Below are positions 1-64,000 of a DNA stretch of 64,000 nt, one piece after another. Each line of letters starts with the position of its first letter. Within the stretch, counting starts at the first letter, position 1. The stretch is from Pirellulimonas nuda. GTDB lineage: Bacteria > Planctomycetota > Planctomycetia > Pirellulales > Lacipirellulaceae. The notes beneath the pieces are model-generated. The model searched no databases and was not told the DNA's origin. It saw only the letters and a program-made list of their open reading frames with translations. The stretch spans positions 2,542,001 through 2,606,000 of the forward strand of contig NZ_CP036291.1 of the NCBI RefSeq assembly GCF_007750855.1. Reading direction: 5' to 3'. The position numbers were made by a program, and so were the translations under genes.

Positions 1-9
1 TCGCCAGGG

Positions 10-252
10 CTAGTCCACCATACGGCTAGAGATCCCGATGCCGCTGGCCTCGGCCGAGCGGAGCAGCTCTTCGGCGCGTTGCAGCATAATGGCGCTGGAG
101 CTTGCCGAGCTCTCGGAGTTGGTCGATTCGCACGCGTCGAATTGAGACCCGCAGTGCTGACATACCACCCGCTTACCCATGAACTCGACACGCACCTGCA
201 GGTTGCGCCCGCAAGTTGGACATTCTTGGACGAAGTAGGTTGAGCGCGGCAT
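10..252 (-). CDS. small zinc-ribbon protein
   Basis: This 80-residue protein has two CxxC knuckles, CPTC at residues 11-14 and CQHC at 32-35, spaced like a single zinc ribbon that binds one zinc ion. The part after the ribbon is Ser-rich and then forms a short likely helix (LQRAEELLRSAE). A GGAGGA ribosome binding site lies 7-8 bases before the ATG and supports the start. It is divergent from the gene at 658. Small ribbons of this kind are common in planctomycetes, often as N-terminal pieces of larger proteins. No specific role can be assigned. Confidence 0.75.
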   Translation of the reverse strand: MPRSTYFVQECPTCGRNLQVRVEFMGKRVVCQHCGSQFDACESTNSESSASSSAIMLQRAEELLRSAEASGIGISSRMVD

Positions 253-657
253 CGCGAGTTCCTCCGTGGCGTGATTCGCAGAACCGAACAGGCTCTCCCC
301 CGGCAGAACGCACGATACCCGGCCCGGCGCACAATTTCAATCTTTGGCCCCCATTTTCTGCCAGTATTCCGCATTTTTTCGCCGCGTAAGTGCTGATTGT
401 GATGGAGTTTACGGCTGGATGTTACAAAAGCGTAGTAGGATTACGTTGGCGGGCGGACGCCCCGCCAGATCGGCGACAAAGCGTCGCGGGAGCGGGTCCG
501 GCGCCCTCAGCCGGGCGTGGGGTTGTATTCTGCATTATGACGCTAAGATGTTTGCAGCAATCTCGCGATCGTGGCGGACGTCGGCTAAGCTGTGAGATGA
601 CAAGCGGGGACCGCGGAGTCGTGCATCCGCCAGAAATCCAGAGGGGGCAAACGGCCG
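253..657. other. intergenic region between divergent genes
   Basis: About 400 bases separate the zinc-ribbon gene and the exported-protein gene, so both promoters should lie here. An imperfect GC hairpin (GGCGGG...CCCGCC) sits near 450-468, and an AT-richer patch lies at 335-385. No promoter could be chosen with confidence. Open frames here look like chance shadows of high-GC sequence. Confidence 0.4.
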
Positions 658-1605
658 ATGGGCAACCGCATCTTCTCGTCGGTCGTGATCTTGAGCTGGG
701 GCTGTTCGATGGCGTGGTTGATGACCGCCAAGATCATGCCCGCCTTTGGCAACGGTGAGCCCCCCCACGGCGGAAGCGGCGCCCAGATTCCGGTGGCATG
801 GTCGATCGAGATCGCCGGCCACCCCTGCGGTACGGCCGTAACACAGTCGGTCGCCGGCATTCAGGACACGACGGAAGTCCACAGCCGGGTGATCTTGAAC
901 GAACTTCCGCTCCCGGCGATCGCCCCCGAGTGGATGTCGAGCTTGGTTGGCAAGTTGGGGGAGGTGAGCCTCGACATGCGGACCAAGACTACGCTCGACC
1001 CCCTCAAGAAGCTGTCGAGTTTCGAGACCAATGTAGACCTGAACGACGTTCCAGACGTTGTGCGGATGTACGGAAAGGTGCTTAAAGGGAGCCTCAGACT
1101 TCAGATCCGCACCGGCGAGTTGTCTCGGACCTCGCAGTATCCTTGGCCCAACGAGGCCTTGCTGGGCGGAGAGCTGACGCCTGAACCGCAATTGCTACAG
1201 GCCTACGTGGGACGCACTTGGAAGCGTGAGGTCTATAGCCCCTTTGCTTCGCCCCACAATCCCGTTGAGCTGCTCGAGGCAGAGGTTGTCGAAGAGACCA
1301 AGATCAGTTTTAACGGAGAGCTGACCGCGGTACGCTTGATCGTCTACCGCTCGATGAGCTCGGCGGGTGTTTCATCCGAGGACCGTATCCGGGCCAAGTT
1401 GTGGGTCGGCGAGGATGGCCGCGTGTTGAGACAGGAGGTTCGGCTCATGAAGACCCGGTTGCGATTTGATCGGCTCCCCAATGCCAAGGCGAAGCGGCTC
1501 GCCAGCGAGAAGCTAGAATTGGCAACTCGTTCGGCCGTCAATCAGCCCGCCGACAAGCGCGTTACCAGGCCCCGGGTCTCAGCGCCTCAGGGCGTGGGGG
1601 CGTAG
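658..1605 (+). CDS. hypothetical exported or membrane-anchored protein
   Basis: The 315-residue product begins with a hydrophobic segment (about residues 6-25) that fits a signal peptide or anchor, so it probably acts outside the cytoplasm. The remainder is a mixed alpha/beta domain without a motif I recognise. The C-terminal 60 residues are Arg/Lys/Ala-rich and look disordered. The gene ends three bases before the GTG start of an ABC ATPase, so it is probably co-transcribed with the exporter pair that follows. It could be an accessory factor of that exporter, but this rests only on spacing. Confidence 0.6.
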   Translation: MGNRIFSSVVILSWGCSMAWLMTAKIMPAFGNGEPPHGGSGAQIPVAWSIEIAGHPCGTAVTQSVAGIQDTTEVHSRVILNELPLPAIAPEWMSSLVGKLGEVSLDMRTKTTLDPLKKLSSFETNVDLNDVPDVVRMYGKVLKGSLRLQIRTGELSRTSQYPWPNEALLGGELTPEPQLLQAYVGRTWKREVYSPFASPHNPVELLEAEVVEETKISFNGELTAVRLIVYRSMSSAGVSSEDRIRAKLWVGEDGRVLRQEVRLMKTRLRFDRLPNAKAKRLASEKLELATRSAVNQPADKRVTRPRVSAPQGVGA

Positions 1606-1608
1606 CGC

Positions 1609-2370
1609 GTGGAGCCAATGATTGAGTTTTTGGGGGTCAGCCGTAGCTACGGCGCCAAGCTGGCCGTAGACAGCCTCGACCTGTCGATCGGTCGCGGAGA
1701 GCTGTTCGCAATGTTGGGACAAAATGGCGCCGGCAAGACGACGTCGATTAAGATGATGGTCGGGTTGCTTCAGCCCGGGAGCGGTTCGGTCAGGATCGGC
1801 GGTCGCGATGTTGTCGCCGAGACACGGCTCGCCACAAGCCAGATCGGCTACGTACCGGACCAACCGTTTCTCTACGACAAACTCTCTGGACGCGAATTCC
1901 TCCGTTTCGTTGCTGAGATGCACGGTCTCTCGCCGTCGCAAGCGCGCGGGGCGGTCGCACGCGAGTCGACCCGGTTCGGTTTGGACGATTTCATCGACGA
2001 ATTGACCGAGAGCTACTCGCACGGCATGAAGCAACGCACGGTGTTCGCCTCGGCCTTGCTGCACGATCCACAGGTGCTGGTCGTTGACGAACCGATGGTG
2101 GGGCTCGATCCTCAGAGCATCCGTTTGGTGAAAGACATGCTGCGTTCGCAGGCGGATGCCGGCGCCGGCGTCTTCATGTCGACCCACACGCTTGCCGCGG
2201 CGGAAGAAATCGCCGACAAGATCGGCGTGATGAAGCGGGGTAAGCTGCTGTTCGTAGGCACGCTGGCCGAACTACGTGCGTTCTCCGGCGAAGAACACGC
2301 GACGTTAGAATCGCTCTATCTCTCCCTTACTGCCGATGCCGCGGGGGCGGAGCCGCCCCCGGGTCCGTAG
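1609..2370 (+). CDS. ABC transporter ATP-binding protein (exporter type)
   Basis: This cytoplasmic ATPase should power the membrane permease encoded next. Walker A is GQNGAGKTT (about residues 38-46). The signature region is a non-canonical YSHGMKQR (about 138-145), and Walker B is VLVVDEP followed by the D-loop GLD. The C-terminal stretch (STHTL...EIADKIGVMKRG) is typical of ABC-2 drug, antibiotic or polysaccharide exporters. It starts at GTG 1609, or at ATG 1618 (MIEFLGV), which fits the family start better. The permease ATG lies 4 bases after the stop, so the two are almost certainly one unit. The substrate is unknown. Confidence 0.88.
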   Translation: MEPMIEFLGVSRSYGAKLAVDSLDLSIGRGELFAMLGQNGAGKTTSIKMMVGLLQPGSGSVRIGGRDVVAETRLATSQIGYVPDQPFLYDKLSGREFLRFVAEMHGLSPSQARGAVARESTRFGLDDFIDELTESYSHGMKQRTVFASALLHDPQVLVVDEPMVGLDPQSIRLVKDMLRSQADAGAGVFMSTHTLAAAEEIADKIGVMKRGKLLFVGTLAELRAFSGEEHATLESLYLSLTADAAGAEPPPGP

Positions 2371-2374
2371 CCCC

Positions 2375-4210
2375 ATGTCCAGCCCCGCCGCCACGATCGC
2401 GCTGCCCGCTGGCCCGGCGCCCCCGATCGAAGACCTCCCGTCGGACGACCGCGAAGCCCGCCTCTTCTGGCGGATTCGGATGCTGGCGGGGCGCACCCAG
2501 ATGCGGCAGGCGCTCGGATCCGCGCGGCTGCGCACCTCGCTGGTGGTTGGGCTCAGCCTGTTCTTCTGGCTGGGGCTGTTCCTGCTGTTCTACAAGGGCT
2601 TTGATTTTCTCGCCTATTACGTGGGACGCACGGGCGCGGTGCACGCGCAGACCGTGGGGTTTGTGTTCCACGTTTTCTTTGCGTCTCTGAACGTTATGCT
2701 GGTGTTTTCTTCCGGCATCATCCTCTACGGCAGCCTGTTCCATTCGGACGAGGCCCGCTTCTTGCTGAGCCAACCGGTGCGGGTCGGGCGGCTTGTTCTG
2801 CACAAGTTCCAGGAGGCCGTGGCGTTCAGCAGTTGGGGCTTCATGCTGCTGGCGACGCCGATGACCATTGCGTACGGGTTGGTCGTCCATGCCGGGTGGC
2901 AGTATTACCTGCTGATCCTGCCGCTGCTGGCGTCGTTCGTTTACATCCCCTGCGCGGTCGGGGCGCTGGTCTGCCTGCTGCTGGTATGGAAGCTCCCCGC
3001 CATCCGCTACGCGGTCGTGGTTGGGGCAGCGTTGGTAATGATCGCCTTCTCTTCGTACTCCATCTACGGCGCCGTGAGCAGTCCGCAGGCAGAGCTGTTT
3101 GGCAGCGACTGGTTTCAGGAGACGCTCGACAGGTTCCGTCTAACGCAGCAGCAGTGGCTGCCCAGTTCCTGGCTGGTCGGGGGGCTGTTGGACGCTGCTC
3201 AGGCCCCCAACGACCGTCTGGGATCGCTGATGCTGAGCGAACACCCGATCGTCCAGAGCGGCATGTGGCTGTGGGTGCTGGCATCGACGGCCCTAGTGTG
3301 TCATCTGTTGGTCGTTCAGGTAGGGAAAATCTGCTACCGCCAGGCCTACAGCGGGCTGATGTGCCGCGACCGCAGGCCGCGACGAGAACGCCTCGCCTGG
3401 ATCGACCGTGCCGCAGAGATCTTGCTCCGGCCGTTTCCGACCCAGGTGCAATTGATCCTACTAAAAGACTGGCGCCTCTTGCGACGCGACCCCACGCAGT
3501 GGACCCAGTTCTTGATCTTCTTCGGGCTGCTGGGGCTCTACTTCTTGAACATCGACCGCTTCGGCAACGGGCACGGAGACATCAACTACCTCACTTGGGT
3601 GAATCTGGTCAGCTTCCTCAACTTGGCCGTGGTAGGGCTGATCCTCTCGACCTTTACCACCCGATTTATTTTCCCGATGCTCAGCCTGGAAGGACGCCGG
3701 TTCTGGGTCCTGGGACTAATGCCCGTCGACCGAGAGACGATTGTGCTCAGCAAGTTCGTGTTCGCCGCGTTCGGGTCGCTGGTCCCTTGCGCGGCGCTGG
3801 TGCTGGTGAGTGATCTGATGCTCCAAGTGACGACGCTGGTAGTAGTGATCCACCAGCTCACCAACCTGCTGCTCTGCTTCGGGCTCGCGTCGATGGCCGT
3901 CGGGCTCGGCGCCACGATGCCCGACTTCCGCGAGGCGAACCCGTCGAAGATCGCTGCGGGTTTCGGCGGCACGCTCAACCTTGTGCTCAGCGCCCTCTAC
4001 ATCATCGTGATCGTGGTGCTCACCGCCCTCCCCTGCCACTTCTACCTGATCGCCAACCACAGCCCCATGAGCAGCCCGTACCTAGACCCCGCCTGGATCC
4101 GCATCTGGTTGGTGGGAGGCGCTGGGCTGGCGGTCGCCCTGGGCTTGGTTGCGACGCTCTGGCCGCTGCGAGCGGGGATCAAGGCTTTCAAGAGCGTTGA
4201 GTTCTATTGA
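2375..4210 (+). CDS. ABC transporter permease, large multi-pass protein
   Basis: A 611-residue membrane protein with many hydrophobic segments. The first (around residues 55-75, LVVGLSLFFWLGLFLLFY) is followed by pairs through the middle and by C-terminal clusters ending near residue 605. It resembles the roughly 600-aa ABC-2-like exporter permeases of planctomycetes, and pairs with the ATPase ending at 2370. An in-frame ATG at 2336 would overlap the ATPase gene. I chose ATG 2375 (MSSPAATIALPAG) because it lies just after the stop and avoids an Arg-rich leader. The exported substrate is unknown. Confidence 0.8.
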   Translation: MSSPAATIALPAGPAPPIEDLPSDDREARLFWRIRMLAGRTQMRQALGSARLRTSLVVGLSLFFWLGLFLLFYKGFDFLAYYVGRTGAVHAQTVGFVFHVFFASLNVMLVFSSGIILYGSLFHSDEARFLLSQPVRVGRLVLHKFQEAVAFSSWGFMLLATPMTIAYGLVVHAGWQYYLLILPLLASFVYIPCAVGALVCLLLVWKLPAIRYAVVVGAALVMIAFSSYSIYGAVSSPQAELFGSDWFQETLDRFRLTQQQWLPSSWLVGGLLDAAQAPNDRLGSLMLSEHPIVQSGMWLWVLASTALVCHLLVVQVGKICYRQAYSGLMCRDRRPRRERLAWIDRAAEILLRPFPTQVQLILLKDWRLLRRDPTQWTQFLIFFGLLGLYFLNIDRFGNGHGDINYLTWVNLVSFLNLAVVGLILSTFTTRFIFPMLSLEGRRFWVLGLMPVDRETIVLSKFVFAAFGSLVPCAALVLVSDLMLQVTTLVVVIHQLTNLLLCFGLASMAVGLGATMPDFREANPSKIAAGFGGTLNLVLSALYIIVIVVLTALPCHFYLIANHSPMSSPYLDPAWIRIWLVGGAGLAVALGLVATLWPLRAGIKAFKSVEFY

Positions 4211-4327
4211 GAGAGTCCCTCCCTGAAGAGCGGCAACCCCCTTGGCGGAGGCGGGCGTGTCCGCACAATTTCCGGACAACGCCCTCCCCCTAGTTAACCG
4301 CTAACGGCTGCTGCCGGTCAGACATTC

Positions 4328-5140
4328 ATGCGAGTAGGAGCCGTTCGGTACTTGAACTCCAAGCCGCTGATCCACGGATTGGCCGGCGCGGACGGCGTCG
4401 ACCTGCTGCTCGACCTGCCTAGCCGGCTGGCCGACAGGCTGGCGCGGCGCGAGCTGGACGGAGCCCTGATCCCGACGATCGAGCTGCTGGCCGACCCCGA
4501 GCTGATGCTCGTCTCAGACGCCTGTGTTGCCTCGCGTGGACCCGTTCGCAGCGTCAAAACGCTCTTCCGCCGCCCCCCTCGGGAGGTGCAGAAGGTCGCG
4601 CTCGACGAGGGCTCGCGGACTAGCGCCGCCTTATTGCGTGTGCTGCTCTACAACCGGTTCGGCATCCGGCCGGAATGCATTTCGCTGCCGATCGGAAGCG
4701 GGCCGGAGTCCGTCCGGGCCGACGCGGTGCTGCTGATCGGCGACCGCGCGATGGGCGCCGATCCCGGCCAATACGCCGAGGTCTGGGACATGGGCGCCGA
4801 GTGGCGTGCTTGGACCGGCCTGCCATTTGTGTTTGCTTGCTGGGCCGCCTGGAGCGGCGCCACACGCGAGGCGCTGGCGGGTGTGCTGGGCCGGGCGCGT
4901 GACGCCGGAGTCGCCTCGCTCGCCCAGATCGCCGAGGCCGAGGCGCCGCCGCTCGGCTTGTTGGTGGGCGACGCGCTGGAATACCTTACTCACAGCCTGC
5001 ACTTCCGCATCGAAGAGGAGGAGCTGGCCGCGATGGGGCGATTCGCCGCGTACGCGGCTGAGCTTGGCCTCATTCCGCACGACCCGAATCTGCCCCGCCG
5101 TTTGAGAACCGACTATGGTCGCCCTACCGCAAACCGCTGA
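4328..5140 (+). CDS. mqnA: chorismate dehydratase MqnA (futalosine pathway)
   Basis: MqnA converts chorismate to 3-[(1-carboxyvinyl)oxy]benzoate, the entry step of the futalosine route to menaquinone. The N-terminus MRVGAVRYLNSKPL is the family hallmark, and the periplasmic-binding-protein-like fold continues with LDEGSRTSAALL (about residues 87-98) and an IGDRAM segment near 138. At 270 aa it has the usual length. It overlaps the mqnC start by 26 bases, so the two are translationally coupled. MqnB, MqnD and MqnE are not in this window and must lie elsewhere. The identification is firm. Confidence 0.93.
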   Translation: MRVGAVRYLNSKPLIHGLAGADGVDLLLDLPSRLADRLARRELDGALIPTIELLADPELMLVSDACVASRGPVRSVKTLFRRPPREVQKVALDEGSRTSAALLRVLLYNRFGIRPECISLPIGSGPESVRADAVLLIGDRAMGADPGQYAEVWDMGAEWRAWTGLPFVFACWAAWSGATREALAGVLGRARDAGVASLAQIAEAEAPPLGLLVGDALEYLTHSLHFRIEEEELAAMGRFAAYAAELGLIPHDPNLPRRLRTDYGRPTANR

Positions 5141-6281
5141 CCTGCACGCCGTCGCAGCGATCTTAGAGAAGGCAGTCGCCGGAGAGCGTCTGACATCGGG
5201 GGAGGCGCTGCGGCTGCTCCGCGAGGCCGACCTTGCATCCCTGGGCCGCGCCGCCGACGAGGTGACGCGTCGGCTGCACCCGGAAAAGCACCGCACCTAC
5301 AACATCGACCGGAACGTCAACTACACCAACGTCTGCACCGCGGTGTGCGATTTCTGCGCGTTCTACCGCCGGCCGAAGTCGCCGGAGGGGTACGTGCTGT
5401 CGATCGAGGAGATCTTGCAGAAGATCGAAGAGACCGTCGAGCTGGGGGGCGAGCAGGTGCTGTTGCAGGGGGGGCTACACCCCGATTTCCCATTGGAGTG
5501 GTACGAGGAGATGCTGGGGGCGATCAAGCAGCGATTCCCCCAGGTCAACGTGCACGGCTTCAGCCCGCCGGAGATCCACCACTTCACCAAGATCAGCAAG
5601 CAGCCGCTGGAGGTGGTCCTCTCACGGCTGAAGTCGGCGGGGCTGGGGAGCCTACCGGGCGGGGGCGCCGAAATCTTGGTCGATCGCGTCCGCAAAGAGA
5701 TTACCCGCGGCAAAGTACTTACCGACGACTGGCTCAACGTCAACCGCGTATGGCACAAGTTGGGGGGACGCAGCACGGCGACGATGATGTTCGGGCACGT
5801 CGAGACGCTGGAAGAACGCGTGGAACACCTCGATCGGCTACGCGCCCTACAGGACGAAACGGGGGGGTTCACGGCCTTTATCTGTTGGACCTTCCAGCCC
5901 GAAAACACAGACATGGCGCAGGTGGCCAAGGCCGGCGCCTTCGAGTATCTGCGGACTAACGCGGTCGCACGTCTGTTCCTCGATAATTTTGAGAATATTC
6001 AGTCGAGCTGGGTCACCCAGGGGCTAAAAGTGGGGCAGCTTGCCCTGCTCTACGGCGCCAACGACATGGGGAGCTTGATGATCGAAGAGAACGTGGTTGC
6101 CCAGGCCGGGACGGTCCATTTTCTGACGCTTAGGGATATCCGCAACGCGATTTCCGAGCTTGGTTTCGCGCCTCGCCAGAGGAATGTTTACTACGAGCTG
6201 CTTGAAGAACGCCCGATCCCAGAAATGGAGCCCCCGAATGGGGGGGGCGGGCGGTTGCCCATCCTTCCGATCGTGAGCTAG
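5115..6281 (+). CDS. mqnC: cyclic dehypoxanthinyl futalosine synthase MqnC (radical SAM)
   Basis: This radical SAM enzyme cyclises dehypoxanthine futalosine in menaquinone synthesis. The 4Fe-4S motif CxxxCxxC is seen at C74, C78 and C81 (VCTAVCDFCAFYR). Downstream segments typical of MqnC rather than MqnE are FICWTFQPENT (near residue 255) and NIQSSWVTQG...ANDMGSLMIEENVV (near 295-335). The length of 388 aa is close to the family norm. It starts within the mqnA coding end. A G-rich run at the 3' end encodes a Gly-rich tail (GGGGRLP) of no known role. Confidence 0.93.
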   Translation: MVALPQTADLHAVAAILEKAVAGERLTSGEALRLLREADLASLGRAADEVTRRLHPEKHRTYNIDRNVNYTNVCTAVCDFCAFYRRPKSPEGYVLSIEEILQKIEETVELGGEQVLLQGGLHPDFPLEWYEEMLGAIKQRFPQVNVHGFSPPEIHHFTKISKQPLEVVLSRLKSAGLGSLPGGGAEILVDRVRKEITRGKVLTDDWLNVNRVWHKLGGRSTATMMFGHVETLEERVEHLDRLRALQDETGGFTAFICWTFQPENTDMAQVAKAGAFEYLRTNAVARLFLDNFENIQSSWVTQGLKVGQLALLYGANDMGSLMIEENVVAQAGTVHFLTLRDIRNAISELGFAPRQRNVYYELLEERPIPEMEPPNGGGGRLPILPIVS

Positions 6282-6397
6282 TTTGGTGGCAGAGGGGGTG
6301 GTCGGACGCTTGACAGAATCCGAACCACAGTAGTGGCCTTTCTAACGGCCGCAGAACCCTTTGGCTCTCACCCAACTCTGGCGCCCACGCGGTCGCG

Positions 6398-7240
6398 ATG
6401 CTCACCGAACCGCTAGCCGCCGATCCCGCGTCCCGCATCGAGCGGCCTCCGCGTGTCGTGGTGTCGGGGCTGGTCAAGACCTACCCCGACCTCCAGCGGG
6501 GCCTAGTGACGGCCGTCGACGGCCTCTCGTTTACCGCCCACGCGGGCGAGGTCTTTGGCCTGCTCGGCCCCAACGGCGCGGGCAAGACGACCGCGATGCG
6601 GATCCTTGCAACCCTGCTGCGGCCTTCCGCGGGTTGCGTCACGATCGCCGGCTTCGATTGCCAGTCGCAGCCCGACCTTGTCCGCAGCCAGATCGGGTTC
6701 GTGTCGGCCAACACCGCTACCTATGACCGGATGACCGCATGGGAGCTCGTTGAGTTCTTCGGACGGCTCCACGGGCTCAACGACCGGACGCTCGCCGAGC
6801 GGATGCCCGAGTTGTTCGAAAAACTTGAGATGACGTCAATCCGCGACACGCTCGGCGCCAAGATGAGCACCGGCATGCGGCAGAAAACCTCGATCGCCCG
6901 CGCGCTGATCCATGATCCGCCTGTGATGATCTTTGATGAGGCGACCAACGGCCTAGACGTGCTCGCTGCCCGGGCGCTGCTGGACGTGGTGAGCCGGCTA
7001 CGCGATGAAGGCAAATGCGTGATTTTCTCGACGCACATCATGCGGGAAGCAGAACGCCTCTGCGACCAAATCGCCATCATGCACGGCGGCAAGATATTGG
7101 CGTCCGGATCGCTCAATGAGCTGCGCGGGCAGCATGACGAAGAGGACCTCGAAGAGCTCTTCTTCCAATTGATTCACCGCGCCCAGGCCGAGCAGGCCCT
7201 GACACAGCCGCATGGCGGGGAGGCGATCCTTACGCCGTGA
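6398..7240 (+). CDS. ABC transporter ATP-binding protein, NatA-type
   Basis: A 280-residue ATPase with Walker [10 protein letters not shown] (near residues 57-65), a signature region [14 protein letters not shown], and Walker [12 protein letters not shown]. The STGMRQK variant of LSGGQ is typical of NatA-like sodium or drug exporter ATPases. It ends in a GTGA overlap with the next gene (GTG at 7237, TGA at 7238-7240), which couples it to the permease-protease fusion. It is about 30% longer than a minimal nucleotide-binding domain because of an N-terminal extension and an acidic C-terminal tail. Confidence 0.9.
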
Positions 7241-9507
7241 ACATCGCCAACGTCAAACGTGTTTGGGCCCGAGAGATCCGCGATCAGTTCCGCGATCGGC
7301 GGACGCTGTTCATGGTAGCCGTGCTGCCGGTGCTGATGTACCCGATCCTGGGGATGAGTTTTGTGCAGCTCTCCCAGTTTAGGCAAACCCATGCAGCAAG
7401 GGTGCTGGTGGTGGGCGCCGAGCAGTTGTCGCCAGAGAACGGCGGCGAGTCGACCCCGTTTCCGCCGCTGCTAGAGGGCGACCGGTTTGCAGTGGGGCTA
7501 TTCGACGCGCCGGGCGACGCGCACCGGATCACCGTCGAGCGACAGATGATGCCCGGCAGCGCCGACGCCCCGATGCTTCCCGAGACCGACCGGAACCGGC
7601 TGGCGGACGGAGAGCTAGACGCGGTGGTGTTGCTTCCGCGGGGATTTGCCGAGGGGATGCGGCAGTTGCGCGACAGACTCAGCGACGGCCCCAATCACGC
7701 GGCCAACACCGTGTCGCCCCCCCAGCCCGAAGTACTCTACAACTCGGCCCGCGAGCCGTCTCAGGTCGCGTTCTTGCGGGTCGAGCGGCTGCTCGACCGT
7801 TGGGAGGCGGAGATCGTCCAGCAAAACCTCGCCGAGTCGCGGACCCCCGCCGGTCTTGTTCAGCCGTTCCGGCTTAGCCCGCAGGACGTCGCCAGCGTCG
7901 GGCAGCGGAACGCGGCGTTGTGGTCGAAGCTGCTGCCGTTCTTGGTGTTTATTTACGCATTGGTAGGCGCGTTCTACCCGGCGGTCGATTTGTGCGCGGG
8001 TGAGAAGGAACGCGGAACGCTCGAGGCGCTTCTGGCGAGCCCCGCGTCGCGTACAGAGATCGTGTGCGGGAAGCTGCTCACGGTGCTGGTGTTCAGCCTG
8101 TTCACAATGCTGCTGAACCTAGCGGCGCTGGGCGGAACGATGGGCTTGGTTCTCGAGCAGATGATGCCGTTGGGCGGCTCAGGCGGGCTTGCCCCACCTA
8201 GCACGGCCGCGATCGTGGCGATTGTGGTCGCGCTCCTGCCGGTCGCTACGCTGTTTAGCGCTCTTAGTCTTGCGTGTGCGTCTCTGGCCCGCAGCAGCAA
8301 AGAGGGGCAGTACTATCTGATGCCCTTGATGCTGGCCACGATGCCGCTGATGGTGCTGCCTATCCTGCCCGGGGTGGAGCTGAACCTGGGGACGGCCTTG
8401 ATCCCGGTCTCCGGCATGGCCCTGGTTTTGCGCGCGGTGATTGAGGGGCGCTACGCCGACGCGGCGCCCTACGTGCTCCCGGTTTTCTTGGTGACGATCG
8501 CTTGTTGTGTCGCCGCCATACGTTGGGCGGTTTGGCAGTTCAATCAAGAGTCGCTGCTGTTCCACGAGGGGGAGCGGTTCAACCTCCGCCGCTGGGGCGC
8601 CGCCCTCTACCGCGATCGGGGCGACTCGATAGGCATCCGCGGCGCTGTGGCGGTGGGCGCCGCGATCGCCATTATGCAGTTCTTGGTAAACATGCTCACG
8701 CCGGCGCCGACGACGCTCGACTTTGCCTTTGTGGTGAGGATGGTGCTGCTGAGCCAGGCCGCGTGTATCCTTCTGCCGACCCTGGCCGTGGTCGCCCTGC
8801 TTGCCCGCCGCCCGCTGCGGGCGCTGCGGCTCGACCGCGCCCCGCGGGCGTGGCACGTGGCGGCCGGGGTCCTGATCGCCGTGGCGCTCCACCCAGCTTC
8901 GCAGTGGCTCGGCGGGCTGGTGCAACGCATGTACCCGATGAGCGAAGACCTTCAGGCTAAACTCGGGCAGTTCGGCGAACTGGTGAGTCAGGCGCCGAAC
9001 CTGCTCGTGGTGGTGCTGCTGCTGGCGGCTTTGCCGGCGGTTTGCGAAGAGTTGGCGTTCCGCGGCGCTGTTCTCACGGGGCTGCGATCAAAGACGTCGC
9101 CGTTTACCGCAGTGCTGGTCTCCGCGGCGATGTTCGGCATCGTTCACACCGTGCTGCAACAGTCGATCTCGGCCGGCATCCTCGGGCTGGTGCTGGGCTA
9201 CGTCGCCCTGCAGACCGGCAGCCTATGGCCGACGGTCGCGCTGCACGCCACGCACAACGCGCTGGCGCTTATCGCCGCCAACTACGCCCAGTCGTGGAAG
9301 GAGAGCGGCGTGCTTTCAGCGCTTGCCCCGCAGCAATCGGACGAGGGATTGCTGGTCTACGAGCCGATCGTGATTGCCCTGGGCGTCGCCGCGGCCGCCG
9401 CAATGATGGGCGCGCTCGCGCATGGCGAGAAGAATGAAGACCGACGGACCGCAGAGGAAGCAGAACGCATCACCCGGAGCACGCTGGCGCATGCCGACCC
9501 GAACTAA
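7237..9507 (+). CDS. NatB-like ABC-2 permease fused to CPBP intramembrane protease domain
   Basis: A 756-residue membrane protein in two parts. Residues about 1-430 form an ABC-2 permease of NatB type: one N-terminal membrane segment, a long outside loop, then a cluster of segments beginning near residue 228 with the [17 protein letters not shown] loop. Residues about 460-710 contain a CPBP/Abi domain with EELAFR (near 603-608), FxxxH (near 632) and HATHN (near 668-672), the putative metalloprotease residues. The start is GTG 7237, overlapping the ATPase stop. Such permease-CPBP fusions are known in planctomycetes, but substrate and protease target are unknown. Confidence 0.88.
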
Positions 9508-9614
9508 CAAGGCCAGACGTCGCTCTGCCCGACCCAATATTAGACGGGCCGAGAGAAGATAGTCGCCTTTGGCGAGTACCATTCAACACGAAACCCTTTA
9601 CCCCAAACGAAACG

Positions 9615-10886
9615 TTGTCCACTGTGTCGTCTCATACGCCGTTCGCCCTCCGCGCACGCGTCGCGTTTCCGGTAGTCGCGCCCCCCGTCGAGAACGCCGT
9701 TGTCGTGATCGAGAACGGCCACGTCACGCAGATCAGCCAGCGAGAGCCGGTCGGCATCCCCGTGCGCGATCTGGGCCACGCCATCTTGATCCCGGGGCTG
9801 GTGAACACGCACTGCCACCTCGAGTACAGCCTTCTCAAGGCGCCACTGCTGCAGCCCGGCGCTACGCTGCCGGCGTGGATCCGCGAGGTCGTCCGGCGCC
9901 GGCCGTCGGCGCCTCAGGCGGCCCGCGCGGTCAAAGCGGGCATGGCCGCTAGCCTGGACGCGGGCGTGACCACCGTCGCGGACATCTGCCGTACGGCGAT
10001 CGACGCCTACTTCCAGCCGACCGCGCCGCGTTTGATCCTGCTGATGGAGGCGATCGGCTTTTCTCAGGCCCGCAGCGCCTCTGCCTTGGCGGACGCCGTG
10101 AAGCGGATGGACGAAGCCGAGCGTCTCGCCATGGAGCACGACTCCGGCGACGACGTGCTGATCGGCGCCAGCCCGCACGCCCCCTACACGGTCTCGCCGA
10201 CACTGGTGCGCGAGTTGATCGCAACTGCCGGACAGCGGGGCGGGTTGGTAGCCATGCACTTGGCGGAATCGCCAGAAGAGCTGGAACTGCTCTCCGAGGG
10301 ACGCGGTCCATTCCAGGAGTTGTTGGAAGAACGCAGCATGTGGGACCCGTGGGCGATCCAGCGCGGCGCCGCCCCGCTGGACTACCTGCGGATGCTCACC
10401 AAGGCCCGCAAGGGGCTGGTCGTGCACGGCAACTACCTGGATGAGCCCTCGCTGGCCATGATCTCCCGTCACAGCGACGCTATGAGCCTCGTGTACTGCC
10501 CACGGACCCACGCCTATTTCGGCCACCCCCCCTACCCTCTGGAAACGGCGCTCGAACTCGGCGTACGCGTGACGCTGGGGACCGACAGCTTAGCGTCGTC
10601 GCCCGACCTTGACCTGCTAGCGGAGATGCGGACGGTGTTCGCCCGACACCGCTCAGTGACCGCCGAAGCAATCCTGCGGATGGGGACTCTGTCGGGCGCT
10701 CAGTCGCTCGGTCTGAGCCAACTTGCCGGCTCGATCCGCCCCGGCGGCCCGGCCGACCTGACTTGCATCCCGATCCCGGAAGAGTCGGACGGCCGGGCTT
10801 GGGAACTGCTCACTGCGGTATTGACCGATGAACAGCCGGCGCGAGAGGTCTGGCGAGCGGGGCACCAGGTAAAACACGCCGAATAA
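9615..10886 (+). CDS. COG0402-type amidohydrolase / deaminase
   Basis: This 423-residue cytoplasmic metalloenzyme belongs to the S-adenosylhomocysteine / aminodeoxyfutalosine / chlorohydrolase branch of the amidohydrolase superfamily. The metal-binding HxH is at H66-H68 (NTHCHLEYS). Further signature pieces are HAPYTVSP (near 190), MHLAES (near 215), VHGNYL (near 272) and GTDSLASS with the catalytic Asp near residue 323. The start is TTG at 9615; no better ATG is in frame nearby. It lies 3.3 kb downstream of mqnC, so deamination of 6-aminodeoxyfutalosine is a plausible role, though methylthioadenosine or S-adenosylhomocysteine deamination is equally compatible with the sequence. Confidence 0.82.
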   Translation: MSTVSSHTPFALRARVAFPVVAPPVENAVVVIENGHVTQISQREPVGIPVRDLGHAILIPGLVNTHCHLEYSLLKAPLLQPGATLPAWIREVVRRRPSAPQAARAVKAGMAASLDAGVTTVADICRTAIDAYFQPTAPRLILLMEAIGFSQARSASALADAVKRMDEAERLAMEHDSGDDVLIGASPHAPYTVSPTLVRELIATAGQRGGLVAMHLAESPEELELLSEGRGPFQELLEERSMWDPWAIQRGAAPLDYLRMLTKARKGLVVHGNYLDEPSLAMISRHSDAMSLVYCPRTHAYFGHPPYPLETALELGVRVTLGTDSLASSPDLDLLAEMRTVFARHRSVTAEAILRMGTLSGAQSLGLSQLAGSIRPGGPADLTCIPIPEESDGRAWELLTAVLTDEQPAREVWRAGHQVKHAE

Positions 10887-11036
10887 TGCCGCTCATGGCA
10901 GGATTCTAGCCTCAACTGCCGGCGTCACGCTTGGTCAGGCGTGGCGCCGATGAATCGTGTTCTCGTTCGAGCCAAGCTTAGTGCTGATCGGCCGCTTCGT
11001 GGGAGCTAGGTCTGGAATCCTCTCGGTCGGTAAGAT

Positions 11037-11053
11037 CGCAGGGTTACCCTGCG
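11037..11053. other. short perfect inverted repeat before SDR gene
   Basis: CGCAGGG - TTA - CCCTGCG is a perfect 7-bp stem with a 3-base loop, ending 46 bases before the SDR start codon. No U-run follows, so it is not a clear terminator. It could be an operator or a leader hairpin. Confidence 0.35.
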
Positions 11054-11099
11054 TCTTACTCCCTACCCGATCCAGTCCACCACTTGCAGGAGATCTTCA

Positions 11100-11843
11100 A
11101 TGTCCTTCCACGTCCAAGGCAAGACCGCCCTTGTAACTGGCGCCAACCGCGGAATCGGCAAAGCGATCACCGAGGCATTGCTCGTCCACGGCGCCAAGAA
11201 GGTATACGCGGCGGTTCGCACGCTCGAATCTGCGCAGCCCCTGGTGGACGCCTACGGCGACCGGGTCGCCGTGATCCCGCTGGACCTGGCCGACCCAAAG
11301 ACGATCCAAGCCGCCGCTGAGAAGGCGGCCGACGTCGAGCTGGTCGTAAGCAACGCCGGCGTATTGAAGACGGCCACGGCGCTCTCGTCCGAGGCCATTG
11401 AAGCGTTGCAGTATGAGATGGAAATCAACGTCTACGGCCTGATCCGCATGGCGCAAGCCTTCGCGCCCGTGCTCAAACGCAACAAGGGCGGCGCTTTCGT
11501 GCAGCTCAACTCGGTAGCCTCGCTACGGAGCTTCCCGGCGTTTGCTACGTACGCCGCTTCGAAGGCTGCGGCGTACAGCATCACGCAGGGGCTGCGGGCG
11601 CAATTGGCCGAGCAAGGGACCCAGGTGCTGAGCGTCCACCCCGGGCCGATCGCCAGCGACATGGCCCAGGAGGCTGGCTTCGAGGAGATCGCAGAGCCCG
11701 CTTCGCTGGTTGGGGAAGGGATCGTCGCGGCGCTCAAGGCAGGCGAATTCCACTTGTTTCCAGACAGCTTGGCCAAGCAGGTCGGCGGAGCGTATCAGGG
11801 GTTCGCCACGCAGGTGATCGACGCGATCATGAACGAGGGCTAA
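11100..11843 (+). CDS. short-chain dehydrogenase/reductase (SDR)
   Basis: A 247-residue classical SDR using NAD(P)H. The nucleotide-binding motif TGANRGIG is at residues 13-20, SNAG at 84-87, catalytic Ser138, and YxxxK at Y151 and K155. The substrate cannot be told; proteins of this kind are usually listed as generic SDR oxidoreductases. AGGAG lies 10-14 bases before the ATG. It is flanked by a convergent glycosyltransferase and stands as a single-gene unit. All catalytic residues are present. Confidence 0.9.
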
Positions 11844-11862
11844 ACCCCCTTCAAAGAATGCG

Positions 11863-12549
11863 TCATTCATCAGCTTGGTGGGGGTGGTACCAGCGGGCGA
11901 TCTGCTCAGCCGGCGCCCCGGCCGAGTAGGCGGCTAGCAACGCCCAGTTGAACGCCGTTCGACGGAGCGGCCCCGACCGCTCCCAACGCCTCGCGGAGAT
12001 GTAGACCGGGCCGGAGAGCAACGTGAAGCGGGTGCGTTTGGCGATCTTCCGCGCCAGGGCCACGTCTTCCATCAATGGAGCTGTCGGGAAGCCGCCAACG
12101 GCTTCAAACAGCCCACGGCGGACGAAGACCGCCTGGTCGCCGTAGGGCAGGCCGCGACGCGCCCGCCACGCGTTGCCGCGTTCAATCCAGCGGTAGATAG
12201 GGCGCTGGGAGTCGATCCGCTGGCGGAAGGCCCCTGCCAGGCAGCGAGGATCCTCCAGGACGCGGGCCAACTGCCCGCCCGCTAGCGGGTCGAGGCGGCA
12301 GTCCGCGTGCAAGAACCACAGCACCTCGCCGGTCGCGGCTGCTGCGCCGGCCGCAAGCTGAGAGCCGCGACCCCGAGGGGCCCCGATAACCCTGGCGCCG
12401 GCTCTGTCGGCCGCGCCGGGCGTGTTGTCGCTGCTTCCACCGTCCGCGACCACGACCTCGCCTACGCCGCAGGCGAAAGCGCTCTGGACCGCCGCGGCGA
12501 CCAGGTCCGCTTCGTTGAGGGCCGGGATGACAACCGATACTGTCCGCAC
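11863..12549 (-). CDS. family 2 glycosyltransferase, TIGR04283-like
   Basis: A 228-residue GT-A fold protein. The start VSVVIPALNEA, the VVADGGSSDNT segment near residues 33-43 and FLHADCRL (near 79-86) match the short family-2 glycosyltransferases annotated as TIGR04283 (rSAM/selenodomain-associated transferase 2). The middle contains GLPYGDQAVFVRR and the PLMEDVALARKI acceptor-side motif, both characteristic of that family. It converges with the SDR gene (20-base gap) and is divergent from the Gfo/Idh/MocA gene. The sugar donor and acceptor are unknown. Confidence 0.85.
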   Translation of the reverse strand: MRTVSVVIPALNEADLVAAAVQSAFACGVGEVVVADGGSSDNTPGAADRAGARVIGAPRGRGSQLAAGAAAATGEVLWFLHADCRLDPLAGGQLARVLEDPRCLAGAFRQRIDSQRPIYRWIERGNAWRARRGLPYGDQAVFVRRGLFEAVGGFPTAPLMEDVALARKIAKRTRFTLLSGPVYISARRWERSGPLRRTAFNWALLAAYSAGAPAEQIARWYHPHQADE

Positions 12550-12654
12550 GGGGCTGGCGCTATGGGGGTAAGGGGAGAGAATAAGTATAATGCCCTCTTA
12601 CGCGTCCGCGGTTGAACGCGTCGCGGCCACTTACCTCGTCTTCGGACCTATCCC

Positions 12655-13647
12655 GTGAAGCTCCGCGTTGGCATCGTCGGCCTTGGCCCCGCGTGGGCAA
12701 ACCGCCATGTGCCCGCGTTGCGTGCGCTGCCCACCCGGTTTCGCGTATCGGCCGTCTGCGACCCGGTGGCCCACCGCGCGGAGCTAGCGGCCGCAGAGTT
12801 TGGCGCCCGGCAAGTGGACAGCTTCCGCGCCCTGGCGGCGGCAGAAGACGTCGATGCGCTGATGCTGTTGTCGGCCCGCTGGTACGGCGCGCTCCCCATC
12901 CACGCCGCCTGCGAGGCGGGCAAGGCGGTCTACTGCGCCGCCTCGATCGACCTCGCCGCCAAGGAGGCGACTGAGCTGCGTGACCGCGTCCGCAGCGCAG
13001 GGATCGCGTTCATGGCGGAGCTCCCCAACCGGCTGGCCCCCGCCACCATCCGGCTGAAAGAACTGATCGCGACTCGGCTCGGCCAGCCGCGGATGATCTT
13101 CTGCAACCAGCGGCACGCGGCTGGGGGCGGCCACAACGGTTCGGCCGACATCGACACCCGCAGGCTCATCGAGATGGTCGATTGGAGCTGTTACGTGGTA
13201 GGCCGGCAACCGACGTCAGTGGTCGGCGCCTCCTGCCCATCGGAGCCCGGTGGGACGGTCGATTACTCGCTGATGATGCTCGACTTCGCCCAACCCGGCG
13301 GCCCAGGCGCCCAGGCTCAGATCGCGTGTGGCAGCTACGTGCCACGCGCCTGGGGCGAGGCAGCTAGCTTCCGGAGGCCCGCCGACATGCAGGTTGTCTG
13401 CGAACGTGGCATTGCTTTCGTCGACCTTCCAGCGGGGCTGGTTTGGTTCGACGGCGCCGGGCAACACCTCGAGGCGCTCGACCACGAGCGACCTGTCGGC
13501 GAGCAACTGCTGATGCAGTTCCACAGGATGGTCGGCAGCCTGGTGCTAAATACCACTAACCTAGAAGACGCGTACCGCGCGGTGTCCATCGTCCTTGCAG
13601 CGCGGAAGAGCAGCCTCGATGGACGCCGGGTAGCGCTCCCCAGCTAG
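12655..13647 (+). CDS. Gfo/Idh/MocA family oxidoreductase
   Basis: A 330-residue NAD(P)-dependent oxidoreductase. An N-terminal Rossmann domain begins with VGIVGLGPAWANRHVPAL, which is GxGxxx-like, and continues through VCDPV. CEAGKAVYCAASIDLAAKEATEL (about residues 84-106) corresponds to the EKP region of the family, but here the usual E-K-P is altered to Y-C-A, so the catalytic lysine environment looks atypical. The start codon is GTG at 12655. Substrates in this family are sugars or cyclitols; this one is unassigned and could be a non-catalytic member. Confidence 0.82.
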   Translation: MKLRVGIVGLGPAWANRHVPALRALPTRFRVSAVCDPVAHRAELAAAEFGARQVDSFRALAAAEDVDALMLLSARWYGALPIHAACEAGKAVYCAASIDLAAKEATELRDRVRSAGIAFMAELPNRLAPATIRLKELIATRLGQPRMIFCNQRHAAGGGHNGSADIDTRRLIEMVDWSCYVVGRQPTSVVGASCPSEPGGTVDYSLMMLDFAQPGGPGAQAQIACGSYVPRAWGEAASFRRPADMQVVCERGIAFVDLPAGLVWFDGAGQHLEALDHERPVGEQLLMQFHRMVGSLVLNTTNLEDAYRAVSIVLAARKSSLDGRRVALPS

Positions 13648-13661
13648 GCGCACACTTCGCA

Positions 13662-14321
13662 ATGAGCCGAATGCCTGCGCTCCTCTATCGGTTTAGCAAG
13701 TCCGCAATGCACGCGCTGCCGGCTTGGGTCTTGCGCGTGAGACCGTTTGAAGTGCTGGAGATCCCGCTCGCCGATCTGCCGGCGGTCTGCTTGCCTGCAG
13801 TCCAGGGGATTGAAGTCCGTTGGGTCGCCAGCCCGATCGAGGCCGGTGAGCTCCGGCAGCTGGTCGCCCGCCGCAACATCGACCGGTGGGATGGCAATGC
13901 AAGCCGGGCCGCGGCCGTTTGGCAAGATGGGGCGCCCATTGGGGTGCTACACGTCGCACTTGATTCGTTTGATGAACCCGAACTAGGGGTCGCGTTTCGT
14001 CTGGCTGCGGGGGACGCGTGGCTGCATTCGGCGGTCGTCGCACCCCCCTATCGCCGCCAGGGCGTCTACCGGCAACTGCTTGCGTTTGCACTCGAATCCC
14101 TGCGGCGCGAGGGGCTGCACCGGGCCCTGCTGGGGGTAACGGTCGGGAATGAGACCTCCCGTCGTGCGCATGCCAGTCAGGGCGGCAGGCATGTGGGGCG
14201 CGTTTCGGCCGTACGCTGCCTAGGGCTGTCTGCATGCCTGATCGGCGGCGCCGTTCGTCGCGTAGAGGCAGACCGCAACGGTCGGGGCGGCCCGACTCTG
14301 CTGACCGTCGGCCACGGTTAA
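13662..14321 (+). CDS. GNAT-type N-acetyltransferase
   Basis: A 219-residue protein. Its C-terminal half holds the GNAT core: a beta strand SAVVAPPYRRQGVYRQLL (about residues 126-143) with the acetyl-CoA loop RRQGVY, then a helix and a GVTVGNETSRRAHASQG segment. The N-terminal 50 residues are non-standard. It follows the oxidoreductase by 14 bases and is probably co-transcribed. The substrate, whether a small molecule or a protein amine, cannot be inferred. Confidence 0.75.
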   Translation: MSRMPALLYRFSKSAMHALPAWVLRVRPFEVLEIPLADLPAVCLPAVQGIEVRWVASPIEAGELRQLVARRNIDRWDGNASRAAAVWQDGAPIGVLHVALDSFDEPELGVAFRLAAGDAWLHSAVVAPPYRRQGVYRQLLAFALESLRREGLHRALLGVTVGNETSRRAHASQGGRHVGRVSAVRCLGLSACLIGGAVRRVEADRNGRGGPTLLTVGHG

Positions 14322-14467
14322 TCCTGGCGGGCCGGCCCATGTCCTAAATCACACCGTTGCCCGCGGCATGCCGTAAACCTAAACTACCGGCCGGTTCGGG
14401 CCCAATGCGGCCTGTGTCGAGCCGTCCAATATCTAGGCGATCCGCGAAACGCAGCGAAGCAATCAGC

Positions 14468-16519
14468 ATGCCGACCACTACGACTGACCTTTCCCAGACG
14501 GCAATCAACACCATCCGCACCCTGGCGATGGACGGAGTCCAGGCCGCCAACAGCGGGCACCCGGGCACGCCCATGGCGCTAGCGCCGGTCACCTACAAGC
14601 TGTGGGCGGACGTGCTGAGATACGACCCTGCCCAGCCCCTATGGCCCGGGCGCGACCGGTACGTGCTCTCCTGCGGGCACGCTTCGATGCTGCTGTATGC
14701 CATGATTCACCTCGCGGGGATCCGCAAGGTCGGCCATGACGGAATCGTGACCGACCAGCCTGCGCTTCCGCTGGAAGAGCTGAAGAACTTCCGCCAGATG
14801 GGGAGCCTTACCCCGGGCCACCCCGAGCATGGCCACACCACCGGCGTTGAGACAACTACCGGGCCGCTGGGGCAAGGGTGTGGCAATAGCGTCGGAATGG
14901 CGATTGCCGAGCGCTGGATGGCCGCCCGCTACAACAAGCCGGGCTTTAATGTCTTCGACTACAACGTCTATGCCCAGTGCAGCGACGGCGACCTGATGGA
15001 GGGCGTTGCCTGCGAGGCGGCCTCGCTAGCAGGCCACTTGAAGCTGGCGAACCTCTGCTGGATCTACGACGACAACAAGATCACCATTGAAGGGGACACC
15101 GACCTCGCGTTCAGTGAAGATGTGCCGATGCGGTTCCGTGGCCTCGGCTGGAACGTGGTGAAGGTAGACGACGCCAACGACCTCGACGCGTTCGGCAAAG
15201 CGCTTCAAACGTTCCACAAGTGCGACGACGCCCCCACGCTGATCGTGGTCCGCAGCGTCATCGCCTGGGGCTCGCCCAACAAGGCCGGCACGCACGGCGC
15301 CCACGGCTCGCCGCTGGGGGACGAAGAGATCCGGCTCACCAAAGAGGCCTACGGGTGGCCTACAGACGAGAAATTCTTCGTGCCCGAGGAGGTCAAGAAG
15401 CACTTTGCCGACACGCTGGGCGCCCGCGGCGCCAAGAGCTACGCGGAGTGGCAGAAGCAGTTTGTCGCGTACAAGCAGGAGCACGCCGCGCTGGCCGCAG
15501 AGCTAGAGCTGATCTGGTCCGGCGGCCTCCCCAAGGGCTGGGACGCCGGGCTGCCGGAGTTCCCCGCAGACGCCAAGGGGATTGCCACCCGGGCCTCCGG
15601 CGGCAAGTCGCTCGCTGGGATCGCCGCCAACCTGCCGTGGCTGGTAGGGGGATCGGCGGACTTGGCCCCTTCCACCAACACGCTGCTCGCCGGGGAAGGA
15701 GACTTCGAAGCCGACAGCTACGGCGGTCGAAACCTGCACTGGGGCATCCGCGAACACGCCATGGCCGCCGCCGCCAACGGCATGGCTCTTGCCGGCTTGC
15801 GGCCTTACGTCGCAACGTTCTTCGTCTTCAGCGACTACCTGCGGCCCTCGATGCGACTCGCGGCGCTCATGAAGCAGCCGGTCGTGTACGTGTTCACCCA
15901 CGACTCCATCGGCGTTGGCGAGGACGGCCCCACTCACCAGCCGGTCGAGCAGCTCGCGGCGGCTCGGGCGATCCCGGGCCTAGTGACCATCCGCCCCGGA
16001 GACGCCAACGAGGCGGCCGAAGCGTGGCGGGCCGCGATCAACAACCAGCACCGGCCCACGGCGCTCGTGCTGACGCGGCAGAACCTGCCGACCCTCGATC
16101 GCGCGAAGTACGCCGCCGCCACCGGCCTCGAGAAGGGCGCCTACATCCTCGCCGACGCCAAGGGGGGCAAGCCGGACGTTCTTCTCATGGCTACCGGCAG
16201 CGAGTTGTCTTTGGCGGTCGAGGCCTACGAGACGCTCACCGCCTCCGGCGTTGCCGCCCGGGTCGTCAGCATGCCCTCGTTCGAGCTGTTTGAAGACCAG
16301 CCGCAGAGCTACCGCGACTCGGTCCTCCCGCCATCGGTTTCGGCCCGCGTGGGAATTGAGGTAGGAATCCAGCAGTGCTGGGACCGCTACCTCGGGCTCT
16401 GCGGGAAGTTCATCGGCATGGACGACTTCGGCGCTTCGGCGCCTTACAATGAGGTCTACGAGGCGCGGGGAATCACGGTCGAAGCCGTGGTGAAGGCCGC
16501 GAAGTCGTGCCTGTCGTAG
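14468..16519 (+). CDS. tkt: transketolase
   Basis: A 683-residue thiamine-diphosphate enzyme that moves two-carbon units between sugar phosphates in the pentose phosphate pathway. N-terminal NSGHPGTPMALAP, the cofactor motif CSDGDLMEG...NKI, and the central HDSIGVGEDGPTHQPVEQ segment identify it clearly. The frame is open upstream to 14357, but ATG 14468 (MPTTTTDLSQTAINTIRTLA) aligns with the usual N-terminus, so I use it. The length matches the family. The next gene starts 8 bases after the stop. Confidence 0.95.
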   Translation: MPTTTTDLSQTAINTIRTLAMDGVQAANSGHPGTPMALAPVTYKLWADVLRYDPAQPLWPGRDRYVLSCGHASMLLYAMIHLAGIRKVGHDGIVTDQPALPLEELKNFRQMGSLTPGHPEHGHTTGVETTTGPLGQGCGNSVGMAIAERWMAARYNKPGFNVFDYNVYAQCSDGDLMEGVACEAASLAGHLKLANLCWIYDDNKITIEGDTDLAFSEDVPMRFRGLGWNVVKVDDANDLDAFGKALQTFHKCDDAPTLIVVRSVIAWGSPNKAGTHGAHGSPLGDEEIRLTKEAYGWPTDEKFFVPEEVKKHFADTLGARGAKSYAEWQKQFVAYKQEHAALAAELELIWSGGLPKGWDAGLPEFPADAKGIATRASGGKSLAGIAANLPWLVGGSADLAPSTNTLLAGEGDFEADSYGGRNLHWGIREHAMAAAANGMALAGLRPYVATFFVFSDYLRPSMRLAALMKQPVVYVFTHDSIGVGEDGPTHQPVEQLAAARAIPGLVTIRPGDANEAAEAWRAAINNQHRPTALVLTRQNLPTLDRAKYAAATGLEKGAYILADAKGGKPDVLLMATGSELSLAVEAYETLTASGVAARVVSMPSFELFEDQPQSYRDSVLPPSVSARVGIEVGIQQCWDRYLGLCGKFIGMDDFGASAPYNEVYEARGITVEAVVKAAKSCLS

Positions 16520-16527
16520 TTGACGCC

Positions 16528-18192
16528 ATGAAGCCAAAGCGATTGCTGACAATCCTCTTGCTGTGTTTGGCGTCGGCGGCCCAACTCCACGCCGAGGCTC
16601 CGCCGCTTCCTAGCGACTGGCTCGCCGTAGTCGCCACAAGCGACCTGCCGGCGTTGTTCGAACAAGCGGAGGCGTTGCTAGGCGACCTCAAGCGGCCTGA
16701 ACGGGGGGCGATCGGCGTGCTCCGCGTCGCCGCGTCGCGTCTCCCGCTCGCCGATGGCAGCGTGATCGTCGGGCTCCGGGGGAGCATGGCTAGCGGCGCG
16801 GGGGCGACCGACGGTGTAACGCCGTTCGCGCTGGTCGAGGTCAGCGACTTCGACCTGCTGGTCGAAAGGCTCGGGGCAGAACCGACCGGCGCCACGGCGG
16901 TGATGAGTCTCGGGGGGGCCGAGGTTGAGCTGGTCGCCCTGGGCGATTGGGCCCTGCTTCGAGTTTCGGACGCCGGCGTTACCTGGACGGAACCGGCCGA
17001 TCCGCGTTCATTGGAGCCCGTGCTCGCATTGCTGGAGCAGCAGACGATGGTGGCCGCGGTGTCGACCAGCGGTCTCGATTCTCTCGAACGCTTCGCGATT
17101 GATACCCGCGAAGCCATGGGGCTCGCCGGCAACCGCTTCCGGTTCGGCAGCCTCCGCTACCGCGGGGGCTGGAGTCTAGAGCAGACGCGGACCCTAGTGG
17201 CGATGGCCGCTCCGCTGTTCACCTCGCTTAAGCGCGACGCGTCCGCGGTAAGGCTCGGAGCATCCCGCAGCGAGTCGGGCGATCTCAACCTGACCGTTGG
17301 CGTTGAAGACCGAACCCCTGCCTCCGATAATCCGGATCAAGTGCTGATCCAAAGGGTAACCGTCAAGACGGCCTCGGGGGCGCGGCCAGCTATTTTCGAT
17401 CTGCCAGTGCCGAGCAACCTCGGCGCCCGTCGACTTGCGGCGGGGATCTACTTGGCGTCGGTCGCGATGCAGCCCGACTCGGTCGACCTGCGGGCCTATC
17501 CGGCCAGCTTCGGCAAGTTCGCCTCGGCCTGCCGTGCCGCGTTCGAGCAGGTCAGCTCGGGTCGCGTGCTGGCGATATCTCGTGCGGCCGACTCTCCGCT
17601 CGGCGCCAACCAAGTGGCGGCGCTCCGGGTTCCAGACGCCGAGCGTTTCACGCAAGCGTTCGCTGAAGCGGTTGCTCGCTGGAACGAGATGTTGTCCGGC
17701 GCTGGGGGGAATCAGCAGCTCGTGTTTCAGTCGGAACCGGTGGAGGTCGGTGGACACGCCGGCGCCCGTTACTGGGCCAACGTGGTTGACCCCGCCGACG
17801 CGGACCGCGTGCCAGAGATCAAGACCACGATGCAGCGATTCTACGGCGCCGACGGAAAAGCGTCGTTCTACGTAGTGCCGCTCGGCGCCGACCTGGTCGC
17901 CGTGGCCGACATGACCGTCGACGACCTGGCGCCTTGGTTGGAACGGATCGGCACTGGCGACGGGGCTCCATCCGACACGGGCGAGATCGCGGTCGATCGG
18001 CTGATCAATTGGCAACAGCAGGTCTGGGCCGCGATGATGGACGGGGCGCTCGGCTTTAAACCGTCGCCGCCTTTTCCCTCGGTCCCCCCTTGCGAAGTGA
18101 CGCTCGAAGCCGAGGGCCCCGCCCAGGTCTTCCGGCTCCAGGTGCCGCAAGAACTCATCCAGTCACTTGGCGCGAAGATAACCGCCCAGTAG
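16528..18192 (+). CDS. hypothetical secreted protein
   Basis: A 554-residue protein with a signal peptide (MKPKRLLTILLLCLASAAQLHA, predicted cut after the AxA). The mature part is a repetitive alpha/beta protein without catalytic motifs I recognise. It has several 'LVERLGAEPTG'-like segments and resembles planctomycete proteins of unknown function that lie near central metabolic genes. ATG 16528 is chosen over an in-frame GTG at 16507, because it directly begins the signal peptide. It follows transketolase closely and may be co-transcribed, though a secreted product would not share its pathway. Confidence 0.65.
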   Translation: MKPKRLLTILLLCLASAAQLHAEAPPLPSDWLAVVATSDLPALFEQAEALLGDLKRPERGAIGVLRVAASRLPLADGSVIVGLRGSMASGAGATDGVTPFALVEVSDFDLLVERLGAEPTGATAVMSLGGAEVELVALGDWALLRVSDAGVTWTEPADPRSLEPVLALLEQQTMVAAVSTSGLDSLERFAIDTREAMGLAGNRFRFGSLRYRGGWSLEQTRTLVAMAAPLFTSLKRDASAVRLGASRSESGDLNLTVGVEDRTPASDNPDQVLIQRVTVKTASGARPAIFDLPVPSNLGARRLAAGIYLASVAMQPDSVDLRAYPASFGKFASACRAAFEQVSSGRVLAISRAADSPLGANQVAALRVPDAERFTQAFAEAVARWNEMLSGAGGNQQLVFQSEPVEVGGHAGARYWANVVDPADADRVPEIKTTMQRFYGADGKASFYVVPLGADLVAVADMTVDDLAPWLERIGTGDGAPSDTGEIAVDRLINWQQQVWAAMMDGALGFKPSPPFPSVPPCEVTLEAEGPAQVFRLQVPQELIQSLGAKITAQ

Positions 18193-18382
18193 CGCATCGC
18201 TCTAACGGTTCTCTCGGATGGCGCATTCGGCCGCCTTTGGACTTCGGCGCCGAGCGAACCGCTGTTTGGCGTCCCTACGCATTTGACGCGCCCGCCTTCG
18301 TGATCGGCTCGGATCCGCTACATTCGTGCTATCCTCGATTTTCCTCTCATGCGAACGACCACTTTAGGAGGCGTCGGAAGCG

Positions 18383-19774
18383 ATGCAGAAAGGACGAAAA
18401 AGCAATGAACGTTTCGACGACGGGATCTACGGATCGGGCGACCTCTCACGCAACGCGCCCAAGCAGAAATTTCCCAATCAGGAACGCGACCCGCGCCACG
18501 CGTACGCCATCGTCCACGACGAGCTGATGCTGGATGGCAACTCCCGCCAAAACCTGGCCACCTTCTGTCAGACCTGGGAGGAACCTGAAGTCCACAAGCT
18601 GATGGATGAGTGCATCGACAAGAACATGGTCGATAAGGACGAGTATCCGCAGACCGCCGAGATCGAGGCGCGGTGCGTCCGCATGCTGTGCGATCTCTGG
18701 AACGCGCCACGGCCTGAGGGCGCCGTCGGTTGCTCGACAACCGGATCGAGCGAGGCGGCGATGCTTGGCGGGATGGCGATGAAACGTCGCTGGGAGGCGA
18801 GCCGCCGAGCGCAGGGCAAGGCGATCGACAAACCCAATCTAGTGACCGGCCCGGTGCAGGTTTGCTGGCACAAGTTCACCCGCTACTGGGACATCGAGCA
18901 CCGGGAGATCCCGATGGAGCCGGGGCGGATGCTGATGACCCCTGAGGAAGCGCTCAGCCGGTGCGACGAGAACACGATCGGCGTCACGCCGACCCTTGGG
19001 GTGACCTTCACGGGCCAGTACGAGCCGGTCAAAGCGGTTGCCGGGGCGCTCGACCGCTTGCAAGAAACTTCGGGACTCGACATCCCCATCCATGTCGACG
19101 CCGCCAGCGGTGGGTTCCTGGCGCCGTTCTGCTCGCCAGAACTCGAGTGGGACTTCCGCCTGCCGCGCGTGAAGTCGATCAACGCCTCGGGGCACAAGTT
19201 TGGGCTCGCTCCCTTGGGGGTCGGCTGGGTCGCGTGGCGCGAACAGACCGATCTCCCGGAAGAGCTGATCTTCTGGGTCAATTACCTGGGGGGCAACATG
19301 CGCGACACAGCCCTCAATTTCTCTCGCCCCGGCGGGCAGGTTGTGTGCCAGTACTACAACTTCCTTAGGCTCGGAAAGGAGGGTTACCGCAAGATCCACG
19401 ATGGATGTTACGCGACCGCTCAACTGCTCGCCCGCGAGATCCAGCAGCTCGGTCCCTTTGAAATCGTCTTCGACGGCCAGACCGATGCCGGCATCCCGGC
19501 GCTATGCTGGAAGCTCAAGCCCGGCGCCGAAGCAGGTTTCTCTCTCTACGACCTAGCGGACCGCCTGCGCTGCCGTGGCTGGCAGGTTCCGGCCTACACA
19601 CTGCCGGCAAACTGCCAGCAGCAAACGATCCAACGGATCCTTGTCCGCCAAGGTGTAAGTCGCGACCTGGCGATGATGTTGGTCGACGACATCAGGCAGG
19701 CGCTCGACTATTTTGCTCGGCACCCGCTTGCCCCGTCGTTGACCAGCGAGGAGGCTTCCGGGTTCCACCATTGA
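18383..19774 (+). CDS. gadB: glutamate decarboxylase (PLP, group II)
   Basis: A 463-residue PLP enzyme that decarboxylates glutamate to GABA, consuming a proton. The cofactor lysine is K272 in SGHKFGL, preceded by HVDAASGGF (238-246), and the [13 protein letters not shown] phosphate-binding region lies near 118-130. The N-terminus ([23 protein letters not shown]) and overall length match bacterial GadB. An AGGAGG ribosome binding site is at 18365-18371 with good spacing to ATG 18383. No GABA antiporter gene is adjacent, so the acid-resistance role known from enterobacteria is not supported here. Confidence 0.93.
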
Positions 19775-19811
19775 CGGAAAGCCCGCACGGCAAGTGGAGT
19801 ACCTTGGCTCC

Positions 19812-21284
19812 CTAACCTCCGCAGCCGCCGCAGCCGCCACACCCCCCACCACCACAGCCGCCATCCCCTGACCCGCCGTCTCCGCATCCGCTATCGCCGC
19901 CCGATCCGGGCGAGGCGGCCGCGATGGCGCCGCGCAGTGGATCAAGCTCCGTGGCGCCGGCCGCTGCGACGCCGAACAGCCCAACCGTGAGCGCCAACTC
20001 CGCGGGACCGAGGCTGTCTCCCTGTTTCTTCGCCCGGCCCTTCAATGTGGCGTGGTCCTTTAGCAACCCACGCCAGCGACGTTCACCTCTCCGGCTGCGG
20101 TGGGGCTTCGACCAGAAAAACGCGAAAACTCCGATCAGCACCGCGAGGCCGATGAAAAGAAAACCGACCGGCTTGTCTCGGCCGACGCCGACAACCAACT
20201 TGAACAAGCCAAGCAACCACACCGATCCGAGAAGCAGCGCCGCCGCAAAACGGGGTGAGCGGAACGATTGGCTGGTTTCTAGCAGCCCGTGCTGCTCAAG
20301 TTGCTCAACCTGCTGCATGGCTACCGGCCGCGCCGCTTTGCCGAGCGCGCCGAATTCTGCGTCTACGGCGCACTGGCTTAGCAACAGTCGCTGCAGGTCG
20401 TTGTCCGATGCTTGCGGTTGACGCTTGGCGACCGCAACATACCGCGACGAGGCCCGGCCCTTAGGCTTTTCGATCGCGATCGACCCGTCGGCCACAAGTT
20501 CGGCCAGAGACGTCTGATAAACGGACTGCCAGCCTCCCCGCAGGGCTGCCACCGAAATCGGGTCTTTCAAGAGCTCGTCTGTGCCGGGCGGGTCGCGCCC
20601 ATCGTCGGGGGAGCGGAGCACCAGCCGGCACGCGAGCGAGCCGATGATCGCCAACGCCGCAAGAACGCCGTAGAACGTCAAGAATTGCGATCCAGGAAAG
20701 TCGAGTGGGTTCCAGGCGGCGCCGGCGGCGAGCGGGGGCGCCAACGCTGCCAGCGACGCCGCGAGGACCAACGGCCGACAGTGATCGACTCGCCAAGGCT
20801 TTGGCAGCACCCACGCGCGCGCGCGGTTTACCCGCACGAAGGCTGCTGCGTCGCCGAAGCGAGCTTCTGTTGGGGGCCACACGTCGATCGGCGGCGATTG
20901 ACCGAACGCCTCGCGGTAACTCGCGAGCGTCTGCTCGTACTGGTTCTCAAACCGCTGGCCTTCCGATTGCCCCCCCTTAGTCGGACCGTGGTGCAACGGT
21001 CTGCCCAAGACCTCTCTGCACAAGACGCCCCAGTAGCTGCAGGTATACGTGAGATGAAGATGCCACGCCTGATCGACTTCGTCGGACGGCGTCACCTGAT
21101 GGCCGGCGGTCATCGCTAGGTAAACGAATCGCTTGTACTCCTGGACCACCCGTAGAGCGAACGGGTGAGCCCAGCCATTCTCACGGGCGAGACGCCGCGA
21201 AAAAGTGAGGGTCGCGTCTGGTTCATCGAGCTCGAACGCCTCGAGCCGGTCGAGGAGCGCCTGGTCCGCTGTGAACCGCGTCAT
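19812..21284 (-). CDS. TIGR04222-type membrane protein with Gly/Cys-rich tail
   Basis: A 490-residue protein. An N-terminal domain carries DQAWHLHLTYT and LHHGPTKGG, features of glycine-rich-domain-like (GRDP-type) proteins; then come two membrane segments (about 185-235) and a further pair in the second half (about 350-400). The last 60 residues are Gly/Cys/Ser repeats, ending in GGCGGGGCGGCGGCGG. This layout fits TIGR04222, a family whose Cys-rich C-terminus is thought to be modified or to carry peptides for export. I start at ATG 21284 (MTRFTAD) rather than further upstream. Function unknown; converges with gadB. Confidence 0.72.
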   Translation of the reverse strand: MTRFTADQALLDRLEAFELDEPDATLTFSRRLARENGWAHPFALRVVQEYKRFVYLAMTAGHQVTPSDEVDQAWHLHLTYTCSYWGVLCREVLGRPLHHGPTKGGQSEGQRFENQYEQTLASYREAFGQSPPIDVWPPTEARFGDAAAFVRVNRARAWVLPKPWRVDHCRPLVLAASLAALAPPLAAGAAWNPLDFPGSQFLTFYGVLAALAIIGSLACRLVLRSPDDGRDPPGTDELLKDPISVAALRGGWQSVYQTSLAELVADGSIAIEKPKGRASSRYVAVAKRQPQASDNDLQRLLLSQCAVDAEFGALGKAARPVAMQQVEQLEQHGLLETSQSFRSPRFAAALLLGSVWLLGLFKLVVGVGRDKPVGFLFIGLAVLIGVFAFFWSKPHRSRRGERRWRGLLKDHATLKGRAKKQGDSLGPAELALTVGLFGVAAAGATELDPLRGAIAAASPGSGGDSGCGDGGSGDGGCGGGGCGGCGGCGG

Positions 21285-21494
21285 GCCTGTGTCCCCCAAG
21301 GCCACTGACCGTCACTACAAAAACTCCAACGACTGAACGCAACCGGCAGACCTCGAACACCGAAACCCCTCTCGCAATAGAGCGGACTCTTTGTGTCTAC
21401 GCGCCTTTGCGAGCGACTTCGCCGGTCTGCGCTTGTGCTCGCATGGGTCGTTGATCCTCGTGCCAACCGAAGGGACCGAGCTCTCGACCGTCCC

Positions 21495-22274
21495 CTATTC
21501 CTCGAGCCGCAGAATCTCTACCTTCCGGAACTCGACCGGGTGACTCTCCGATTGCAGCGAGATAGTGCCTCCGGTGAGCATCTTCGCTGCGCCCCCAGCG
21601 ATGAGCTGCGCGGCGTCGGCGTCACGCGGGTCGAGCTGTGCGTCGTTGTACTCGATTACAGGATTTCCGTTGATCAGATGCCGCAGCAGCCGCCCGCCGT
21701 GCGCCTCAATCTCGCAGCTCACCCACTCGTCTTGCGGGTAAGTGTCGCTGGAGCTGCTGGTGCAATGGTCGGTGTGAAGTTTTCCACCATAGACGACGTT
21801 GGTGCCCGGCGTGCAAAGGTTCCCGGTGCTCCGTGGGTGGACGCCGTCGCCTGCCAACAATTGGACTTCGAGCGAAACGGGGAAGTCTTGGACTTTGCGC
21901 ATTGATTCAGGAGATTGCCCGTGGATCATGACGCCGCTGTTGCGGATGGCCCACCCCGCCCCGCCCGGCGCTTGCTCGCCGACGAATCGGTATTCGACAC
22001 GGAGCCGGTAGTGCGAAAAGGGCTCGTTGTAGAACAGGTGGCCGAACCGGCCCTTGAAGCCGTCCTCGTACTTGTCGTAGTTCACGACCAGCCGTCCATC
22101 CTCCACGCGGAACGTTTCCGCGTAGTTCTCCCCCACGTCGTAGCCCTTGATCTTGACGGTCCAGCCCTCAAGGTCCTTCCCGTTAAATAGCGGCTCCCAG
22201 GCCTGCTCCGCCGAGGCCGGGCCCGCCACCGTCATAGTGACCGCAACCGCCAGCGTGATCTTGAAAAGCGTCAT
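21495..22274 (-). CDS. secreted DUF1080 (concanavalin-like) protein
   Basis: A 259-residue exported protein. A signal peptide covers residues 1-22 (ends ASA), followed by a DUF1080 / 3-keto-disaccharide hydrolase-like jelly-roll domain: PLFNGKDLEGW at the start, the central NSGVMIHGQ, the EVQLLAGDG block, and the C-terminal GGTISLQSESHPVEFRKVEILRL. The family is strongly expanded in planctomycetes and is thought to act on carbohydrates in the periplasm or outside the cell. No catalytic residues can be pointed out with certainty. It is a single-gene unit. Confidence 0.88.
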   Translation of the reverse strand: MTLFKITLAVAVTMTVAGPASAEQAWEPLFNGKDLEGWTVKIKGYDVGENYAETFRVEDGRLVVNYDKYEDGFKGRFGHLFYNEPFSHYRLRVEYRFVGEQAPGGAGWAIRNSGVMIHGQSPESMRKVQDFPVSLEVQLLAGDGVHPRSTGNLCTPGTNVVYGGKLHTDHCTSSSSDTYPQDEWVSCEIEAHGGRLLRHLINGNPVIEYNDAQLDPRDADAAQLIAGGAAKMLTGGTISLQSESHPVEFRKVEILRLEE

Positions 22275-22539
22275 TTCTCGTTCCAGAAGTCTTAAGGAGA
22301 AGAAGCCCTAGAAGGACGAACGTACGTGGCCAGCAACGTCCCGAATTGACCACCCGATATTGCGCACCGCCGCCGCCGCGGCGATTTTGCACAAGAGTTG
22401 CTGGGAGTCGGTAAAGCCGTCGCGGATCGTTGGTAACCGATCCACTCCGCGTCGGGTGCAGACTGGTTGCCTACCTTGCCCGTCTCCTCCAAAAGCTCAG
22501 CCTCTAAGAAACCGTTTGAGTGACAAGTCGGCTGTTTAT

Positions 22540-23766
22540 TCATCGTAGCAATGCCTGGACTTCCGGGCTGTCGAGCTGCTGGAATGCTTCAGGAAGTCGC
22601 GGCGAAACCGGGCCGAGCTTGCCACGTCCCTCTTCCAGCCGGAATTTGACATCGGAGCGGATATCGTCGGTGTCTGCATTCCAAACCAGTTGCTCGACCT
22701 CAGGCGTCATTGCGTTGAGGGGGCGCACCAACCGCATGCCAACGCCCGCCGAGGGCATGTCCGAATACCACCACGGGCTCTTGGGGATGTTGGGGTCTTC
22801 TTGCTTCCAGTCGTCTTCACTTGTCAGCAACCGGCCGGTGACGTTCGCTTCTTCGGCTTCGGCGTCCCAATAGCCCCCCTTGGCGATCCGTGGGTCTTTG
22901 GAATCGGGCCAAGCCACGGCGGCCTTCCAGTCGACAACTTCGCCCGCGGGAAGTTGTCGGTCGCGAGCCTCGTCAAGCACCAGCTCGGCAACGTTTCCGA
23001 ACACATCGTACAAGCCCTTAGCGTTCGGCTTCTTCTGACCAACCGGGTGGGCCTCCCATTCTGCGTTGTCAATGTGCCAGGCGTAGTCGTCGATCGCCTC
23101 GGGGGGGCTCGGGCCGGCGGCTAGTTCCCACTCCGCCTCGCTGGGGAGTCGGTAGGGTTGTCCCAGCAGGCTGCTGAGCCACTTGCAGTACTGGGCCGCG
23201 GCAAAGTGGGTCATCGTGACAGCCGGCAGATCGGGCCCCTCGCCGGATTGATAGGTGGTGCTAGGGTCATAGAGCGCGGTCGGCGCGGTCACCCCATCCA
23301 CTAATTCTGGCGTCGCGACCGCGGCCTCGCGGAGCGCCGACCGCGATGCGAGCGCGGCCGTAGCCTTCGGGTCGGCCTCTTCCGTCTGGCGCCTCAGCGA
23401 CTGGAGCGCGGCAAAGCGGTTGTTCAGATCCATGAACGGCTGGTACTCGGCCCAAGTGACCTCGTGCTGGCCGATCCAGTAGGGCTCCAGCCGAACCCGT
23501 GCGCTCCCCGCGTCGGGGCCGCCGACCGACGTCTCGCCGCCGGCGATGGGGATCATGGAGAACTTGGCGGTCGTTCCGGGGATCGTCGCCTCGTAGGGGA
23601 CCATGAACCCCAGTTCGCAAGGCACAAACGGGCCTGTGGCGGGCTTCTCGGCAACCACGCCCGGCGGCAGCCGGTCAGGCGCTGCCGGGGCGGGTTCGGC
23701 GGTCAGCGATCCTGCGCAGGCGGCGACGAATACTGTCAGCGGAACTAGAGCGGAACGAAGCGTCAT
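22540..23766 (-). CDS. secreted SUMF1/formylglycine-generating-enzyme domain protein
   Basis: A 408-residue exported protein: signal peptide (about residues 1-23, ending LTA), then a sulfatase-modifying-factor domain. Seen motifs are IGQHEVTWAEYQPF, AVTMTHFAAAQYCKWLSSLLGQPYRLPSEAEWE (described as the YRLPSEAEWE block near residue 207), YDVFGNVAELVLD and AKGGYWDAE. Planctomycetes encode many such proteins beside arylsulfatases, but no sulfatase is in this window. Whether it forms formylglycine or has another binding role is unclear, since many family members lack the active cysteines. Confidence 0.82.
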   Translation of the reverse strand: MTLRSALVPLTVFVAACAGSLTAEPAPAAPDRLPPGVVAEKPATGPFVPCELGFMVPYEATIPGTTAKFSMIPIAGGETSVGGPDAGSARVRLEPYWIGQHEVTWAEYQPFMDLNNRFAALQSLRRQTEEADPKATAALASRSALREAAVATPELVDGVTAPTALYDPSTTYQSGEGPDLPAVTMTHFAAAQYCKWLSSLLGQPYRLPSEAEWELAAGPSPPEAIDDYAWHIDNAEWEAHPVGQKKPNAKGLYDVFGNVAELVLDEARDRQLPAGEVVDWKAAVAWPDSKDPRIAKGGYWDAEAEEANVTGRLLTSEDDWKQEDPNIPKSPWWYSDMPSAGVGMRLVRPLNAMTPEVEQLVWNADTDDIRSDVKFRLEEGRGKLGPVSPRLPEAFQQLDSPEVQALLR

Positions 23767-23817
23767 GGTTGCGGGGAGCCCAAGCGGGTGTTCGGGGAGC
23801 TTTGTGTAGAGGCTTTA

Positions 23818-24429
23818 TTATGGCTGGCCCGTCCGGGCAGGGAAACAGCCGGCCCGCCCGAGTTTGGGCGCCAAGTCCTCGATCGGCAGCCCTACGACGT
23901 TAGACGCTGCGCCGCTGGTGATCCGGATCACGCCCAGATCGTCCTGGTACCCGAAGGCGCCGGCCTTGCCTTCCCACTGCCCGGAAGCCAGGTAGGCGTC
24001 GAGCCAAACGTCGGAAAGGACGTCCATTTCCAGCTCGGTGACCGCTACCAGGGAGTCGAGCGGCGACTGAAGATCATGCAAGCAGACGCCGGTGTAGACC
24101 CGGTGCCGGCGACCGCTCAAATGCAGCAAGATACGGCGTGCGTCATCTTCGTCTCTTGGCTTGCCCAAGATCGCCCCGCCGCATTCCGCTACGGTGTCTG
24201 CCGCCAGCAGCAGGGGATCGTCCTCTATGCTGGAAAGCTGGTCCGCCACATCAGCGGCCTTGCGGAGGGCCAAGTCGGCGACGGTTTCGGCCGGGCCGCA
24301 CCCGCTGCAGAGCCCCGGCGGTTCGGCACCGTCGCGCGGCGGGACCACCCGAAACAGGTAGCCGGCCTCGGTAAGCAGATCGCGGCGGCGCGGCGAGCCA
24401 CTGGCTAGAATCAGGGGTCGAGAGTTCAT
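23818..24429 (-). CDS. maf: Maf family nucleotide pyrophosphatase
   Basis: A 203-residue cytoplasmic NTP pyrophosphatase of the Maf/HAM1-like fold, which removes non-canonical or modified nucleotides. The start RPLILASGSPRRRDLL carries the SGSPRR motif; LAADTVAECGG (near residues 70-80) and GKPRDEDDARRILLHLSGRRHRVYTGV (near 82-108) are family landmarks. ATG 24429 gives the standard N-terminus. The divergent pseudouridine synthase starts only 25 bases away (24455), so their promoters must overlap each other or the neighbour's 5' coding end. Confidence 0.9.
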   Translation of the reverse strand: MNSRPLILASGSPRRRDLLTEAGYLFRVVPPRDGAEPPGLCSGCGPAETVADLALRKAADVADQLSSIEDDPLLLAADTVAECGGAILGKPRDEDDARRILLHLSGRRHRVYTGVCLHDLQSPLDSLVAVTELEMDVLSDVWLDAYLASGQWEGKAGAFGYQDDLGVIRITSGAASNVVGLPIEDLAPKLGRAGCFPARTGQP

Positions 24430-24454
24430 CCATTCGGAGCGGGGTAGCGCACTG

Positions 24455-25171
24455 GTGATTGACGTGTTGTTCGAAGATAACCACCTGCTGGCCGTCAACA
24501 AGCCTGCGGGCCTGCCGACGATGGGGGTCGCGGAAGACCGCCCGTCGCTGCTCGCCGAGGCTCGCGCCTACATCAAGGCCAAGTACGACAAGCCCGGTAA
24601 GGTCTACTTAGGGATCGTAAGCCGCCTCGACGCCCCGGTGACGGGGGTCGTGCTGCTGGCCCGCACGTCAAAGGCGGCTGGCCGATTGTGCGAGGCGTTC
24701 CGCTCCCGCACCGTGGGAAAGCACTACTTGGCGATAGTTGCCGGCGATCCAGAACCGAGCGGTCGGCTGGAACACCACCTCCGTAAAGACGAGCGCCACC
24801 GTCGGGTCCACACGACCAGCGAGAAAGCGACCGGCGCCCAGTTGGCGGTACTTGATTACGAAGTGGCGGCCCGCGGAAACGGCCTTGCCGCGCTCCGCGT
24901 GACGCTGCAAACGGGCCGAAAGCACCAAATCCGAGTGCAGTTGGCGGCGGCGGGGTGGCCGATTGTCGGCGACCGTAAGTACGGCAGCGACCGGCCCCTA
25001 GCGGCCGGCATCGCTCTGCATGCTTACCGACTCGATATCGATCATCCGGTTCGGCACGAGCCGCTGGAGCTATCGGTCGCCCCGCCAACGAGTTGGCGAG
25101 GGTTGTTGGGGGCGATGAAGCCGCGGTTGATCCTGTTGGGGGATTTGCCTTGTGGCGTCGACAATTGTTGA
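24455..25171 (+). CDS. RluA-family pseudouridine synthase
   Basis: A 238-residue RNA-modifying enzyme. The start VLFEDNHLLAVNKPAGLPT and the catalytic block SRLDAPVTGVVLLARTSKAA (about residues 53-72), which retains the catalytic Asp of RLD, are seen. The usual H of HRLD is S here. GRKHQIRVQLAAAGWPIVGDRKYG completes the domain. It lacks an S4 RNA-binding domain and is short, like RluA or RluE-type enzymes. The target (rRNA or tRNA) cannot be told. The start codon is GTG. Confidence 0.88.
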   Translation: MIDVLFEDNHLLAVNKPAGLPTMGVAEDRPSLLAEARAYIKAKYDKPGKVYLGIVSRLDAPVTGVVLLARTSKAAGRLCEAFRSRTVGKHYLAIVAGDPEPSGRLEHHLRKDERHRRVHTTSEKATGAQLAVLDYEVAARGNGLAALRVTLQTGRKHQIRVQLAAAGWPIVGDRKYGSDRPLAAGIALHAYRLDIDHPVRHEPLELSVAPPTSWRGLLGAMKPRLILLGDLPCGVDNC

Positions 25172-25197
25172 CGTACCGATGGGGGGGATCCTATTAT
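25168..25197 (+). promoter_or_regulatory. sigma70-type promoter for the kinase gene
   Basis: TTGACG (25168-25173), an 18-base spacer, and TATTAT (25192-25197). It lies at the 3' end of the pseudouridine synthase gene and would start transcription about 20-25 bases before ATG 25227. That supports 25227 as the kinase start and argues against GTG 25152. Confidence 0.55.
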
Positions 25198-25226
25198 CAA
25201 GCATCCACCCACTAGGCGGTTTGACG

Positions 25227-26585
25227 ATGGTACAGCCACTGCAACAGTCGCTCTTTTGCCGAGCGCTGGTGAGTAGCGGCCTGATCGCCCCCGAGAGGCT
25301 CGAGCAGGTCGTAGCGCAGGGGTTGCCGGCACACGCCACGGTGGCCGATCTGGACGAAGCGCTTCTCGCCAAGCTTCTGGTCGACTCGGGCGACCTCAAT
25401 GCATGGCAGGTCGAGCAGCTCCGTGAGGGGCGTAGCAGGTTTCGGTTGGGCCCCTACCTGATCCACGACGCCATCGGGCGTGGGGGAATGGGAGACGTGT
25501 TCCAGGCAGAGCACGAACTGCTCGGTCGCATCGAAGCGATCAAGGTGCTGCCAAAACGGAAGACAACTCCCGACGCGGTTGCGCGGTTCGCACGCGAAGT
25601 GCGGGCGCAGGCGCAGCTAGACCACCCCAACCTCGTCCGCGTGACGTTCGCCGGCGCCGACGGCGGGGCGCACTATTTCGTTTCGGAGTACGTGCCAGGG
25701 TTGGACCTTCGGCGGCTCGTGCGGCGGTTCGGTCCGTTGCCGATTGAGGCCGCAGCGCATATCGGCGTTGAGGCCGCCAAGGGGCTAGAGTACGCCCACC
25801 GCAAAGGGCTGGTGCACCGCGACGTAAAGCCCGGCAACGTGTTGGTAACGCCTCAGGGAGCCGTGAAGCTTACCGACCTAGGGTTGGCCTGGCGGCTGGA
25901 CGATGCGACGCCCCCCGATCAAGGCGCCGGCACGGGCCGCCGTGTGGTGGGGACATCGGACTACTTGGCGCCCGAATCCATCCGCACGCCCAACCGCGTG
26001 CTCCCGGTGAGCGACGTCTACGCGCTAGGGTGCACGGTCTACTACGCCATCACCGGAAAAGTGCCGTACCCGGGCGGAGACCATGCCGAAAAGGCCCGTC
26101 GGCACCTGAACGAGGCGCCCCTGTCGCCCGGCGCATTCCGTAGCGACCTCCCCGAAGCGTTCGTTGCGGCGCTCTGGAACATGATGGACAAAGACGAGAA
26201 CCGTCGCACCCCCACCGCGGTCGCTGCAGCTGAGGCGTTGCTGCCGTTCGTGACGCCGGGCTCCAAGGCGAGCGTTGCGCGTGTAGTCGACGTCGCGCTC
26301 CGGCGGCGGACGGCGGCGCCAGACGAACGAGAAGACTCTGCCTGGGACGAGACGGCCGGTGACAGTTCGGCCGTGGAGCAACACGGTTCGAACGCCCGCC
26401 CAGATGTCGCCAGTCAGGGGACCGATCCGGTGTGCGCTGCGGATCAGGAGACGGTGCCCGACGCGAAGCCGTCCGAGACCCACGAAGCTCCGCTCGACCG
26501 CGGGGTCCGCTGGACCGTCACGGCGGCTGTGGCCGCCGCGGGGCTGGTCGGGATTGCCGCGTTGGCTACGGCGTGGCTGCGGTAG
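25227..26585 (+). CDS. Ser/Thr protein kinase, PknB-like, with C-terminal membrane segment
   Basis: A 452-residue Hanks-type kinase. Residues 1-72 form a helical N-terminal domain (LAKLLVDSGDLNAWQVEQL). The kinase domain follows: glycine loop IGRGGMGDVF (about 83-92), K106 in EAIKVL, HRDVKPGN (197-204), and DLG (217-219). Residues about 355-425 are an Asp/Ala/Pro-rich linker, and a C-terminal membrane segment (about 430-450) leaves the kinase in the cytoplasm. All catalytic residues are present. No PASTA or WD-type sensor is seen outside. Its 3' end overlaps the neighbouring convergent gene by 20 bases. Confidence 0.92.
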   Translation: MVQPLQQSLFCRALVSSGLIAPERLEQVVAQGLPAHATVADLDEALLAKLLVDSGDLNAWQVEQLREGRSRFRLGPYLIHDAIGRGGMGDVFQAEHELLGRIEAIKVLPKRKTTPDAVARFAREVRAQAQLDHPNLVRVTFAGADGGAHYFVSEYVPGLDLRRLVRRFGPLPIEAAAHIGVEAAKGLEYAHRKGLVHRDVKPGNVLVTPQGAVKLTDLGLAWRLDDATPPDQGAGTGRRVVGTSDYLAPESIRTPNRVLPVSDVYALGCTVYYAITGKVPYPGGDHAEKARRHLNEAPLSPGAFRSDLPEAFVAALWNMMDKDENRRTPTAVAAAEALLPFVTPGSKASVARVVDVALRRRTAAPDEREDSAWDETAGDSSAVEQHGSNARPDVASQGTDPVCAADQETVPDAKPSETHEAPLDRGVRWTVTAAVAAAGLVGIAALATAWLR

Positions 26586-28053
26586 TTTCGGCGGGTTTGT
26601 TCTTCGCTCGATCGAGGCGACGCTCAAGCTTGTTGATGTCATCGCCTCCGAGAAACGCGCCAAGAACAGACTTCATGTCCGTGAACAGCTTATCGATGCG
26701 CTGCTGCACTACGGGGTCGTCCGCTTTGCACTGCTCTTCCTCGCGGTCGATCCGTGCATTGAATTCGGCGCGCCCTTGTAGTTTTCGGAACTCGAGGAGC
26801 AGCCCCCTGGCCTGGTCTAGGTCTCCCGCCTCGATCGCCTTGTCAATCCGAGCAGCGAAGATCGTGCGGAGCGCGACGAGATCAATCAGTTGTTCCCGCA
26901 ACAGGCCGAGGCGGGCCTCGGCGTCGAGCCGCTTGCTTTCGTCCAGCAACGGCGCGACGATCAGCGGATCGGCGCCGGTGGCGATCGGGATCTTTGCGGC
27001 TAGTTGTGAGCCGCTCTTCACCCAGACGGTCTGGATGGGGGACTCTCCGGGCGGCACCGCGATCGCGCCGGTTAGGCCCGACTTGCCGATCGACTTTTTC
27101 TCTGGGTCCGTCCCGTCTTGGGCGAAAACTTCATAGCCAACCAGCGGCCTGGGCGAGTCGCCGCGTGAGACAAGCCGTAGCTCGGAGGGGCCCTTCGTCC
27201 GCGGTAGTCGGATTGCAAGTTGATCCACCCTGCCCCGGCGGCGGACGCCGAAGGGCCGCCGCGTGTGACTGAAGACGTCTGCAACAATTGATGTGCTCTC
27301 GTCCTCTGGGGCTGCGTTCTCCGACTCGCCTGTGGGCGCGCCTTCTTGCGCCCGCGTCACCAGATAGGTCCACAGGACTTCCTGAGTTCCCCCTTCCACC
27401 GGCAGGCCCGATCGATCCATCTGCATCAGGACGGTGCGGAACACGTCGTCTTGCCCTACCCAGCGAGACAGCGGCGTCGGGCTCGAGAGCTGACCGCCGC
27501 GCAGGCTGAGCTCAACCCGGTTCGGGTCGTCACTGTCAATGCTAAACGTGGCGATCGGCGCAAAGATGTCGCACGCCAACTGAAATACAGCCTCACCGAG
27601 CTGGTTGGCCGAAGAAAGGTCCGCCGATCGGCTCCGGCCCCAAGTGTTGAGGATCCGATCCTGCTCGGCGCCCGCCAGATGGACCCCGGCGCCATCTTCC
27701 CAGACCGCGATAACCATCCACTTGTCTGAGTCCTCACGCAGCCCGGGTGGCGCGGTTGGGTTACCCGACCGCAACGCGCTCAGCACGGCGTGGCGTTCGG
27801 CGCCTTCGGCTAGGGAAACGGTCGCCGACCAAAGTGGCCCGATCGCGGTATCGATACGCCGTTCAACGTAGCCGACGACGGCCTTAGCGAGTGCTTCCGC
27901 GTTGGCTCCCTGCAGGTCTGCGGCGATCACGATGTCGATCTGATAGGGCGTGAGCTCCCAAAAGCGGCCGGTGTCGGCGGCCGGCGCCGAAGTCGCTGCG
28001 AGCGCAACGGCCGCCGCGCACGCTGCTAGATAGGCGTTATGGAGACGCTGCAT
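26566..28053 (-). CDS. hypothetical secreted protein, last gene of ExbBD cluster
   Basis: A 495-residue protein with a signal peptide (MQRLHNAYLAACAAAVALAA..., cut near APA). The middle has several IgG-like beta segments, and residues about 390-490 are strongly charged helices. No known domain is recognised. ATG 28053 overlaps the TGA of the upstream gene as TGATG, so it is translationally coupled to the solute-binding fusion. Long upstream open frames starting at 28350 are shadows. It is probably the periplasmic partner of the cluster; function unknown. Confidence 0.7.
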   Translation of the reverse strand: MQRLHNAYLAACAAAVALAATSAPAADTGRFWELTPYQIDIVIAADLQGANAEALAKAVVGYVERRIDTAIGPLWSATVSLAEGAERHAVLSALRSGNPTAPPGLREDSDKWMVIAVWEDGAGVHLAGAEQDRILNTWGRSRSADLSSANQLGEAVFQLACDIFAPIATFSIDSDDPNRVELSLRGGQLSSPTPLSRWVGQDDVFRTVLMQMDRSGLPVEGGTQEVLWTYLVTRAQEGAPTGESENAAPEDESTSIVADVFSHTRRPFGVRRRGRVDQLAIRLPRTKGPSELRLVSRGDSPRPLVGYEVFAQDGTDPEKKSIGKSGLTGAIAVPPGESPIQTVWVKSGSQLAAKIPIATGADPLIVAPLLDESKRLDAEARLGLLREQLIDLVALRTIFAARIDKAIEAGDLDQARGLLLEFRKLQGRAEFNARIDREEEQCKADDPVVQQRIDKLFTDMKSVLGAFLGGDDINKLERRLDRAKNKPAETTAATP

Positions 28054-30326
28054 CACGGCGTCCCCCGGGCGGTTTTCCGCCACGTAGGCGCGGAATCGTA
28101 GAGCGAGATAGTGCGTTCTCCGAGGCCGCGGATGTCCCGCCGGAAGGCGTAGTAGTCCATGACCTGCCACAGTGGGATTACCGGCAGGTCGCCAAAAGCG
28201 AGCTGGTGAACGGACTGGAGCGCCGCCGACGCCTCGTTCCAGTTTCGCGCGGAGTCTAGCTTCTCCAATTCTAGCAACATGGGATCGCTGCACCTGCCCG
28301 CGATTCCGTCGGGCCCCAGCAGCCGACGCGCATCGGTGAGCGGCTCCCACATTGCGAGTTCGGCGTACCTCAAGTCGTACTGGGCCGATCCATCGAGCAG
28401 TTCAGACTCCGTCACCTTGACCAGCTCCGTTTCGATGCCGATCGCGGCCAATTGGATCTGGATTGTTTGACACGCGACGGTCGCAAGCGGGTCGTCTCGG
28501 TGGGCGAGTCGCAGCGTAGGGATCGGCGTGTTGGTGTCCGCCTCATCGGGTTCTCTTCCCGCCTCAACCAACCGGGCCTTTTGGAGATTGACCCACGCCA
28601 ATCGAGCGAGCAACGCGGCCAGCCGCGGCTGGTACTCGCGTGGTCGAACGCGGTCGTTGTAGGCGTACCCGACGCCGTCTGAGATCGACAAGCCGTTTGG
28701 GAAGGGGCCGCTGATCACCTGGAAGGCTGGCTCATCGCGTTCCCGACCGGCCAGAAGCACCGTGCCAAGGATTCTTTGGCGATCGATGCCGTAGGCGATC
28801 GCACGACGGAATTCACGCTGGTCCATGAGCGGGCTGCTTGTCGACGGGATCAGCGCGTGGATCTTTGGCAGCCGATACGACCCGACCGAGAATTCGCGCG
28901 TGGCGCGGAACTGCCCAAGCTGCCACGGCATGATGTTGGCAAGGACGTCGATCTCGCCAGACTTCAGAGCAGAAGCCGCTGCCTGCTCATTGTCGTACAG
29001 CAATTCCTCGATGGTCCCCCCTACGCCGGCGCCCGACGTGCGGTCCATCGACCAACGCGTCGGGTCGGCGTCGACCCAATGCGAGTCGTGTGACTCTAGC
29101 GGTACGTCGCTTAGCACCGCCTCGGGTCGGACGTGCAATTGAGACAGACTCACTTCAACTAGGTCCGATTCTGGAGCCGCTACCCCCGAAAGCAGTCGTG
29201 CAACGCCCGAACGGAACGCGTCCGCTCCCGGTTCGGCCGACTCGAGAATGCTGCGGGCGAGCCCGTCCAGGCGGTAGCCCGATTCCAGCTCCGCGGGGCT
29301 CACTTCAAAGGTAAGCCTCCGCCCCGTCTCGTTCTGAGCGAGTTTGCCGTGCGGGAACCGGTAGATTCCCCCTTCCGGAGAATAGTCGCTGAGCTGGGTC
29401 AGGGTCGACACGGCGAGCCTGCCGGCACGGGTGGTGGCGGGGAGGTCGAGTCGCGGCGAGGCGTCCAACGCGGGGCGATCAAGAACCCCTACAACGATCG
29501 TCGGGTGTCTACGCTGCACTTCGTCCAACAACGCACGGGCCGGCTTGCTGTCGGGCCAGATCGCGAGCGCTTGCCCAGCGGCTGCGCGCGCCTCTTGAAA
29601 TTTTTCTGCCGCCAGCAGGCTGGCTCCCTCCTTGACCTTGGCTTCAGCGGCTCGTTCAAACCGACCGCGCCAGGCGGCGATCACACTTGGCTGGATGTCT
29701 CCAAACTGCTTGTCGAGCACGTCGAGCACCCGTCTAGCAGCCCCAAACTTCTTGTCGCGCAGCTTGTCTTGGATCAGCTTGTCGCCCACCACGTCGACGG
29801 CGCTCGCAAGACCCTGAAACGCAGGGTTCTGATCGTGAAGGCTCATCAGCACCGCCAGGGCCCGGTCGTGCTCCCCCGCCTTGAACGCCGCCAGGGCGTC
29901 GCGCTGGAGGAAGCGTTGGGCAAGCGCGTCGAGGCCGGACGCGTTCGGATACCGTAGGTAAAGGCGCGCCAAGTAGTCGAAGGCCTCGTCGTACTTCTCT
30001 GCGCTTATCATCTCCTCCGCCTGCTCAAGAAGCAGGTCTTCAAACATGATTATCTTCTGGATGCTGTTCCAAGCGATCTCGATCGGCTGACCGGGACGGT
30101 CGAGCCACTGAACCGTCAGTGCGCCCCCGGGGAACGGGCTCGGCACGATTCGATTCGGAAAGTCGAGCGGTGCTACACGAAGCTGCTGGTTGCCCGCCTT
30201 GAGCACGATCGTGTCGAACGGGGCCTGCTCGATGAGTGACGGCTGTTGTCCCGCGGCAACGGATGCCGCGAGGCATGCCGCCATCGTGCAGAGCAGCCGT
30301 TTCGGGATCGTGGGTTGTGAAACCAT
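28053..30326 (-). CDS. TPR / family 5 solute-binding protein fusion
   Basis: A 757-residue exported protein. A signal peptide (about residues 1-25) is followed by a helical TPR-like region (about 100-270, with the repeated 'AEEMISAEKYDEAFDYLARLY' pattern). Then comes a peptide/nickel type family 5 solute-binding domain: IMPWQLG, FRRAIAYGIDRQRIL (near 510-524), and the C-terminal LPVIPLWQVMDYYAFRR. No permease or ATPase of a peptide transporter is nearby, so import in the usual sense is doubtful; the domain may sense or hold a ligand. The gene is coupled to the next by a TGATG overlap and follows the beta-propeller gene. Confidence 0.82.
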   Translation of the reverse strand: MVSQPTIPKRLLCTMAACLAASVAAGQQPSLIEQAPFDTIVLKAGNQQLRVAPLDFPNRIVPSPFPGGALTVQWLDRPGQPIEIAWNSIQKIIMFEDLLLEQAEEMISAEKYDEAFDYLARLYLRYPNASGLDALAQRFLQRDALAAFKAGEHDRALAVLMSLHDQNPAFQGLASAVDVVGDKLIQDKLRDKKFGAARRVLDVLDKQFGDIQPSVIAAWRGRFERAAEAKVKEGASLLAAEKFQEARAAAGQALAIWPDSKPARALLDEVQRRHPTIVVGVLDRPALDASPRLDLPATTRAGRLAVSTLTQLSDYSPEGGIYRFPHGKLAQNETGRRLTFEVSPAELESGYRLDGLARSILESAEPGADAFRSGVARLLSGVAAPESDLVEVSLSQLHVRPEAVLSDVPLESHDSHWVDADPTRWSMDRTSGAGVGGTIEELLYDNEQAAASALKSGEIDVLANIMPWQLGQFRATREFSVGSYRLPKIHALIPSTSSPLMDQREFRRAIAYGIDRQRILGTVLLAGRERDEPAFQVISGPFPNGLSISDGVGYAYNDRVRPREYQPRLAALLARLAWVNLQKARLVEAGREPDEADTNTPIPTLRLAHRDDPLATVACQTIQIQLAAIGIETELVKVTESELLDGSAQYDLRYAELAMWEPLTDARRLLGPDGIAGRCSDPMLLELEKLDSARNWNEASAALQSVHQLAFGDLPVIPLWQVMDYYAFRRDIRGLGERTISLYDSAPTWRKTARGTP

Positions 30327-30348
30327 CGTCAGGAACTAGCGCATAGCG

Positions 30349-33300
30349 CTACTTTGGGGGGCTGATGACCAGGACAGCGCCATCGGCAGCAGCGATGAGG
30401 ACGCGGGGGCCCATCATGGTTGGTCCGGACGCGATGGGTTGCCCCACGAAGACTTGAGAAGCAAGCTCACCAGAATTGAGATTGACCTTTATCAAACGGC
30501 CGTCCTTGGTGGTGGCCAGCAGCGAATCGCCCTCGACAGCGGGCGCGCCGGTTAGGTCGCCGCCCGAAAGGGGCAGTTGCCACGCAATGGACCCATCGGC
30601 ATCGACCGCCGCCATCTCGCCGTCTGCGGAGACGACCACGCACCGGCCGGGCCCCACGGCGTAAGGGCCCCAAACCGCCGGGGACCCCAGGTCGGGGTCG
30701 GCGACGCTCTCGAGCGAAGGCGTCGAGAGCAGCATCAATCGGCCTCCCTGAGTCGGGAACGCCACGACGCGATCGAGCATCGCTCCCCGCCCGACAATGG
30801 GGGAGGGACCAACATCGCTCCGTTGAACCGCTTTGAGCGAGCCAGAATCGATGGCCAAGCAGTGGATGTTCTGCACGCCATCGGTGACCACCACCACCCC
30901 ATCGCCGGCCGCGGCTGGGAGCCAGGCGTAGGCTTCTCCCGGCTGAATCGTCGGCTGGAACGGCGTTCCCAGAGGCTGTGCTCCTTGCTTTCCGAGCAGG
31001 AAGACCTGGCCGACTTTGAGCGGTGCGATCCAACCCCCCGACACCGGGGTGGGTTCGCACGCAAGGGGCGATGGCAGCGACCCCGAGACAACCGGCGCCT
31101 TTTGATTCGTTAGGTCGATCGTATTGATCGAGACCGAGCCGCCCGCTGAGACCGCGAATGAATCGGCCGAGATTGCAGTCAAGAACTCCAGTGGCTGGGC
31201 GGGACGCTCCGCTGCGGCCGGGAGCGACGTGTCAAGGATGCGTCTGCCAACGGCGTCGCGGTCGAAGAAGAACACGCGGCCGTCCGCGGCGGCCTGAAGG
31301 ATCCCACGTGGTTGATCGACCGCGACCGGGGGCCCCGCGGGCGCCGTCGCGAGGTCGGTTTCCCAATACAATCTGGCTGACTCGGCGTCCGCCGCCGCGA
31401 CGGTTACCCCGGTGGTTCCGCTGCGACGCCGGGAGTGAACCAAGACGTCGCCCAGCGATAGGATCTCACCGACGAACCGATCACGGATCAGAGGCGCGTC
31501 GATCGTTCGCGCGGGAAGGCGCTTGCCGGAAGGGGCGATTGCGTACTTGGTGATGCCACGGTCCGCCACCCACAGGTTGCCTTCGACGACTGCCGAAGCG
31601 CCACTCGAGCGCTCGTTCGACGCCGGCTCGCGGACAGCGAGCACCGTGAGCGGGTCTGCGGAGCTCCCGGCCGCGGTCTCAAATACAGTAATCTCCCCCG
31701 AGTTGCACACCACGGCGAAACGGCGGTTAAAGACGTGTGGCGGCTCGATCACCAGGCCGTTCATGCGGTAGCTGTCGAGCTCTTCGCCAATCGCCCCCTG
31801 GTCGTCGCTGCTGAGAACACGCACACGCGAGGTCGCAGCGCCGATGTTCTGAAGCAGCATCACTTTGTCGAGGATCGGGGTTGGCGCCGCGACGATGCTT
31901 CCGGGCGAGTGGCCTGAGTAATACACTCCAAGGCACTCAAAGCTCTTGGCGTCCAGAGAGTAGACGCTCGATTGCTCGCCGGCGACGTAGATCCGCTCGC
32001 CGCGCCCGTCGAACGCGGCGGGGGCAGAGACGGCTTGCGGGAACTGCACTTCGCCTACTTGGTCTCCCGACGCGAGGTTCACAACTAGAACACGTCCGGA
32101 CGGCAGAGTCACCAAGGCCAAGTTCGCCTGGACGGCAGGCCGCAGGATCGGCTCGCCGACCGGCAGCCTCCATTGCAACGCGCCCGTCGCCGGCTCGAGG
32201 CTAAGCAGTTCGTTGGCGATCGCGTCCCAAGCCAACACCGCGTCGGCCGTGCGCACCAATCCAACAGAGGCTTCGGGCCTCCCTAGGTATCGGCGCCACA
32301 GCAAACGACCGTCCTTGCTGTCGAGCCCGTACAGGACCCCGGAGAACTCAACAACGACGGGGCCCGAGGCGGGCGCCACGCCCTGGACGCGACGGTCGGC
32401 AAGCGCGAGCACGGCTTCCAGCGGCGTGGCGCCTTCCTCCTTCGCGGACTCTTTGGGCTTGGCTTCGTAACGCACGAGTCCCTGCTCAGACGCAGACGCC
32501 GCCGCGATCGCCTCAGCGAGGGCCCCTTCTTCCATCAGCTCCGGATGCGCCTTGATAAACTCGGCGTGCATTCCGTACGCGCCACGTATGTCGCCATTGG
32601 AGGTGGCGTCCTGCATCGACTTGATGGTCTTGCTGAGCGCGTCCAGAGCGGTTTGGCGGCGGGCGATCCGATCGAGGATCGCGCGCGTCTCTTCTAAGTC
32701 CCCTTCGTCGCGAAGGGATCTGGGCACGTACTTCGTGTTGTTTGAGAGCCCGATCGCTTGTTTGGAGAGCTCTACGAAACTCTCAATTTCTTCCTGCGTT
32801 CCCGCGGTGTCCGCTTTCTCGGCCAGGCCGCGGGCGATCTTGGGGAGCAGCGTCGACAGCTCGGCTTTCGCCTGGTCCTGTTCGTTGAAGTACGGCTCGT
32901 CCTCGATCCTGGGGAGTTCGTCGGCGGCCACCTGCAGGGCGATCTTGTCGTTGCTGCCGGTCTTCTGCCGAAGATTCGCCAGCACCGATTGAACTCTGGC
33001 TTGGCCGGCGCTCGGGTGGTTGGGGAACTTCGTGGTGAACTGGTTGTAGAAATCAATCGCCTGCGTATAGGCGCCCGCTTCGAACGATTCAGTCGCCTTG
33101 GACAGGAGTGCGTCGCCCGATTCACTGTTGAGGTAGTACAGGATTGCTCCGCCTACCAACAACAACAACGCAAGAGAACCCCCTCCAATGAGGATTAGCG
33201 GCGAGTCGAACTCGTTCTTCTTAGCTTTCTTGCGTTTTCCCTTGGAGGCGGACGACTTCTTCTTCCCCTTGCTGGATTTCTCGTCGATCGCCGCATCGGC

Positions 33301-33573
33301 GGGCTCGGGGCCCAAGCCTGCGTCGCCGAGCGTGTCGAGTCCGCCGCCAAGCGGGTCGAAGGCGGCGAGGTCCACCTGCTCCGTCTCCGGACCGCGTAGG
33401 ATGCTCTTGGCCTCGTCTTTCGAGAGGTGCCCTTCGTTGACCAAGAACTTGGCCAGCGACCTTCCCGACGGGGGATTCGCGTTTGCGGCCAACTTCTGCC
33501 GCAGCCGCTTGAGCATCGGTTCGGGGAGCTTCTTAGCCGCTTCGAGCGCGTCGATCAGTTCTTCAGCGGTCAT
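30349..33573 (-). CDS. membrane-anchored PQQ-like beta-propeller protein with TPR
   Basis: A 1074-residue protein. Residues 1-62 form a helical domain (LAKFLVNEGHLSKDEAKSILRG) related to the N-terminus of the kinase at 25227. A Lys-rich linker (about 105-120) precedes a single membrane segment (about 127-150, LILIGGGSLALLLLVGG). TPR-like helices follow (155-340), then PQQ/quinoprotein-type beta-propeller blades to the end (for example LLWRRYLG and GSIAWQLPLSGG). The N-terminus is predicted cytoplasmic and the propeller periplasmic. It lies 66 bases after the second exbD gene and 22 bases before the solute-binding gene. Confidence 0.85.
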   Translation of the reverse strand: MTAEELIDALEAAKKLPEPMLKRLRQKLAANANPPSGRSLAKFLVNEGHLSKDEAKSILRGPETEQVDLAAFDPLGGGLDTLGDAGLGPEPADAAIDEKSSKGKKKSSASKGKRKKAKKNEFDSPLILIGGGSLALLLLVGGAILYYLNSESGDALLSKATESFEAGAYTQAIDFYNQFTTKFPNHPSAGQARVQSVLANLRQKTGSNDKIALQVAADELPRIEDEPYFNEQDQAKAELSTLLPKIARGLAEKADTAGTQEEIESFVELSKQAIGLSNNTKYVPRSLRDEGDLEETRAILDRIARRQTALDALSKTIKSMQDATSNGDIRGAYGMHAEFIKAHPELMEEGALAEAIAAASASEQGLVRYEAKPKESAKEEGATPLEAVLALADRRVQGVAPASGPVVVEFSGVLYGLDSKDGRLLWRRYLGRPEASVGLVRTADAVLAWDAIANELLSLEPATGALQWRLPVGEPILRPAVQANLALVTLPSGRVLVVNLASGDQVGEVQFPQAVSAPAAFDGRGERIYVAGEQSSVYSLDAKSFECLGVYYSGHSPGSIVAAPTPILDKVMLLQNIGAATSRVRVLSSDDQGAIGEELDSYRMNGLVIEPPHVFNRRFAVVCNSGEITVFETAAGSSADPLTVLAVREPASNERSSGASAVVEGNLWVADRGITKYAIAPSGKRLPARTIDAPLIRDRFVGEILSLGDVLVHSRRRSGTTGVTVAAADAESARLYWETDLATAPAGPPVAVDQPRGILQAAADGRVFFFDRDAVGRRILDTSLPAAAERPAQPLEFLTAISADSFAVSAGGSVSINTIDLTNQKAPVVSGSLPSPLACEPTPVSGGWIAPLKVGQVFLLGKQGAQPLGTPFQPTIQPGEAYAWLPAAAGDGVVVVTDGVQNIHCLAIDSGSLKAVQRSDVGPSPIVGRGAMLDRVVAFPTQGGRLMLLSTPSLESVADPDLGSPAVWGPYAVGPGRCVVVSADGEMAAVDADGSIAWQLPLSGGDLTGAPAVEGDSLLATTKDGRLIKVNLNSGELASQVFVGQPIASGPTMMGPRVLIAAADGAVLVISPPK

Positions 33574-33639
33574 GTGCCTCTTCTCGGCCCGGTCTGGGCC
33601 GCGCTTCCGGTTGCATGCGTCGCCCGACTCGTTGGGGCG

Positions 33640-34221
33640 CTATAGGTCTTCGTCTTCGTACTTCGCCAACTGGATCTCTTCGGCCTGAGCGCTCACGCCC
33701 GCGTCCAGGGCCGCAACGACAAACTCGTGCGTTGCGTCGCCGTGTGCCTGGACCACCACCTTGGCCGGGCCGGCGCCGAACTTGCCCCCCTTCCCTTCTC
33801 GGGCTTGGCGGACCTTCTCGCGCATCTCCTGCTTGCTGGGCGCCCGTTGCTCTTCGTTCCACAGCGGCGCGCCGATCCAAAAAACATTGTCGCCGTCGAT
33901 GCGTATCAGGATCGAGTCCTTTTCGACGTCCTCAACCGTCTGCGATGCGGCCGCCTCGTCGTCCTGCACGGGGGGGACCAGCAAAGCCGATTGAAGCGCG
34001 AACGCAGCAGTGATCATGAAGAAGATCAGCAGCAGGAACGTGACGTCGATCATCGGCGTCATGTCCACTTCGTCGTCGACTCGCTTATCGACGACCTGCT
34101 GCTCGTAGTGATCGTGCGAGACCTCGTCGGGCCGGAACGCGATTTGCGAACGGGCAGCGTCAGGGTCCGAAGAGGGGAGGTCCTCGGGCGGCGGCTGGTT
34201 TGGCGGTTTGGAAGCCATCAA
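33640..34221 (-). CDS. exbD: ExbD/TolR biopolymer transport protein (second copy)
   Basis: A 193-residue single-pass protein of the proton-driven ExbB-ExbD type. The membrane segment holds the key acid: DMTPMIDVTFLLLIFFMI (about residues 53-70), with the Asp needed for proton coupling. The N-terminus is long and Pro-rich, and the periplasmic domain ends in an acidic tail (KYEDEDL). ATG 34221 overlaps the stop of the first exbD by 4 bases (ATGA), so both are made together. Having two different ExbD subunits suggests a hetero-dimeric motor partner. Confidence 0.92.
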   Translation of the reverse strand: MMASKPPNQPPPEDLPSSDPDAARSQIAFRPDEVSHDHYEQQVVDKRVDDEVDMTPMIDVTFLLLIFFMITAAFALQSALLVPPVQDDEAAASQTVEDVEKDSILIRIDGDNVFWIGAPLWNEEQRAPSKQEMREKVRQAREGKGGKFGAGPAKVVVQAHGDATHEFVVAALDAGVSAQAEEIQLAKYEDEDL

Positions 34222-34712
34222 TCCTTCTCCAGGATCGCGTAGGCGAGCTGGATTCCGCTCACTTTGGAGCAGTCGCCGGTCACCCGCCAGACTTCGCGGA
34301 ACGGGACGCTCTTGTCGGCCTTAATGACGACGTTGGTCTTCCCTTCTTGCAGACCTTTCTCAACAAGCTCAACGATCTTCTCCTCTTGTTCCTCGGGGTC
34401 GTCCGACAGGCGAGCCGACTCCACCTGGCCGTCCGCCGCGTACACCGGGGCGCTGTCCACGCCCACTTCGCCGATGGTGAGCAAAGTTGAGTAGAGCTGT
34501 TCGACCGGGCTGCCGCGCGACGCGATCGGCAGGTCGATCGCCGTCTGTTGGTCGGGCGTCGAGGCAACGATGAAGAAGATCAGCAGCAGGAAAGTCACGT
34601 CGATCATCGGCGTGAGGTCGGGGTCTCCTTCGGAATCGGTGCGCGACTTCCGCGGCGCCGCTGCCGACGCCTCGTGCAGCGATTCGGAAGGAGATTGAAG
34701 CAGGGCCGGCAT
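34218..34712 (-). CDS. exbD: ExbD/TolR biopolymer transport protein (first copy)
   Basis: A 164-residue ExbD/TolR subunit. The N-terminal 30 residues are cytoplasmic, then DLTPMIDVTFLLLIFFIVA (about residues 32-50) carries the conserved Asp; the periplasmic domain contains the helix-rich part ending in ILEKD. It differs from the second copy (193 aa) mainly outside the membrane segment, so the two are paralogues rather than a duplicate. It is 42 bases downstream of the exbB gene and overlaps the second exbD by 4 bases. Confidence 0.92.
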   Translation of the reverse strand: MPALLQSPSESLHEASAAAPRKSRTDSEGDPDLTPMIDVTFLLLIFFIVASTPDQQTAIDLPIASRGSPVEQLYSTLLTIGEVGVDSAPVYAADGQVESARLSDDPEEQEEKIVELVEKGLQEGKTNVVIKADKSVPFREVWRVTGDCSKVSGIQLAYAILEKD

Positions 34713-34754
34713 CGGAACGTTCCTCTGTCCACGTTAAGTTGGTCCGCGCGACGA

Positions 34755-35387
34755 TCACGCCCTGCCCGTGATCGACTGCAGGGACTCCATGAGCCGCGTC
34801 AGCCCGCTGGCGATCAGGTCTTCCATCTTGCGGATCTGGATGTTGATGGACGCGGTGGTGATCATCAGCGGCACCGCGATCGCCAAGCCGAGGGCCGTGG
34901 TGATCAACGCCACCATGATGTTGCCCGCCATCACGCCCGGGTCGACCTTCGTTCCCTGGCCGAGGTTGTCGAACGCCGCCATCATGCCGATGACGGTGCC
35001 GAACAGCCCGACCATGGGGGCGCTCTTGGTGACGGTGCTGACCCATGCCAGCCGGTGCTCGATATCGGCCAGCACGTCCTGTTGAAACCGTTCGACCAAA
35101 CGCCGCTGGACCTTGATGGGGCCAAGGTCGCGATTCTCGATGGCGTAGAGCGCAAGCTGGGGCATGGCGCGGCGGTCGTCCTCGCAGATTTCGATCGCCT
35201 TTTCGTTGTCCCCTTTGGCAAGTTCTACGTCGAGTTCGTCGAAGAATTCGGTCTGCTCCTCCTCATTGCGGAACCGCACCTGGGCTACTCGGCGCCACAC
35301 GAGAACGGCGTTGAACGCCCCCCAGATCGCCAGCAAGGCCATCGACGCGTAGATGGCGTAGCCGATTAAATTGAACAGTTCTTGCAT
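34755..35387 (-). CDS. exbB: MotA/TolQ/ExbB proton channel protein
   Basis: A 210-residue inner-membrane protein with three likely membrane segments: residues about 7-28, and the pair about 118-140 (SAPMVGLFGTVIGMMAAF) and 157-178 (MVALITTALGLAIAVPLM). These are the conserved ExbB/TolQ/MotA channel parts. With the two ExbD it should form a motor that uses the proton gradient to do work in the envelope. No TonB or TolA-like protein is in the cluster, so the moving partner is probably another member of this operon. Confidence 0.93.
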   Translation of the reverse strand: MQELFNLIGYAIYASMALLAIWGAFNAVLVWRRVAQVRFRNEEEQTEFFDELDVELAKGDNEKAIEICEDDRRAMPQLALYAIENRDLGPIKVQRRLVERFQQDVLADIEHRLAWVSTVTKSAPMVGLFGTVIGMMAAFDNLGQGTKVDPGVMAGNIMVALITTALGLAIAVPLMITTASINIQIRKMEDLIASGLTRLMESLQSITGRA

Positions 35388-35438
35388 GCCGGTCGGCTCA
35401 CGTATGGTGTTTCGGGCGCCCGGGCACGGGCGCCAGCA

Positions 35439-36320
35439 CTAATAGTAATACACTTGATCTTCGAGTGCTATTTGAAACCCGCTTCCCCCGCGGGTCACGC
35501 GGAAGACGCTCCGCTGCACCTCGTTGATCTGCTTCTTTTTCGACTCGGCTTGATTAAACTCTTGCTCGAGCAGCTCCCGAGCCGCTTCGTCGGGCCAAAA
35601 CGTGACGGTGAACGCTCCTCGGGCGCCGATCCCGGCCTTTTCTGCCAGCCGGCGGTCGAGCGTGTTGAGCGGCGATCCGACCGGATTAATGGTGTACAGC
35701 CGCTTTTCTTGATCGGGGGGCGCCGATCGGACCACGGGGTTCGCCCCGGCCAGGTTCTTTGCGTAGTAGATCAGGTTGTTTTGCTGGTCGAGGACCCCGA
35801 GCTCTAGCTTGTAGAAGTCGTACCACTGCGCGTACTCGTCTACGCTGCCCGGCTCGTACTTGATCTGGCGGACGGGCTCCTCGCCTTCGAGTCCCTCGCC
35901 GCCGTCCCCCGCGCGGCGGCTATCGCCCAGCCCGCTACCCTTTCCGGCTTCGGTATCGGAGTCGACCGCCTCATCGCTGAGCAGCGCTGAAGTGGTGGAG
36001 AGATCGCTCAGGGCGGAGAGCGTGTCCTGTAGCTTCGGCTCGGTCAACTCCGGGGCGTCTTCCTGCCCGGGGGGTTCCAGGTCGCGGGCCACACCCATCG
36101 CCGCGTCGGCCGGTCGGCTCGCGAACTCGATCGGCTTAAACTCAATCGCGATCTCACTCCGGAACTTGAAGTGCGTCATGTACCAGATGAAAACCAAGCC
36201 GGCGACCAGCACCCCCACGATCAGCAGCAGCGCGATCAACGCGCTCGAAGAACGGTCGTACGAGTTTACCGTGAGCCGGTAACTCGGCCGTGAATGGGGC
36301 GTGCTGGGGAGGGAGGCCAT
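35439..36320 (-). CDS. hypothetical single-pass membrane protein of ExbBD cluster
   Basis: A 293-residue protein with a cytoplasmic N-terminus of about 25 residues, one membrane segment (about 27-48, ALIALLLIVGVLVAGLVFIWYM), a disordered Ser/Asp/Pro stretch (about 60-150), and a C-terminal domain with a KYEPGSVDEYAQWYDFYKLELGVL block. This layout (short cytoplasmic end, membrane segment, flexible linker, folded periplasmic end) is like that of TonB/TolA-type partners, although I see no sequence similarity to either. It is encoded just upstream of exbB and is a candidate for the moving partner. Confidence 0.65.
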   Translation of the reverse strand: MASLPSTPHSRPSYRLTVNSYDRSSSALIALLLIVGVLVAGLVFIWYMTHFKFRSEIAIEFKPIEFASRPADAAMGVARDLEPPGQEDAPELTEPKLQDTLSALSDLSTTSALLSDEAVDSDTEAGKGSGLGDSRRAGDGGEGLEGEEPVRQIKYEPGSVDEYAQWYDFYKLELGVLDQQNNLIYYAKNLAGANPVVRSAPPDQEKRLYTINPVGSPLNTLDRRLAEKAGIGARGAFTVTFWPDEAARELLEQEFNQAESKKKQINEVQRSVFRVTRGGSGFQIALEDQVYYY

Positions 36321-36332
36321 AGAAGCGTTGTG

Positions 36333-37928
36333 TTAGTTGGCGGGGAGCACGGCGTCGGGGCGGACCGACAGGTACCATTGCTCCCACTTCGTCTTGGCCT
36401 CGTAACGTTGGTTCTCAGAGAAGCGGTTGTTCAGCCCGTAGCCCTGGAACTTTCGACTCGTAAACCGCAAGCCGTCTCTGGCGGCGAGCACCACGCGTTT
36501 GTCGGGATCGGTGAGCCCGTACAGCAAGGAAGGGACGTAGTCGAGATTCCCAGTCCTCCCCAGCGCCCGGACCGCCAGCAGCCGCACCTCCGGGTCTCCG
36601 CCACGCACGAGCTGTTCAAGCCGCCGAGCACTCCGGGCGTCTAGTCCGCTTGAGATTAACGCGCTAGGATCGTCCGCTAGAGCGTCGAGCTTGGCGGACT
36701 GATCCTCGTCCAGCATACCCAGCAGGTCTTCTACCGCGGTTTTTTCTTGCTGGGCGACGATCTGGCCGCCATCGAGCCGCACGCTGCTGAGGTCCTTTGG
36801 CAGGCCCCGCCCGCTAAGCATCAACCCCTCGCCGATGCTCGCCCGCAGGATTTTTTGCGTCGACCGCTGCAAGAACAGCACGGCAAAGGCGGTGTCGGCC
36901 GCCTCGCCGCAGCCTTTGTCCCAGATGCCGGGTTTCTTCTGGTTCTTGAGCAAGAAGTCGTACCCGTCGTTGTACCACTTCGGGCTGCCCGGCGCGACGC
37001 CGGTAAGGAACTCTTCGAATCCGCGGAACCTTTCCAGGGCGTAGAGGTAGTAGACCTGCCAGGCCTTATTGTCGATGGAGTAATTCTTCTCCATCCACTT
37101 GGTCCCATCTTCATACGCCTTGATAAGCCGGTCGCGTTCTACCTGCTTGGACGAAAGCCGCGGCGCCCGGCGGGTGGATTCCTCGCCAGCGACGCGCACG
37201 CCGGTGGGCAATTCTTCCTCGCTTGGGACCGATTGATTTGGCCCCATAATGCCGAACAGGTCGATCGTGATCAGCACGCTGCCCAGGGCCGCGGAGACCA
37301 TCGAGAGTGAGATTTCCTTCTGCTCGACGCGTTTCCCCGCCGGACCCATCTCCCCTTGATAACCCCAAGCGCCATCCGGGTCTTGGGTCCGGATCAGCCA
37401 GTCGGTCAGGCCGGCCAGTGGCGCCGCTTCGACGCTCAAACCGTGGCGATGGGCCTCCCAGTAGCTGAGCGCCGCGTACTGCGTCTGCGAGGTGTCGCCT
37501 GATTCGCGGTTGGTATACCCCCACCCGCCGTTCTTTTTCTGGCGTTGCTTGAGCAGGTTGAAGTAGTAGCTAATGACCGAGGCGTGGGTCCTTGGATTCA
37601 CCTCGGTGAGGAGGATGATCGCGAGGCCGGCGCTGTAGAACGACTCTGCCTCATACCCCTTCTTTGCCGTCTCATAGCACGCCGCCACCGCCTGCTGAAC
37701 CTTGGGGTGGTCAGGCTTGTCGTCCTTTACGAACGCCAAGCCCATCAGGCACTTGGCGCCAAGTTCTTCATCCTTGCCGTCCATCTTCTCGATCGCGGCA
37801 AGGCCAGATTCAATCAGCTTGCGGACCTCGGGGCTCTCGGGCGTTAGACCTTGGCTGGCGCCCAGGGCCGGTCCGACTGATGCGGCAACAGCCAAGAACA
37901 GCAAGAGGCGGGTTGAGAGCGCAGTCAT
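36333..37928 (-). CDS. squalene-cyclase-fold (prenyltransferase repeat) protein with HEAT-like end
   Basis: A 531-residue exported protein. Signal peptide MTALSTRLLLFLAVAASVGPALG (about residues 1-23), then an alpha/alpha toroid with QW-type motifs: KKNGGWGYTN (near 132), QDPDGAWGYQGEMG (near 184) and others. A C-terminal HEAT-like stretch (EVRLLAVRALGRTGN, near 467-481) follows. A good ribosome binding site (AGGGGAGGA) precedes ATG 37928, which is why I do not use the longer frame from 38054. It is the first gene of the ExbBD cluster. It has no DxDD catalytic motif of true squalene-hopene cyclases that I can see. Confidence 0.82.
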   Translation of the reverse strand: MTALSTRLLLFLAVAASVGPALGASQGLTPESPEVRKLIESGLAAIEKMDGKDEELGAKCLMGLAFVKDDKPDHPKVQQAVAACYETAKKGYEAESFYSAGLAIILLTEVNPRTHASVISYYFNLLKQRQKKNGGWGYTNRESGDTSQTQYAALSYWEAHRHGLSVEAAPLAGLTDWLIRTQDPDGAWGYQGEMGPAGKRVEQKEISLSMVSAALGSVLITIDLFGIMGPNQSVPSEEELPTGVRVAGEESTRRAPRLSSKQVERDRLIKAYEDGTKWMEKNYSIDNKAWQVYYLYALERFRGFEEFLTGVAPGSPKWYNDGYDFLLKNQKKPGIWDKGCGEAADTAFAVLFLQRSTQKILRASIGEGLMLSGRGLPKDLSSVRLDGGQIVAQQEKTAVEDLLGMLDEDQSAKLDALADDPSALISSGLDARSARRLEQLVRGGDPEVRLLAVRALGRTGNLDYVPSLLYGLTDPDKRVVLAARDGLRFTSRKFQGYGLNNRFSENQRYEAKTKWEQWYLSVRPDAVLPAN

Positions 37929-38060
37929 CGTCCTCCCCTTGCGAAATGCACGGGGCCATCCGTTTGTGTTCAGGACACTCAGGGTCGGCCCGTCGCGGTA
38001 CTGGATCGCGTCAATGGCCGGGGCAAACGCCGTTCCGGGGACGCCTGCATCCAAACATCT

Positions 38061-38090
38061 ACACTAGCCGCGGGGCGGATTGAGTGTCAA
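38061..38090 (-). promoter_or_regulatory. possible promoter of the ExbBD cluster
   Basis: Reading the minus strand, TTGACA (38090-38085) is followed by an 18-base spacer and TAGTGT (38066-38061). The -35 box is perfect but the -10 matches only 3 of 6, so this is tentative. It would give a leader of about 130 bases before the squalene-cyclase-fold gene. Confidence 0.35.
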
Positions 38091-38106
38091 CAACCTGGCG
38101 CCGCCA

Positions 38107-38135
38107 TTGGCAATCGCCGCTGTGGAAAGTAAACT
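38107..38135 (+). promoter_or_regulatory. sigma70-type promoter of tRNA-Phe
   Basis: TTGGCA (38107-38112), a 17-base spacer, and TAAACT (38130-38135). The expected start is about 7 bases before the first base of the tRNA, the classical arrangement for a stable RNA gene. Confidence 0.6.
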
Positions 38136-38148
38136 CAGGAACTTCGCT

Positions 38149-38221
38149 GGACAGGTAGCTCAGTTGGTAGAGCACAGGACTGAAAATCCTGGTGTCGCCG
38201 GTTCGATCCCGGCTCTGTCCA
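38149..38221 (+). tRNA. tRNA-Phe (anticodon GAA)
   Basis: A 73-base cloverleaf. Acceptor stem GGACAGG pairs with TCTGTCC (one G-U), the D arm is GCTC/GAGC, the anticodon arm is CAGGA-CTGAAAA-TCCTG with GAA at 38182-38184, the T arm is GCCGG/CCGGC with TTCGATC, and the discriminator is A. The 3' CCA is not encoded. Confidence 0.97.
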
Positions 38222-38645
38222 CTTGCTCCCCCGTTGCGGCATTTGCTCTGGAAGAGCCGCTTCGCAGCAAGCCACGGTTGGCTTGGTCACTCGGTCAACC
38301 GCCTCGCAACGACCCAGAGGCACGTTGCCCGGGGTGTGCGACAAAAGTGAGCATGGTATGGGATAAGCCGATTGCCGGCTTTGCACCCCCCTACCCTCCC
38401 TCGGGCTTTGGCGACTTGGTCATTCTTTCGGCGCCGAGATTCTGAGTTCCAGCCTTAGCGGATCGAGCCCTGAGGCCCGAATCTGGCTCGATGCGAGCGT
38501 TGGGGTGGGTGTACAGAGGCCTACGCCCCGGCGGGCCGTACGTGGGCTCTGGGAGGGCTCAGGACCCAGCTGAGGGCTCAGGACCCAGCTCACTGGCAGG
38601 GCCGGTCGCCACCTCAACGGGAAGAGCCACAGAGGCGCAACAAAA
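38222..38645. other. intergenic region downstream of tRNA-Phe
   Basis: About 420 bases with no convincing gene. Open frames here have no ribosome binding site and no recognisable protein. It holds one perfect 19-bp tandem duplication (38553-38590), reported separately, and leads to the HU terminator. No integrase or attachment-site remnant beside the tRNA was noticed. Confidence 0.5.
38553..38590. repeat. perfect tandem duplication, 2 x 19 bp
   Basis: The unit GAGGGCTCAGGACCCAGCT occurs at 38553-38571 and again at 38572-38590 with no mismatch. Confidence 0.9.
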
Positions 38646-38672
38646 AACGGGGCCCGCCTGGCGGGCCCCGTT
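38642..38672 (-). terminator. Rho-independent terminator of the HU gene
   Basis: A perfect 12-bp stem (AACGGGGCCCGC / GCGGGCCCCGTT, 38646-38657 and 38661-38672) with a 3-base loop, followed on the minus strand by six T (38647-38642). It sits 34 bases past the HU stop codon. Confidence 0.88.
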
Positions 38673-38705
38673 CTTGTCTGTTTCACGCCTGCGTCTTGCC
38701 AAGAG

Positions 38706-39029
38706 CTAGGCGACCGAGTCCTTCAGCTTCTTCAGAGGACGAATCTTCACCGACTTCGAGGCCGGCTTGGCCGCGAAGGTCATGGGCTCTTTGGTGAAGG
38801 GGTTGATCCCTTCGCGTTCCTTGGTGGCGGGCTTCCGCACCAGTACGAACTTGCAAAGCCCGGGTAGGGTAAAGGTCTCGGCGGCGCCACGGCCGGTGAG
38901 CGCCTTCAGGATTTCTGCGTCGAGGGCGTCGAACACTTCGCCCACCTGCTTCTTCGTGAGGCCGGTCGATTCGGCGATGTTCGCAAAAATCTGGGTCTTG
39001 GTGAGCGGCTTCGGGGCGGCCTTCGCCAT
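38706..39029 (-). CDS. HU-family DNA-binding protein
   Basis: A 107-residue nucleoid protein of the HU/IHF type, which binds and bends DNA as a dimer. The helical N-terminus KTQIFANIAESTGLTKKQVGEV is typical of HU. The core GRGAAETFTLPGLCKFVLVRK follows, and the C-terminus is Lys-rich (KSVKIRPLKKLKDSVA). ATG 39029 is chosen because GGAGG lies 8-12 bases upstream; an in-frame start at 39068 is less likely. The arm region (NPFTKEPMTFAAKPAS) is slightly longer than in E. coli HU. A strong terminator follows. Confidence 0.92.
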   Translation of the reverse strand: MAKAAPKPLTKTQIFANIAESTGLTKKQVGEVFDALDAEILKALTGRGAAETFTLPGLCKFVLVRKPATKEREGINPFTKEPMTFAAKPASKSVKIRPLKKLKDSVA

Positions 39030-39122
39030 GCGCTGGATCCTCCAAACGGTGCAAAAAAAAGGGGACAACGTAACCGTGCTTTCTGCGGACGAGTCTGTCT
39101 AGCCAAGACCGCGAAGGACGTG

Positions 39123-39151
39123 ATTAAAAGAGCATGCTAGCGAAAATACAA
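39123..39151 (-). promoter_or_regulatory. possible promoter of the HU gene
   Basis: On the minus strand: TTGTAT (39151-39146), 17-base spacer, TTTAAT (39128-39123). Each box matches the sigma70 consensus at 4-5 positions, and the spacing is ideal. The leader would be about 85 bases. Confidence 0.45.
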
Positions 39152-39259
39152 GCGGGAAAACCCCCACAACCCCTAGAAAACCCCAGGAAAACCTCGCTCA
39201 AAGGCCGAAAAACTCGGTTTCTGACCCTGTTACAGCCGCTAGTACCCGCAAAATCCGCG

Positions 39260-39288
39260 TTGATGCCCTTGCAGGCCGGTCCTAGACT
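39260..39288 (+). promoter_or_regulatory. possible promoter of the 13-gene plus-strand cluster
   Basis: TTGATG (39260-39265), 17-base spacer, TAGACT (39283-39288), about 40 bases before the start codon at 39336. Confidence 0.4.
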
Positions 39289-39335
39289 CAACTGTACAGG
39301 CGGCGTTTTTCGAGCACTCTATCGGGCAGACGCCG

Positions 39336-42300
39336 ATGATTCGTAGCTTGCGATTTCTGGCGGGACACGGCTTTGCCGCGTTCTTCGCGCTTGCTGTGGC
39401 GTGTCCGGCCAAAGTTGGCGCAGGGGCGCCGGAAGGCCAACCTGCGGCCCACCGGCACGAACTGCACTACGGCGTCCATTTGCCCCAGCAACGCTCACTG
39501 AGCCGAGCCCTTGCACTCGCCGAAGAGTCTTTGGAAAAGCAGGATTTTCTGCGGGTTTTCGAGCTGCTCGACGCTGTCCTGGACGCGGAAGAGGACGCCT
39601 GGATCGACGTTGACCCGCCCCGTTCTGCTAGGGACTTGGCTGGCGGGCTGATTTCAGACCTGCCGCCGGCCGGAAAGCGGGCCTACTCGCTCCACGCAGA
39701 CGCGAAAGCCGCGCGGGAGTTTGACGCGATTTCCGCGGGGGCGAATGCTGCAGAGTTGCTGCGGATTGCCAGACGCTACCCACACACCCCGACTGAAACG
39801 GACATCTTTTGGCTGCTATCGCAACGCGCCTGGGACCAAGGTTTTTTCGAATCGACCGATCTGCTGCTGCGGCGGAGCGGGGCGCAGGGCCGTGACTTTG
39901 TTCATGGGTCGGACCGACGTTTGCAGCAAGCCGTTAGCCAGACCGCTGCGGGAATTGCGGCGACGGACATCGGGTTGGGGACCCACCCCGCGGTGCGTTG
40001 GGCGAAGGACTATGCCGAACGCGATTCTGGCGGCGCTTGGCGGGCGTCGGCGCGGGCCTCCGGAAGCTCGCGCGTTGAAGACGGCTTGTCGAAGGGCCGC
40101 ATCGCCGTCTCCTGGGAGGCCGTCATTGCCAGCAGCCGCAGCCGAAGTGGGAGCTTGGGCCTGGACCGTGTGGCCAGCGACGTCCGTACTGAACCGATCA
40201 TCGCTAAGGGCCTCGTGCTTTCCCGGACCGAAAACAACGTCATCGCCACGAGCGAACAATCGGGGCGTCGGGTCTGGGAAACGCCGTCCAACGAGCCGCT
40301 TGCGGGCGCCGCTCAGCGGCGGCATGGGGAGCTACTGGCTGGACTGGGGATTAGTTCCGACGCCAGCCGCGTCTTTGTGATAGAGCCGTCCCCGTTGGCT
40401 CAGCAGTCCCAACTGGGTACGGATCGGCAGCACATCTGGGGTGGGCGCAGGCCACGAGCGTGGCGGCCCGAGCCAAACCAGCTATCGGCCTATGACTTGC
40501 GCGACCAGGGGAAGCTGACTTGGTCACTAACTCGCAGCGGCGACGACGGGGCGCCGAAGCCCCTCTCGCTGCTAGGCGCCCCGCTTTGCTTTGACGGCCG
40601 CCTGCTGGCGCTAATCGATTCCGAACAGACGGTGATGCTGATTGAGATCGATCCATTGACGGGCGCCCTGCTCTGGCGCCAGCCTCTGATCGGCGCCGAT
40701 CGTGCCCCGATCCGCGGATCGTCGGACGTCTGGGCCGGGATCACCCCGGTCACTTCCGATGGGATCGTCGTCTGCCCCACGCGGGGCGGCATCGTGGTTG
40801 CATTTGATTGGGTTCGGCAGACGCTCCTATGGGCCTATCGGTTCCCGGTCGACGAAGACTCGGACAGCGGGAGCTCGGGACACGACGCGATGTGGCGCGA
40901 GTGCCAAGCGGTTATTCGGTCCGACAAGGTGCTTGTTTGCTCGCCCGATTCGGACCTCCTTCATTGCGTCGACCTCCAGTCGGGGGAGCCGCGTTGGACC
41001 GCGAGTTGTCCCGAGGCTCGCTACCTGTCCGTGACGCGAGAGGCGGCAATTGCCTCGGGCTACCAGTCGTTAGATGGATTTGATCTTGCTACTGGCGATC
41101 GGCTCTGGACGCGCAAGCTGCCGACAGGTGCGGTCCTTGCCGGCCGACCACTGGAAACGGGCGGCCAAGTGCTGCTCCCTATGACGGGCGGTAAGATACT
41201 GACCATCGACGGCGCCGATGGCGAGATTGAGAACGACTCGTCCGAATTGGTCGAAGCCCCTTCGGTGTTGATCGCTCACCGCGGCGACCTGCTCGCCGCA
41301 GGGCGCGACTATTTGGTGCGGTACGTGTCGGGGGGAAGCGGGACGTCGGGCACCGCCGTGGCGCGATCACCGACGCAACGGCTGCGTGATTCGCTAGCCG
41401 CGCGGCAGGCCGGGGAGTACGACCTGGCGCTGAGCGAGCTGCGATCCTTGGTCAGCGAAGATCTCGATCGCTCCGCTGCTCGATCTGCCTATCTTGAGCT
41501 GTTGGTGAGCTTGCCGGTTCACGAAGGCCTGGAACAAGACGCGGCGTTGCTAGACCGGTTACGGGAGGTCCGCCCGGCGGATGCGGAAGCCGCGGTCGCC
41601 GCTGCGGTTGTAGCGGTTCGTAGGCTAGATCAGGACCGGCTGCTCAAGGCAATTTCCGACATCTCTGGCGAAATTTATTCTCCGGATCGTCTCGTGCTGG
41701 TTGAAGGCGACCGCTTCGTGGCGATTGAGGACGCCGTCCGAGGGACGCTGGGACGGCTCAATTCGGCGGTCGAGCAACCGCTGGACGTGGTCAGCCGATC
41801 GTCTGCAAGGACGCTTGCGGCCTCCCAGCGCTGGTTGGAGGCAGACCAGGCCCGCTGGCGCCTCGAATCGCAACCAACCCCGGACACTGCCGCCGCTCGG
41901 GCGGTTGATTGGAGCTCTCACCAAGTCGCGGCAGAGGTGCAGCCGTCTCGATCTGGCCTTCTGCAAACAACCGGACGGGGGCGCGATTTCTCAGGCTTGA
42001 TCCGGGTGTCGCTCGAACGAATCGGTCCGGCAGACCCGAGGGCGCCAACCGGATTTGTTCTTGCGTCGAACGGTTCTCGATTAATGGGCAAGAATAATGA
42101 GGGGGAAGTACTGTTTGCGCTTGATACCTCCGAGGACAGCGAAGTACTGCTCAAGGCGGCCCGCGAGCCGATGGAGAAGCCCTGGGCGTGGATCGCTGGA
42201 CGGGTGTTGTTGGTCGCCTCCAGGAACGACGTCGCTTGTTACGACCTGCTTTCGGACGGTCAATCCCGTGTCCGACTGTGGACGGCAAGCGGATCTCTGC

Positions 42301-43436
42301 GCACCGCGATGGCGCGCCGCGGCGAGTCGGACGGGCCGCCTGCGGAGTGGGTGCGAAGCTGGTCGGGGCCGGCGGAGGTTGTGCTGGTGACTCGCTCTCG
42401 GGCCGTCGTCAGCAATCGTGGCCGACTATACTGCTTTGACTTGCTGTCTGGCGTCTTGCGGTGGGAGTCAGCACTCACAGACGCCGACGGTCTGTGGGGG
42501 AGCGGCGAGCACCTCTGGGTCGTGCACAGCGACCGAACCGCCACGAAGCTTGCAATGGTCGATGGCGCCGTGTCAGGGAAGGCGGTCCCATCCCGGATGG
42601 AGCTGGTTTCAGCCGCGGGAGACCGCTTCGTCGGCGTTGAACGCGTCAATGGAACGCCCCATCTAATGGTTTGCGACGCCGCCGACCTGCGGGTCCTGGT
42701 CGACCTGCCGATAAGGGCGGAGTCCTTTAAGGTCTGGCGCGGAGAGGGCCGGATGTGCGGTGTTGTGGCCGAGCCCGGCTCGATTCATACGATCGATGTC
42801 GAAAAAGGCGGAGTCGTATCAGAAAAGGTGTTTGCTGCCGACCTGGAGTCGATCGGGAGCGTTCGCATGGTCGGAGGGCGACTACTGGTTTTTGTGCCCG
42901 GCGCCGCGGACGTGCGGGGAGGCGAGGCCGTTGACAGCTTGGAGGCGGGCTCGCCCTTCACGGGAAGGGTCTATTCGCTCGACCCCAGTACAGGAGAAGC
43001 GAATTGGTCGTCCCCAGTCGAGGTGCAAGGCCTCGGGTTGTTGGATCGACAAGCAGAAGACGATGTGCTGGCGTTCGGCGCACGGGTGACTTCCGTAGAT
43101 GGCCGCCGGATGACCCGCGTCATGCTGCTCGACGCGGCAACTGGCGTGCTGTTGTACAGCGGCGAATTGATTGGAAGCACACCACTCAATGGCTATCATT
43201 TGAGAAGTGACCGTACGGCAACCCCGCCGAGGTTTGAGGTCGAGCTATCGGGTGAGACGTTGACCCTGCTGAGCTTGCCGACGCCCCGCCCACCGGAGCC
43301 CCCCCCGTCTGTGAAGATCGCCAGCGTCGCCGGAGCCGCGGAAGTGGATATTTGGGAGCTCGGGCAGGAACTCAAACGCGCATTCGAACAGGCCGCGGAC
43401 GAGGTCGAACCGCAAACGCCCGCCGAAGAGAAATAG
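39336..43436 (+). CDS. giant secreted PQQ-like beta-propeller protein
   Basis: A 1366-residue exported protein. Residues 1-30 form a signal peptide (ending VGAGA). A helical TPR-like part (about 50-200) follows, then two blocks of PQQ/quinoprotein-type blades (about 290-650 and 940-1330; for example TGALLWRQPLIG, SGEPRWTASCP, SGVLRWESALTDADG and TGEANWSS), separated by a helical TPR-like spacer (about 690-870). No active-site residues of quinoprotein dehydrogenases are recognisable, so it is more likely a structural or interaction scaffold than an enzyme. It opens the plus-strand cluster, 56 bases before the next gene. Confidence 0.8.
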   Translation: MIRSLRFLAGHGFAAFFALAVACPAKVGAGAPEGQPAAHRHELHYGVHLPQQRSLSRALALAEESLEKQDFLRVFELLDAVLDAEEDAWIDVDPPRSARDLAGGLISDLPPAGKRAYSLHADAKAAREFDAISAGANAAELLRIARRYPHTPTETDIFWLLSQRAWDQGFFESTDLLLRRSGAQGRDFVHGSDRRLQQAVSQTAAGIAATDIGLGTHPAVRWAKDYAERDSGGAWRASARASGSSRVEDGLSKGRIAVSWEAVIASSRSRSGSLGLDRVASDVRTEPIIAKGLVLSRTENNVIATSEQSGRRVWETPSNEPLAGAAQRRHGELLAGLGISSDASRVFVIEPSPLAQQSQLGTDRQHIWGGRRPRAWRPEPNQLSAYDLRDQGKLTWSLTRSGDDGAPKPLSLLGAPLCFDGRLLALIDSEQTVMLIEIDPLTGALLWRQPLIGADRAPIRGSSDVWAGITPVTSDGIVVCPTRGGIVVAFDWVRQTLLWAYRFPVDEDSDSGSSGHDAMWRECQAVIRSDKVLVCSPDSDLLHCVDLQSGEPRWTASCPEARYLSVTREAAIASGYQSLDGFDLATGDRLWTRKLPTGAVLAGRPLETGGQVLLPMTGGKILTIDGADGEIENDSSELVEAPSVLIAHRGDLLAAGRDYLVRYVSGGSGTSGTAVARSPTQRLRDSLAARQAGEYDLALSELRSLVSEDLDRSAARSAYLELLVSLPVHEGLEQDAALLDRLREVRPADAEAAVAAAVVAVRRLDQDRLLKAISDISGEIYSPDRLVLVEGDRFVAIEDAVRGTLGRLNSAVEQPLDVVSRSSARTLAASQRWLEADQARWRLESQPTPDTAAARAVDWSSHQVAAEVQPSRSGLLQTTGRGRDFSGLIRVSLERIGPADPRAPTGFVLASNGSRLMGKNNEGEVLFALDTSEDSEVLLKAAREPMEKPWAWIAGRVLLVASRNDVACYDLLSDGQSRVRLWTASGSLRTAMARRGESDGPPAEWVRSWSGPAEVVLVTRSRAVVSNRGRLYCFDLLSGVLRWESALTDADGLWGSGEHLWVVHSDRTATKLAMVDGAVSGKAVPSRMELVSAAGDRFVGVERVNGTPHLMVCDAADLRVLVDLPIRAESFKVWRGEGRMCGVVAEPGSIHTIDVEKGGVVSEKVFAADLESIGSVRMVGGRLLVFVPGAADVRGGEAVDSLEAGSPFTGRVYSLDPSTGEANWSSPVEVQGLGLLDRQAEDDVLAFGARVTSVDGRRMTRVMLLDAATGVLLYSGELIGSTPLNGYHLRSDRTATPPRFEVELSGETLTLLSLPTPRPPEPPPSVKIASVAGAAEVDIWELGQELKRAFEQAADEVEPQTPAEEK

Positions 43437-43492
43437 CCACGCATACGAGATCGACCGCCGGTCCTGCTCAAACGCCACTGAGGACATCAGGG

Positions 43493-44536
43493 ATGATTCG
43501 ACCGCAGAATTGGCATCGGTGGGTCCTGCTGTTTGTGCTCGCGGCTCGCCCGTCGGCTGGCTTGGCTGCTTCGCCAGACGCCCAGCGGCTCACGTCGGGC
43601 GGGTTGCGTTGGCTCGCCTCGCAGCAACATCGACAGGGCCACTGGACCGCTGACGGGCGTTACCCGACCGCAATGACGGCTCTTGCCGGGCTCGCGTTGA
43701 TCGCCTCCGGATCCACATCGACCGGGGGGCCGTACTCCGAGAACCTCCGCAAAGCGGTTGACTACCTTGTCTTGCAGGCTCAGCCGAGCGGGCTCATCGG
43801 CGACCCGCTCCGCGACGATCGCTACACCTATGGGCACGGCTTCTCCATGCTCCTGCTCTCGCAGGTCTTGGGAGAAGAAGAAGATCTTGAGCGTCGCCAT
43901 GAGCTGTCCCGCGTGCTCGCGGCCGCGGTCAAGTTCACTTCTCGCGCCCAGACTACGGCCGGCGGCTGGGGCTACGTCAGCTCCAAAGAGGATGGATCGG
44001 GCTTCGACGAAGGGTCGACGACCATTACCCAGGTTCAGGGGCTGCGCGGCTGCCGCAACGCCGGGATCGCCGTGCCCAAGGAGGTGATCGACCGCGCGGT
44101 GGCGTATATCCACTTCTGCACGATGGACGACGGCGGCGTGCAGTACAGCTCGAACGGCGGCGGAGGAAGGCCCGCCATCACGGCCGCGGCCATCGCCTGC
44201 CTCTACAACGCGGGCGAGTACGACGACGACTATGTGCCGCGGATGCTCGAGTACTGCCGAGAGCACTTGGGATCGCAAACCGAGAGCAGCTACGGCCACT
44301 GGCATTACGCACACTTCTACTACTCGCAGGTGCAGTATCGCGAAGGAGATGAAACGTGGCGCGCCTACCGGGCCGGAACGCTCGAGAAGCTGGCCCGCGA
44401 GGCGGAAAATGTGGCGACCCCCACGGGGCCGGGCGTCGTCTGGACCCAGGGCTACATCGGGCCGGTCTATACAACGGCGCTCAACCTGATCATCCTGCAG
44501 GTTGATAAGGGCTACCTGCCGATCTATCAGCGATAA
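43493..44536 (+). CDS. secreted squalene-cyclase-fold (prenyltransferase repeat) protein
   Basis: A 347-residue exported protein: signal peptide (about residues 1-27, ending GLAAS), then an alpha/alpha-barrel of QW-like repeats (GHWTADGRYPTAMTALAGLAL near 43, TTAGGWGYVSSKEDGS near 152, DDGGVQYSSNGGGGRP near 210). It is a shorter relative of the gene at 36333 in the opposite-strand cluster. A long in-frame extension from 43352 overlaps the previous gene and lacks a plausible start; ATG 43493 directly begins the signal peptide. A terpene-cyclase activity is not expected, as the DxDD-type acid is missing. Confidence 0.82.
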   Translation: MIRPQNWHRWVLLFVLAARPSAGLAASPDAQRLTSGGLRWLASQQHRQGHWTADGRYPTAMTALAGLALIASGSTSTGGPYSENLRKAVDYLVLQAQPSGLIGDPLRDDRYTYGHGFSMLLLSQVLGEEEDLERRHELSRVLAAAVKFTSRAQTTAGGWGYVSSKEDGSGFDEGSTTITQVQGLRGCRNAGIAVPKEVIDRAVAYIHFCTMDDGGVQYSSNGGGGRPAITAAAIACLYNAGEYDDDYVPRMLEYCREHLGSQTESSYGHWHYAHFYYSQVQYREGDETWRAYRAGTLEKLAREAENVATPTGPGVVWTQGYIGPVYTTALNLIILQVDKGYLPIYQR

Positions 44537-44665
44537 TTGCTTCAGTGCAACGGTCCTTTCCAAAAGGCCAAACCGCTGAGAGTGCTAAGCAATCGAGGGC
44601 GGAGACGGCTGCTAGAAAGATTTTCGGCTTCCCTAGTGTTACACTTCTAGTCACGCGAGTATGCA

Positions 44666-45715
44666 TTGAACGACGCTCCACCACCCTCGAACGAAGCCAT
44701 CGAGCGGATCTCGGCCGCATCGTCGCAGATTAAGACGCAGCTCGGGCGGGTAGTTGTCGGGCAGGAGGAGGTCATCGACCTGCTGCTCGTGGCGCTCTTC
44801 TGCCGGGGGCACTGCCTGTTGGAGGGCGTCCCGGGGTTGGCCAAGACGCTGCTCGTGAGCACGCTGGCGAAGTCCCTAAACCTCTCGTTTAGCCGCATTC
44901 AATTCACGCCCGACCTGATGCCCGGAGACGTCACCGGCGCCGACGTGCTTGAAGAAAACAAGGCGACGGGTCAGCGAGAAGTACGCTTCATGCCCGGGCC
45001 GATCTTCGCCCACGTGCTGCTGGCGGATGAGATCAACCGCACCCCGCCGAAGACTCAGGCGGCGCTGCTTGAAGCAATGCAGGAGCGGCAGGTCACGGTC
45101 GGTCAGACCCGCCGGCTGATCGAGCACCCGTTTGTTGTGCTCGCTACGCAGAACCCCATCGAACAAGAGGGGACCTACCCGCTGCCCGAGGCGCAGCAAG
45201 ACCGCTTTATGTTCAAGGCGATCGTCCGCTACCCATCTTTCGACGACGAAGTAGAGGTAGCGCGACGTACGACCTCACGAGCAATGGAGGAAGTTGATTC
45301 GGTCCTATCTCCCGCGGAGATTGTCGAACTACAGGACCTGGTCCTCACAACGCCCATCAGCGATCACCTGACGAGGTACGTCGTGGCGTTGGTCCGTGGA
45401 ACCCGCGTGGGCGAGCCTGAAGCGACCGACGTTGCGCGGCGGAGGCTGGAGTGGGGCGCCGGCACACGGGCCGTGCAGCACCTCATCCTGGGAGCCAAGG
45501 CCCGTGCGCTAATGTCGGGTCGCCCTTGTGTGACGCTGGAAGACGTTCAGGCGCTCGTGAAGCCGGTGCTGCGTCACCGGCTGGTGTTGAATTTCTCGGC
45601 AGAGAGCGAAGGGATATCTGCGGACGACGTACTCGAGGACCTGATCAAAGCCACACCCGCGCGCGAGGGCGCCCTGAATCATGACGCCCGCTTCCGCGGA
45701 CTCGCCGCTTCCTGA
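44666..45715 (+). CDS. MoxR-family AAA+ ATPase
   Basis: A 349-residue cytoplasmic AAA+ ATPase. Walker A GVPGLAKT is at residues 54-61, Walker B LLADEIN at 118-124 with D121 and E122, and a sensor 1 region [21 protein letters not shown] follows. MoxR proteins act as chaperones, often on the VWA proteins encoded next to them, as here (DUF58 and two VWA proteins follow). The start is TTG at 44666, since the nearby ATG at 44661 runs into a stop. It overlaps the DUF58 start by 35 bases. Confidence 0.94.
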
Positions 45716-46589
45716 GGCGATCGCCAAAATCGAAAGGCTGGAGGTCCGCGCCCGCGGGATCGTGGAAGGACTGCTCGGCGGTGCGCATCGGAGCCCCTAC
45801 TTCGGTCGCTCACTCGATTTTCGCGAACACCGCGCCTATACACGCGGCGACGACCTTCGGCAGATCGACTGGAAGCTCTGGGCGCGGCGCGATCGATACT
45901 ACGTCAAGCGGTACGAGGAAGAGACCAATCTGCGTGTCACCCTGGCGGTCGACCGATCGGCGAGCATGGCGTACGGCTCCGGCGCCATGAGCAAGTTTGA
46001 CTACGCCGCCACGGCCGGCTGCGCGCTAGCCTACCTGGCGCTAAGGCAACGCGACTCCGTTTCGGCGGTCGCCTTTGCCCAGGAGCTCCTCGCGGTCACG
46101 CCCTACGGCGCAGAGCGGTCGCACCTCCGCGCGATCGCGGCGGCGCTCTCCGACCAACCGGTCGCGGGCGAGACCGATCTGGGCGCATCGCTAGACAAGC
46201 TTTCGCAAGTCGCAAGGCGCAAGGGGATTGTGGTCATTCTTTCAGACCTTCTCGGCGACCGAGCCGCTTGGCGCAGGGGTCTGGCGCGGCTGCGGGCAGC
46301 GGGGCACGACGTGATGGTGATGCACGTTCTTGACGACGACGAACTCGACTTTCCGTTCCAGGACCCGACGCGGTTCGAGGGCTTGGAGGGGGGCGACGCG
46401 GTGCGTTGCCACCCGGCCCGTCTAAGGAGCGGCTATCTCGCGGCGCTCGAAAAGTTCCTCAGCGAGATGCGTCAGGCGTGCCTCGGCCTCGGGGTGGACT
46501 ACGAGCTGGTGCGAACTAGCGATCCGATCGACTCGGCGATCACCCGACTGCTAGTAGCGCGGAGCGGCCGGCGTCGGCCCTGGAGTTAA
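45681..46589 (+). CDS. DUF58 / VWA-like protein
   Basis: A 302-residue cytoplasmic protein. The DUF58 signature [19 protein letters not shown] (residues 53-71) is present, followed by a VWA-type strand with the metal site DRSAS (91-95). DUF58 proteins usually follow MoxR and are thought to be its partners. The gene overlaps the moxR-like gene by 35 bases and is followed 12 bases later by the BatA-like gene. It has no membrane segment, unlike the next two. Confidence 0.93.
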
Positions 46590-46601
46590 CGCGGCACACA
46601 C

Positions 46602-48725
46602 GTGAGGTGGAGCGCCGTGGCGCTGCTGTTTCCTGCCATCCTGATGATTGGAGTGCCGCTCGCCCTGGCGCCGGTGGTGATCCACTTCTTCAATCCGCGT
46701 CGCGAACGCCAGGTCGCTTGGGCGGCGATGGAGTTGCTGGTGGAGAGCCAACGGCGAAACCAGTTGTGGATTGAAGTGCGTGGATTGGTGTTGCTGGCGT
46801 TGCGGGTGCTCGCGGTGCTCGCCGCGGCGTTGATGCTGGGGCGCCCGAGATTCAACGGGGGAGTCGTTGACTGGATCAATCCTCAGCAGAGCACGCATCT
46901 GGTAGTCGTCGATGACAGCTACTCGATGTCCGACCGCGGGCTCGACCCCAGTGTCTGGCGCCGCGCGCTCGATGGGGTGCGCGCGCTCGACGCACGTGTA
47001 GGCCAGCAGTCTGGCGGGCGCTTGGTTGTGCTCCGCGCCTCTGAGGTGCTGGAGGCGCCGACGGATGCGCCGCTGCTCGGCGGCGCGGCGGCGACGGCCG
47101 AGGCTGCTCGGTTGGAAGGGACGGCTGCGGGCGAAACCAACGTGGGGTTGGCGCCGGTCTTCGATCGTCTCTACGGAGAGCTTGCTGGGCGCGAGGCAGG
47201 TCCTCCGGTTTTTCTTTACGCGCTGACCGATCTGCGCAGCCAGAACATCGCGGGAGACGGGGCGCTTCAGGACTCGGTGAAACGCGTGTCGCCAGAGGTA
47301 GCAGCAATCCGAATCGTCCGTTGTGCTGAGGACGCGTCATCCAATCTGACCTTGTCTGACGTTTCCCCTTTGCCTGGACCGCGCGCCGCGGGAGTTGAGA
47401 TCCCTATCCGGATCCGGGTCCAGAACCATGGTCCTAGCGCAGTCGCCGACGTCCAGGTTCGGCTGTTTTGCGATGGTGGATCACTTCCAGCCGTGCAGAT
47501 CGGTTCGGCGCCTGCTGGCGGCACAGGAAGCGCTGAGACCTCCGTCCGATTCGCAGAGCCCGGCGTGCATCGAGTGCTGGCGGAACTGGATGGAGACGCG
47601 GTGGCGTCCGACAACCGCCGATGGCTGCCGCTCGTTTTGCCCAGCCAGCAAACCGTACTCGTGGTGGATGCTTCGCTGGACGGCGCGGGCTCGCGAGCGA
47701 TACGAACGGCTATCGACCCCGGGCAAGGAGTGCGGACGGGATGGCGGGCGGTGCTGATCTACCCCGGGGAACTTTCTGACGCGCTCGAACGGGAGCCGCC
47801 CGTCTGCGTGGTGTTGGCGGACGTGCCAAAGCTGCCGCCGGTTGCGGTGGAGCAGGTCCTACGCTTTGTGGAGAAAGGCGGCGGATTGATGCTAGCGGTT
47901 GGCCCGTCGATCGATCGAGCTTTCTACAACGAGTGGTTCTTCGCGGGCGCCGAGTCGCCGCTGCTTGCTCTGTCGGTTGGCCGACCGAGCCAGATGCCTC
48001 CCGGAAAACCCGCCGGCGTCGGCGATCTCTCAGCCGTTGCGCACCCGGTCGTCCGCGCGTTTACAGGCGACTTGGCGCCCCTGTCGAAGTCCATCGCCGT
48101 CAGTTTCGCCCATTCGCTTGAATTAGAGGAAGAGAGCGCCGTTCGGATCGTTGCATCGCTCTGGGATGGGCGGCCGGCGCTCTGCCTGGGCAGCTACGGT
48201 GAAGGCCGCGTCGCTTGCCTAGCAACGCATCCCTCTGCCGATGTGGGGTGGAGCTCGATGAGCGCCTCGCCGTTGTTTCCTATTTTCATGCAGGATACGG
48301 TCGGCTACCTCTGCCAGCCCGCAATGGAGCCCTCCCTCCGTACACTTGGTTTCGGAGCCGGGGACTCGCCCCCATCGCGATTGACGGCCGGCGGCGCACC
48401 GTTGATTGCCGATGATTCGTCGGCAATAGGTAGCCAATTGGGAGTTTTTCGTGACACGGCTGCCGGGGCCGCGGCGTTCGCCGTAAACGTCGACCCTCGT
48501 GAGGGCGATCTCGCGCTGCCGCCGGCCGCAGAAGTTGAGGCCATCGCGGCGGTCGATGGGGTGACGGTTGAGTCGCTCGACACGTTCGTTGCGTCGGTTT
48601 CTGGAGACCCCGCTCCCGACGCCTCGCGGTGGTTCTTGGTGGCCGTGCTCCTGCTGCTTGCCGCAGAGACAATCACGTCGTGGACCAGCAAGGCCCGCGT
48701 TAGCAGCAGGGGGGTCGCGGCATGA
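46602..48725 (+). CDS. BatA-like membrane protein with VWA domain
   Basis: A 707-residue inner-membrane protein. An N-terminal BatA region (about residues 1-85) contains two membrane segments with FFNPRRERQVAWAAMELLVES between them. A VWA domain follows with the metal site DDSYS (104-108), then CARDB/Ig-like beta domains, a glutamine-amidotransferase-like stretch (about 430-560), and a C-terminal membrane segment (about 672-690). The start is GTG at 46602, or GTG 46617. Such proteins occur beside MoxR in Bat (aerotolerance) loci. ATGA overlap couples it to the next gene. Confidence 0.88.
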   Translation: MRWSAVALLFPAILMIGVPLALAPVVIHFFNPRRERQVAWAAMELLVESQRRNQLWIEVRGLVLLALRVLAVLAAALMLGRPRFNGGVVDWINPQQSTHLVVVDDSYSMSDRGLDPSVWRRALDGVRALDARVGQQSGGRLVVLRASEVLEAPTDAPLLGGAAATAEAARLEGTAAGETNVGLAPVFDRLYGELAGREAGPPVFLYALTDLRSQNIAGDGALQDSVKRVSPEVAAIRIVRCAEDASSNLTLSDVSPLPGPRAAGVEIPIRIRVQNHGPSAVADVQVRLFCDGGSLPAVQIGSAPAGGTGSAETSVRFAEPGVHRVLAELDGDAVASDNRRWLPLVLPSQQTVLVVDASLDGAGSRAIRTAIDPGQGVRTGWRAVLIYPGELSDALEREPPVCVVLADVPKLPPVAVEQVLRFVEKGGGLMLAVGPSIDRAFYNEWFFAGAESPLLALSVGRPSQMPPGKPAGVGDLSAVAHPVVRAFTGDLAPLSKSIAVSFAHSLELEEESAVRIVASLWDGRPALCLGSYGEGRVACLATHPSADVGWSSMSASPLFPIFMQDTVGYLCQPAMEPSLRTLGFGAGDSPPSRLTAGGAPLIADDSSAIGSQLGVFRDTAAGAAAFAVNVDPREGDLALPPAAEVEAIAAVDGVTVESLDTFVASVSGDPAPDASRWFLVAVLLLLAAETITSWTSKARVSSRGVAA

Positions 48726-51097
48726 CCTACTTGCTCGGCCAACTCACTAGCCGCGGCCCGACGCCGCTTCGGTACGAGCTTGTCGGCTTGGATCAGCTCG
48801 AAGCGTCGCCGCTGCTGGCGGTGCTGCTTGCTTTCTCCGTGGCTGCTGCGGTCGGGCTGACGCTGGCGCGGTCGCACTACGAGCCAGGTTCCTTCGAGGT
48901 GCGGTTGGTCCAGGTCCTGCTCCGCCTGACGGCAGTGATCGCCGTCGCCCTGTCGCTCCTGGGGCTCACTCGCCGACCCGTTGAAGTGGTAGAGCGATCG
49001 TCGCGCGTCGTCGTGATCGTGGACGACAGCCAGAGCATGGGCCTGCCTGCGGGCGAAACCTCGGAGCGACCGGGCCCGAGGGCGGGAGGGGCTACGGAGC
49101 GGTCGAGAGAGCAGCAAGTAGAGGACTTGCTGGTCCGCGATGGGCTTCTCGCAGCGCTGGGCGAACGGCATGAAGTACAGGTGGTCCGAACCGGCGCCCC
49201 CGCCGAGGCGCTAGCGATGGTCGAGGGAGACGAGGCGTTCTGGCCTCCTACCCTCAGCAGCACGCCGCTGGGCGACGCGCTCACAGAAGGAGCACGCGTG
49301 CTCGGGGGCCCGACGCTTGCCGCCATGGTGTTGGTGAGTGACGGCGGTCAGAACGCGGGCCGCGACCCGGTAGAAGCGGCCGCGGTGGTTGGCGCGCCGG
49401 TCTATACCATTGGCGTTGGTCCAACGCGTCTCGCTCCACGGATCCAGATCGTCGAACTCGTGGCGTCTGAAACGGCTTACCCAGACGATCCGTTCGAGGT
49501 CACCGTGGTTATCGAAACCCAAGGAGACTGGTCGAGCGACGCCGCGCTGAAGATTGTGTCTCTCTCAGGGACCGAAGAAGACCCCGTCGAAGGCGAGACC
49601 TTGCAGGCCGCCGCGATCGATGGCGCACGGGACGCCTCAACCTGGTCGGAGTCGTTCCAGGTTACCGCGAAGGAGGTCGGGGCCCATCGATACCGCGCCC
49701 GGTTGGAGGTTGTTGATCCGGCCTCGCACGAGACCGCCAGTGACCTCAAGTTCGACTTTTCAGTGGACGTGGTCGACAAGGTGGTCAGGGTGCTGCTGTG
49801 GTCGGGCGGCCCGAGCCGCGACTACCAGTTTCTGCGCAACCAGTTGTTCCGAGACGATTCGTTTCAGGTCACCGTGCTTCTCGACTCGGCAGAACTAGGT
49901 GCGGCGCAGGAGGCCGCCGGAACGATCGAACGCTTTCCTGCCACCTCGGAGGAACTCGACGCGTTCGACGTGTTGGCGATCTTCGACGCAGACCTGAGTC
50001 GGCTGACCCCGACGGAGGTCGATATGATCGTGGACTGGGTCTCCGCAAAAGGTGGTGGCCTGCTCTATCGACCGGGGCTCGTCTACGGCCCCCGGAGCCT
50101 CGACATGCCGGCAGTCGCGGGCGTTCGCCGGTTGCTTCCCGTGGATTTGCCTATCGGCTTCTTGGCGACGCAGCCCGCGCGCAACGATTCGCCAACCCCT
50201 GTCACGGTGACACGGGCAGGCCAGAGTGAACCGATGATGCGGCTCGCTGCGACGCCGGAAACCAGTCTCGAGGCGTGGCGCAACTTTAATGGCTTTTTCG
50301 CCTACTACCCCGACGTCCGCGCCAAACCGAGTGCAACCGTCTACGCCACATTGAACCCGCCGGGGGGCGAACCAACCCCGCTGTTATCCGATCAATTCTA
50401 TGGCGCCGGGCGCACTGCGTGCCTGACGACGGGTGAGACCTGGCGGCTGAGGAGCGAGGGCGCCGAGCGATTTGAGCTGCTGTTCACGAACCTGCTGCGG
50501 AAGCTGGCCTCGGGCCGAGCGGCGGCCCGCCAGCAGGGCGTGCTCGTGTTTGAGCGATCGGGGTATGAGCTGGGTGAAACCATGACACTCTATGCACGTT
50601 TGCCGAAACCGGTGGGCGGGCTTGAAGGCGATGACGATCTGGCTACCGCGCTCATCGTATCGCCCGATGGCCAGACTACCTCGGCGCCTCTTGTGCAAGC
50701 ATCCGACGGTCCCGGGGCCGCGTCTGCAAAGCTGCTGGCCGCGCAGCTCGGACGCTACTCAGCGTCTGTATCACGGGGGGCAGGCGACGACTTGACCGCC
50801 ATCGCCACGGTGGCGGCGCCGGAGCGAGAACGCGGAACGCTGGTTCGCGACGAGCAGCTCCTGCGTTCGATCGCTCAGGCCAGCGGCGGTCAGTACTATG
50901 CGGACGGGGCCGCCACATTAGGCGAAGGCGGGCGAGCCGCGTTGGCGGACGCCATCGAACCCCGCACCGAACGGATCACTCGATTCGGCGAACCCGATCG
51001 TGCGTTTGAATGGAGACTGTCGCGGTTGCTCCTTTGGGTGGCGGGAGGCGCTCTGATCCTCGAATGGCTGTTGAGACGATGGAACCGGCTGCTGTAG
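48722..51097 (+). CDS. large membrane protein with VWA domain
   Basis: A 791-residue membrane protein: N-terminal membrane segments (about residues 30-50 and 66-84), a VWA domain with the metal site DDSQS (101-105) and a strand around 195-230 (TLAAMVLVSDGGQNAG), Ig-like beta-domains, and a glutamine-amidotransferase-like domain (about 355-560, DYQFLRNQL...). A C-terminal membrane segment (about 767-783) and a basic tail end it. It is the second VWA membrane protein of the cluster. The start overlaps the previous stop (ATGA). Confidence 0.88.
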   Translation: MTYLLGQLTSRGPTPLRYELVGLDQLEASPLLAVLLAFSVAAAVGLTLARSHYEPGSFEVRLVQVLLRLTAVIAVALSLLGLTRRPVEVVERSSRVVVIVDDSQSMGLPAGETSERPGPRAGGATERSREQQVEDLLVRDGLLAALGERHEVQVVRTGAPAEALAMVEGDEAFWPPTLSSTPLGDALTEGARVLGGPTLAAMVLVSDGGQNAGRDPVEAAAVVGAPVYTIGVGPTRLAPRIQIVELVASETAYPDDPFEVTVVIETQGDWSSDAALKIVSLSGTEEDPVEGETLQAAAIDGARDASTWSESFQVTAKEVGAHRYRARLEVVDPASHETASDLKFDFSVDVVDKVVRVLLWSGGPSRDYQFLRNQLFRDDSFQVTVLLDSAELGAAQEAAGTIERFPATSEELDAFDVLAIFDADLSRLTPTEVDMIVDWVSAKGGGLLYRPGLVYGPRSLDMPAVAGVRRLLPVDLPIGFLATQPARNDSPTPVTVTRAGQSEPMMRLAATPETSLEAWRNFNGFFAYYPDVRAKPSATVYATLNPPGGEPTPLLSDQFYGAGRTACLTTGETWRLRSEGAERFELLFTNLLRKLASGRAAARQQGVLVFERSGYELGETMTLYARLPKPVGGLEGDDDLATALIVSPDGQTTSAPLVQASDGPGAASAKLLAAQLGRYSASVSRGAGDDLTAIATVAAPERERGTLVRDEQLLRSIAQASGGQYYADGAATLGEGGRAALADAIEPRTERITRFGEPDRAFEWRLSRLLLWVAGGALILEWLLRRWNRLL

Positions 51098-53196
51098 GGT
51101 CTGCCACCGGGGTCCGCCCCTTGCTGCAACAAGTGCAGCGGGTGCGCGGCCGGCTGCGCGCTTTTCTAGCGATCGAACTCGCCGCCATGGCTATCGTTGG
51201 CCTCGCCGCGGCTTGGTGGTCGCTCCTGGCCCTCGACTACGCTTTCGAGCTCCCTAGGGACCTCAGGCTGGCGCTGCTCGTCGCCGCGGGGTTGTCTCTA
51301 TGCGGTTGGCTGTATTGGTCACGCGGCCGCGCTCTGTTTCGCAGGCTCGCGGATGATCAGATCGCTTTGTGGATCGCTCGGCAGCGCCCGCAGCTCGCGG
51401 ACCCGATGATCACCGCTGTACAGATGAGGTCGTCCGACGGCCCAATGTGGGAAACAACCCGCGTTTGGGCCGATCGCCTCGCCGGGGATTTGCGACCCGA
51501 GTCGCTCGTGAGCTCGCGTCGCCCGCGACGGTGGGTGTCGGCCGCTGTGGTGTTGGCGGGTTCGGTCGTCGTCTTTGCAATCGTTCAGCCGGCAATCACT
51601 TCGCTATTCATGCATCGGTTGGCGCTTGCGGATCGACCCTGGCCACGACGGGTGCAGCTGGTGGCGGAGGGCTTCACGAGGTCAGAAGACGGCGTGCTTT
51701 TCTTGAGAACCGCCAAGGGCGCCCCATTGGAGATCTCACTTCGTGCCGAATACGGAGAAGAGAACGATCGTCCCAGCGAGGTCTTGCTCGACTGGCGGGG
51801 CTCAGCGAAGTCGCGCGGACGAGCGGTAATGATCGAGCATCCCGGAATAGTCCCCGGCCAGACGCATTTCGTTCACCGCATCGAAGCGGCCGTTGAGGAC
51901 TTCCAGCTCTGGGCCCGCGGCAGCGATGCGCGACTGGGCCCGCTTCGGGTGCTCGCGGTTTCTCGCCCAGTGCTGACGAGCCTCGACGCCGAGATCGTCT
52001 ACCCAAGCTACCTGCAACGCCCGACAGAATCGATCGTCGCAGACGCTGTGCAGCAGGTTCCGGCAGGCTCTCGGGTGACGCTGCTAGGAGTGTGCAGCAA
52101 AGCACTCACGAGAGTGAGCATCGAACCGGCGATCGGAACCGTCGCTGTCGATGACCAAAGGCTCCGGGTTGTGCTTCCAACAACTGACGAGCCCTGCCGC
52201 ATCGCGATGACGCTGATCGACCAGGAAGGCGTCGCGAGCGATCCCCCCTTTGGCTTCTCGCTCTCTCCGATTCCAGACACGCGGCCATCGATTACGCTCG
52301 AAACGCTGGACGTTGCCGGAGTGGTGACGCCGCGTGCCGTACTTGCACTAGCGATCGACGCAGCAGACGATCACGGCCTGACGCGCGTCACGCTCGCCGC
52401 GGACGTCAACGGGGGCCGCAAAGTCCAACGCCCGGTGTCCCGCGCCAACCGTAAGACCTCGTTCCGCGGCGCCCCACGACTGGAGCTGAGCCGCAATCGG
52501 ATGACCGGCCGTGGCGACCTAGGAGAGCTGAAGCCCGGAGATCGGATCCGTTTGTCGGCGACGGCGTTCGATGCGTGCGACTTAGATTCGCTGCCCCACA
52601 GCACAACAAGCCGTGTCTTAGAGCTGGAAGTCGTATCCGAACAGCAACTGCTCGCACGCATAGCGGAACGGGAAGCGAACCTACGTCGAGTCTTTGAGCA
52701 GACCTACGCTGCGGCTCGGAGAGAACGGCTCCGCATCTCAGAGCTAGCAAGTGAGCCCTGGGGCGACGACGCCGAGGCAGCCTCGGTCAGCAGCGGACGC
52801 GTCGCCGAGGCGTGGCGTCGCCTCGCCGACGAAACGCAAGGCGCAGCAGCGAGCGCGGACGCCATCGTGCGGGAGGTGAGCGCCAATCAGGTGGAGGACG
52901 CCGCCCTAGTGCGACGGATTCGGGACGATGTCGCGGGGCCGCTTACTCGAATAGGCAAGGAGCTTATGCCGACCCTTGTAGCGAAGATCACCTCCCGAGC
53001 CGCGCCGGCCCAGTGCGATTCGGACGCAGGAGTCGTGCTAGAAGAGATGAAGAGGGTGATCGACCAGATGCAGACCATCGACGAGTACAATGCACTGGTT
53101 CTTTCGCTCCGCGGGCTAATCGATGGCCAGCGGAGTTTGGAGAAACGGACAGAGAAGGCAGGGAAATCGAGTGCGCGAAGCCTGTTGTTGGATTAG
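51079..53196 (+). CDS. DUF4175-like membrane/coiled-coil protein
   Basis: A 705-residue protein. The N-terminus has three membrane segments (about residues 31-52, 60-80 and 155-175), with DDQIALWIARQRPQLADPMITAVQ between the second and third; this matches the layout of DUF4175-type membrane proteins. Two long Ig-like beta stretches and a C-terminal charged coiled-coil (about 545-705) follow. The start at ATG 51079 lies inside the 3' end of the previous gene, 18 bases before its stop. Function unknown; usually next to MoxR-VWA genes in planctomycetes. Confidence 0.75.
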   Translation: MEPAAVGSATGVRPLLQQVQRVRGRLRAFLAIELAAMAIVGLAAAWWSLLALDYAFELPRDLRLALLVAAGLSLCGWLYWSRGRALFRRLADDQIALWIARQRPQLADPMITAVQMRSSDGPMWETTRVWADRLAGDLRPESLVSSRRPRRWVSAAVVLAGSVVVFAIVQPAITSLFMHRLALADRPWPRRVQLVAEGFTRSEDGVLFLRTAKGAPLEISLRAEYGEENDRPSEVLLDWRGSAKSRGRAVMIEHPGIVPGQTHFVHRIEAAVEDFQLWARGSDARLGPLRVLAVSRPVLTSLDAEIVYPSYLQRPTESIVADAVQQVPAGSRVTLLGVCSKALTRVSIEPAIGTVAVDDQRLRVVLPTTDEPCRIAMTLIDQEGVASDPPFGFSLSPIPDTRPSITLETLDVAGVVTPRAVLALAIDAADDHGLTRVTLAADVNGGRKVQRPVSRANRKTSFRGAPRLELSRNRMTGRGDLGELKPGDRIRLSATAFDACDLDSLPHSTTSRVLELEVVSEQQLLARIAEREANLRRVFEQTYAAARRERLRISELASEPWGDDAEAASVSSGRVAEAWRRLADETQGAAASADAIVREVSANQVEDAALVRRIRDDVAGPLTRIGKELMPTLVAKITSRAAPAQCDSDAGVVLEEMKRVIDQMQTIDEYNALVLSLRGLIDGQRSLEKRTEKAGKSSARSLLLD

Positions 53197-53274
53197 CAGC
53201 GAGTCGGCCGTACGAAGGCCTGCGCGAAAGAGCTCCAAACCGGGCTGGTGGCGGCTTCTACGAAAGGCTGAAAG

Positions 53275-54648
53275 ATGATTCGCACGATTTGCGTTCTCCT
53301 CGCTTGCTCTATCGGCCTGATCGTGGCCGCGCAGGACAACAGGTCGCTCACGGTGGATCAAGCAGACCTTGCCGCGAGGTTCGCAGAATTGGAGTCGGTC
53401 GCGATTCGGCTGGCTCAACAGTTGGAAGCGGATGATCCGGCCCGCGCCCAGCTACTGCGAGCCACGATCGAGCAGAGCCGCGGGGAAGGCGTAACCGTGC
53501 GGATGCAGTCGCTTGCCGACCTGCTTCGTCGCGGGCGCTTCTCGGACGCCGCGATTGGTCAGGCAAAGATCGCCGACGCATTGGCCCAACTGCTCGACGA
53601 ACTGATGGCGGACCCACAAGAAGCGATTGCAGCGCTTCAGGCAGAAGAGCTCCGCCAGGCTCTCGAGCAGATCGATCGCCTGTCGGCTCGGCAGCAGGCT
53701 CTGCGGGGGGCCAGCGCGGATGAGCAAAGCGAGGCGCCTCAGAAGGCCATGGCGGAGGAGGCCGAAAGACTGGCGAGTGAACTCGGGTCGAAGGATGGCC
53801 CCACGCAAGGCAAGCCGGCACCAGCGGGAAGCGCGGGCCCGATGTCCAAGGCCGCAGACGCGGTCAAACGGGCGGCGGAATCGATGCGCCGCGCCGCTGA
53901 GCAGATGAAGCAAGAGGATCCAAGCGGGGTTCCGAAGGAACAAATCGCCGCCGAACGGTCCCTTGAAGAGGCCCGAGAAGAGCTCGACACGCGTTTGCGT
54001 CAGCTCCGTAAAGAGGAACGCTACCGAATGCTTAAGCAGATGAGCGAGCGCTTCGAAACGATGCGGGCAGAGCAGCAGTCGGTCCTTGCGGCCACGATAG
54101 AGGGGGCCGTGCTTCCGGCTGATTCGCGGAGCCTTCAAGCCGCTGGTCGGGCGCTCGCGAAGCGAGAACAGGCTCTAGCTAACGCAGCCGAGGCGGCTAT
54201 GAGGGTCTTGCGAGAGGCCGACGCAGCCACGGCCTTTCTAGAGGCGACAATTCAGGTCGCCGCCGACATGCGAGCAGCAGAACTTAGACTCGAATCTGCG
54301 GAACTGGGCCAACGGACGCAAACCATCGAGTCGGCCATTCTGCTTGCCCTAGAAGACGCCAAGGAGTGTCTCGAAGAAGCGGCAGAACAGGCGCGTGAAT
54401 CGTCGGACGGAGCCGAGGGACCAAGCCCATCGGCGGGGGGAGAGCCCCCGCTGTTGGCAAAAATCGCGGAGCTCCGCATGATTCGAACTTTGCAGAAGCG
54501 GGTGCTTTCGCGAACCGAGGCGGTGCAGGCCTCAATTGATTCCGATCCGCGTCGCACCCCTTCTGCTGCCGAAGAGTTGCAAGACCTCGCCGGCAGGCAG
54601 CGGAGGTTGGTCGCAGCGCTCGAAGACTTGATGAAAGATGGTACCTAG
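53275..54648 (+). CDS. secreted coiled-coil protein
   Basis: A 457-residue exported protein with a signal peptide (about residues 1-20, MIRTICVLLACSIGLIVAAQ). The rest is strongly helical with long Ala/Glu/Gln/Arg-rich heptads (about 25-110 and 200-340), a Pro/Gly/Ser linker near 175-190, and a final charged helix (about 420-457). No enzyme motif is seen. It probably reaches the periplasm and may brace the other cluster proteins. Confidence 0.72.
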   Translation: MIRTICVLLACSIGLIVAAQDNRSLTVDQADLAARFAELESVAIRLAQQLEADDPARAQLLRATIEQSRGEGVTVRMQSLADLLRRGRFSDAAIGQAKIADALAQLLDELMADPQEAIAALQAEELRQALEQIDRLSARQQALRGASADEQSEAPQKAMAEEAERLASELGSKDGPTQGKPAPAGSAGPMSKAADAVKRAAESMRRAAEQMKQEDPSGVPKEQIAAERSLEEAREELDTRLRQLRKEERYRMLKQMSERFETMRAEQQSVLAATIEGAVLPADSRSLQAAGRALAKREQALANAAEAAMRVLREADAATAFLEATIQVAADMRAAELRLESAELGQRTQTIESAILLALEDAKECLEEAAEQARESSDGAEGPSPSAGGEPPLLAKIAELRMIRTLQKRVLSRTEAVQASIDSDPRRTPSAAEELQDLAGRQRRLVAALEDLMKDGT

Positions 54649-54678
54649 ACAAAGGGTCACAATTCTGCCCCCTTCGCG

Positions 54679-54707
54679 TTGTGCAAAGCACGCAAGCAGC
54701 GGATAAT
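54679..54707 (+). promoter_or_regulatory. possible internal promoter in the plus-strand cluster
   Basis: TTGTGC (54679-54684), 17-base spacer, GATAAT (54702-54707), 35 bases before the next start codon. It lies in the 94-base gap, one of the largest within the cluster. Confidence 0.4.
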
Positions 54708-54742
54708 GTATTCGCTGGTCCAAAACGGCAAGGAATCGCTTC

Positions 54743-55705
54743 ATGTTGCTTCGCGTTGTAAGTGCTATCCCATGGTTGCTGCTGGCTGCCGGGAACGTCG
54801 AAGCCGCGGCGCCAACGCTTGAATCGTGGCTGCTGGAACAACGGCTCACGTTTGCGCCGTCGGATGAGCTTGGCGAGGACGAGAGGCTGGCGGAGTTCGT
54901 CCGCCTTGCTCGGTCGAGGAGCGAGCCGATCGAGTTGTTGCTGAAGGATGTAGAAGCGGCCCCCGAAACGCCCCCGGCTTGGCTCCGGGAAGGCCCGCTG
55001 CCGGCGAAGCTTGTCGCCTCGGTTCAACTTGAGATCGCGCGGGCGATGGTCGCCGGTCGACGGTACGAGGCGGCGCTTGCATGGCTGGACGGCCTGCAAG
55101 AGCAAGACCCGCCCTGCCCTGCGACGCTCCACTACTGCGAAGCAGTGAGTCGCTTCCTGCTAATGGACCTAGATGGAGCGAAAGTGGCCTGTGAGCAACT
55201 CCGGGCGATGGGCGAGCTTTCCGCCCCGAGGCAGAGATACGTTGCTGACGTCATCCTGCGACAGTGTGAGTCTCTCAAGCCGGGAGGGGCCAGCTTCATA
55301 GCGATGCAGATGCGAGACGTGGAGCGTCGACTTAGTCTGGGACGCTGTGAAGAAGAAGATGTCAGCGAGCAGCGTCGTGTCGTCGATGCGCTCGACAGGC
55401 TTATCAAGGAGATGGAGAAGCAACGCGGCGAGAAGTCGTCTTCCGCAGCCAGCGGATCCGCGTCGGGACAGGCGCCAGCAGCCCAACCCATGGAGGAAAG
55501 CCGGCCTGGCGACTTGAAGGGGGACGGCCAAGTCCCAATGCGGATCGTCGACGGGGAAACGGATTGGGGATCGATGCCCCCTGCCGAACGCAGCAGGGTT
55601 CTGCAGCAGATTCAGCAAGACTTCCCGCCGCACTATCGTGCGGTGGTGGAAGAGTATTTCAAGAACCTGTCTGGGAGCGACGCACCGAGGGAGGAACCCC
55701 AATGA
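54743..55705 (+). CDS. hypothetical secreted protein with planctomycete tail motif
   Basis: A 320-residue exported protein. After a short signal peptide (residues 1-20, ending VEAA) comes a helical TPR-like part (about 50-200). A flexible Ser/Ala/Gln linker (about 230-260) leads to a C-terminal block with WGSMPPAERSRVLQQIQQDF and PPHYRAVVEEYFKNLS; I have seen this block at the ends of planctomycete proteins in comparable clusters, but no function is known. Its stop overlaps the next start (ATGA). Confidence 0.68.
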   Translation: MLLRVVSAIPWLLLAAGNVEAAAPTLESWLLEQRLTFAPSDELGEDERLAEFVRLARSRSEPIELLLKDVEAAPETPPAWLREGPLPAKLVASVQLEIARAMVAGRRYEAALAWLDGLQEQDPPCPATLHYCEAVSRFLLMDLDGAKVACEQLRAMGELSAPRQRYVADVILRQCESLKPGGASFIAMQMRDVERRLSLGRCEEEDVSEQRRVVDALDRLIKEMEKQRGEKSSSAASGSASGQAPAAQPMEESRPGDLKGDGQVPMRIVDGETDWGSMPPAERSRVLQQIQQDFPPHYRAVVEEYFKNLSGSDAPREEPQ

Positions 55706-56994
55706 AGAACGTCCGGCTTCTTGCTTGGCTTCCGATCCTGCTCTGTCTGGCCTGGACCACGACAGAGTCGCCCGCGGCTCCTGAGAGTGACGAGCTCGCT
55801 CCGGTGCGAGCCACGTTGCTCGACGGAACCACTCTCTCCGGTCGTACTATCCGCATCGACGCGGAGGGGCTGCGAATGACGTGGGACGGTGACGTGAGGC
55901 AGATCGGTGGGGCTGAACTCGAGCAAATCGAGTTCCCAGACGCCGTATCGGCGTCCGATCAGCCCGCTGGGTGGCTAGAGTTGCGGGATGGATCGCTGGC
56001 GCCAGTGTCGGATTGGGCGTGGGACGCTACGGGATGCTCCGTCGTACTAGCATCGCCGCTGCAGGTTGGGTCGGAGCCGCAAGGCGTCGAGCCAGGATCG
56101 GTTCGTGCGTTCCGCTACCGAGAGTTGAACGACCAGCAGAGCCAACAATGGCGAGACCTCGCCGACCGACGCGATGCGCTCGACTCGATCATCATCGAGC
56201 GAGGATCGGGCGACCTCGATCGAGTCGAGATTGTCGCGGTCTCGGCCAGCCCCGAGTCTGTACGAGTCTTGCTCGACGGAGAACCCATCGACGTGCCGCG
56301 TAGAAAGCTCGTCGGCCTGTTTCTCTCCGGGTCGACGGAGTCCGAAGTTGCCGAGGAGACCGCAGTCGCCACCGGGCAGCATCACTTGCGACTGTCGCTA
56401 AGCTCCGTGCGGTACGGCGCGAAGTCGGGCTTCTCGGTCGTGACCCGATGTGGAGAAGCGTTCGCGTTGAAATCTGGAGGGGTTGCGCGTCTCGACTTCA
56501 GGGCGGGAAACGTGGCCTACCTGAGCGACCTGACGCCGTTGCGCGTGGACGTGAAGACGTATTTCGCCATAGATTCAGAGGCAAGCGAGTTGGCCGCGCG
56601 GCTGGCTGAGCCCCGTTGGGACCGGGCGTATGATGGGGGACCGCTGCGGTTGCTTGTGGACGCGAGTGACGGCTTTGGCAAAGAGCAGACTTTCGCCAAA
56701 GGCGTAGCGGCGCGGAGCCGAACGACCCTCGTGTTCGCCCGCCCAGAGGGGTTCAATCACTTTGCTGGACTGGTAGGGCTCGATCCGAGTGCGCCGGCCA
56801 TCGCCTCTGCACTGGTAAGCGTCTCCGGCGACGACGAGGTGTTGATTGAGCAGGCGCTGCGTAGTGGCGAACCAGCGGTCCCGCTGCGCATCGATACTCA
56901 GGGCTTCCGTCAGATCACGATTGTGATCGATTTCGGCGAGAATCTCGACATTGGCGACCGAGTTGTGCTTGCCGACGCGAGGTTTGTCCGATGA
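55702..56994 (+). CDS. secreted NPCBM-domain protein
   Basis: A 430-residue exported protein: signal peptide (about residues 1-25, ending PAA), a beta-rich middle, and a C-terminal NPCBM-type carbohydrate-binding-like domain (about 300-430), with ARSRTTLVFARPEGFNHFAGLVGLDPS and a final GDRVVLADARFVR strand. No catalytic domain is joined to it. The AGGGAGGA ribosome binding site and the ATGA overlap with the previous gene support ATG 55702, and it overlaps the HtrA-like gene by 4 bases (ATGA). Confidence 0.8.
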   Translation: MKNVRLLAWLPILLCLAWTTTESPAAPESDELAPVRATLLDGTTLSGRTIRIDAEGLRMTWDGDVRQIGGAELEQIEFPDAVSASDQPAGWLELRDGSLAPVSDWAWDATGCSVVLASPLQVGSEPQGVEPGSVRAFRYRELNDQQSQQWRDLADRRDALDSIIIERGSGDLDRVEIVAVSASPESVRVLLDGEPIDVPRRKLVGLFLSGSTESEVAEETAVATGQHHLRLSLSSVRYGAKSGFSVVTRCGEAFALKSGGVARLDFRAGNVAYLSDLTPLRVDVKTYFAIDSEASELAARLAEPRWDRAYDGGPLRLLVDASDGFGKEQTFAKGVAARSRTTLVFARPEGFNHFAGLVGLDPSAPAIASALVSVSGDDEVLIEQALRSGEPAVPLRIDTQGFRQITIVIDFGENLDIGDRVVLADARFVR

Positions 56995-58646
56995 TGCGGA
57001 CCCTCCTGCCGGCCATCCTTATTGCTACGGCGAACCTCGCAGCGCGCAGTGTCGGCGCGGTCCCAGCCGAGGTTCAGGAGATCGAGCGACTTCGAGTAGC
57101 GACCATCGAGGAGGTCACCCCGTGTGTCGTGGCGGTAATGGAGCCCGGCGGCGACGGGGGAGGGTCTGGCGTGCTTGTTTCGCCGACGGGTTTGGCGCTC
57201 ACCAACTTTCACGTCGTAGCCCCGTGCGGCGCGACGATGATCTGCGGGCTGCCAGACGGCAGAACGTACGACGCAGAGTTGGTGGGCCTTGACCCAACGG
57301 GCGATATCGCGGTGATCCAACTGGCTGGCCGCGACAACTTTCCCGCGGCCAGGATCGGCGACAGCGATCAGGTTCGGATTGGCGACGAAGCGATCGTGTT
57401 GGGCAATCCCTTCCTGTTGGCGACCGATTTTCGCCCGAGCGTCTCGTGCGGGATCGTTTCCGGTGTGGGGCGATACCAATACCCAGCGGACACGATCCTC
57501 GAGTACGCCGATTGCCTGCAGACCGACGCAGCCATCAATCCTGGAAACTCTGGTGGTCCGTTATTCGACTCCAGCGGGGAGTTGATAGGCATCAATGGAC
57601 GGGCTTCTTTCGGAGAGCGGGGACGGGTGAATGTGGGCGTCGGGTATGCTGTTTCCATCAATCAAGCGATGCGGTTTCTGCCGCAGATGCGGGTGGGACG
57701 GATCGTTGATCACGCTTCGCTGGAAGCCACAGCCGTAACCTTGGCTGGCGCCGCAGTCATCGACCAGGTGGAACCCAGGTCGGCAGCGGCACGCGCCGGT
57801 CTGCGGAGCGGCGATCGTGTGGTGGCGATCGATGGGCGGCCGATCCATTCGGCAAACTCGCTCAAGAACGCGATCGGCGTCTACCCAGCCGGCTGGGTCG
57901 TGGCAATCGACATCAAGCGGGGTGGCGAATCGCACTCCATGCGTGTTCGTTTGGCCTCTCGGCACGCGGAGGGAGAACTGATCGGGGCTGTAACCCGCCA
58001 AGCTAGACCGACGCCTGCCGGCGGACAGAAAACGCCGTCGCTCAATCTGGCATTAGGGCTAGCAAATAGTTCGATCAATGAACGGGAGTTGCAGCGTTTG
58101 CTCGGCCGGCGATCTTCGCCTCGCGAAGCAGGATCGCCGTGGGAGATCGGTGGCGAAGACAGTCAGGGGAAGCCGGTGGTTCTGTTGTTGGGAGCCGGGC
58201 ATTCGAGTCTCGAAGTTGATCGGGGTAAGTTTTTCGTCGAGCCGGCCCGACCCATGGACGTGCAAGACGCTCCGCCGGGTAGCGGCGGTCTGTTGGTGGG
58301 TTTTGATCTGCTTCGTCGCTTGCTGCTGCGTGAGCCGCTTGATCGATCAGTCGCCTGGGGTCAGACGCCTTGGCCGATCCCCGAGGAGCTTTGCGACGCC
58401 GTGCACGTCGAGCACGGTGGGGCTGTCGCGCAGTTCTACTTTGATCGCCAATCGTCCAGTTTGCTTGGGTTCGAGGTCTGGCTGGGGCCGACTCGTCCCC
58501 CGTGCGTCGTCCGTCTCGATCGCGACGCTTCTGAGCCTGCGCTTCGAGCCCATATCGAGAACGCTGATGGCAGCGTTTCTACATGGCGAATCGATAAGCA
58601 GTCTCCTCTTGGTTGGTTAGAAGCGAACCCAGATCGGAAGGAGTAG
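56991..58646 (+). CDS. HtrA/DegP-type serine protease with PDZ
   Basis: A 551-residue exported protease: signal peptide (about residues 1-23, ending VGA), a trypsin-like domain (about 30-235), and a PDZ domain (about 245-320). The catalytic triad is complete: H74 in LTNFHVV, D105 in GDIAVI and S187 in GNSGGP. The C-terminal 200 residues (about 340-551) match no domain I recognise. It should cut or quality-control proteins in the envelope. It is followed 3 bases later by an inactive relative. Confidence 0.92.
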   Translation: MMRTLLPAILIATANLAARSVGAVPAEVQEIERLRVATIEEVTPCVVAVMEPGGDGGGSGVLVSPTGLALTNFHVVAPCGATMICGLPDGRTYDAELVGLDPTGDIAVIQLAGRDNFPAARIGDSDQVRIGDEAIVLGNPFLLATDFRPSVSCGIVSGVGRYQYPADTILEYADCLQTDAAINPGNSGGPLFDSSGELIGINGRASFGERGRVNVGVGYAVSINQAMRFLPQMRVGRIVDHASLEATAVTLAGAAVIDQVEPRSAAARAGLRSGDRVVAIDGRPIHSANSLKNAIGVYPAGWVVAIDIKRGGESHSMRVRLASRHAEGELIGAVTRQARPTPAGGQKTPSLNLALGLANSSINERELQRLLGRRSSPREAGSPWEIGGEDSQGKPVVLLLGAGHSSLEVDRGKFFVEPARPMDVQDAPPGSGGLLVGFDLLRRLLLREPLDRSVAWGQTPWPIPEELCDAVHVEHGGAVAQFYFDRQSSSLLGFEVWLGPTRPPCVVRLDRDASEPALRAHIENADGSVSTWRIDKQSPLGWLEANPDRKE

Positions 58647-58649
58647 CTA

Positions 58650-59666
58650 ATGAGCCCATCACGCGGTATCGCTGTATGGCTTCTTCCACTATGCGTTTTC
58701 TGTTTCACCCTACATTCGAGGGCCGAGGCAGTCGCAGACGCCAACGCATACGGCCAGCCGCGCGTGGTGAAGCTGTACGGCGGAGGTGGTCTTGGCGGGC
58801 TCGCGCACTATCAGACGGGAGTTGTGGTGTCGGCCGATGGCCTCATCGCAACGATCGATACGCTTGTTCTGGAGCAAGGCGAAGCGGTCGCGGTCATGAA
58901 CGATGGGAGTCGTCGATCCGCCAAGGTTGTCGGCAGTGACCCGATCACGGGCATCGCGTTGCTTCGGGCGATGCCGCCGCTCTCGCTCGCCCCATTTGTA
59001 AAGTTTCGAAGCGAGAGTAGCCCCGAGATAGGCCAGAGCGCTCTAGTCTTTGCGAACGTGTTCGGCATAGCTGCTGGGGACGAACCCGTATCGTTGATTA
59101 CGGGCGTTGTGGGAGGTCTTATCCCCCCTGCCGACAGCGTCGCGGGCGCTGGTAGTCCATTCTTGCTGGACAGCGTTACAGGGGTCCCGGGCCTGCCCGG
59201 TGGGCTCGTCTTGGCTGCGGATGGAACGCCCATTGGGTTGATGTCTCGTGAAGTCACGAACGAAGCGACCGGCCTCATCGTCAATCCGGTGATCTCCGCC
59301 GATGTTGTCGCGGATCGGATCGAAGTACTCCTGACCGGAGCCGTCGTTGAACGATCACCACAGCCTGCGGCAGGTGTGACTGTTTCGACCTTCGCTGAGT
59401 TTGGGTTTGCAATGATACCCGACCTGTCGCCCCGCACCCCACCGTATGTGGACTACGTACGATCCGAGTCGCTGGCGCGGCAGGCCGGATTGGCAGCGGG
59501 CGATCTGATTGTCTCGGTGGGCGACGATGTTGTTTCCTCGCAGAGAGACTTGCTTGCACTTATCTCTCCGGACCGCCGCCGAGTCGACTCCGATCTACAA
59601 CTCACGATCAAGCGTGGCCATCGCTTGGTTGTAATTGTGATCGACGCCCAGGAAGAAGCTCCATGA
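58650..59666 (+). CDS. HtrA-like pseudoprotease with PDZ (first)
   Basis: A 338-residue exported protein with a signal peptide (about residues 1-25) and the fold of the preceding HtrA-like protease, including a C-terminal PDZ (about 240-335). All three catalytic positions are replaced: the His position is T71 in LIATIDTLVL, the Asp position is G101 in DPITGIALL, and the Ser position is P183 in GLPGGL. It is therefore predicted to bind without cutting. It begins 3 bases after the active protease and overlaps the next gene by 4 bases (ATGA). Confidence 0.82.
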   Translation: MSPSRGIAVWLLPLCVFCFTLHSRAEAVADANAYGQPRVVKLYGGGGLGGLAHYQTGVVVSADGLIATIDTLVLEQGEAVAVMNDGSRRSAKVVGSDPITGIALLRAMPPLSLAPFVKFRSESSPEIGQSALVFANVFGIAAGDEPVSLITGVVGGLIPPADSVAGAGSPFLLDSVTGVPGLPGGLVLAADGTPIGLMSREVTNEATGLIVNPVISADVVADRIEVLLTGAVVERSPQPAAGVTVSTFAEFGFAMIPDLSPRTPPYVDYVRSESLARQAGLAAGDLIVSVGDDVVSSQRDLLALISPDRRRVDSDLQLTIKRGHRLVVIVIDAQEEAP

Positions 59667-60703
59667 CCTACCGAGCGCTCTCGTCGTTTTTCTATGGGGC
59701 CGTCTTGATCGTCACGGCGCGTGAGTGTGCCGCTCGCGACGCCGATCTGTACACCGCTGCGACAGCCGCAGCGGTTCGCCAGGTCGAACCGCGTGTCGTT
59801 CAACTTCGCCTAGTGGGCGGGGTCTCCTCTATTGAGGGAGTCCCTTTGGGGCGGGCGATTTCTGGGCTGCTCCTATCCAGCGACGGGTGGGTCGTGACGA
59901 CTAGTTTTGGATTCGAAGATCCACCCACGGCGGTGATCGCGGTCTTGACCGGCGGCGAACAGCTTGCGCTGGAACTCGTTGCGGTTGACTACGTCCTAAA
60001 GATCGCCCTGCTGCGCCCTACAGAAGCGGACCGTCCTGGCGACGACTGGCTCAAGCCGGAGGCTAGCCCGCTGCGGGTCGGCCAAACGGTGCTCGCGGTG
60101 GGAAGAAGCTACAACGCTCACGCGCCGAATGTGTCGCGTGGGGTCGTCAGCGCATTGGGCCGATTGAGCGCCAGGGCGGTCCAGGTGGACGCGTCGGTCT
60201 CTTCCGCGAACTACGGCGGGCCACTAGTTGACCTGAACGGGCACATTCTAGGACTGCTAACGCCGCTGCCCGCTGCCGGCTCAGATCGGATGAGCGCCGA
60301 ATGGTACGATTCGGGTATCGGTTTTGCCGTGCCCATCGACCGAGTTCTCAAGAGTGTCGAGATCCTGCGCGCGGGGCATGACCGGCTTCCGGGCGCCTTG
60401 CCGTTCTCTATCGATTCAAAAAATCCGCTAGCGTCAAGCGTCACCGTCGCTAAGGTCGACGATGCTGCGGCGCCCAGCCTCCGTGTGGGCGACCGACTCG
60501 CTTCCATCGAATCGACACCCGTGCTAAATCCCACCCACGCGCTTAGCCTGATGGCGGGATTCTGCAACGGTGAGCAGGCCTGTCTCAAACTCGAGCGAGC
60601 CGGCGAGATATTTGAGACGCAGGTTGTCGCGATTCAAAAGAAGCCCGTAGAGAGCGACAAAAAAACGCCGCGGGCAAAGATTGCCCGCGGCGTTGACGAT
60701 TAG
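59663..60703 (+). CDS. HtrA-like pseudoprotease with PDZ (second)
   Basis: A 346-residue exported protein, last of the plus-strand cluster. The trypsin-like frame is recognisable, but the His position is F82 (WVVTTSFGF), the Asp position is K113 (DYVLKIALL), and the Ser position is Y184 (ANYGGPL). The following PDZ domain (about 240-325) is retained. The final 15 residues (from about 331) are encoded by DNA that forms the terminator stem of the opposite-strand PEP-CTERM gene, so this tail is probably dictated by the hairpin rather than by function. Confidence 0.82.
   Translation: MTYRALSSFFYGAVLIVTARECAARDADLYTAATAAAVRQVEPRVVQLRLVGGVSSIEGVPLGRAISGLLLSSDGWVVTTSFGFEDPPTAVIAVLTGGEQLALELVAVDYVLKIALLRPTEADRPGDDWLKPEASPLRVGQTVLAVGRSYNAHAPNVSRGVVSALGRLSARAVQVDASVSSANYGGPLVDLNGHILGLLTPLPAAGSDRMSAEWYDSGIGFAVPIDRVLKSVEILRAGHDRLPGALPFSIDSKNPLASSVTVAKVDDAAAPSLRVGDRLASIESTPVLNPTHALSLMAGFCNGEQACLKLERAGEIFETQVVAIQKKPVESDKKTPRAKIARGVDD
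60659..60694 (-). terminator. Rho-independent terminator of the PEP-CTERM gene
   Basis: A perfect 14-bp stem (AACGCCGCGGGCAA at 60664-60677; TTGCCCGCGGCGTT at 60681-60694) with loop AGA, followed on the minus strand by seven T (60665-60659). The whole element lies inside the 3' coding end of the plus-strand HtrA-like gene. On the plus strand no U-run follows the stem. Confidence 0.85.
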
Positions 60704-60728
60704 TTCAGTGGCCCAGCCGAAGTCGGCC

Positions 60729-61427
60729 TTAGGCGACCAGACGCTTGCGTAGCCCAAAGCCAACAACCCCGGCGAGCGACAGCAGTCCACCGACGAGCGA
60801 AGTGGGCTCGGGCACCATTTGCCCGGTGATCGTCATGGATCCAGAGGCGATCAAGGAAGTCACACCCCCTGCACCCTGCATCACCATGACGTCCGACGCG
60901 GTGTAGGTCACGAGTACGTTGGGACCGTACTGCATGCTAATCGGCAGCGACTGAGAAAGGACCACGCCTTCGGCGGCGAATTGGAAGGTGCTTCCGAATC
61001 CGGGGAACGAGATCAGGGCGTAGGTGATGTCGTCGATCCCGATGCGGAGGGAGTTGCCGCTGGCGTCGAAGAAGTCGAATCCAAAGGCGCTCGGGTTCCC
61101 GGCGCCGCCGACGTTCTCATGGAAGCCGATCGGCAGGGCCGAGCCGAGGTTGGTGACCTTGAGGTCGGCCCACAGCGCGTCCGGAGGATTCATCTTCATC
61201 ACCTCCGTGCTGCCGTCGACCACGATCTCCAGCGTGCTGAACGTCCGCGCTTCGGCCGGCACCAGATTGCCGCCGTTCGGACGGTTGAAATCGGTGAGCT
61301 CGCCCGTGGCGCCGTCGAAAGCAACTTGGAAGTTGCTGATGAACGTGCTGATCATTCCGGCGTTCGCGCTTGCGGAAACCATTGCGATCGTCACGAAGCA
61401 CGCCAGGAATCGAAGTTGTCGTTGCAT
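60729..61427 (-). CDS. PEP-CTERM sorting domain protein
   Basis: A 232-residue exported protein. The signal peptide (residues 1-22, ending SANA) and the C-terminal sorting signal are clear: VPEP at about 204-207, a hydrophobic stretch (SLVGGLLSLAGVVGFGL) and the basic end RKRLVA. Such proteins are cut and transferred by exosortase, probably in the envelope or polysaccharide layer. The central domain is beta-rich with no known fold. ATG 61427 is preceded by a GGGGGA ribosome binding site and begins the signal peptide; the longer frame from 61595 lacks one. Exosortase is not in this window. Confidence 0.92.
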   Translation of the reverse strand: MQRQLRFLACFVTIAMVSASANAGMISTFISNFQVAFDGATGELTDFNRPNGGNLVPAEARTFSTLEIVVDGSTEVMKMNPPDALWADLKVTNLGSALPIGFHENVGGAGNPSAFGFDFFDASGNSLRIGIDDITYALISFPGFGSTFQFAAEGVVLSQSLPISMQYGPNVLVTYTASDVMVMQGAGGVTSLIASGSMTITGQMVPEPTSLVGGLLSLAGVVGFGLRKRLVA

Positions 61428-61582
61428 CAGTTTTTCCCCCAGGGGTAGTGTTGTGTGGGCGCCGACGGCGTCGGAGACTGGCGACCGAAGAACAAGATGG
61501 ATGACTCGGTAAGGACGGTTGACTCGGACCGCTCGGCTCGAAACAGGGTCTGGCGGCTGGAGCGACTCAATGCAGCCAAACG

Positions 61583-61669
61583 AAAAAAGCGGCAATCAAA
61601 AGCCGTCCGACGCGCTCCGGATGATCCGGAGCGGAGGGAAGACTTCTGATTGCCGCTTTGAATTAGTTC
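61583..61669 (-). ncRNA. structured element 1 (candidate small RNA end or terminator)
   Basis: On the minus strand: octamer GAACTAAT (61669-61662), 2 bases, a 13-bp perfect outer stem (61659-61647 pairing with 61598-61586, AAAGCGGCAATCA), an inner hairpin of 8-10 bp (61633-61613), then six T. This is a Rho-independent-like terminator with a 48-base structured loop. Confidence 0.5.
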
Positions 61670-61744
61670 TAGTCCGGGAAGCTGTTTAGGAAGCCGTTGG
61701 AATACTCGGCGCCACTCGCCGACTCTGAAGCCAAACCTATCTAC

Positions 61745-61834
61745 AAAAAGAAAGCGACGGACGACCTGCTCTACCGACCCCTCCATTTGAGAGGGATCAC
61801 GAGCCGATCAACCGTCGCTTTCTAGGATTAGTTC
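61745..61834 (-). ncRNA. structured element 2 (candidate small RNA end or terminator)
   Basis: On the minus strand: octamer GAACTAAT (61834-61827), 3 bases, a 12-bp perfect outer stem (61823-61812 pairing with 61760-61749, AGAAAGCGACGG), an inner hairpin (near 61798-61776), then a T-rich run (from 61749). Same layout as element 1 with an unrelated stem sequence. It lies about 60 bases after the promoter at 61890-61917. Confidence 0.5.
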
Positions 61835-61889
61835 TACTCGTTGCTCTGAACCGCCCCACCGGGGGCGTGCTGAAACTTCACACATCCGC

Positions 61890-61917
61890 AGTATAGCCGA
61901 CATCGACAGCTAGTCAA
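61890..61917 (-). promoter_or_regulatory. sigma70-type promoter on the minus strand
   Basis: TTGACT (61917-61912), 16-base spacer, TATACT (61895-61890). Both boxes match five of six positions. It would start a transcript near 61883 that runs into structured element 2, and possibly on to the PEP-CTERM gene. Confidence 0.6.
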
Positions 61918-61979
61918 CGAAGGAACCCCTAAAAAACGAAAAATCTCCCGAAACGGTTTTGTTGCCGTAAGTCGTTTTC

Positions 61980-62594
61980 TCATAGCGGTTTGCGACGCCC
62001 TGTTTCACGTATTCTTTGCACTTCGACGTGAGAAATCTCGGCGGCAAACAGCGAGAAGCTAGCATCTACGAGTCCGACTGAGGCAAGTTCGCCCCAGTCG
62101 GCGCCCCGCCACGCGCTCGGCGGGCAGGCTTCCTTCAGAAGAACGAGCTCCGCCGCTAGTAAGACGGCCATTCGAGCGGCGATCGAGTCGCTGGTCGTAC
62201 TCCACGTGGCCTCAAGCTTAGTGCCGGGCGCTAGTGGCTCTTTGACACGCAGAACTTGGCGCACGTCCATCAGCGTAGCGCCAGGTAGTCTTCGACGGGC
62301 GTCAAGGCTCTCGAAAGAGCTTTCGATTTCGAGCCCCGGAATCAGGTCCGCCACGATCTGTGCGTTGATGGCCATTAGATCGATCGCGAGCCAGTGAGCC
62401 GTTGCCTCTGAAATCTCGTGCCGACGCGACAGCTCTCGGAGGCGATCCACCAACTCGCCGCCTCCAACTAGCAACAGAAAGTGGCTGGACGGGCTAGCTA
62501 GCAAGGCCGCGTCGAGCCAACGCTTCATAGCAGCCGAGCAATCGGGGCGGCGTAGCAGGCTCCCGCCGATTTTCACGATGACCGTCTTGGTCAT
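61980..62594 (-). CDS. amino acid kinase-fold protein, MfnE-like
   Basis: A 204-residue amino-acid-kinase-fold protein. The start TVIVKIGGSLLRRPD carries the KIGGSL phosphate loop (residues 7-12), with LLLVGGGELVDRLREL near 38-53. In archaea and in bacteria with methanopterin-type C1 pathways, a short protein of this family (MfnE) phosphorylates aminomethylfuran-methyl phosphate in methanofuran synthesis. ATG 62594 overlaps the stop of the previous gene by 4 bases (ATGA). The shortness fits MfnE rather than aspartokinase, but the assignment rests mainly on context. Confidence 0.75.
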   Translation of the reverse strand: MTKTVIVKIGGSLLRRPDCSAAMKRWLDAALLASPSSHFLLLVGGGELVDRLRELSRRHEISEATAHWLAIDLMAINAQIVADLIPGLEIESSFESLDARRRLPGATLMDVRQVLRVKEPLAPGTKLEATWSTTSDSIAARMAVLLAAELVLLKEACPPSAWRGADWGELASVGLVDASFSLFAAEISHVEVQRIRETGRRKPL

Positions 62595-63631
62595 GCGCCG
62601 TCCCCGATCGGGGACGCCAGGGCAGCGACGGCTACAGCGGCGGCGCACCGACAGGCCGGCTCCCCTAGTACGCCGGCGATCGACGCAACCGCCGCGCTAG
62701 GCAGCACGTTCTGCACGGCCTGTTTCGCCAACCGCCAACCGGCGCCGCTCACGATCACTTGGCGAATCGGCGCCAACGAATTGCTTGCGACTTGAGCAAT
62801 CCCGTCCTCGATGGCGCGGCACTGCCACCGTACGACCTCGCCCGCTAGCAACTCCGCCTGCGAATCGGAAAGGTCGCCAGCGTCCAAGCAGAGGGATCGC
62901 GCTAGCCTGGCCTTGGCGTGTCCCCAGTCGGCAGGACGTCCGTCCGCTGTCTCGTAGCACGTCCCCTCTGGGAGTGATCGGAGAATGACGTGCGCATCCG
63001 CGGCGTGGGCAAACCATTCGGCCGCTACGCGTCGAAGCTTACCCCCAGACGCAAGCTTCGAGGCGATGGCCGCCACCGGCGTTCGCAGGAGGCCGGTGTA
63101 GACCAGCTCGCCGCTCGCCAAACGTTGGGCATCGGTGGTGCCCAGCGGGGCCGCCCTTGAGTTTCTAAGCCAAATAATGTCGGTAGTCGTCGATCCCAAG
63201 TCGATCATTAGGCCGTCCGACGGCCGCCATTGGCCGGCCGCCCAGTTGGCCAGAGCAAGCCAGTTGGCGGCCGCGATCGGGATCGGATTGCTCCGGGCCG
63301 CTGTGCCGTCGACAAACGATCCGCCCTGGTCGGTCGAATAGACGACGAGGCGGGACCGACCGCAGGCTGCGCGGACAGCGTCAATCACCGCGCGAACCCC
63401 CTCTGATTTGCTTGCGAAACAGTCCGCAAGCTCTGCGGTCGTCGTCAGGGCAACGCTGTGGTGCTTGGGAGCGCGGGCCAGCAATCGTCCGATATGCATC
63501 GCCAGCTCTCCTGGAGACTTCCAAACGGCCAGCGGAAGCTGTTCGGTATAACCGGTTGGGCCGGCGATCTTCGTATTGGCGCCTCCCACGTCGAGGCCGA
63601 TCCAACCATCGCTAATGGGCCAGGGAATCAC
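62591..63631 (-). CDS. hydantoinase/oxoprolinase-like C1-pathway protein, MfnF-like
   Basis: A 346-residue ASKHA-fold protein. Two phosphate/nucleotide-binding motifs are seen: GLDVGGANTKIA (residues 12-23) and LMIDLGSTTTDI (near 139-150). This pattern and length match the family called 'H4MPT-linked C1 transfer pathway protein', whose archaeal member MfnF joins the furan and tyramine-glutamate parts of methanofuran. The start is GTG at 63631, overlapping the stop of the ATP-grasp gene (GTGA). The MfnE-like gene follows with an ATGA overlap, so all three are translated together. Confidence 0.8.
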   Translation of the reverse strand: MIPWPISDGWIGLDVGGANTKIAGPTGYTEQLPLAVWKSPGELAMHIGRLLARAPKHHSVALTTTAELADCFASKSEGVRAVIDAVRAACGRSRLVVYSTDQGGSFVDGTAARSNPIPIAAANWLALANWAAGQWRPSDGLMIDLGSTTTDIIWLRNSRAAPLGTTDAQRLASGELVYTGLLRTPVAAIASKLASGGKLRRVAAEWFAHAADAHVILRSLPEGTCYETADGRPADWGHAKARLARSLCLDAGDLSDSQAELLAGEVVRWQCRAIEDGIAQVASNSLAPIRQVIVSGAGWRLAKQAVQNVLPSAAVASIAGVLGEPACRCAAAVAVAALASPIGDGA

Positions 63632-64000
63632 GCCGAGCGTCCGTCGTCGAGAAAACTGACCATCCCCGCGGAGTCGAACTCGATCGAGCGGCGGCTAAAC
63701 GTTGGACGCCGTGGCCGACCCAGGGCGGTTTCGACCATCGCGGCGGCTAAGCCGTCCTGGCACAAGTAGCGTAAGCCGACGAACGAGGTCGTAAGTCGGG
63801 GGTTTACTTCGATCACGCGGTCGCCGAGTCCGGAGGGGTCCGGGCCGAGGACAAGGTCTACTCCGATGAACCCTACGCCCGGTGGCAGGGCCTCGACGGC
63901 GCGGCGGGCCAAGCCAGACGCCCTTTCTGCAAGCGGCCCCGGGAGCGGGCACGCGCCCCCCAAGTATTGCAGACGACCGTCGGATGACAGGACCTGACGG
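63628..64000 (-). CDS. ATP-grasp protein, MfnD-like (partial, cut by window edge)
   Basis: The frame is open to the window end (the codons preceding TTG 63963 read RQVLSSDGRLQYL), so the N-terminus lies beyond. The visible part shows the C-terminus of an ATP-grasp ligase: GACPLPGPLAERASGLARRAV, FIGVDLVLGPDPSG and the metal-binding IEVNPRLTTSFVGLRYL. This C-terminus resembles the tyramine-glutamate ligase MfnD of methanofuran synthesis and its bacterial C1-pathway relatives. The gene overlaps the next by 4 bases (GTGA). Identification is by family resemblance and context, as the N-terminal half is not visible. Confidence 0.75.
   Translation of the reverse strand, partial: RQVLSSDGRLQYLGGACPLPGPLAERASGLARRAVEALPPGVGFIGVDLVLGPDPSGLGDRVIEVNPRLTTSFVGLRYLCQDGLAAAMVETALGRPRRPTFSRRSIEFDSAGMVSFLDDGRSA

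Follow-up and report, generated by a model that had tools for sequence, protein, structure and literature searches.

The eight-gene operon described here from Pirellulimonas nuda probably encodes a dedicated Tol/Ton-type machine driven by the proton motive force, with a 293-residue protein, tm293, as its pulling arm and a new C-terminal head on that arm. Computation showed the gene set together with its conservation, domain content and predicted tm293 layout, and we read the whole as a trans-envelope system that is Tol-like and proton-driven and whose transducer has a new head. Proton-driven motors of the ExbBD type normally drive TonB or TolA, and vWA transducers have recently been proposed as further partners.

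The operon, its motor subunits and its conservation

The window, that is, the whole stretch analysed, comprised 64,000 nt of contig NZ_CP036291.1 (GCF_007750855.1; positions 2,542,001-2,606,000, forward strand). Re-checked coordinates placed eight genes at window positions 26566-37928, all on the minus strand and in the order sqc, tm293, exbB, exbD1, exbD2, prop, sbp, sec (Table 1). Intergenic spacing was tight, with one-base overlaps between exbD1 and exbD2 (34218) and between sbp and sec (28053). This confirmed the gene set of the preliminary description, and Pfam domains were found for the motor, the propeller and SBP5.

Table 1. Operon genes and tm293 parts, in window positions
Feature	Position (strand)	Description	Basis
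sqc	36333..37928 (-)	Secreted; squalene-cyclase-fold (alpha-alpha toroid) and HEAT repeats	Pfam, PDB sequence matches
tm293	35439..36320 (-)	Putative force transducer: tail in the cytoplasm, single TM helix, linker predicted disordered, C-terminal domain predicted folded	AlphaFold2
tm293 membrane helix	36171..36263 (-)	Residues 20-50	
tm293 motor-box-like beta-strand pattern	36123..36152 (-)	Residues 57-66, after the helix	
tm293 C-terminal domain	35448..35882 (-)	Residues 147-291	
exbB	34755..35387 (-)	TolQ/ExbB-type proton-channel subunit	Pfam MotA_ExbB
exbD1	34218..34712 (-)	ExbD/TolR-type subunit, membrane Asp (PMID motif)	Pfam ExbD, alignment
exbD2	33640..34218 (-)	Second ExbD/TolR-type subunit, membrane Asp	Pfam ExbD
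prop	30349..33573 (-)	Probable cytoplasmic N-terminal part, TM helix, TPR-like part, PQQ/BamB-type beta-propeller	Pfam, hydropathy
sbp	28053..30326 (-)	Secreted; N-terminus TPR-like, followed by a fused family-5 solute-binding domain	Pfam
sec	26566..28053 (-)	Secreted; TolB-N/CsgG-like first domain, beta-sandwich, helical end	AlphaFold2, fold comparison

By Pfam, the motor consists of one TolQ-like and two TolR-like subunits: exbB matched MotA_ExbB (E 6.1e-24), while exbD1 (E 1.1e-15) and exbD2 (E 7.8e-22) matched ExbD, all over cut-off. The best solved relatives of a 16-row exbB profile were TolQ (E 1.7e-19) and then ExbB (E 1.2e-14). The alignment showed the membrane Asp of ExbD-type subunits within the PMID motif, and the strict motif was kept in 55/66 exbD1 and 58/64 exbD2 relatives, fragments included. 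An N-terminal zinc-ribbon-like CxxC..CxxC part was present in 48/61 exbD2 relatives and absent from exbD2 of P. nuda. Loss of the equivalent of E. coli ExbB Glu176 was rejected as a special feature because three of the four other aligned non-flagellar ExbB genes of the genome also lack it (one keeps it). A plasmid search with ExbB returned three weak matches only.

The gene set is conserved across the class Planctomycetia. A seven-gene core kept the same order in 11/11 fetched relatives at ~22-53% identity, and sqc was present in 5/11. For 80 further loci, found among 84,980 genomes, a gene entered the count only if the contig was long enough to hold it; many loci were cut by contig ends, and the full order through the last gene was read in 33/80. 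Loci of Blastopirellula marina DSM 3645 and Thalassoglobus neptunius KOR42 are among those that hold the operon. Among loci with room, exbB was found in 65/75, exbD1 in 64/72, exbD2 in 57/65, prop in 52/58, sbp in 41/48 and sqc in 44/71; the room threshold for sec was never reached (0/0), but the 33 full-order loci include it. No exbB was detected at L085, L086 and L118, the last also being without exbD. The tm293 profile matched all seven same-family genomes listed, P. nuda included, and 110/393 genomes of the phylum, 14 of these 110 being weak TM/linker matches outside the class. The preliminary description had held that missing co-occurrence in relatives would speak against its reading; the genes do co-occur. 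At 6/80 loci tm293 stood without any other detected operon gene (some contigs are short there), and the P. nuda genome alone holds nine squalene-cyclase-fold matches and several TPR/PQQ proteins, as might be expected if envelope genes with no common function had come to lie together by chance or in a loose grouping; against the same order across the class at ~22-53% identity, we give that explanation almost no credence.

tm293 as the candidate force transducer

tm293 is best read as the force transducer of the motor, with presumed docking and force transmission. Its AlphaFold2 model, built on 76 alignment rows, has the transducer-type layout of TM helix, disordered linker and folded tip, which bears out the TonB-like layout ascribed to it earlier. 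The C-terminal domain was predicted with pLDDT mostly >90 and had no PDB match at E 0.001; a PDB sequence search with tm293 returned chance-level rows only, and a fold search reached at best E 0.043 and Z 3.5 over 56 residues, with no usable relative among the matches listed. Pfam gave no family at E <=0.1 for tm293 or sec, and sequence-family searches with both yielded one to four stray single-member matches, none useful. The TonB C-terminal domain (PF03544) was found in 0/76 members of the tm293 family and a VWA Pfam match in none of the 76 (both at E 0.01), and the tm293 profile scored a probability of 1.8% against eight planctomycete TonBs. Judged by sequence and predicted model, the tip is a new head, apparently resembling neither TonB nor TolA.

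Within the helix, Trp46 was kept in 68/76 rows. The linker carries a motor-box-like pattern, with beta-type hydrophobics at residues 59, 61 and 63 in 41/76 rows; residues 57-66 gave the highest count among the linker positions scanned, against 7 at the best position that does not overlap them. A docking His was found in helix columns 25-45 in 0/76 rows, so the main family does not carry the S-x3-H motif. Its absence from all 76 rows and the motor-box pattern in only 41 were counted against the transducer reading.

The missing His would also fit tm293 as a structural anchor, in which case the motor would act on a different protein, such as the propeller with its membrane anchor or a transducer whose gene lies at another locus. 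In 3/3 f89 genomes, tm293-prop-sbp-sec is separated from the motor trio, which lies elsewhere, and other loci of the P. nuda genome encode S-x3-H transducer candidates. These candidates, however, adjoin their own ExbB/ExbD genes, and the single helix of the propeller, at residues 126-144 by hydropathy, has no His either. Moreover, a TonB-like docking motif was shown by computation in same-operon homologues of tm293. At locus L176, two homologues share the tm293 tip (E 1.8e-29 and 9.3e-24; hhalign for one of the two, 99.5% over 141 columns), both have S-x3-H-G helices with the TonB-like S-x3-H motif, and both are followed by exbB-exbD1-exbD2-prop. We consider the anchor reading unlikely and retain tm293 as the probable transducer. 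Among distant f90 homologues, a His in the helix was read by eye in 6/7, in favour of the transducer reading, and no motor gene lay near the homologue in 6/7 loci, which speaks against it, as do the f89 genomes and the loci with tm293 alone or without a detected exbB. In split clusters, the best ExbB match was still adjoined by exbD1 and exbD2 at 8/8 loci fetched around it, again in favour.

A hidden TonB was rejected as motor partner. PF03544 had 0 matches in the whole P. nuda genome, in line with the earlier statement that no TonB partner is encoded. Across the class, TonB was present in 17/98 genomes, and TonB_C was absent from 45/60 tm293-bearing genomes examined for both; in the seven genomes with TonB and tm293 on one contig, the two were at least ~340 kb apart. 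A TonB or TolA homologue conserved with this ExbBD elsewhere, which the preliminary description had named as evidence against itself, did not come to light: where TonB was present and its place could be judged, it was distant from the operon. Nine TonB loci were fetched; the S-x3-H pattern lay in the TonB reading frame in 8/9, and at the ninth (L134) it was visible by eye while a longer pattern failed. In 13-16 kb around these nine loci, an HMM based on planctomycete motors alone found no ExbB/ExbD. Of the earlier proposal that the motor works on a non-classical partner, the non-TonB partner and the 293-residue candidate were supported; nothing singled out the propeller, which had also been put forward as partner, and the movement across the periplasm that it suggested stays putative.

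Periplasmic components and likeness to known systems

In the proposed mechanism, ExbB pentamers would hold a shaft pair of the ExbD type, probably an ExbD1/ExbD2 heterodimer, and tm293 would dock on this motor by its membrane helix and motor-box-like strand. Its disordered linker may stretch through the periplasm, and its tip may grip another product of the operon there, the TolB-like domain of sec or a propeller/SBP assembly being the likeliest candidates. Ion flow would then cause pulling on an envelope complex, the force transmission and the biological output both being putative.

The propeller protein matched PQQ_2 (E 1.1e-21). An N-terminal domain common to prop and the neighbouring kinase was rejected after no significant BLAST match was obtained. 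For sec, the AlphaFold2 model had a mean pLDDT of 90.5; Foldseek matched it to TolB 7mx5 with E 3.8e-6 but a low TM-score over the whole chain, and VIA-align matched it to TolB 3iax with Z 7.8 and rmsd 3.2 over 116 residues, where Z <8 may mean a common arrangement only. In the predicted model, the first domain of sec resembles that of TolB at fold level, the fold being widespread. This TolB-like domain went unremarked in the preliminary description, as did the recurrence of squalene-cyclase folds beside ExbBD motors. sqc matched HEAT_2 (E 2.2e-7) and, at 26.0 bits vs a cut-off of 26.1, SQHop_cyclase_C (E 5.6e-6), and its PDB sequence matches were alphaRep proteins of HEAT-like design (E 1.9e-10) and squalene-cyclase proteins (E 0.01-0.064); the DxDD string, absent here, was present in 10/47 relatives. 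Lipidation of sqc, sec and sbp was unsupported because a crude lipoprotein pattern was rare in them (2/51, 2/38 and 2/44, respectively).

In sbp, SBP_bac_5 was matched at residues 444-648 (E 2.3e-17) and TPR_6 below cut-off (E 5.6e-4); a PDB sequence search found nothing at E 0.01. This domain, in a gene so often kept, raised the alternative that the motor powers the uptake of nutrients: oligopeptides or solutes of that kind would be captured by the SBP5 domain and the propeller, and an outer-membrane gate would be opened by the motor, much as TonB acts on its receptors. Excerpts of PMC5394234 report uptake of dextran and GFP into the planctomycete periplasm by a route that its authors hold not to be vesicle-mediated, in keeping with such a role. 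However, the genome has no TonB-receptor plug domain, and among the eight genes Pfam found no ABC permease or ATPase, the companions of an SBP5 importer, and no beta-barrel family; we regard import as improbable and the Tol/Ton-type machine as the better reading.

The operon is like Tol-Pal in its TolQ-like channel, TolR-like subunits, TPR, propeller, TolA-like layout of tm293 and TolB-N-like domain in sec. It differs in that TolB_N (PF04052) had 0 matches in the genome, no Pal (OmpA-type lipoprotein) lies at the operon, the propeller is PQQ-type on a membrane anchor, and there are two TolR-like genes. The two OmpA matches in the genome are both >650 kb away, one, by our reading, in a flagellar cluster. 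With TonB-ExbB-ExbD it shares motor subunits, the helix-linker-tip layout and, in the L176 homologues, S-x3-H, whereas the operon lacks TonB_C and the genome the plug domain. As excerpts of PMC3169522 describe it, the AglR-AglQ-AglS gliding motor of Myxococcus likewise has one TolQ-like and two TolR-like subunits; it drives a complex across the envelope that includes several TPR proteins, but the transducer proposed for it, GltG, has a TonB motif. The vWA force transducers of PVC bacteria are also close: excerpts of Williams-Jones et al. 2025 (PMC12204202), which list Planctomycetes among the phyla, describe loci with a TolQ-like gene, a pair of different TolR-like genes and a TPR protein, and transducers with a TM, linker and non-TonB tip, as here. 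Unlike these, the tm293 tip has no VWA Pfam match, the His of SHLS is missing in the main family, and a propeller, an SBP5 protein, a TolB-like protein and a squalene-cyclase-fold protein are encoded here in addition; squalene, terpen, toroid and prenyltransferase do not occur in the text of that paper.

A possible wider motor family

The operon points to a so far unstudied trans-envelope machine. As a conserved operon with another head, it supplies concrete genes for testing outer-membrane energisation in planctomycetes, and the heads found here lengthen the list of things that such motors may pull. It occurs in bacteria that, according to excerpts of PMC5394234, take macromolecules into a large periplasm and of which some lack FtsZ (excerpts of PMC5147048). 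In the literature covered (most subscription papers and all supplements lay outside its scope), no paper on the operon or on squalene-cyclase-fold transducers was found, and the main text of the Planctopirus limnophila essential-gene paper contains no ExbB, ExbD, TolQ, biopolymer, PQQ or TonB. Parts of a Rhodopirellula baltica stress study report exbB RB12053 and exbD RB12055, not necessarily of this operon, as induced at high salinity. A bolder and highly doubtful reading would make the operon a class-specific trans-envelope machine of Planctomycetia with a new proton-pulled transducer head, possibly part of the membrane-joining crateriform structures suspected in macromolecule uptake; planctomycetes would then own a motor family with several heads, namely tm293, vWA and a squalene-cyclase-fold toroid anchored by a helix with the TonB-like S-x3-H. 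As a side finding, ExbD genes were followed by a squalene-cyclase-fold transducer in 23/30 loci, where S-x3-H and ExbD adjacency occurred together; the motif by itself was present in 24/30.

Layout and conservation of the operon

The eight genes of the operon (Table) lie in a 6.6 Mb genome assembled as one contig, and the domain assignment of the preliminary description was borne out by their domain content. They run sqc (squalene-cyclase-fold/HEAT), tm293 (293-aa single-pass protein), exbB, exbD1, exbD2, prop (membrane-anchored PQQ-type propeller), sbp (TPR/SBP5 fusion) and sec (secreted protein). A single-sequence search with tm293 gave matches in 13/199 phylum genomes, its own included. Gene order was compared in 11 of the 12 non-self genomes (the omitted twelfth being a weak match, E 8.8e-4); the order tm293-exbB-exbD1-exbD2-prop-sbp-sec was kept in all 11, with sqc upstream of this core in 5 (BLAST). 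A search of 84,980 genomes yielded 148 tm293 relatives, and gene order was surveyed in the 80 best of these. Those with names were planctomycetes, the top records being labelled Planctomycetales, Pirellulales, Planctomycetaceae or Pirellulaceae, and a few just "bacterium".

Table. Coordinates of the operon, its flanking genes and further arm candidates
Feature	Position	Strand	Remarks
Eight-gene operon	window 37928 down to 26566	minus	gaps short or overlaps of one base
PQQ-repeat protein, 1366 aa	window 39336-43436	plus	just upstream of operon, divergent; PQQ_2 E 1.3e-25
Cluster resembling MoxR ATPase, DUF58, vWA/BatA-like, TPR and trypsin-like genes	window 43352-60703	plus	neighbouring; by reading alone
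Further squalene-cyclase-fold-like secreted protein	window 43352-44536	plus	first gene of this cluster; by reading alone
vWA-like transducer candidate	L043:5562-8353 (own genome)		beside ExbB and ExbD; S-x3-H helix; VWA E 0.0068, below cut-off
Squalene-cyclase-fold arm candidate	L041:5196-6935 (own genome)		S-x3-H membrane helix; directly downstream of ExbD
Squalene-cyclase-fold arm candidate	L044:9148-12312 (own genome)		S-x3-H helix; directly downstream of ExbD; fold match below cut-off

A 76-row tm293 profile, which includes the window's own protein, matched 110 of 393 phylum genomes (completeness ≥90%), 96 of them inside the class Planctomycetia. The 14 outside matched at E ~1e-5 to 1e-3 in the TM/linker part only, and two of these (G025 and G058) were N-termini of squalene-cyclase-fold proteins. 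At least three of the non-matching genomes listed belonged to the same order.

Several loci departed from the common arrangement. Tandem tm293 copies, possibly two different arms per motor, occurred in L057, L069, L075, L098 and L106; exbB preceded tm293 in L055 and L061 and was not detected in L085, L086 and L118. At L065, L079, L093, L100, L107 and L116, some on short contigs, a tm293 homologue was found and the other operon genes were not detected; L079, L100 and L107 seemed by eye to share other neighbours. In all three genomes examined from homologue group f89 the cluster was split into tm293-prop-sbp-sec, accompanied by sqc in two, and the motor trio exbB-exbD1-exbD2 elsewhere. Among the loci examined from the distant group f90, no motor gene lay near the homologue of the tm293 C-terminal domain (tip) in 6/7; in L172 the trio was its convergent neighbour. 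The best ExbB match in f89 and f90 genomes had exbD1 and exbD2 adjoining in 8/8 loci.

Proposed docking features of the tm293 family

In the AlphaFold2 model of tm293, a helix (20-50) is joined by a linker of low confidence to a domain (147-291), for most of which pLDDT exceeds 90. The window's tm293 had no Pfam match (one stray match among 76 members), its profile showed no likeness to TonB (hhalign, 1.8%), and nothing in the PDB matched at E 0.001. No helix histidine was present in any of 76 rows. Residues 59, 61 and 63, after the helix, were beta-type hydrophobics in 41/76 rows, compared with at most 7 for the same pattern at non-overlapping linker positions, which fits the motor box described for TolA and TonB (PMC12204202).

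It is the relatives that tie tm293 to TonB-type docking. Two proteins of L176 share the tm293 tip (E 1.8e-29 and 9.3e-24; hhalign 99.5% across 141 columns for the first), and both carry S-x3-H-G in the helix and are followed by exbB, exbD1, exbD2 and prop. A helix histidine was read by eye in 6/7 f90 homologues, and a pattern search found T-x3-H in three. Therefore, tm293 looks like a member of a force-transducer family whose main branch has lost or replaced the histidine.

Classical partners and candidate squalene-cyclase-fold arms

PF03544 (TonB_C), PF07715 (TonB-receptor plug) and PF04052 (TolB_N) had no match in the own genome, with control searches positive in E. coli, Caulobacter and Bacteroides; the lack of TonB first described for the operon thus holds genome-wide for PF03544. 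Of 61 genomes covered by both the tm293 and TonB_C samples, 60 had a tm293 match, TonB_C being present in 15 of these and absent in 45. Around nine TonB genes of class relatives (L127-L135), an HMM built from planctomycete motors detected no ExbB/ExbD within 13-16 kb (9/9).

Three further ExbBD loci of the own genome each include an arm candidate with an S-x3-H helix and a non-TonB tip (Table); the L043 candidate is consistent with the published vWA transducer class. The proteins of L041, L044 and L136-L160 combine an S-x3-H membrane helix, a Pro-rich linker and a squalene-cyclase-fold tip, directly downstream of ExbD. L041-type protein matches occurred in 167/195 phylum genomes, many probably being fold relatives only. 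At the 30 best loci, which include the own genome's and several from one genus, the S-x3-H membrane helix with ExbD directly upstream was found within the sequence covered in 23, the motif alone in one and neither in six. We regard the S-x3-H/squalene-cyclase-fold protein as a transducer type widespread in planctomycetes; a literature search found no paper on such planctomycete transducers.

Three of nine squalene-cyclase-fold matches in the own genome lay ≤5 kb from an ExbB gene, as occurred in 23 of 200,000 random placements. The fold is fused to the arm in L041-type proteins and is a separate secreted protein adjoining tm293 in the window operon, which hints at, but does not prove, joint action of toroid and arm.

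Overall reading and the remaining operon proteins

The operon most likely encodes a proton-driven, Tol/Ton-like machine whose transducer head is new and whose periplasmic set comprises TolB-like, TPR, propeller and SBP proteins. Closest to it in the literature is the proposed vWA transducer family, which is accompanied by one TolQ-like gene, two TolR-like genes and a TPR gene (PMC12204202). Planctomycetes have crateriform structures connecting both membranes, and dextran and GFP enter through the outer membrane of these bacteria in a manner not yet explained (PMC5394234); a link of the operon to either would be speculation.

By profile, exbB was closer to the TolQ structures on record than to those of ExbB, the membrane Asp was kept in exbD1 and exbD2, and a CxxC..CxxC part occurred in 48/61 exbD2 relatives. 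A DxDD motif was absent from sqc and present somewhere in 10/47 of its relatives; sqc is probably not an enzyme. The AlphaFold2 model of sec was confident (mean pLDDT 90.5), and its first domain resembled that of TolB (Foldseek E 3.8e-6, whole-chain TM-scores low; VIA Z 7.8, rmsd 3.2, 116 residues). The best Foldseek match of sec was a flagellar LPHT-ring protein (E 3.2e-7), and CsgG, GNA1162 and PelC were likewise matched; the likeness to TolB therefore points to a common fold and does not establish a function.
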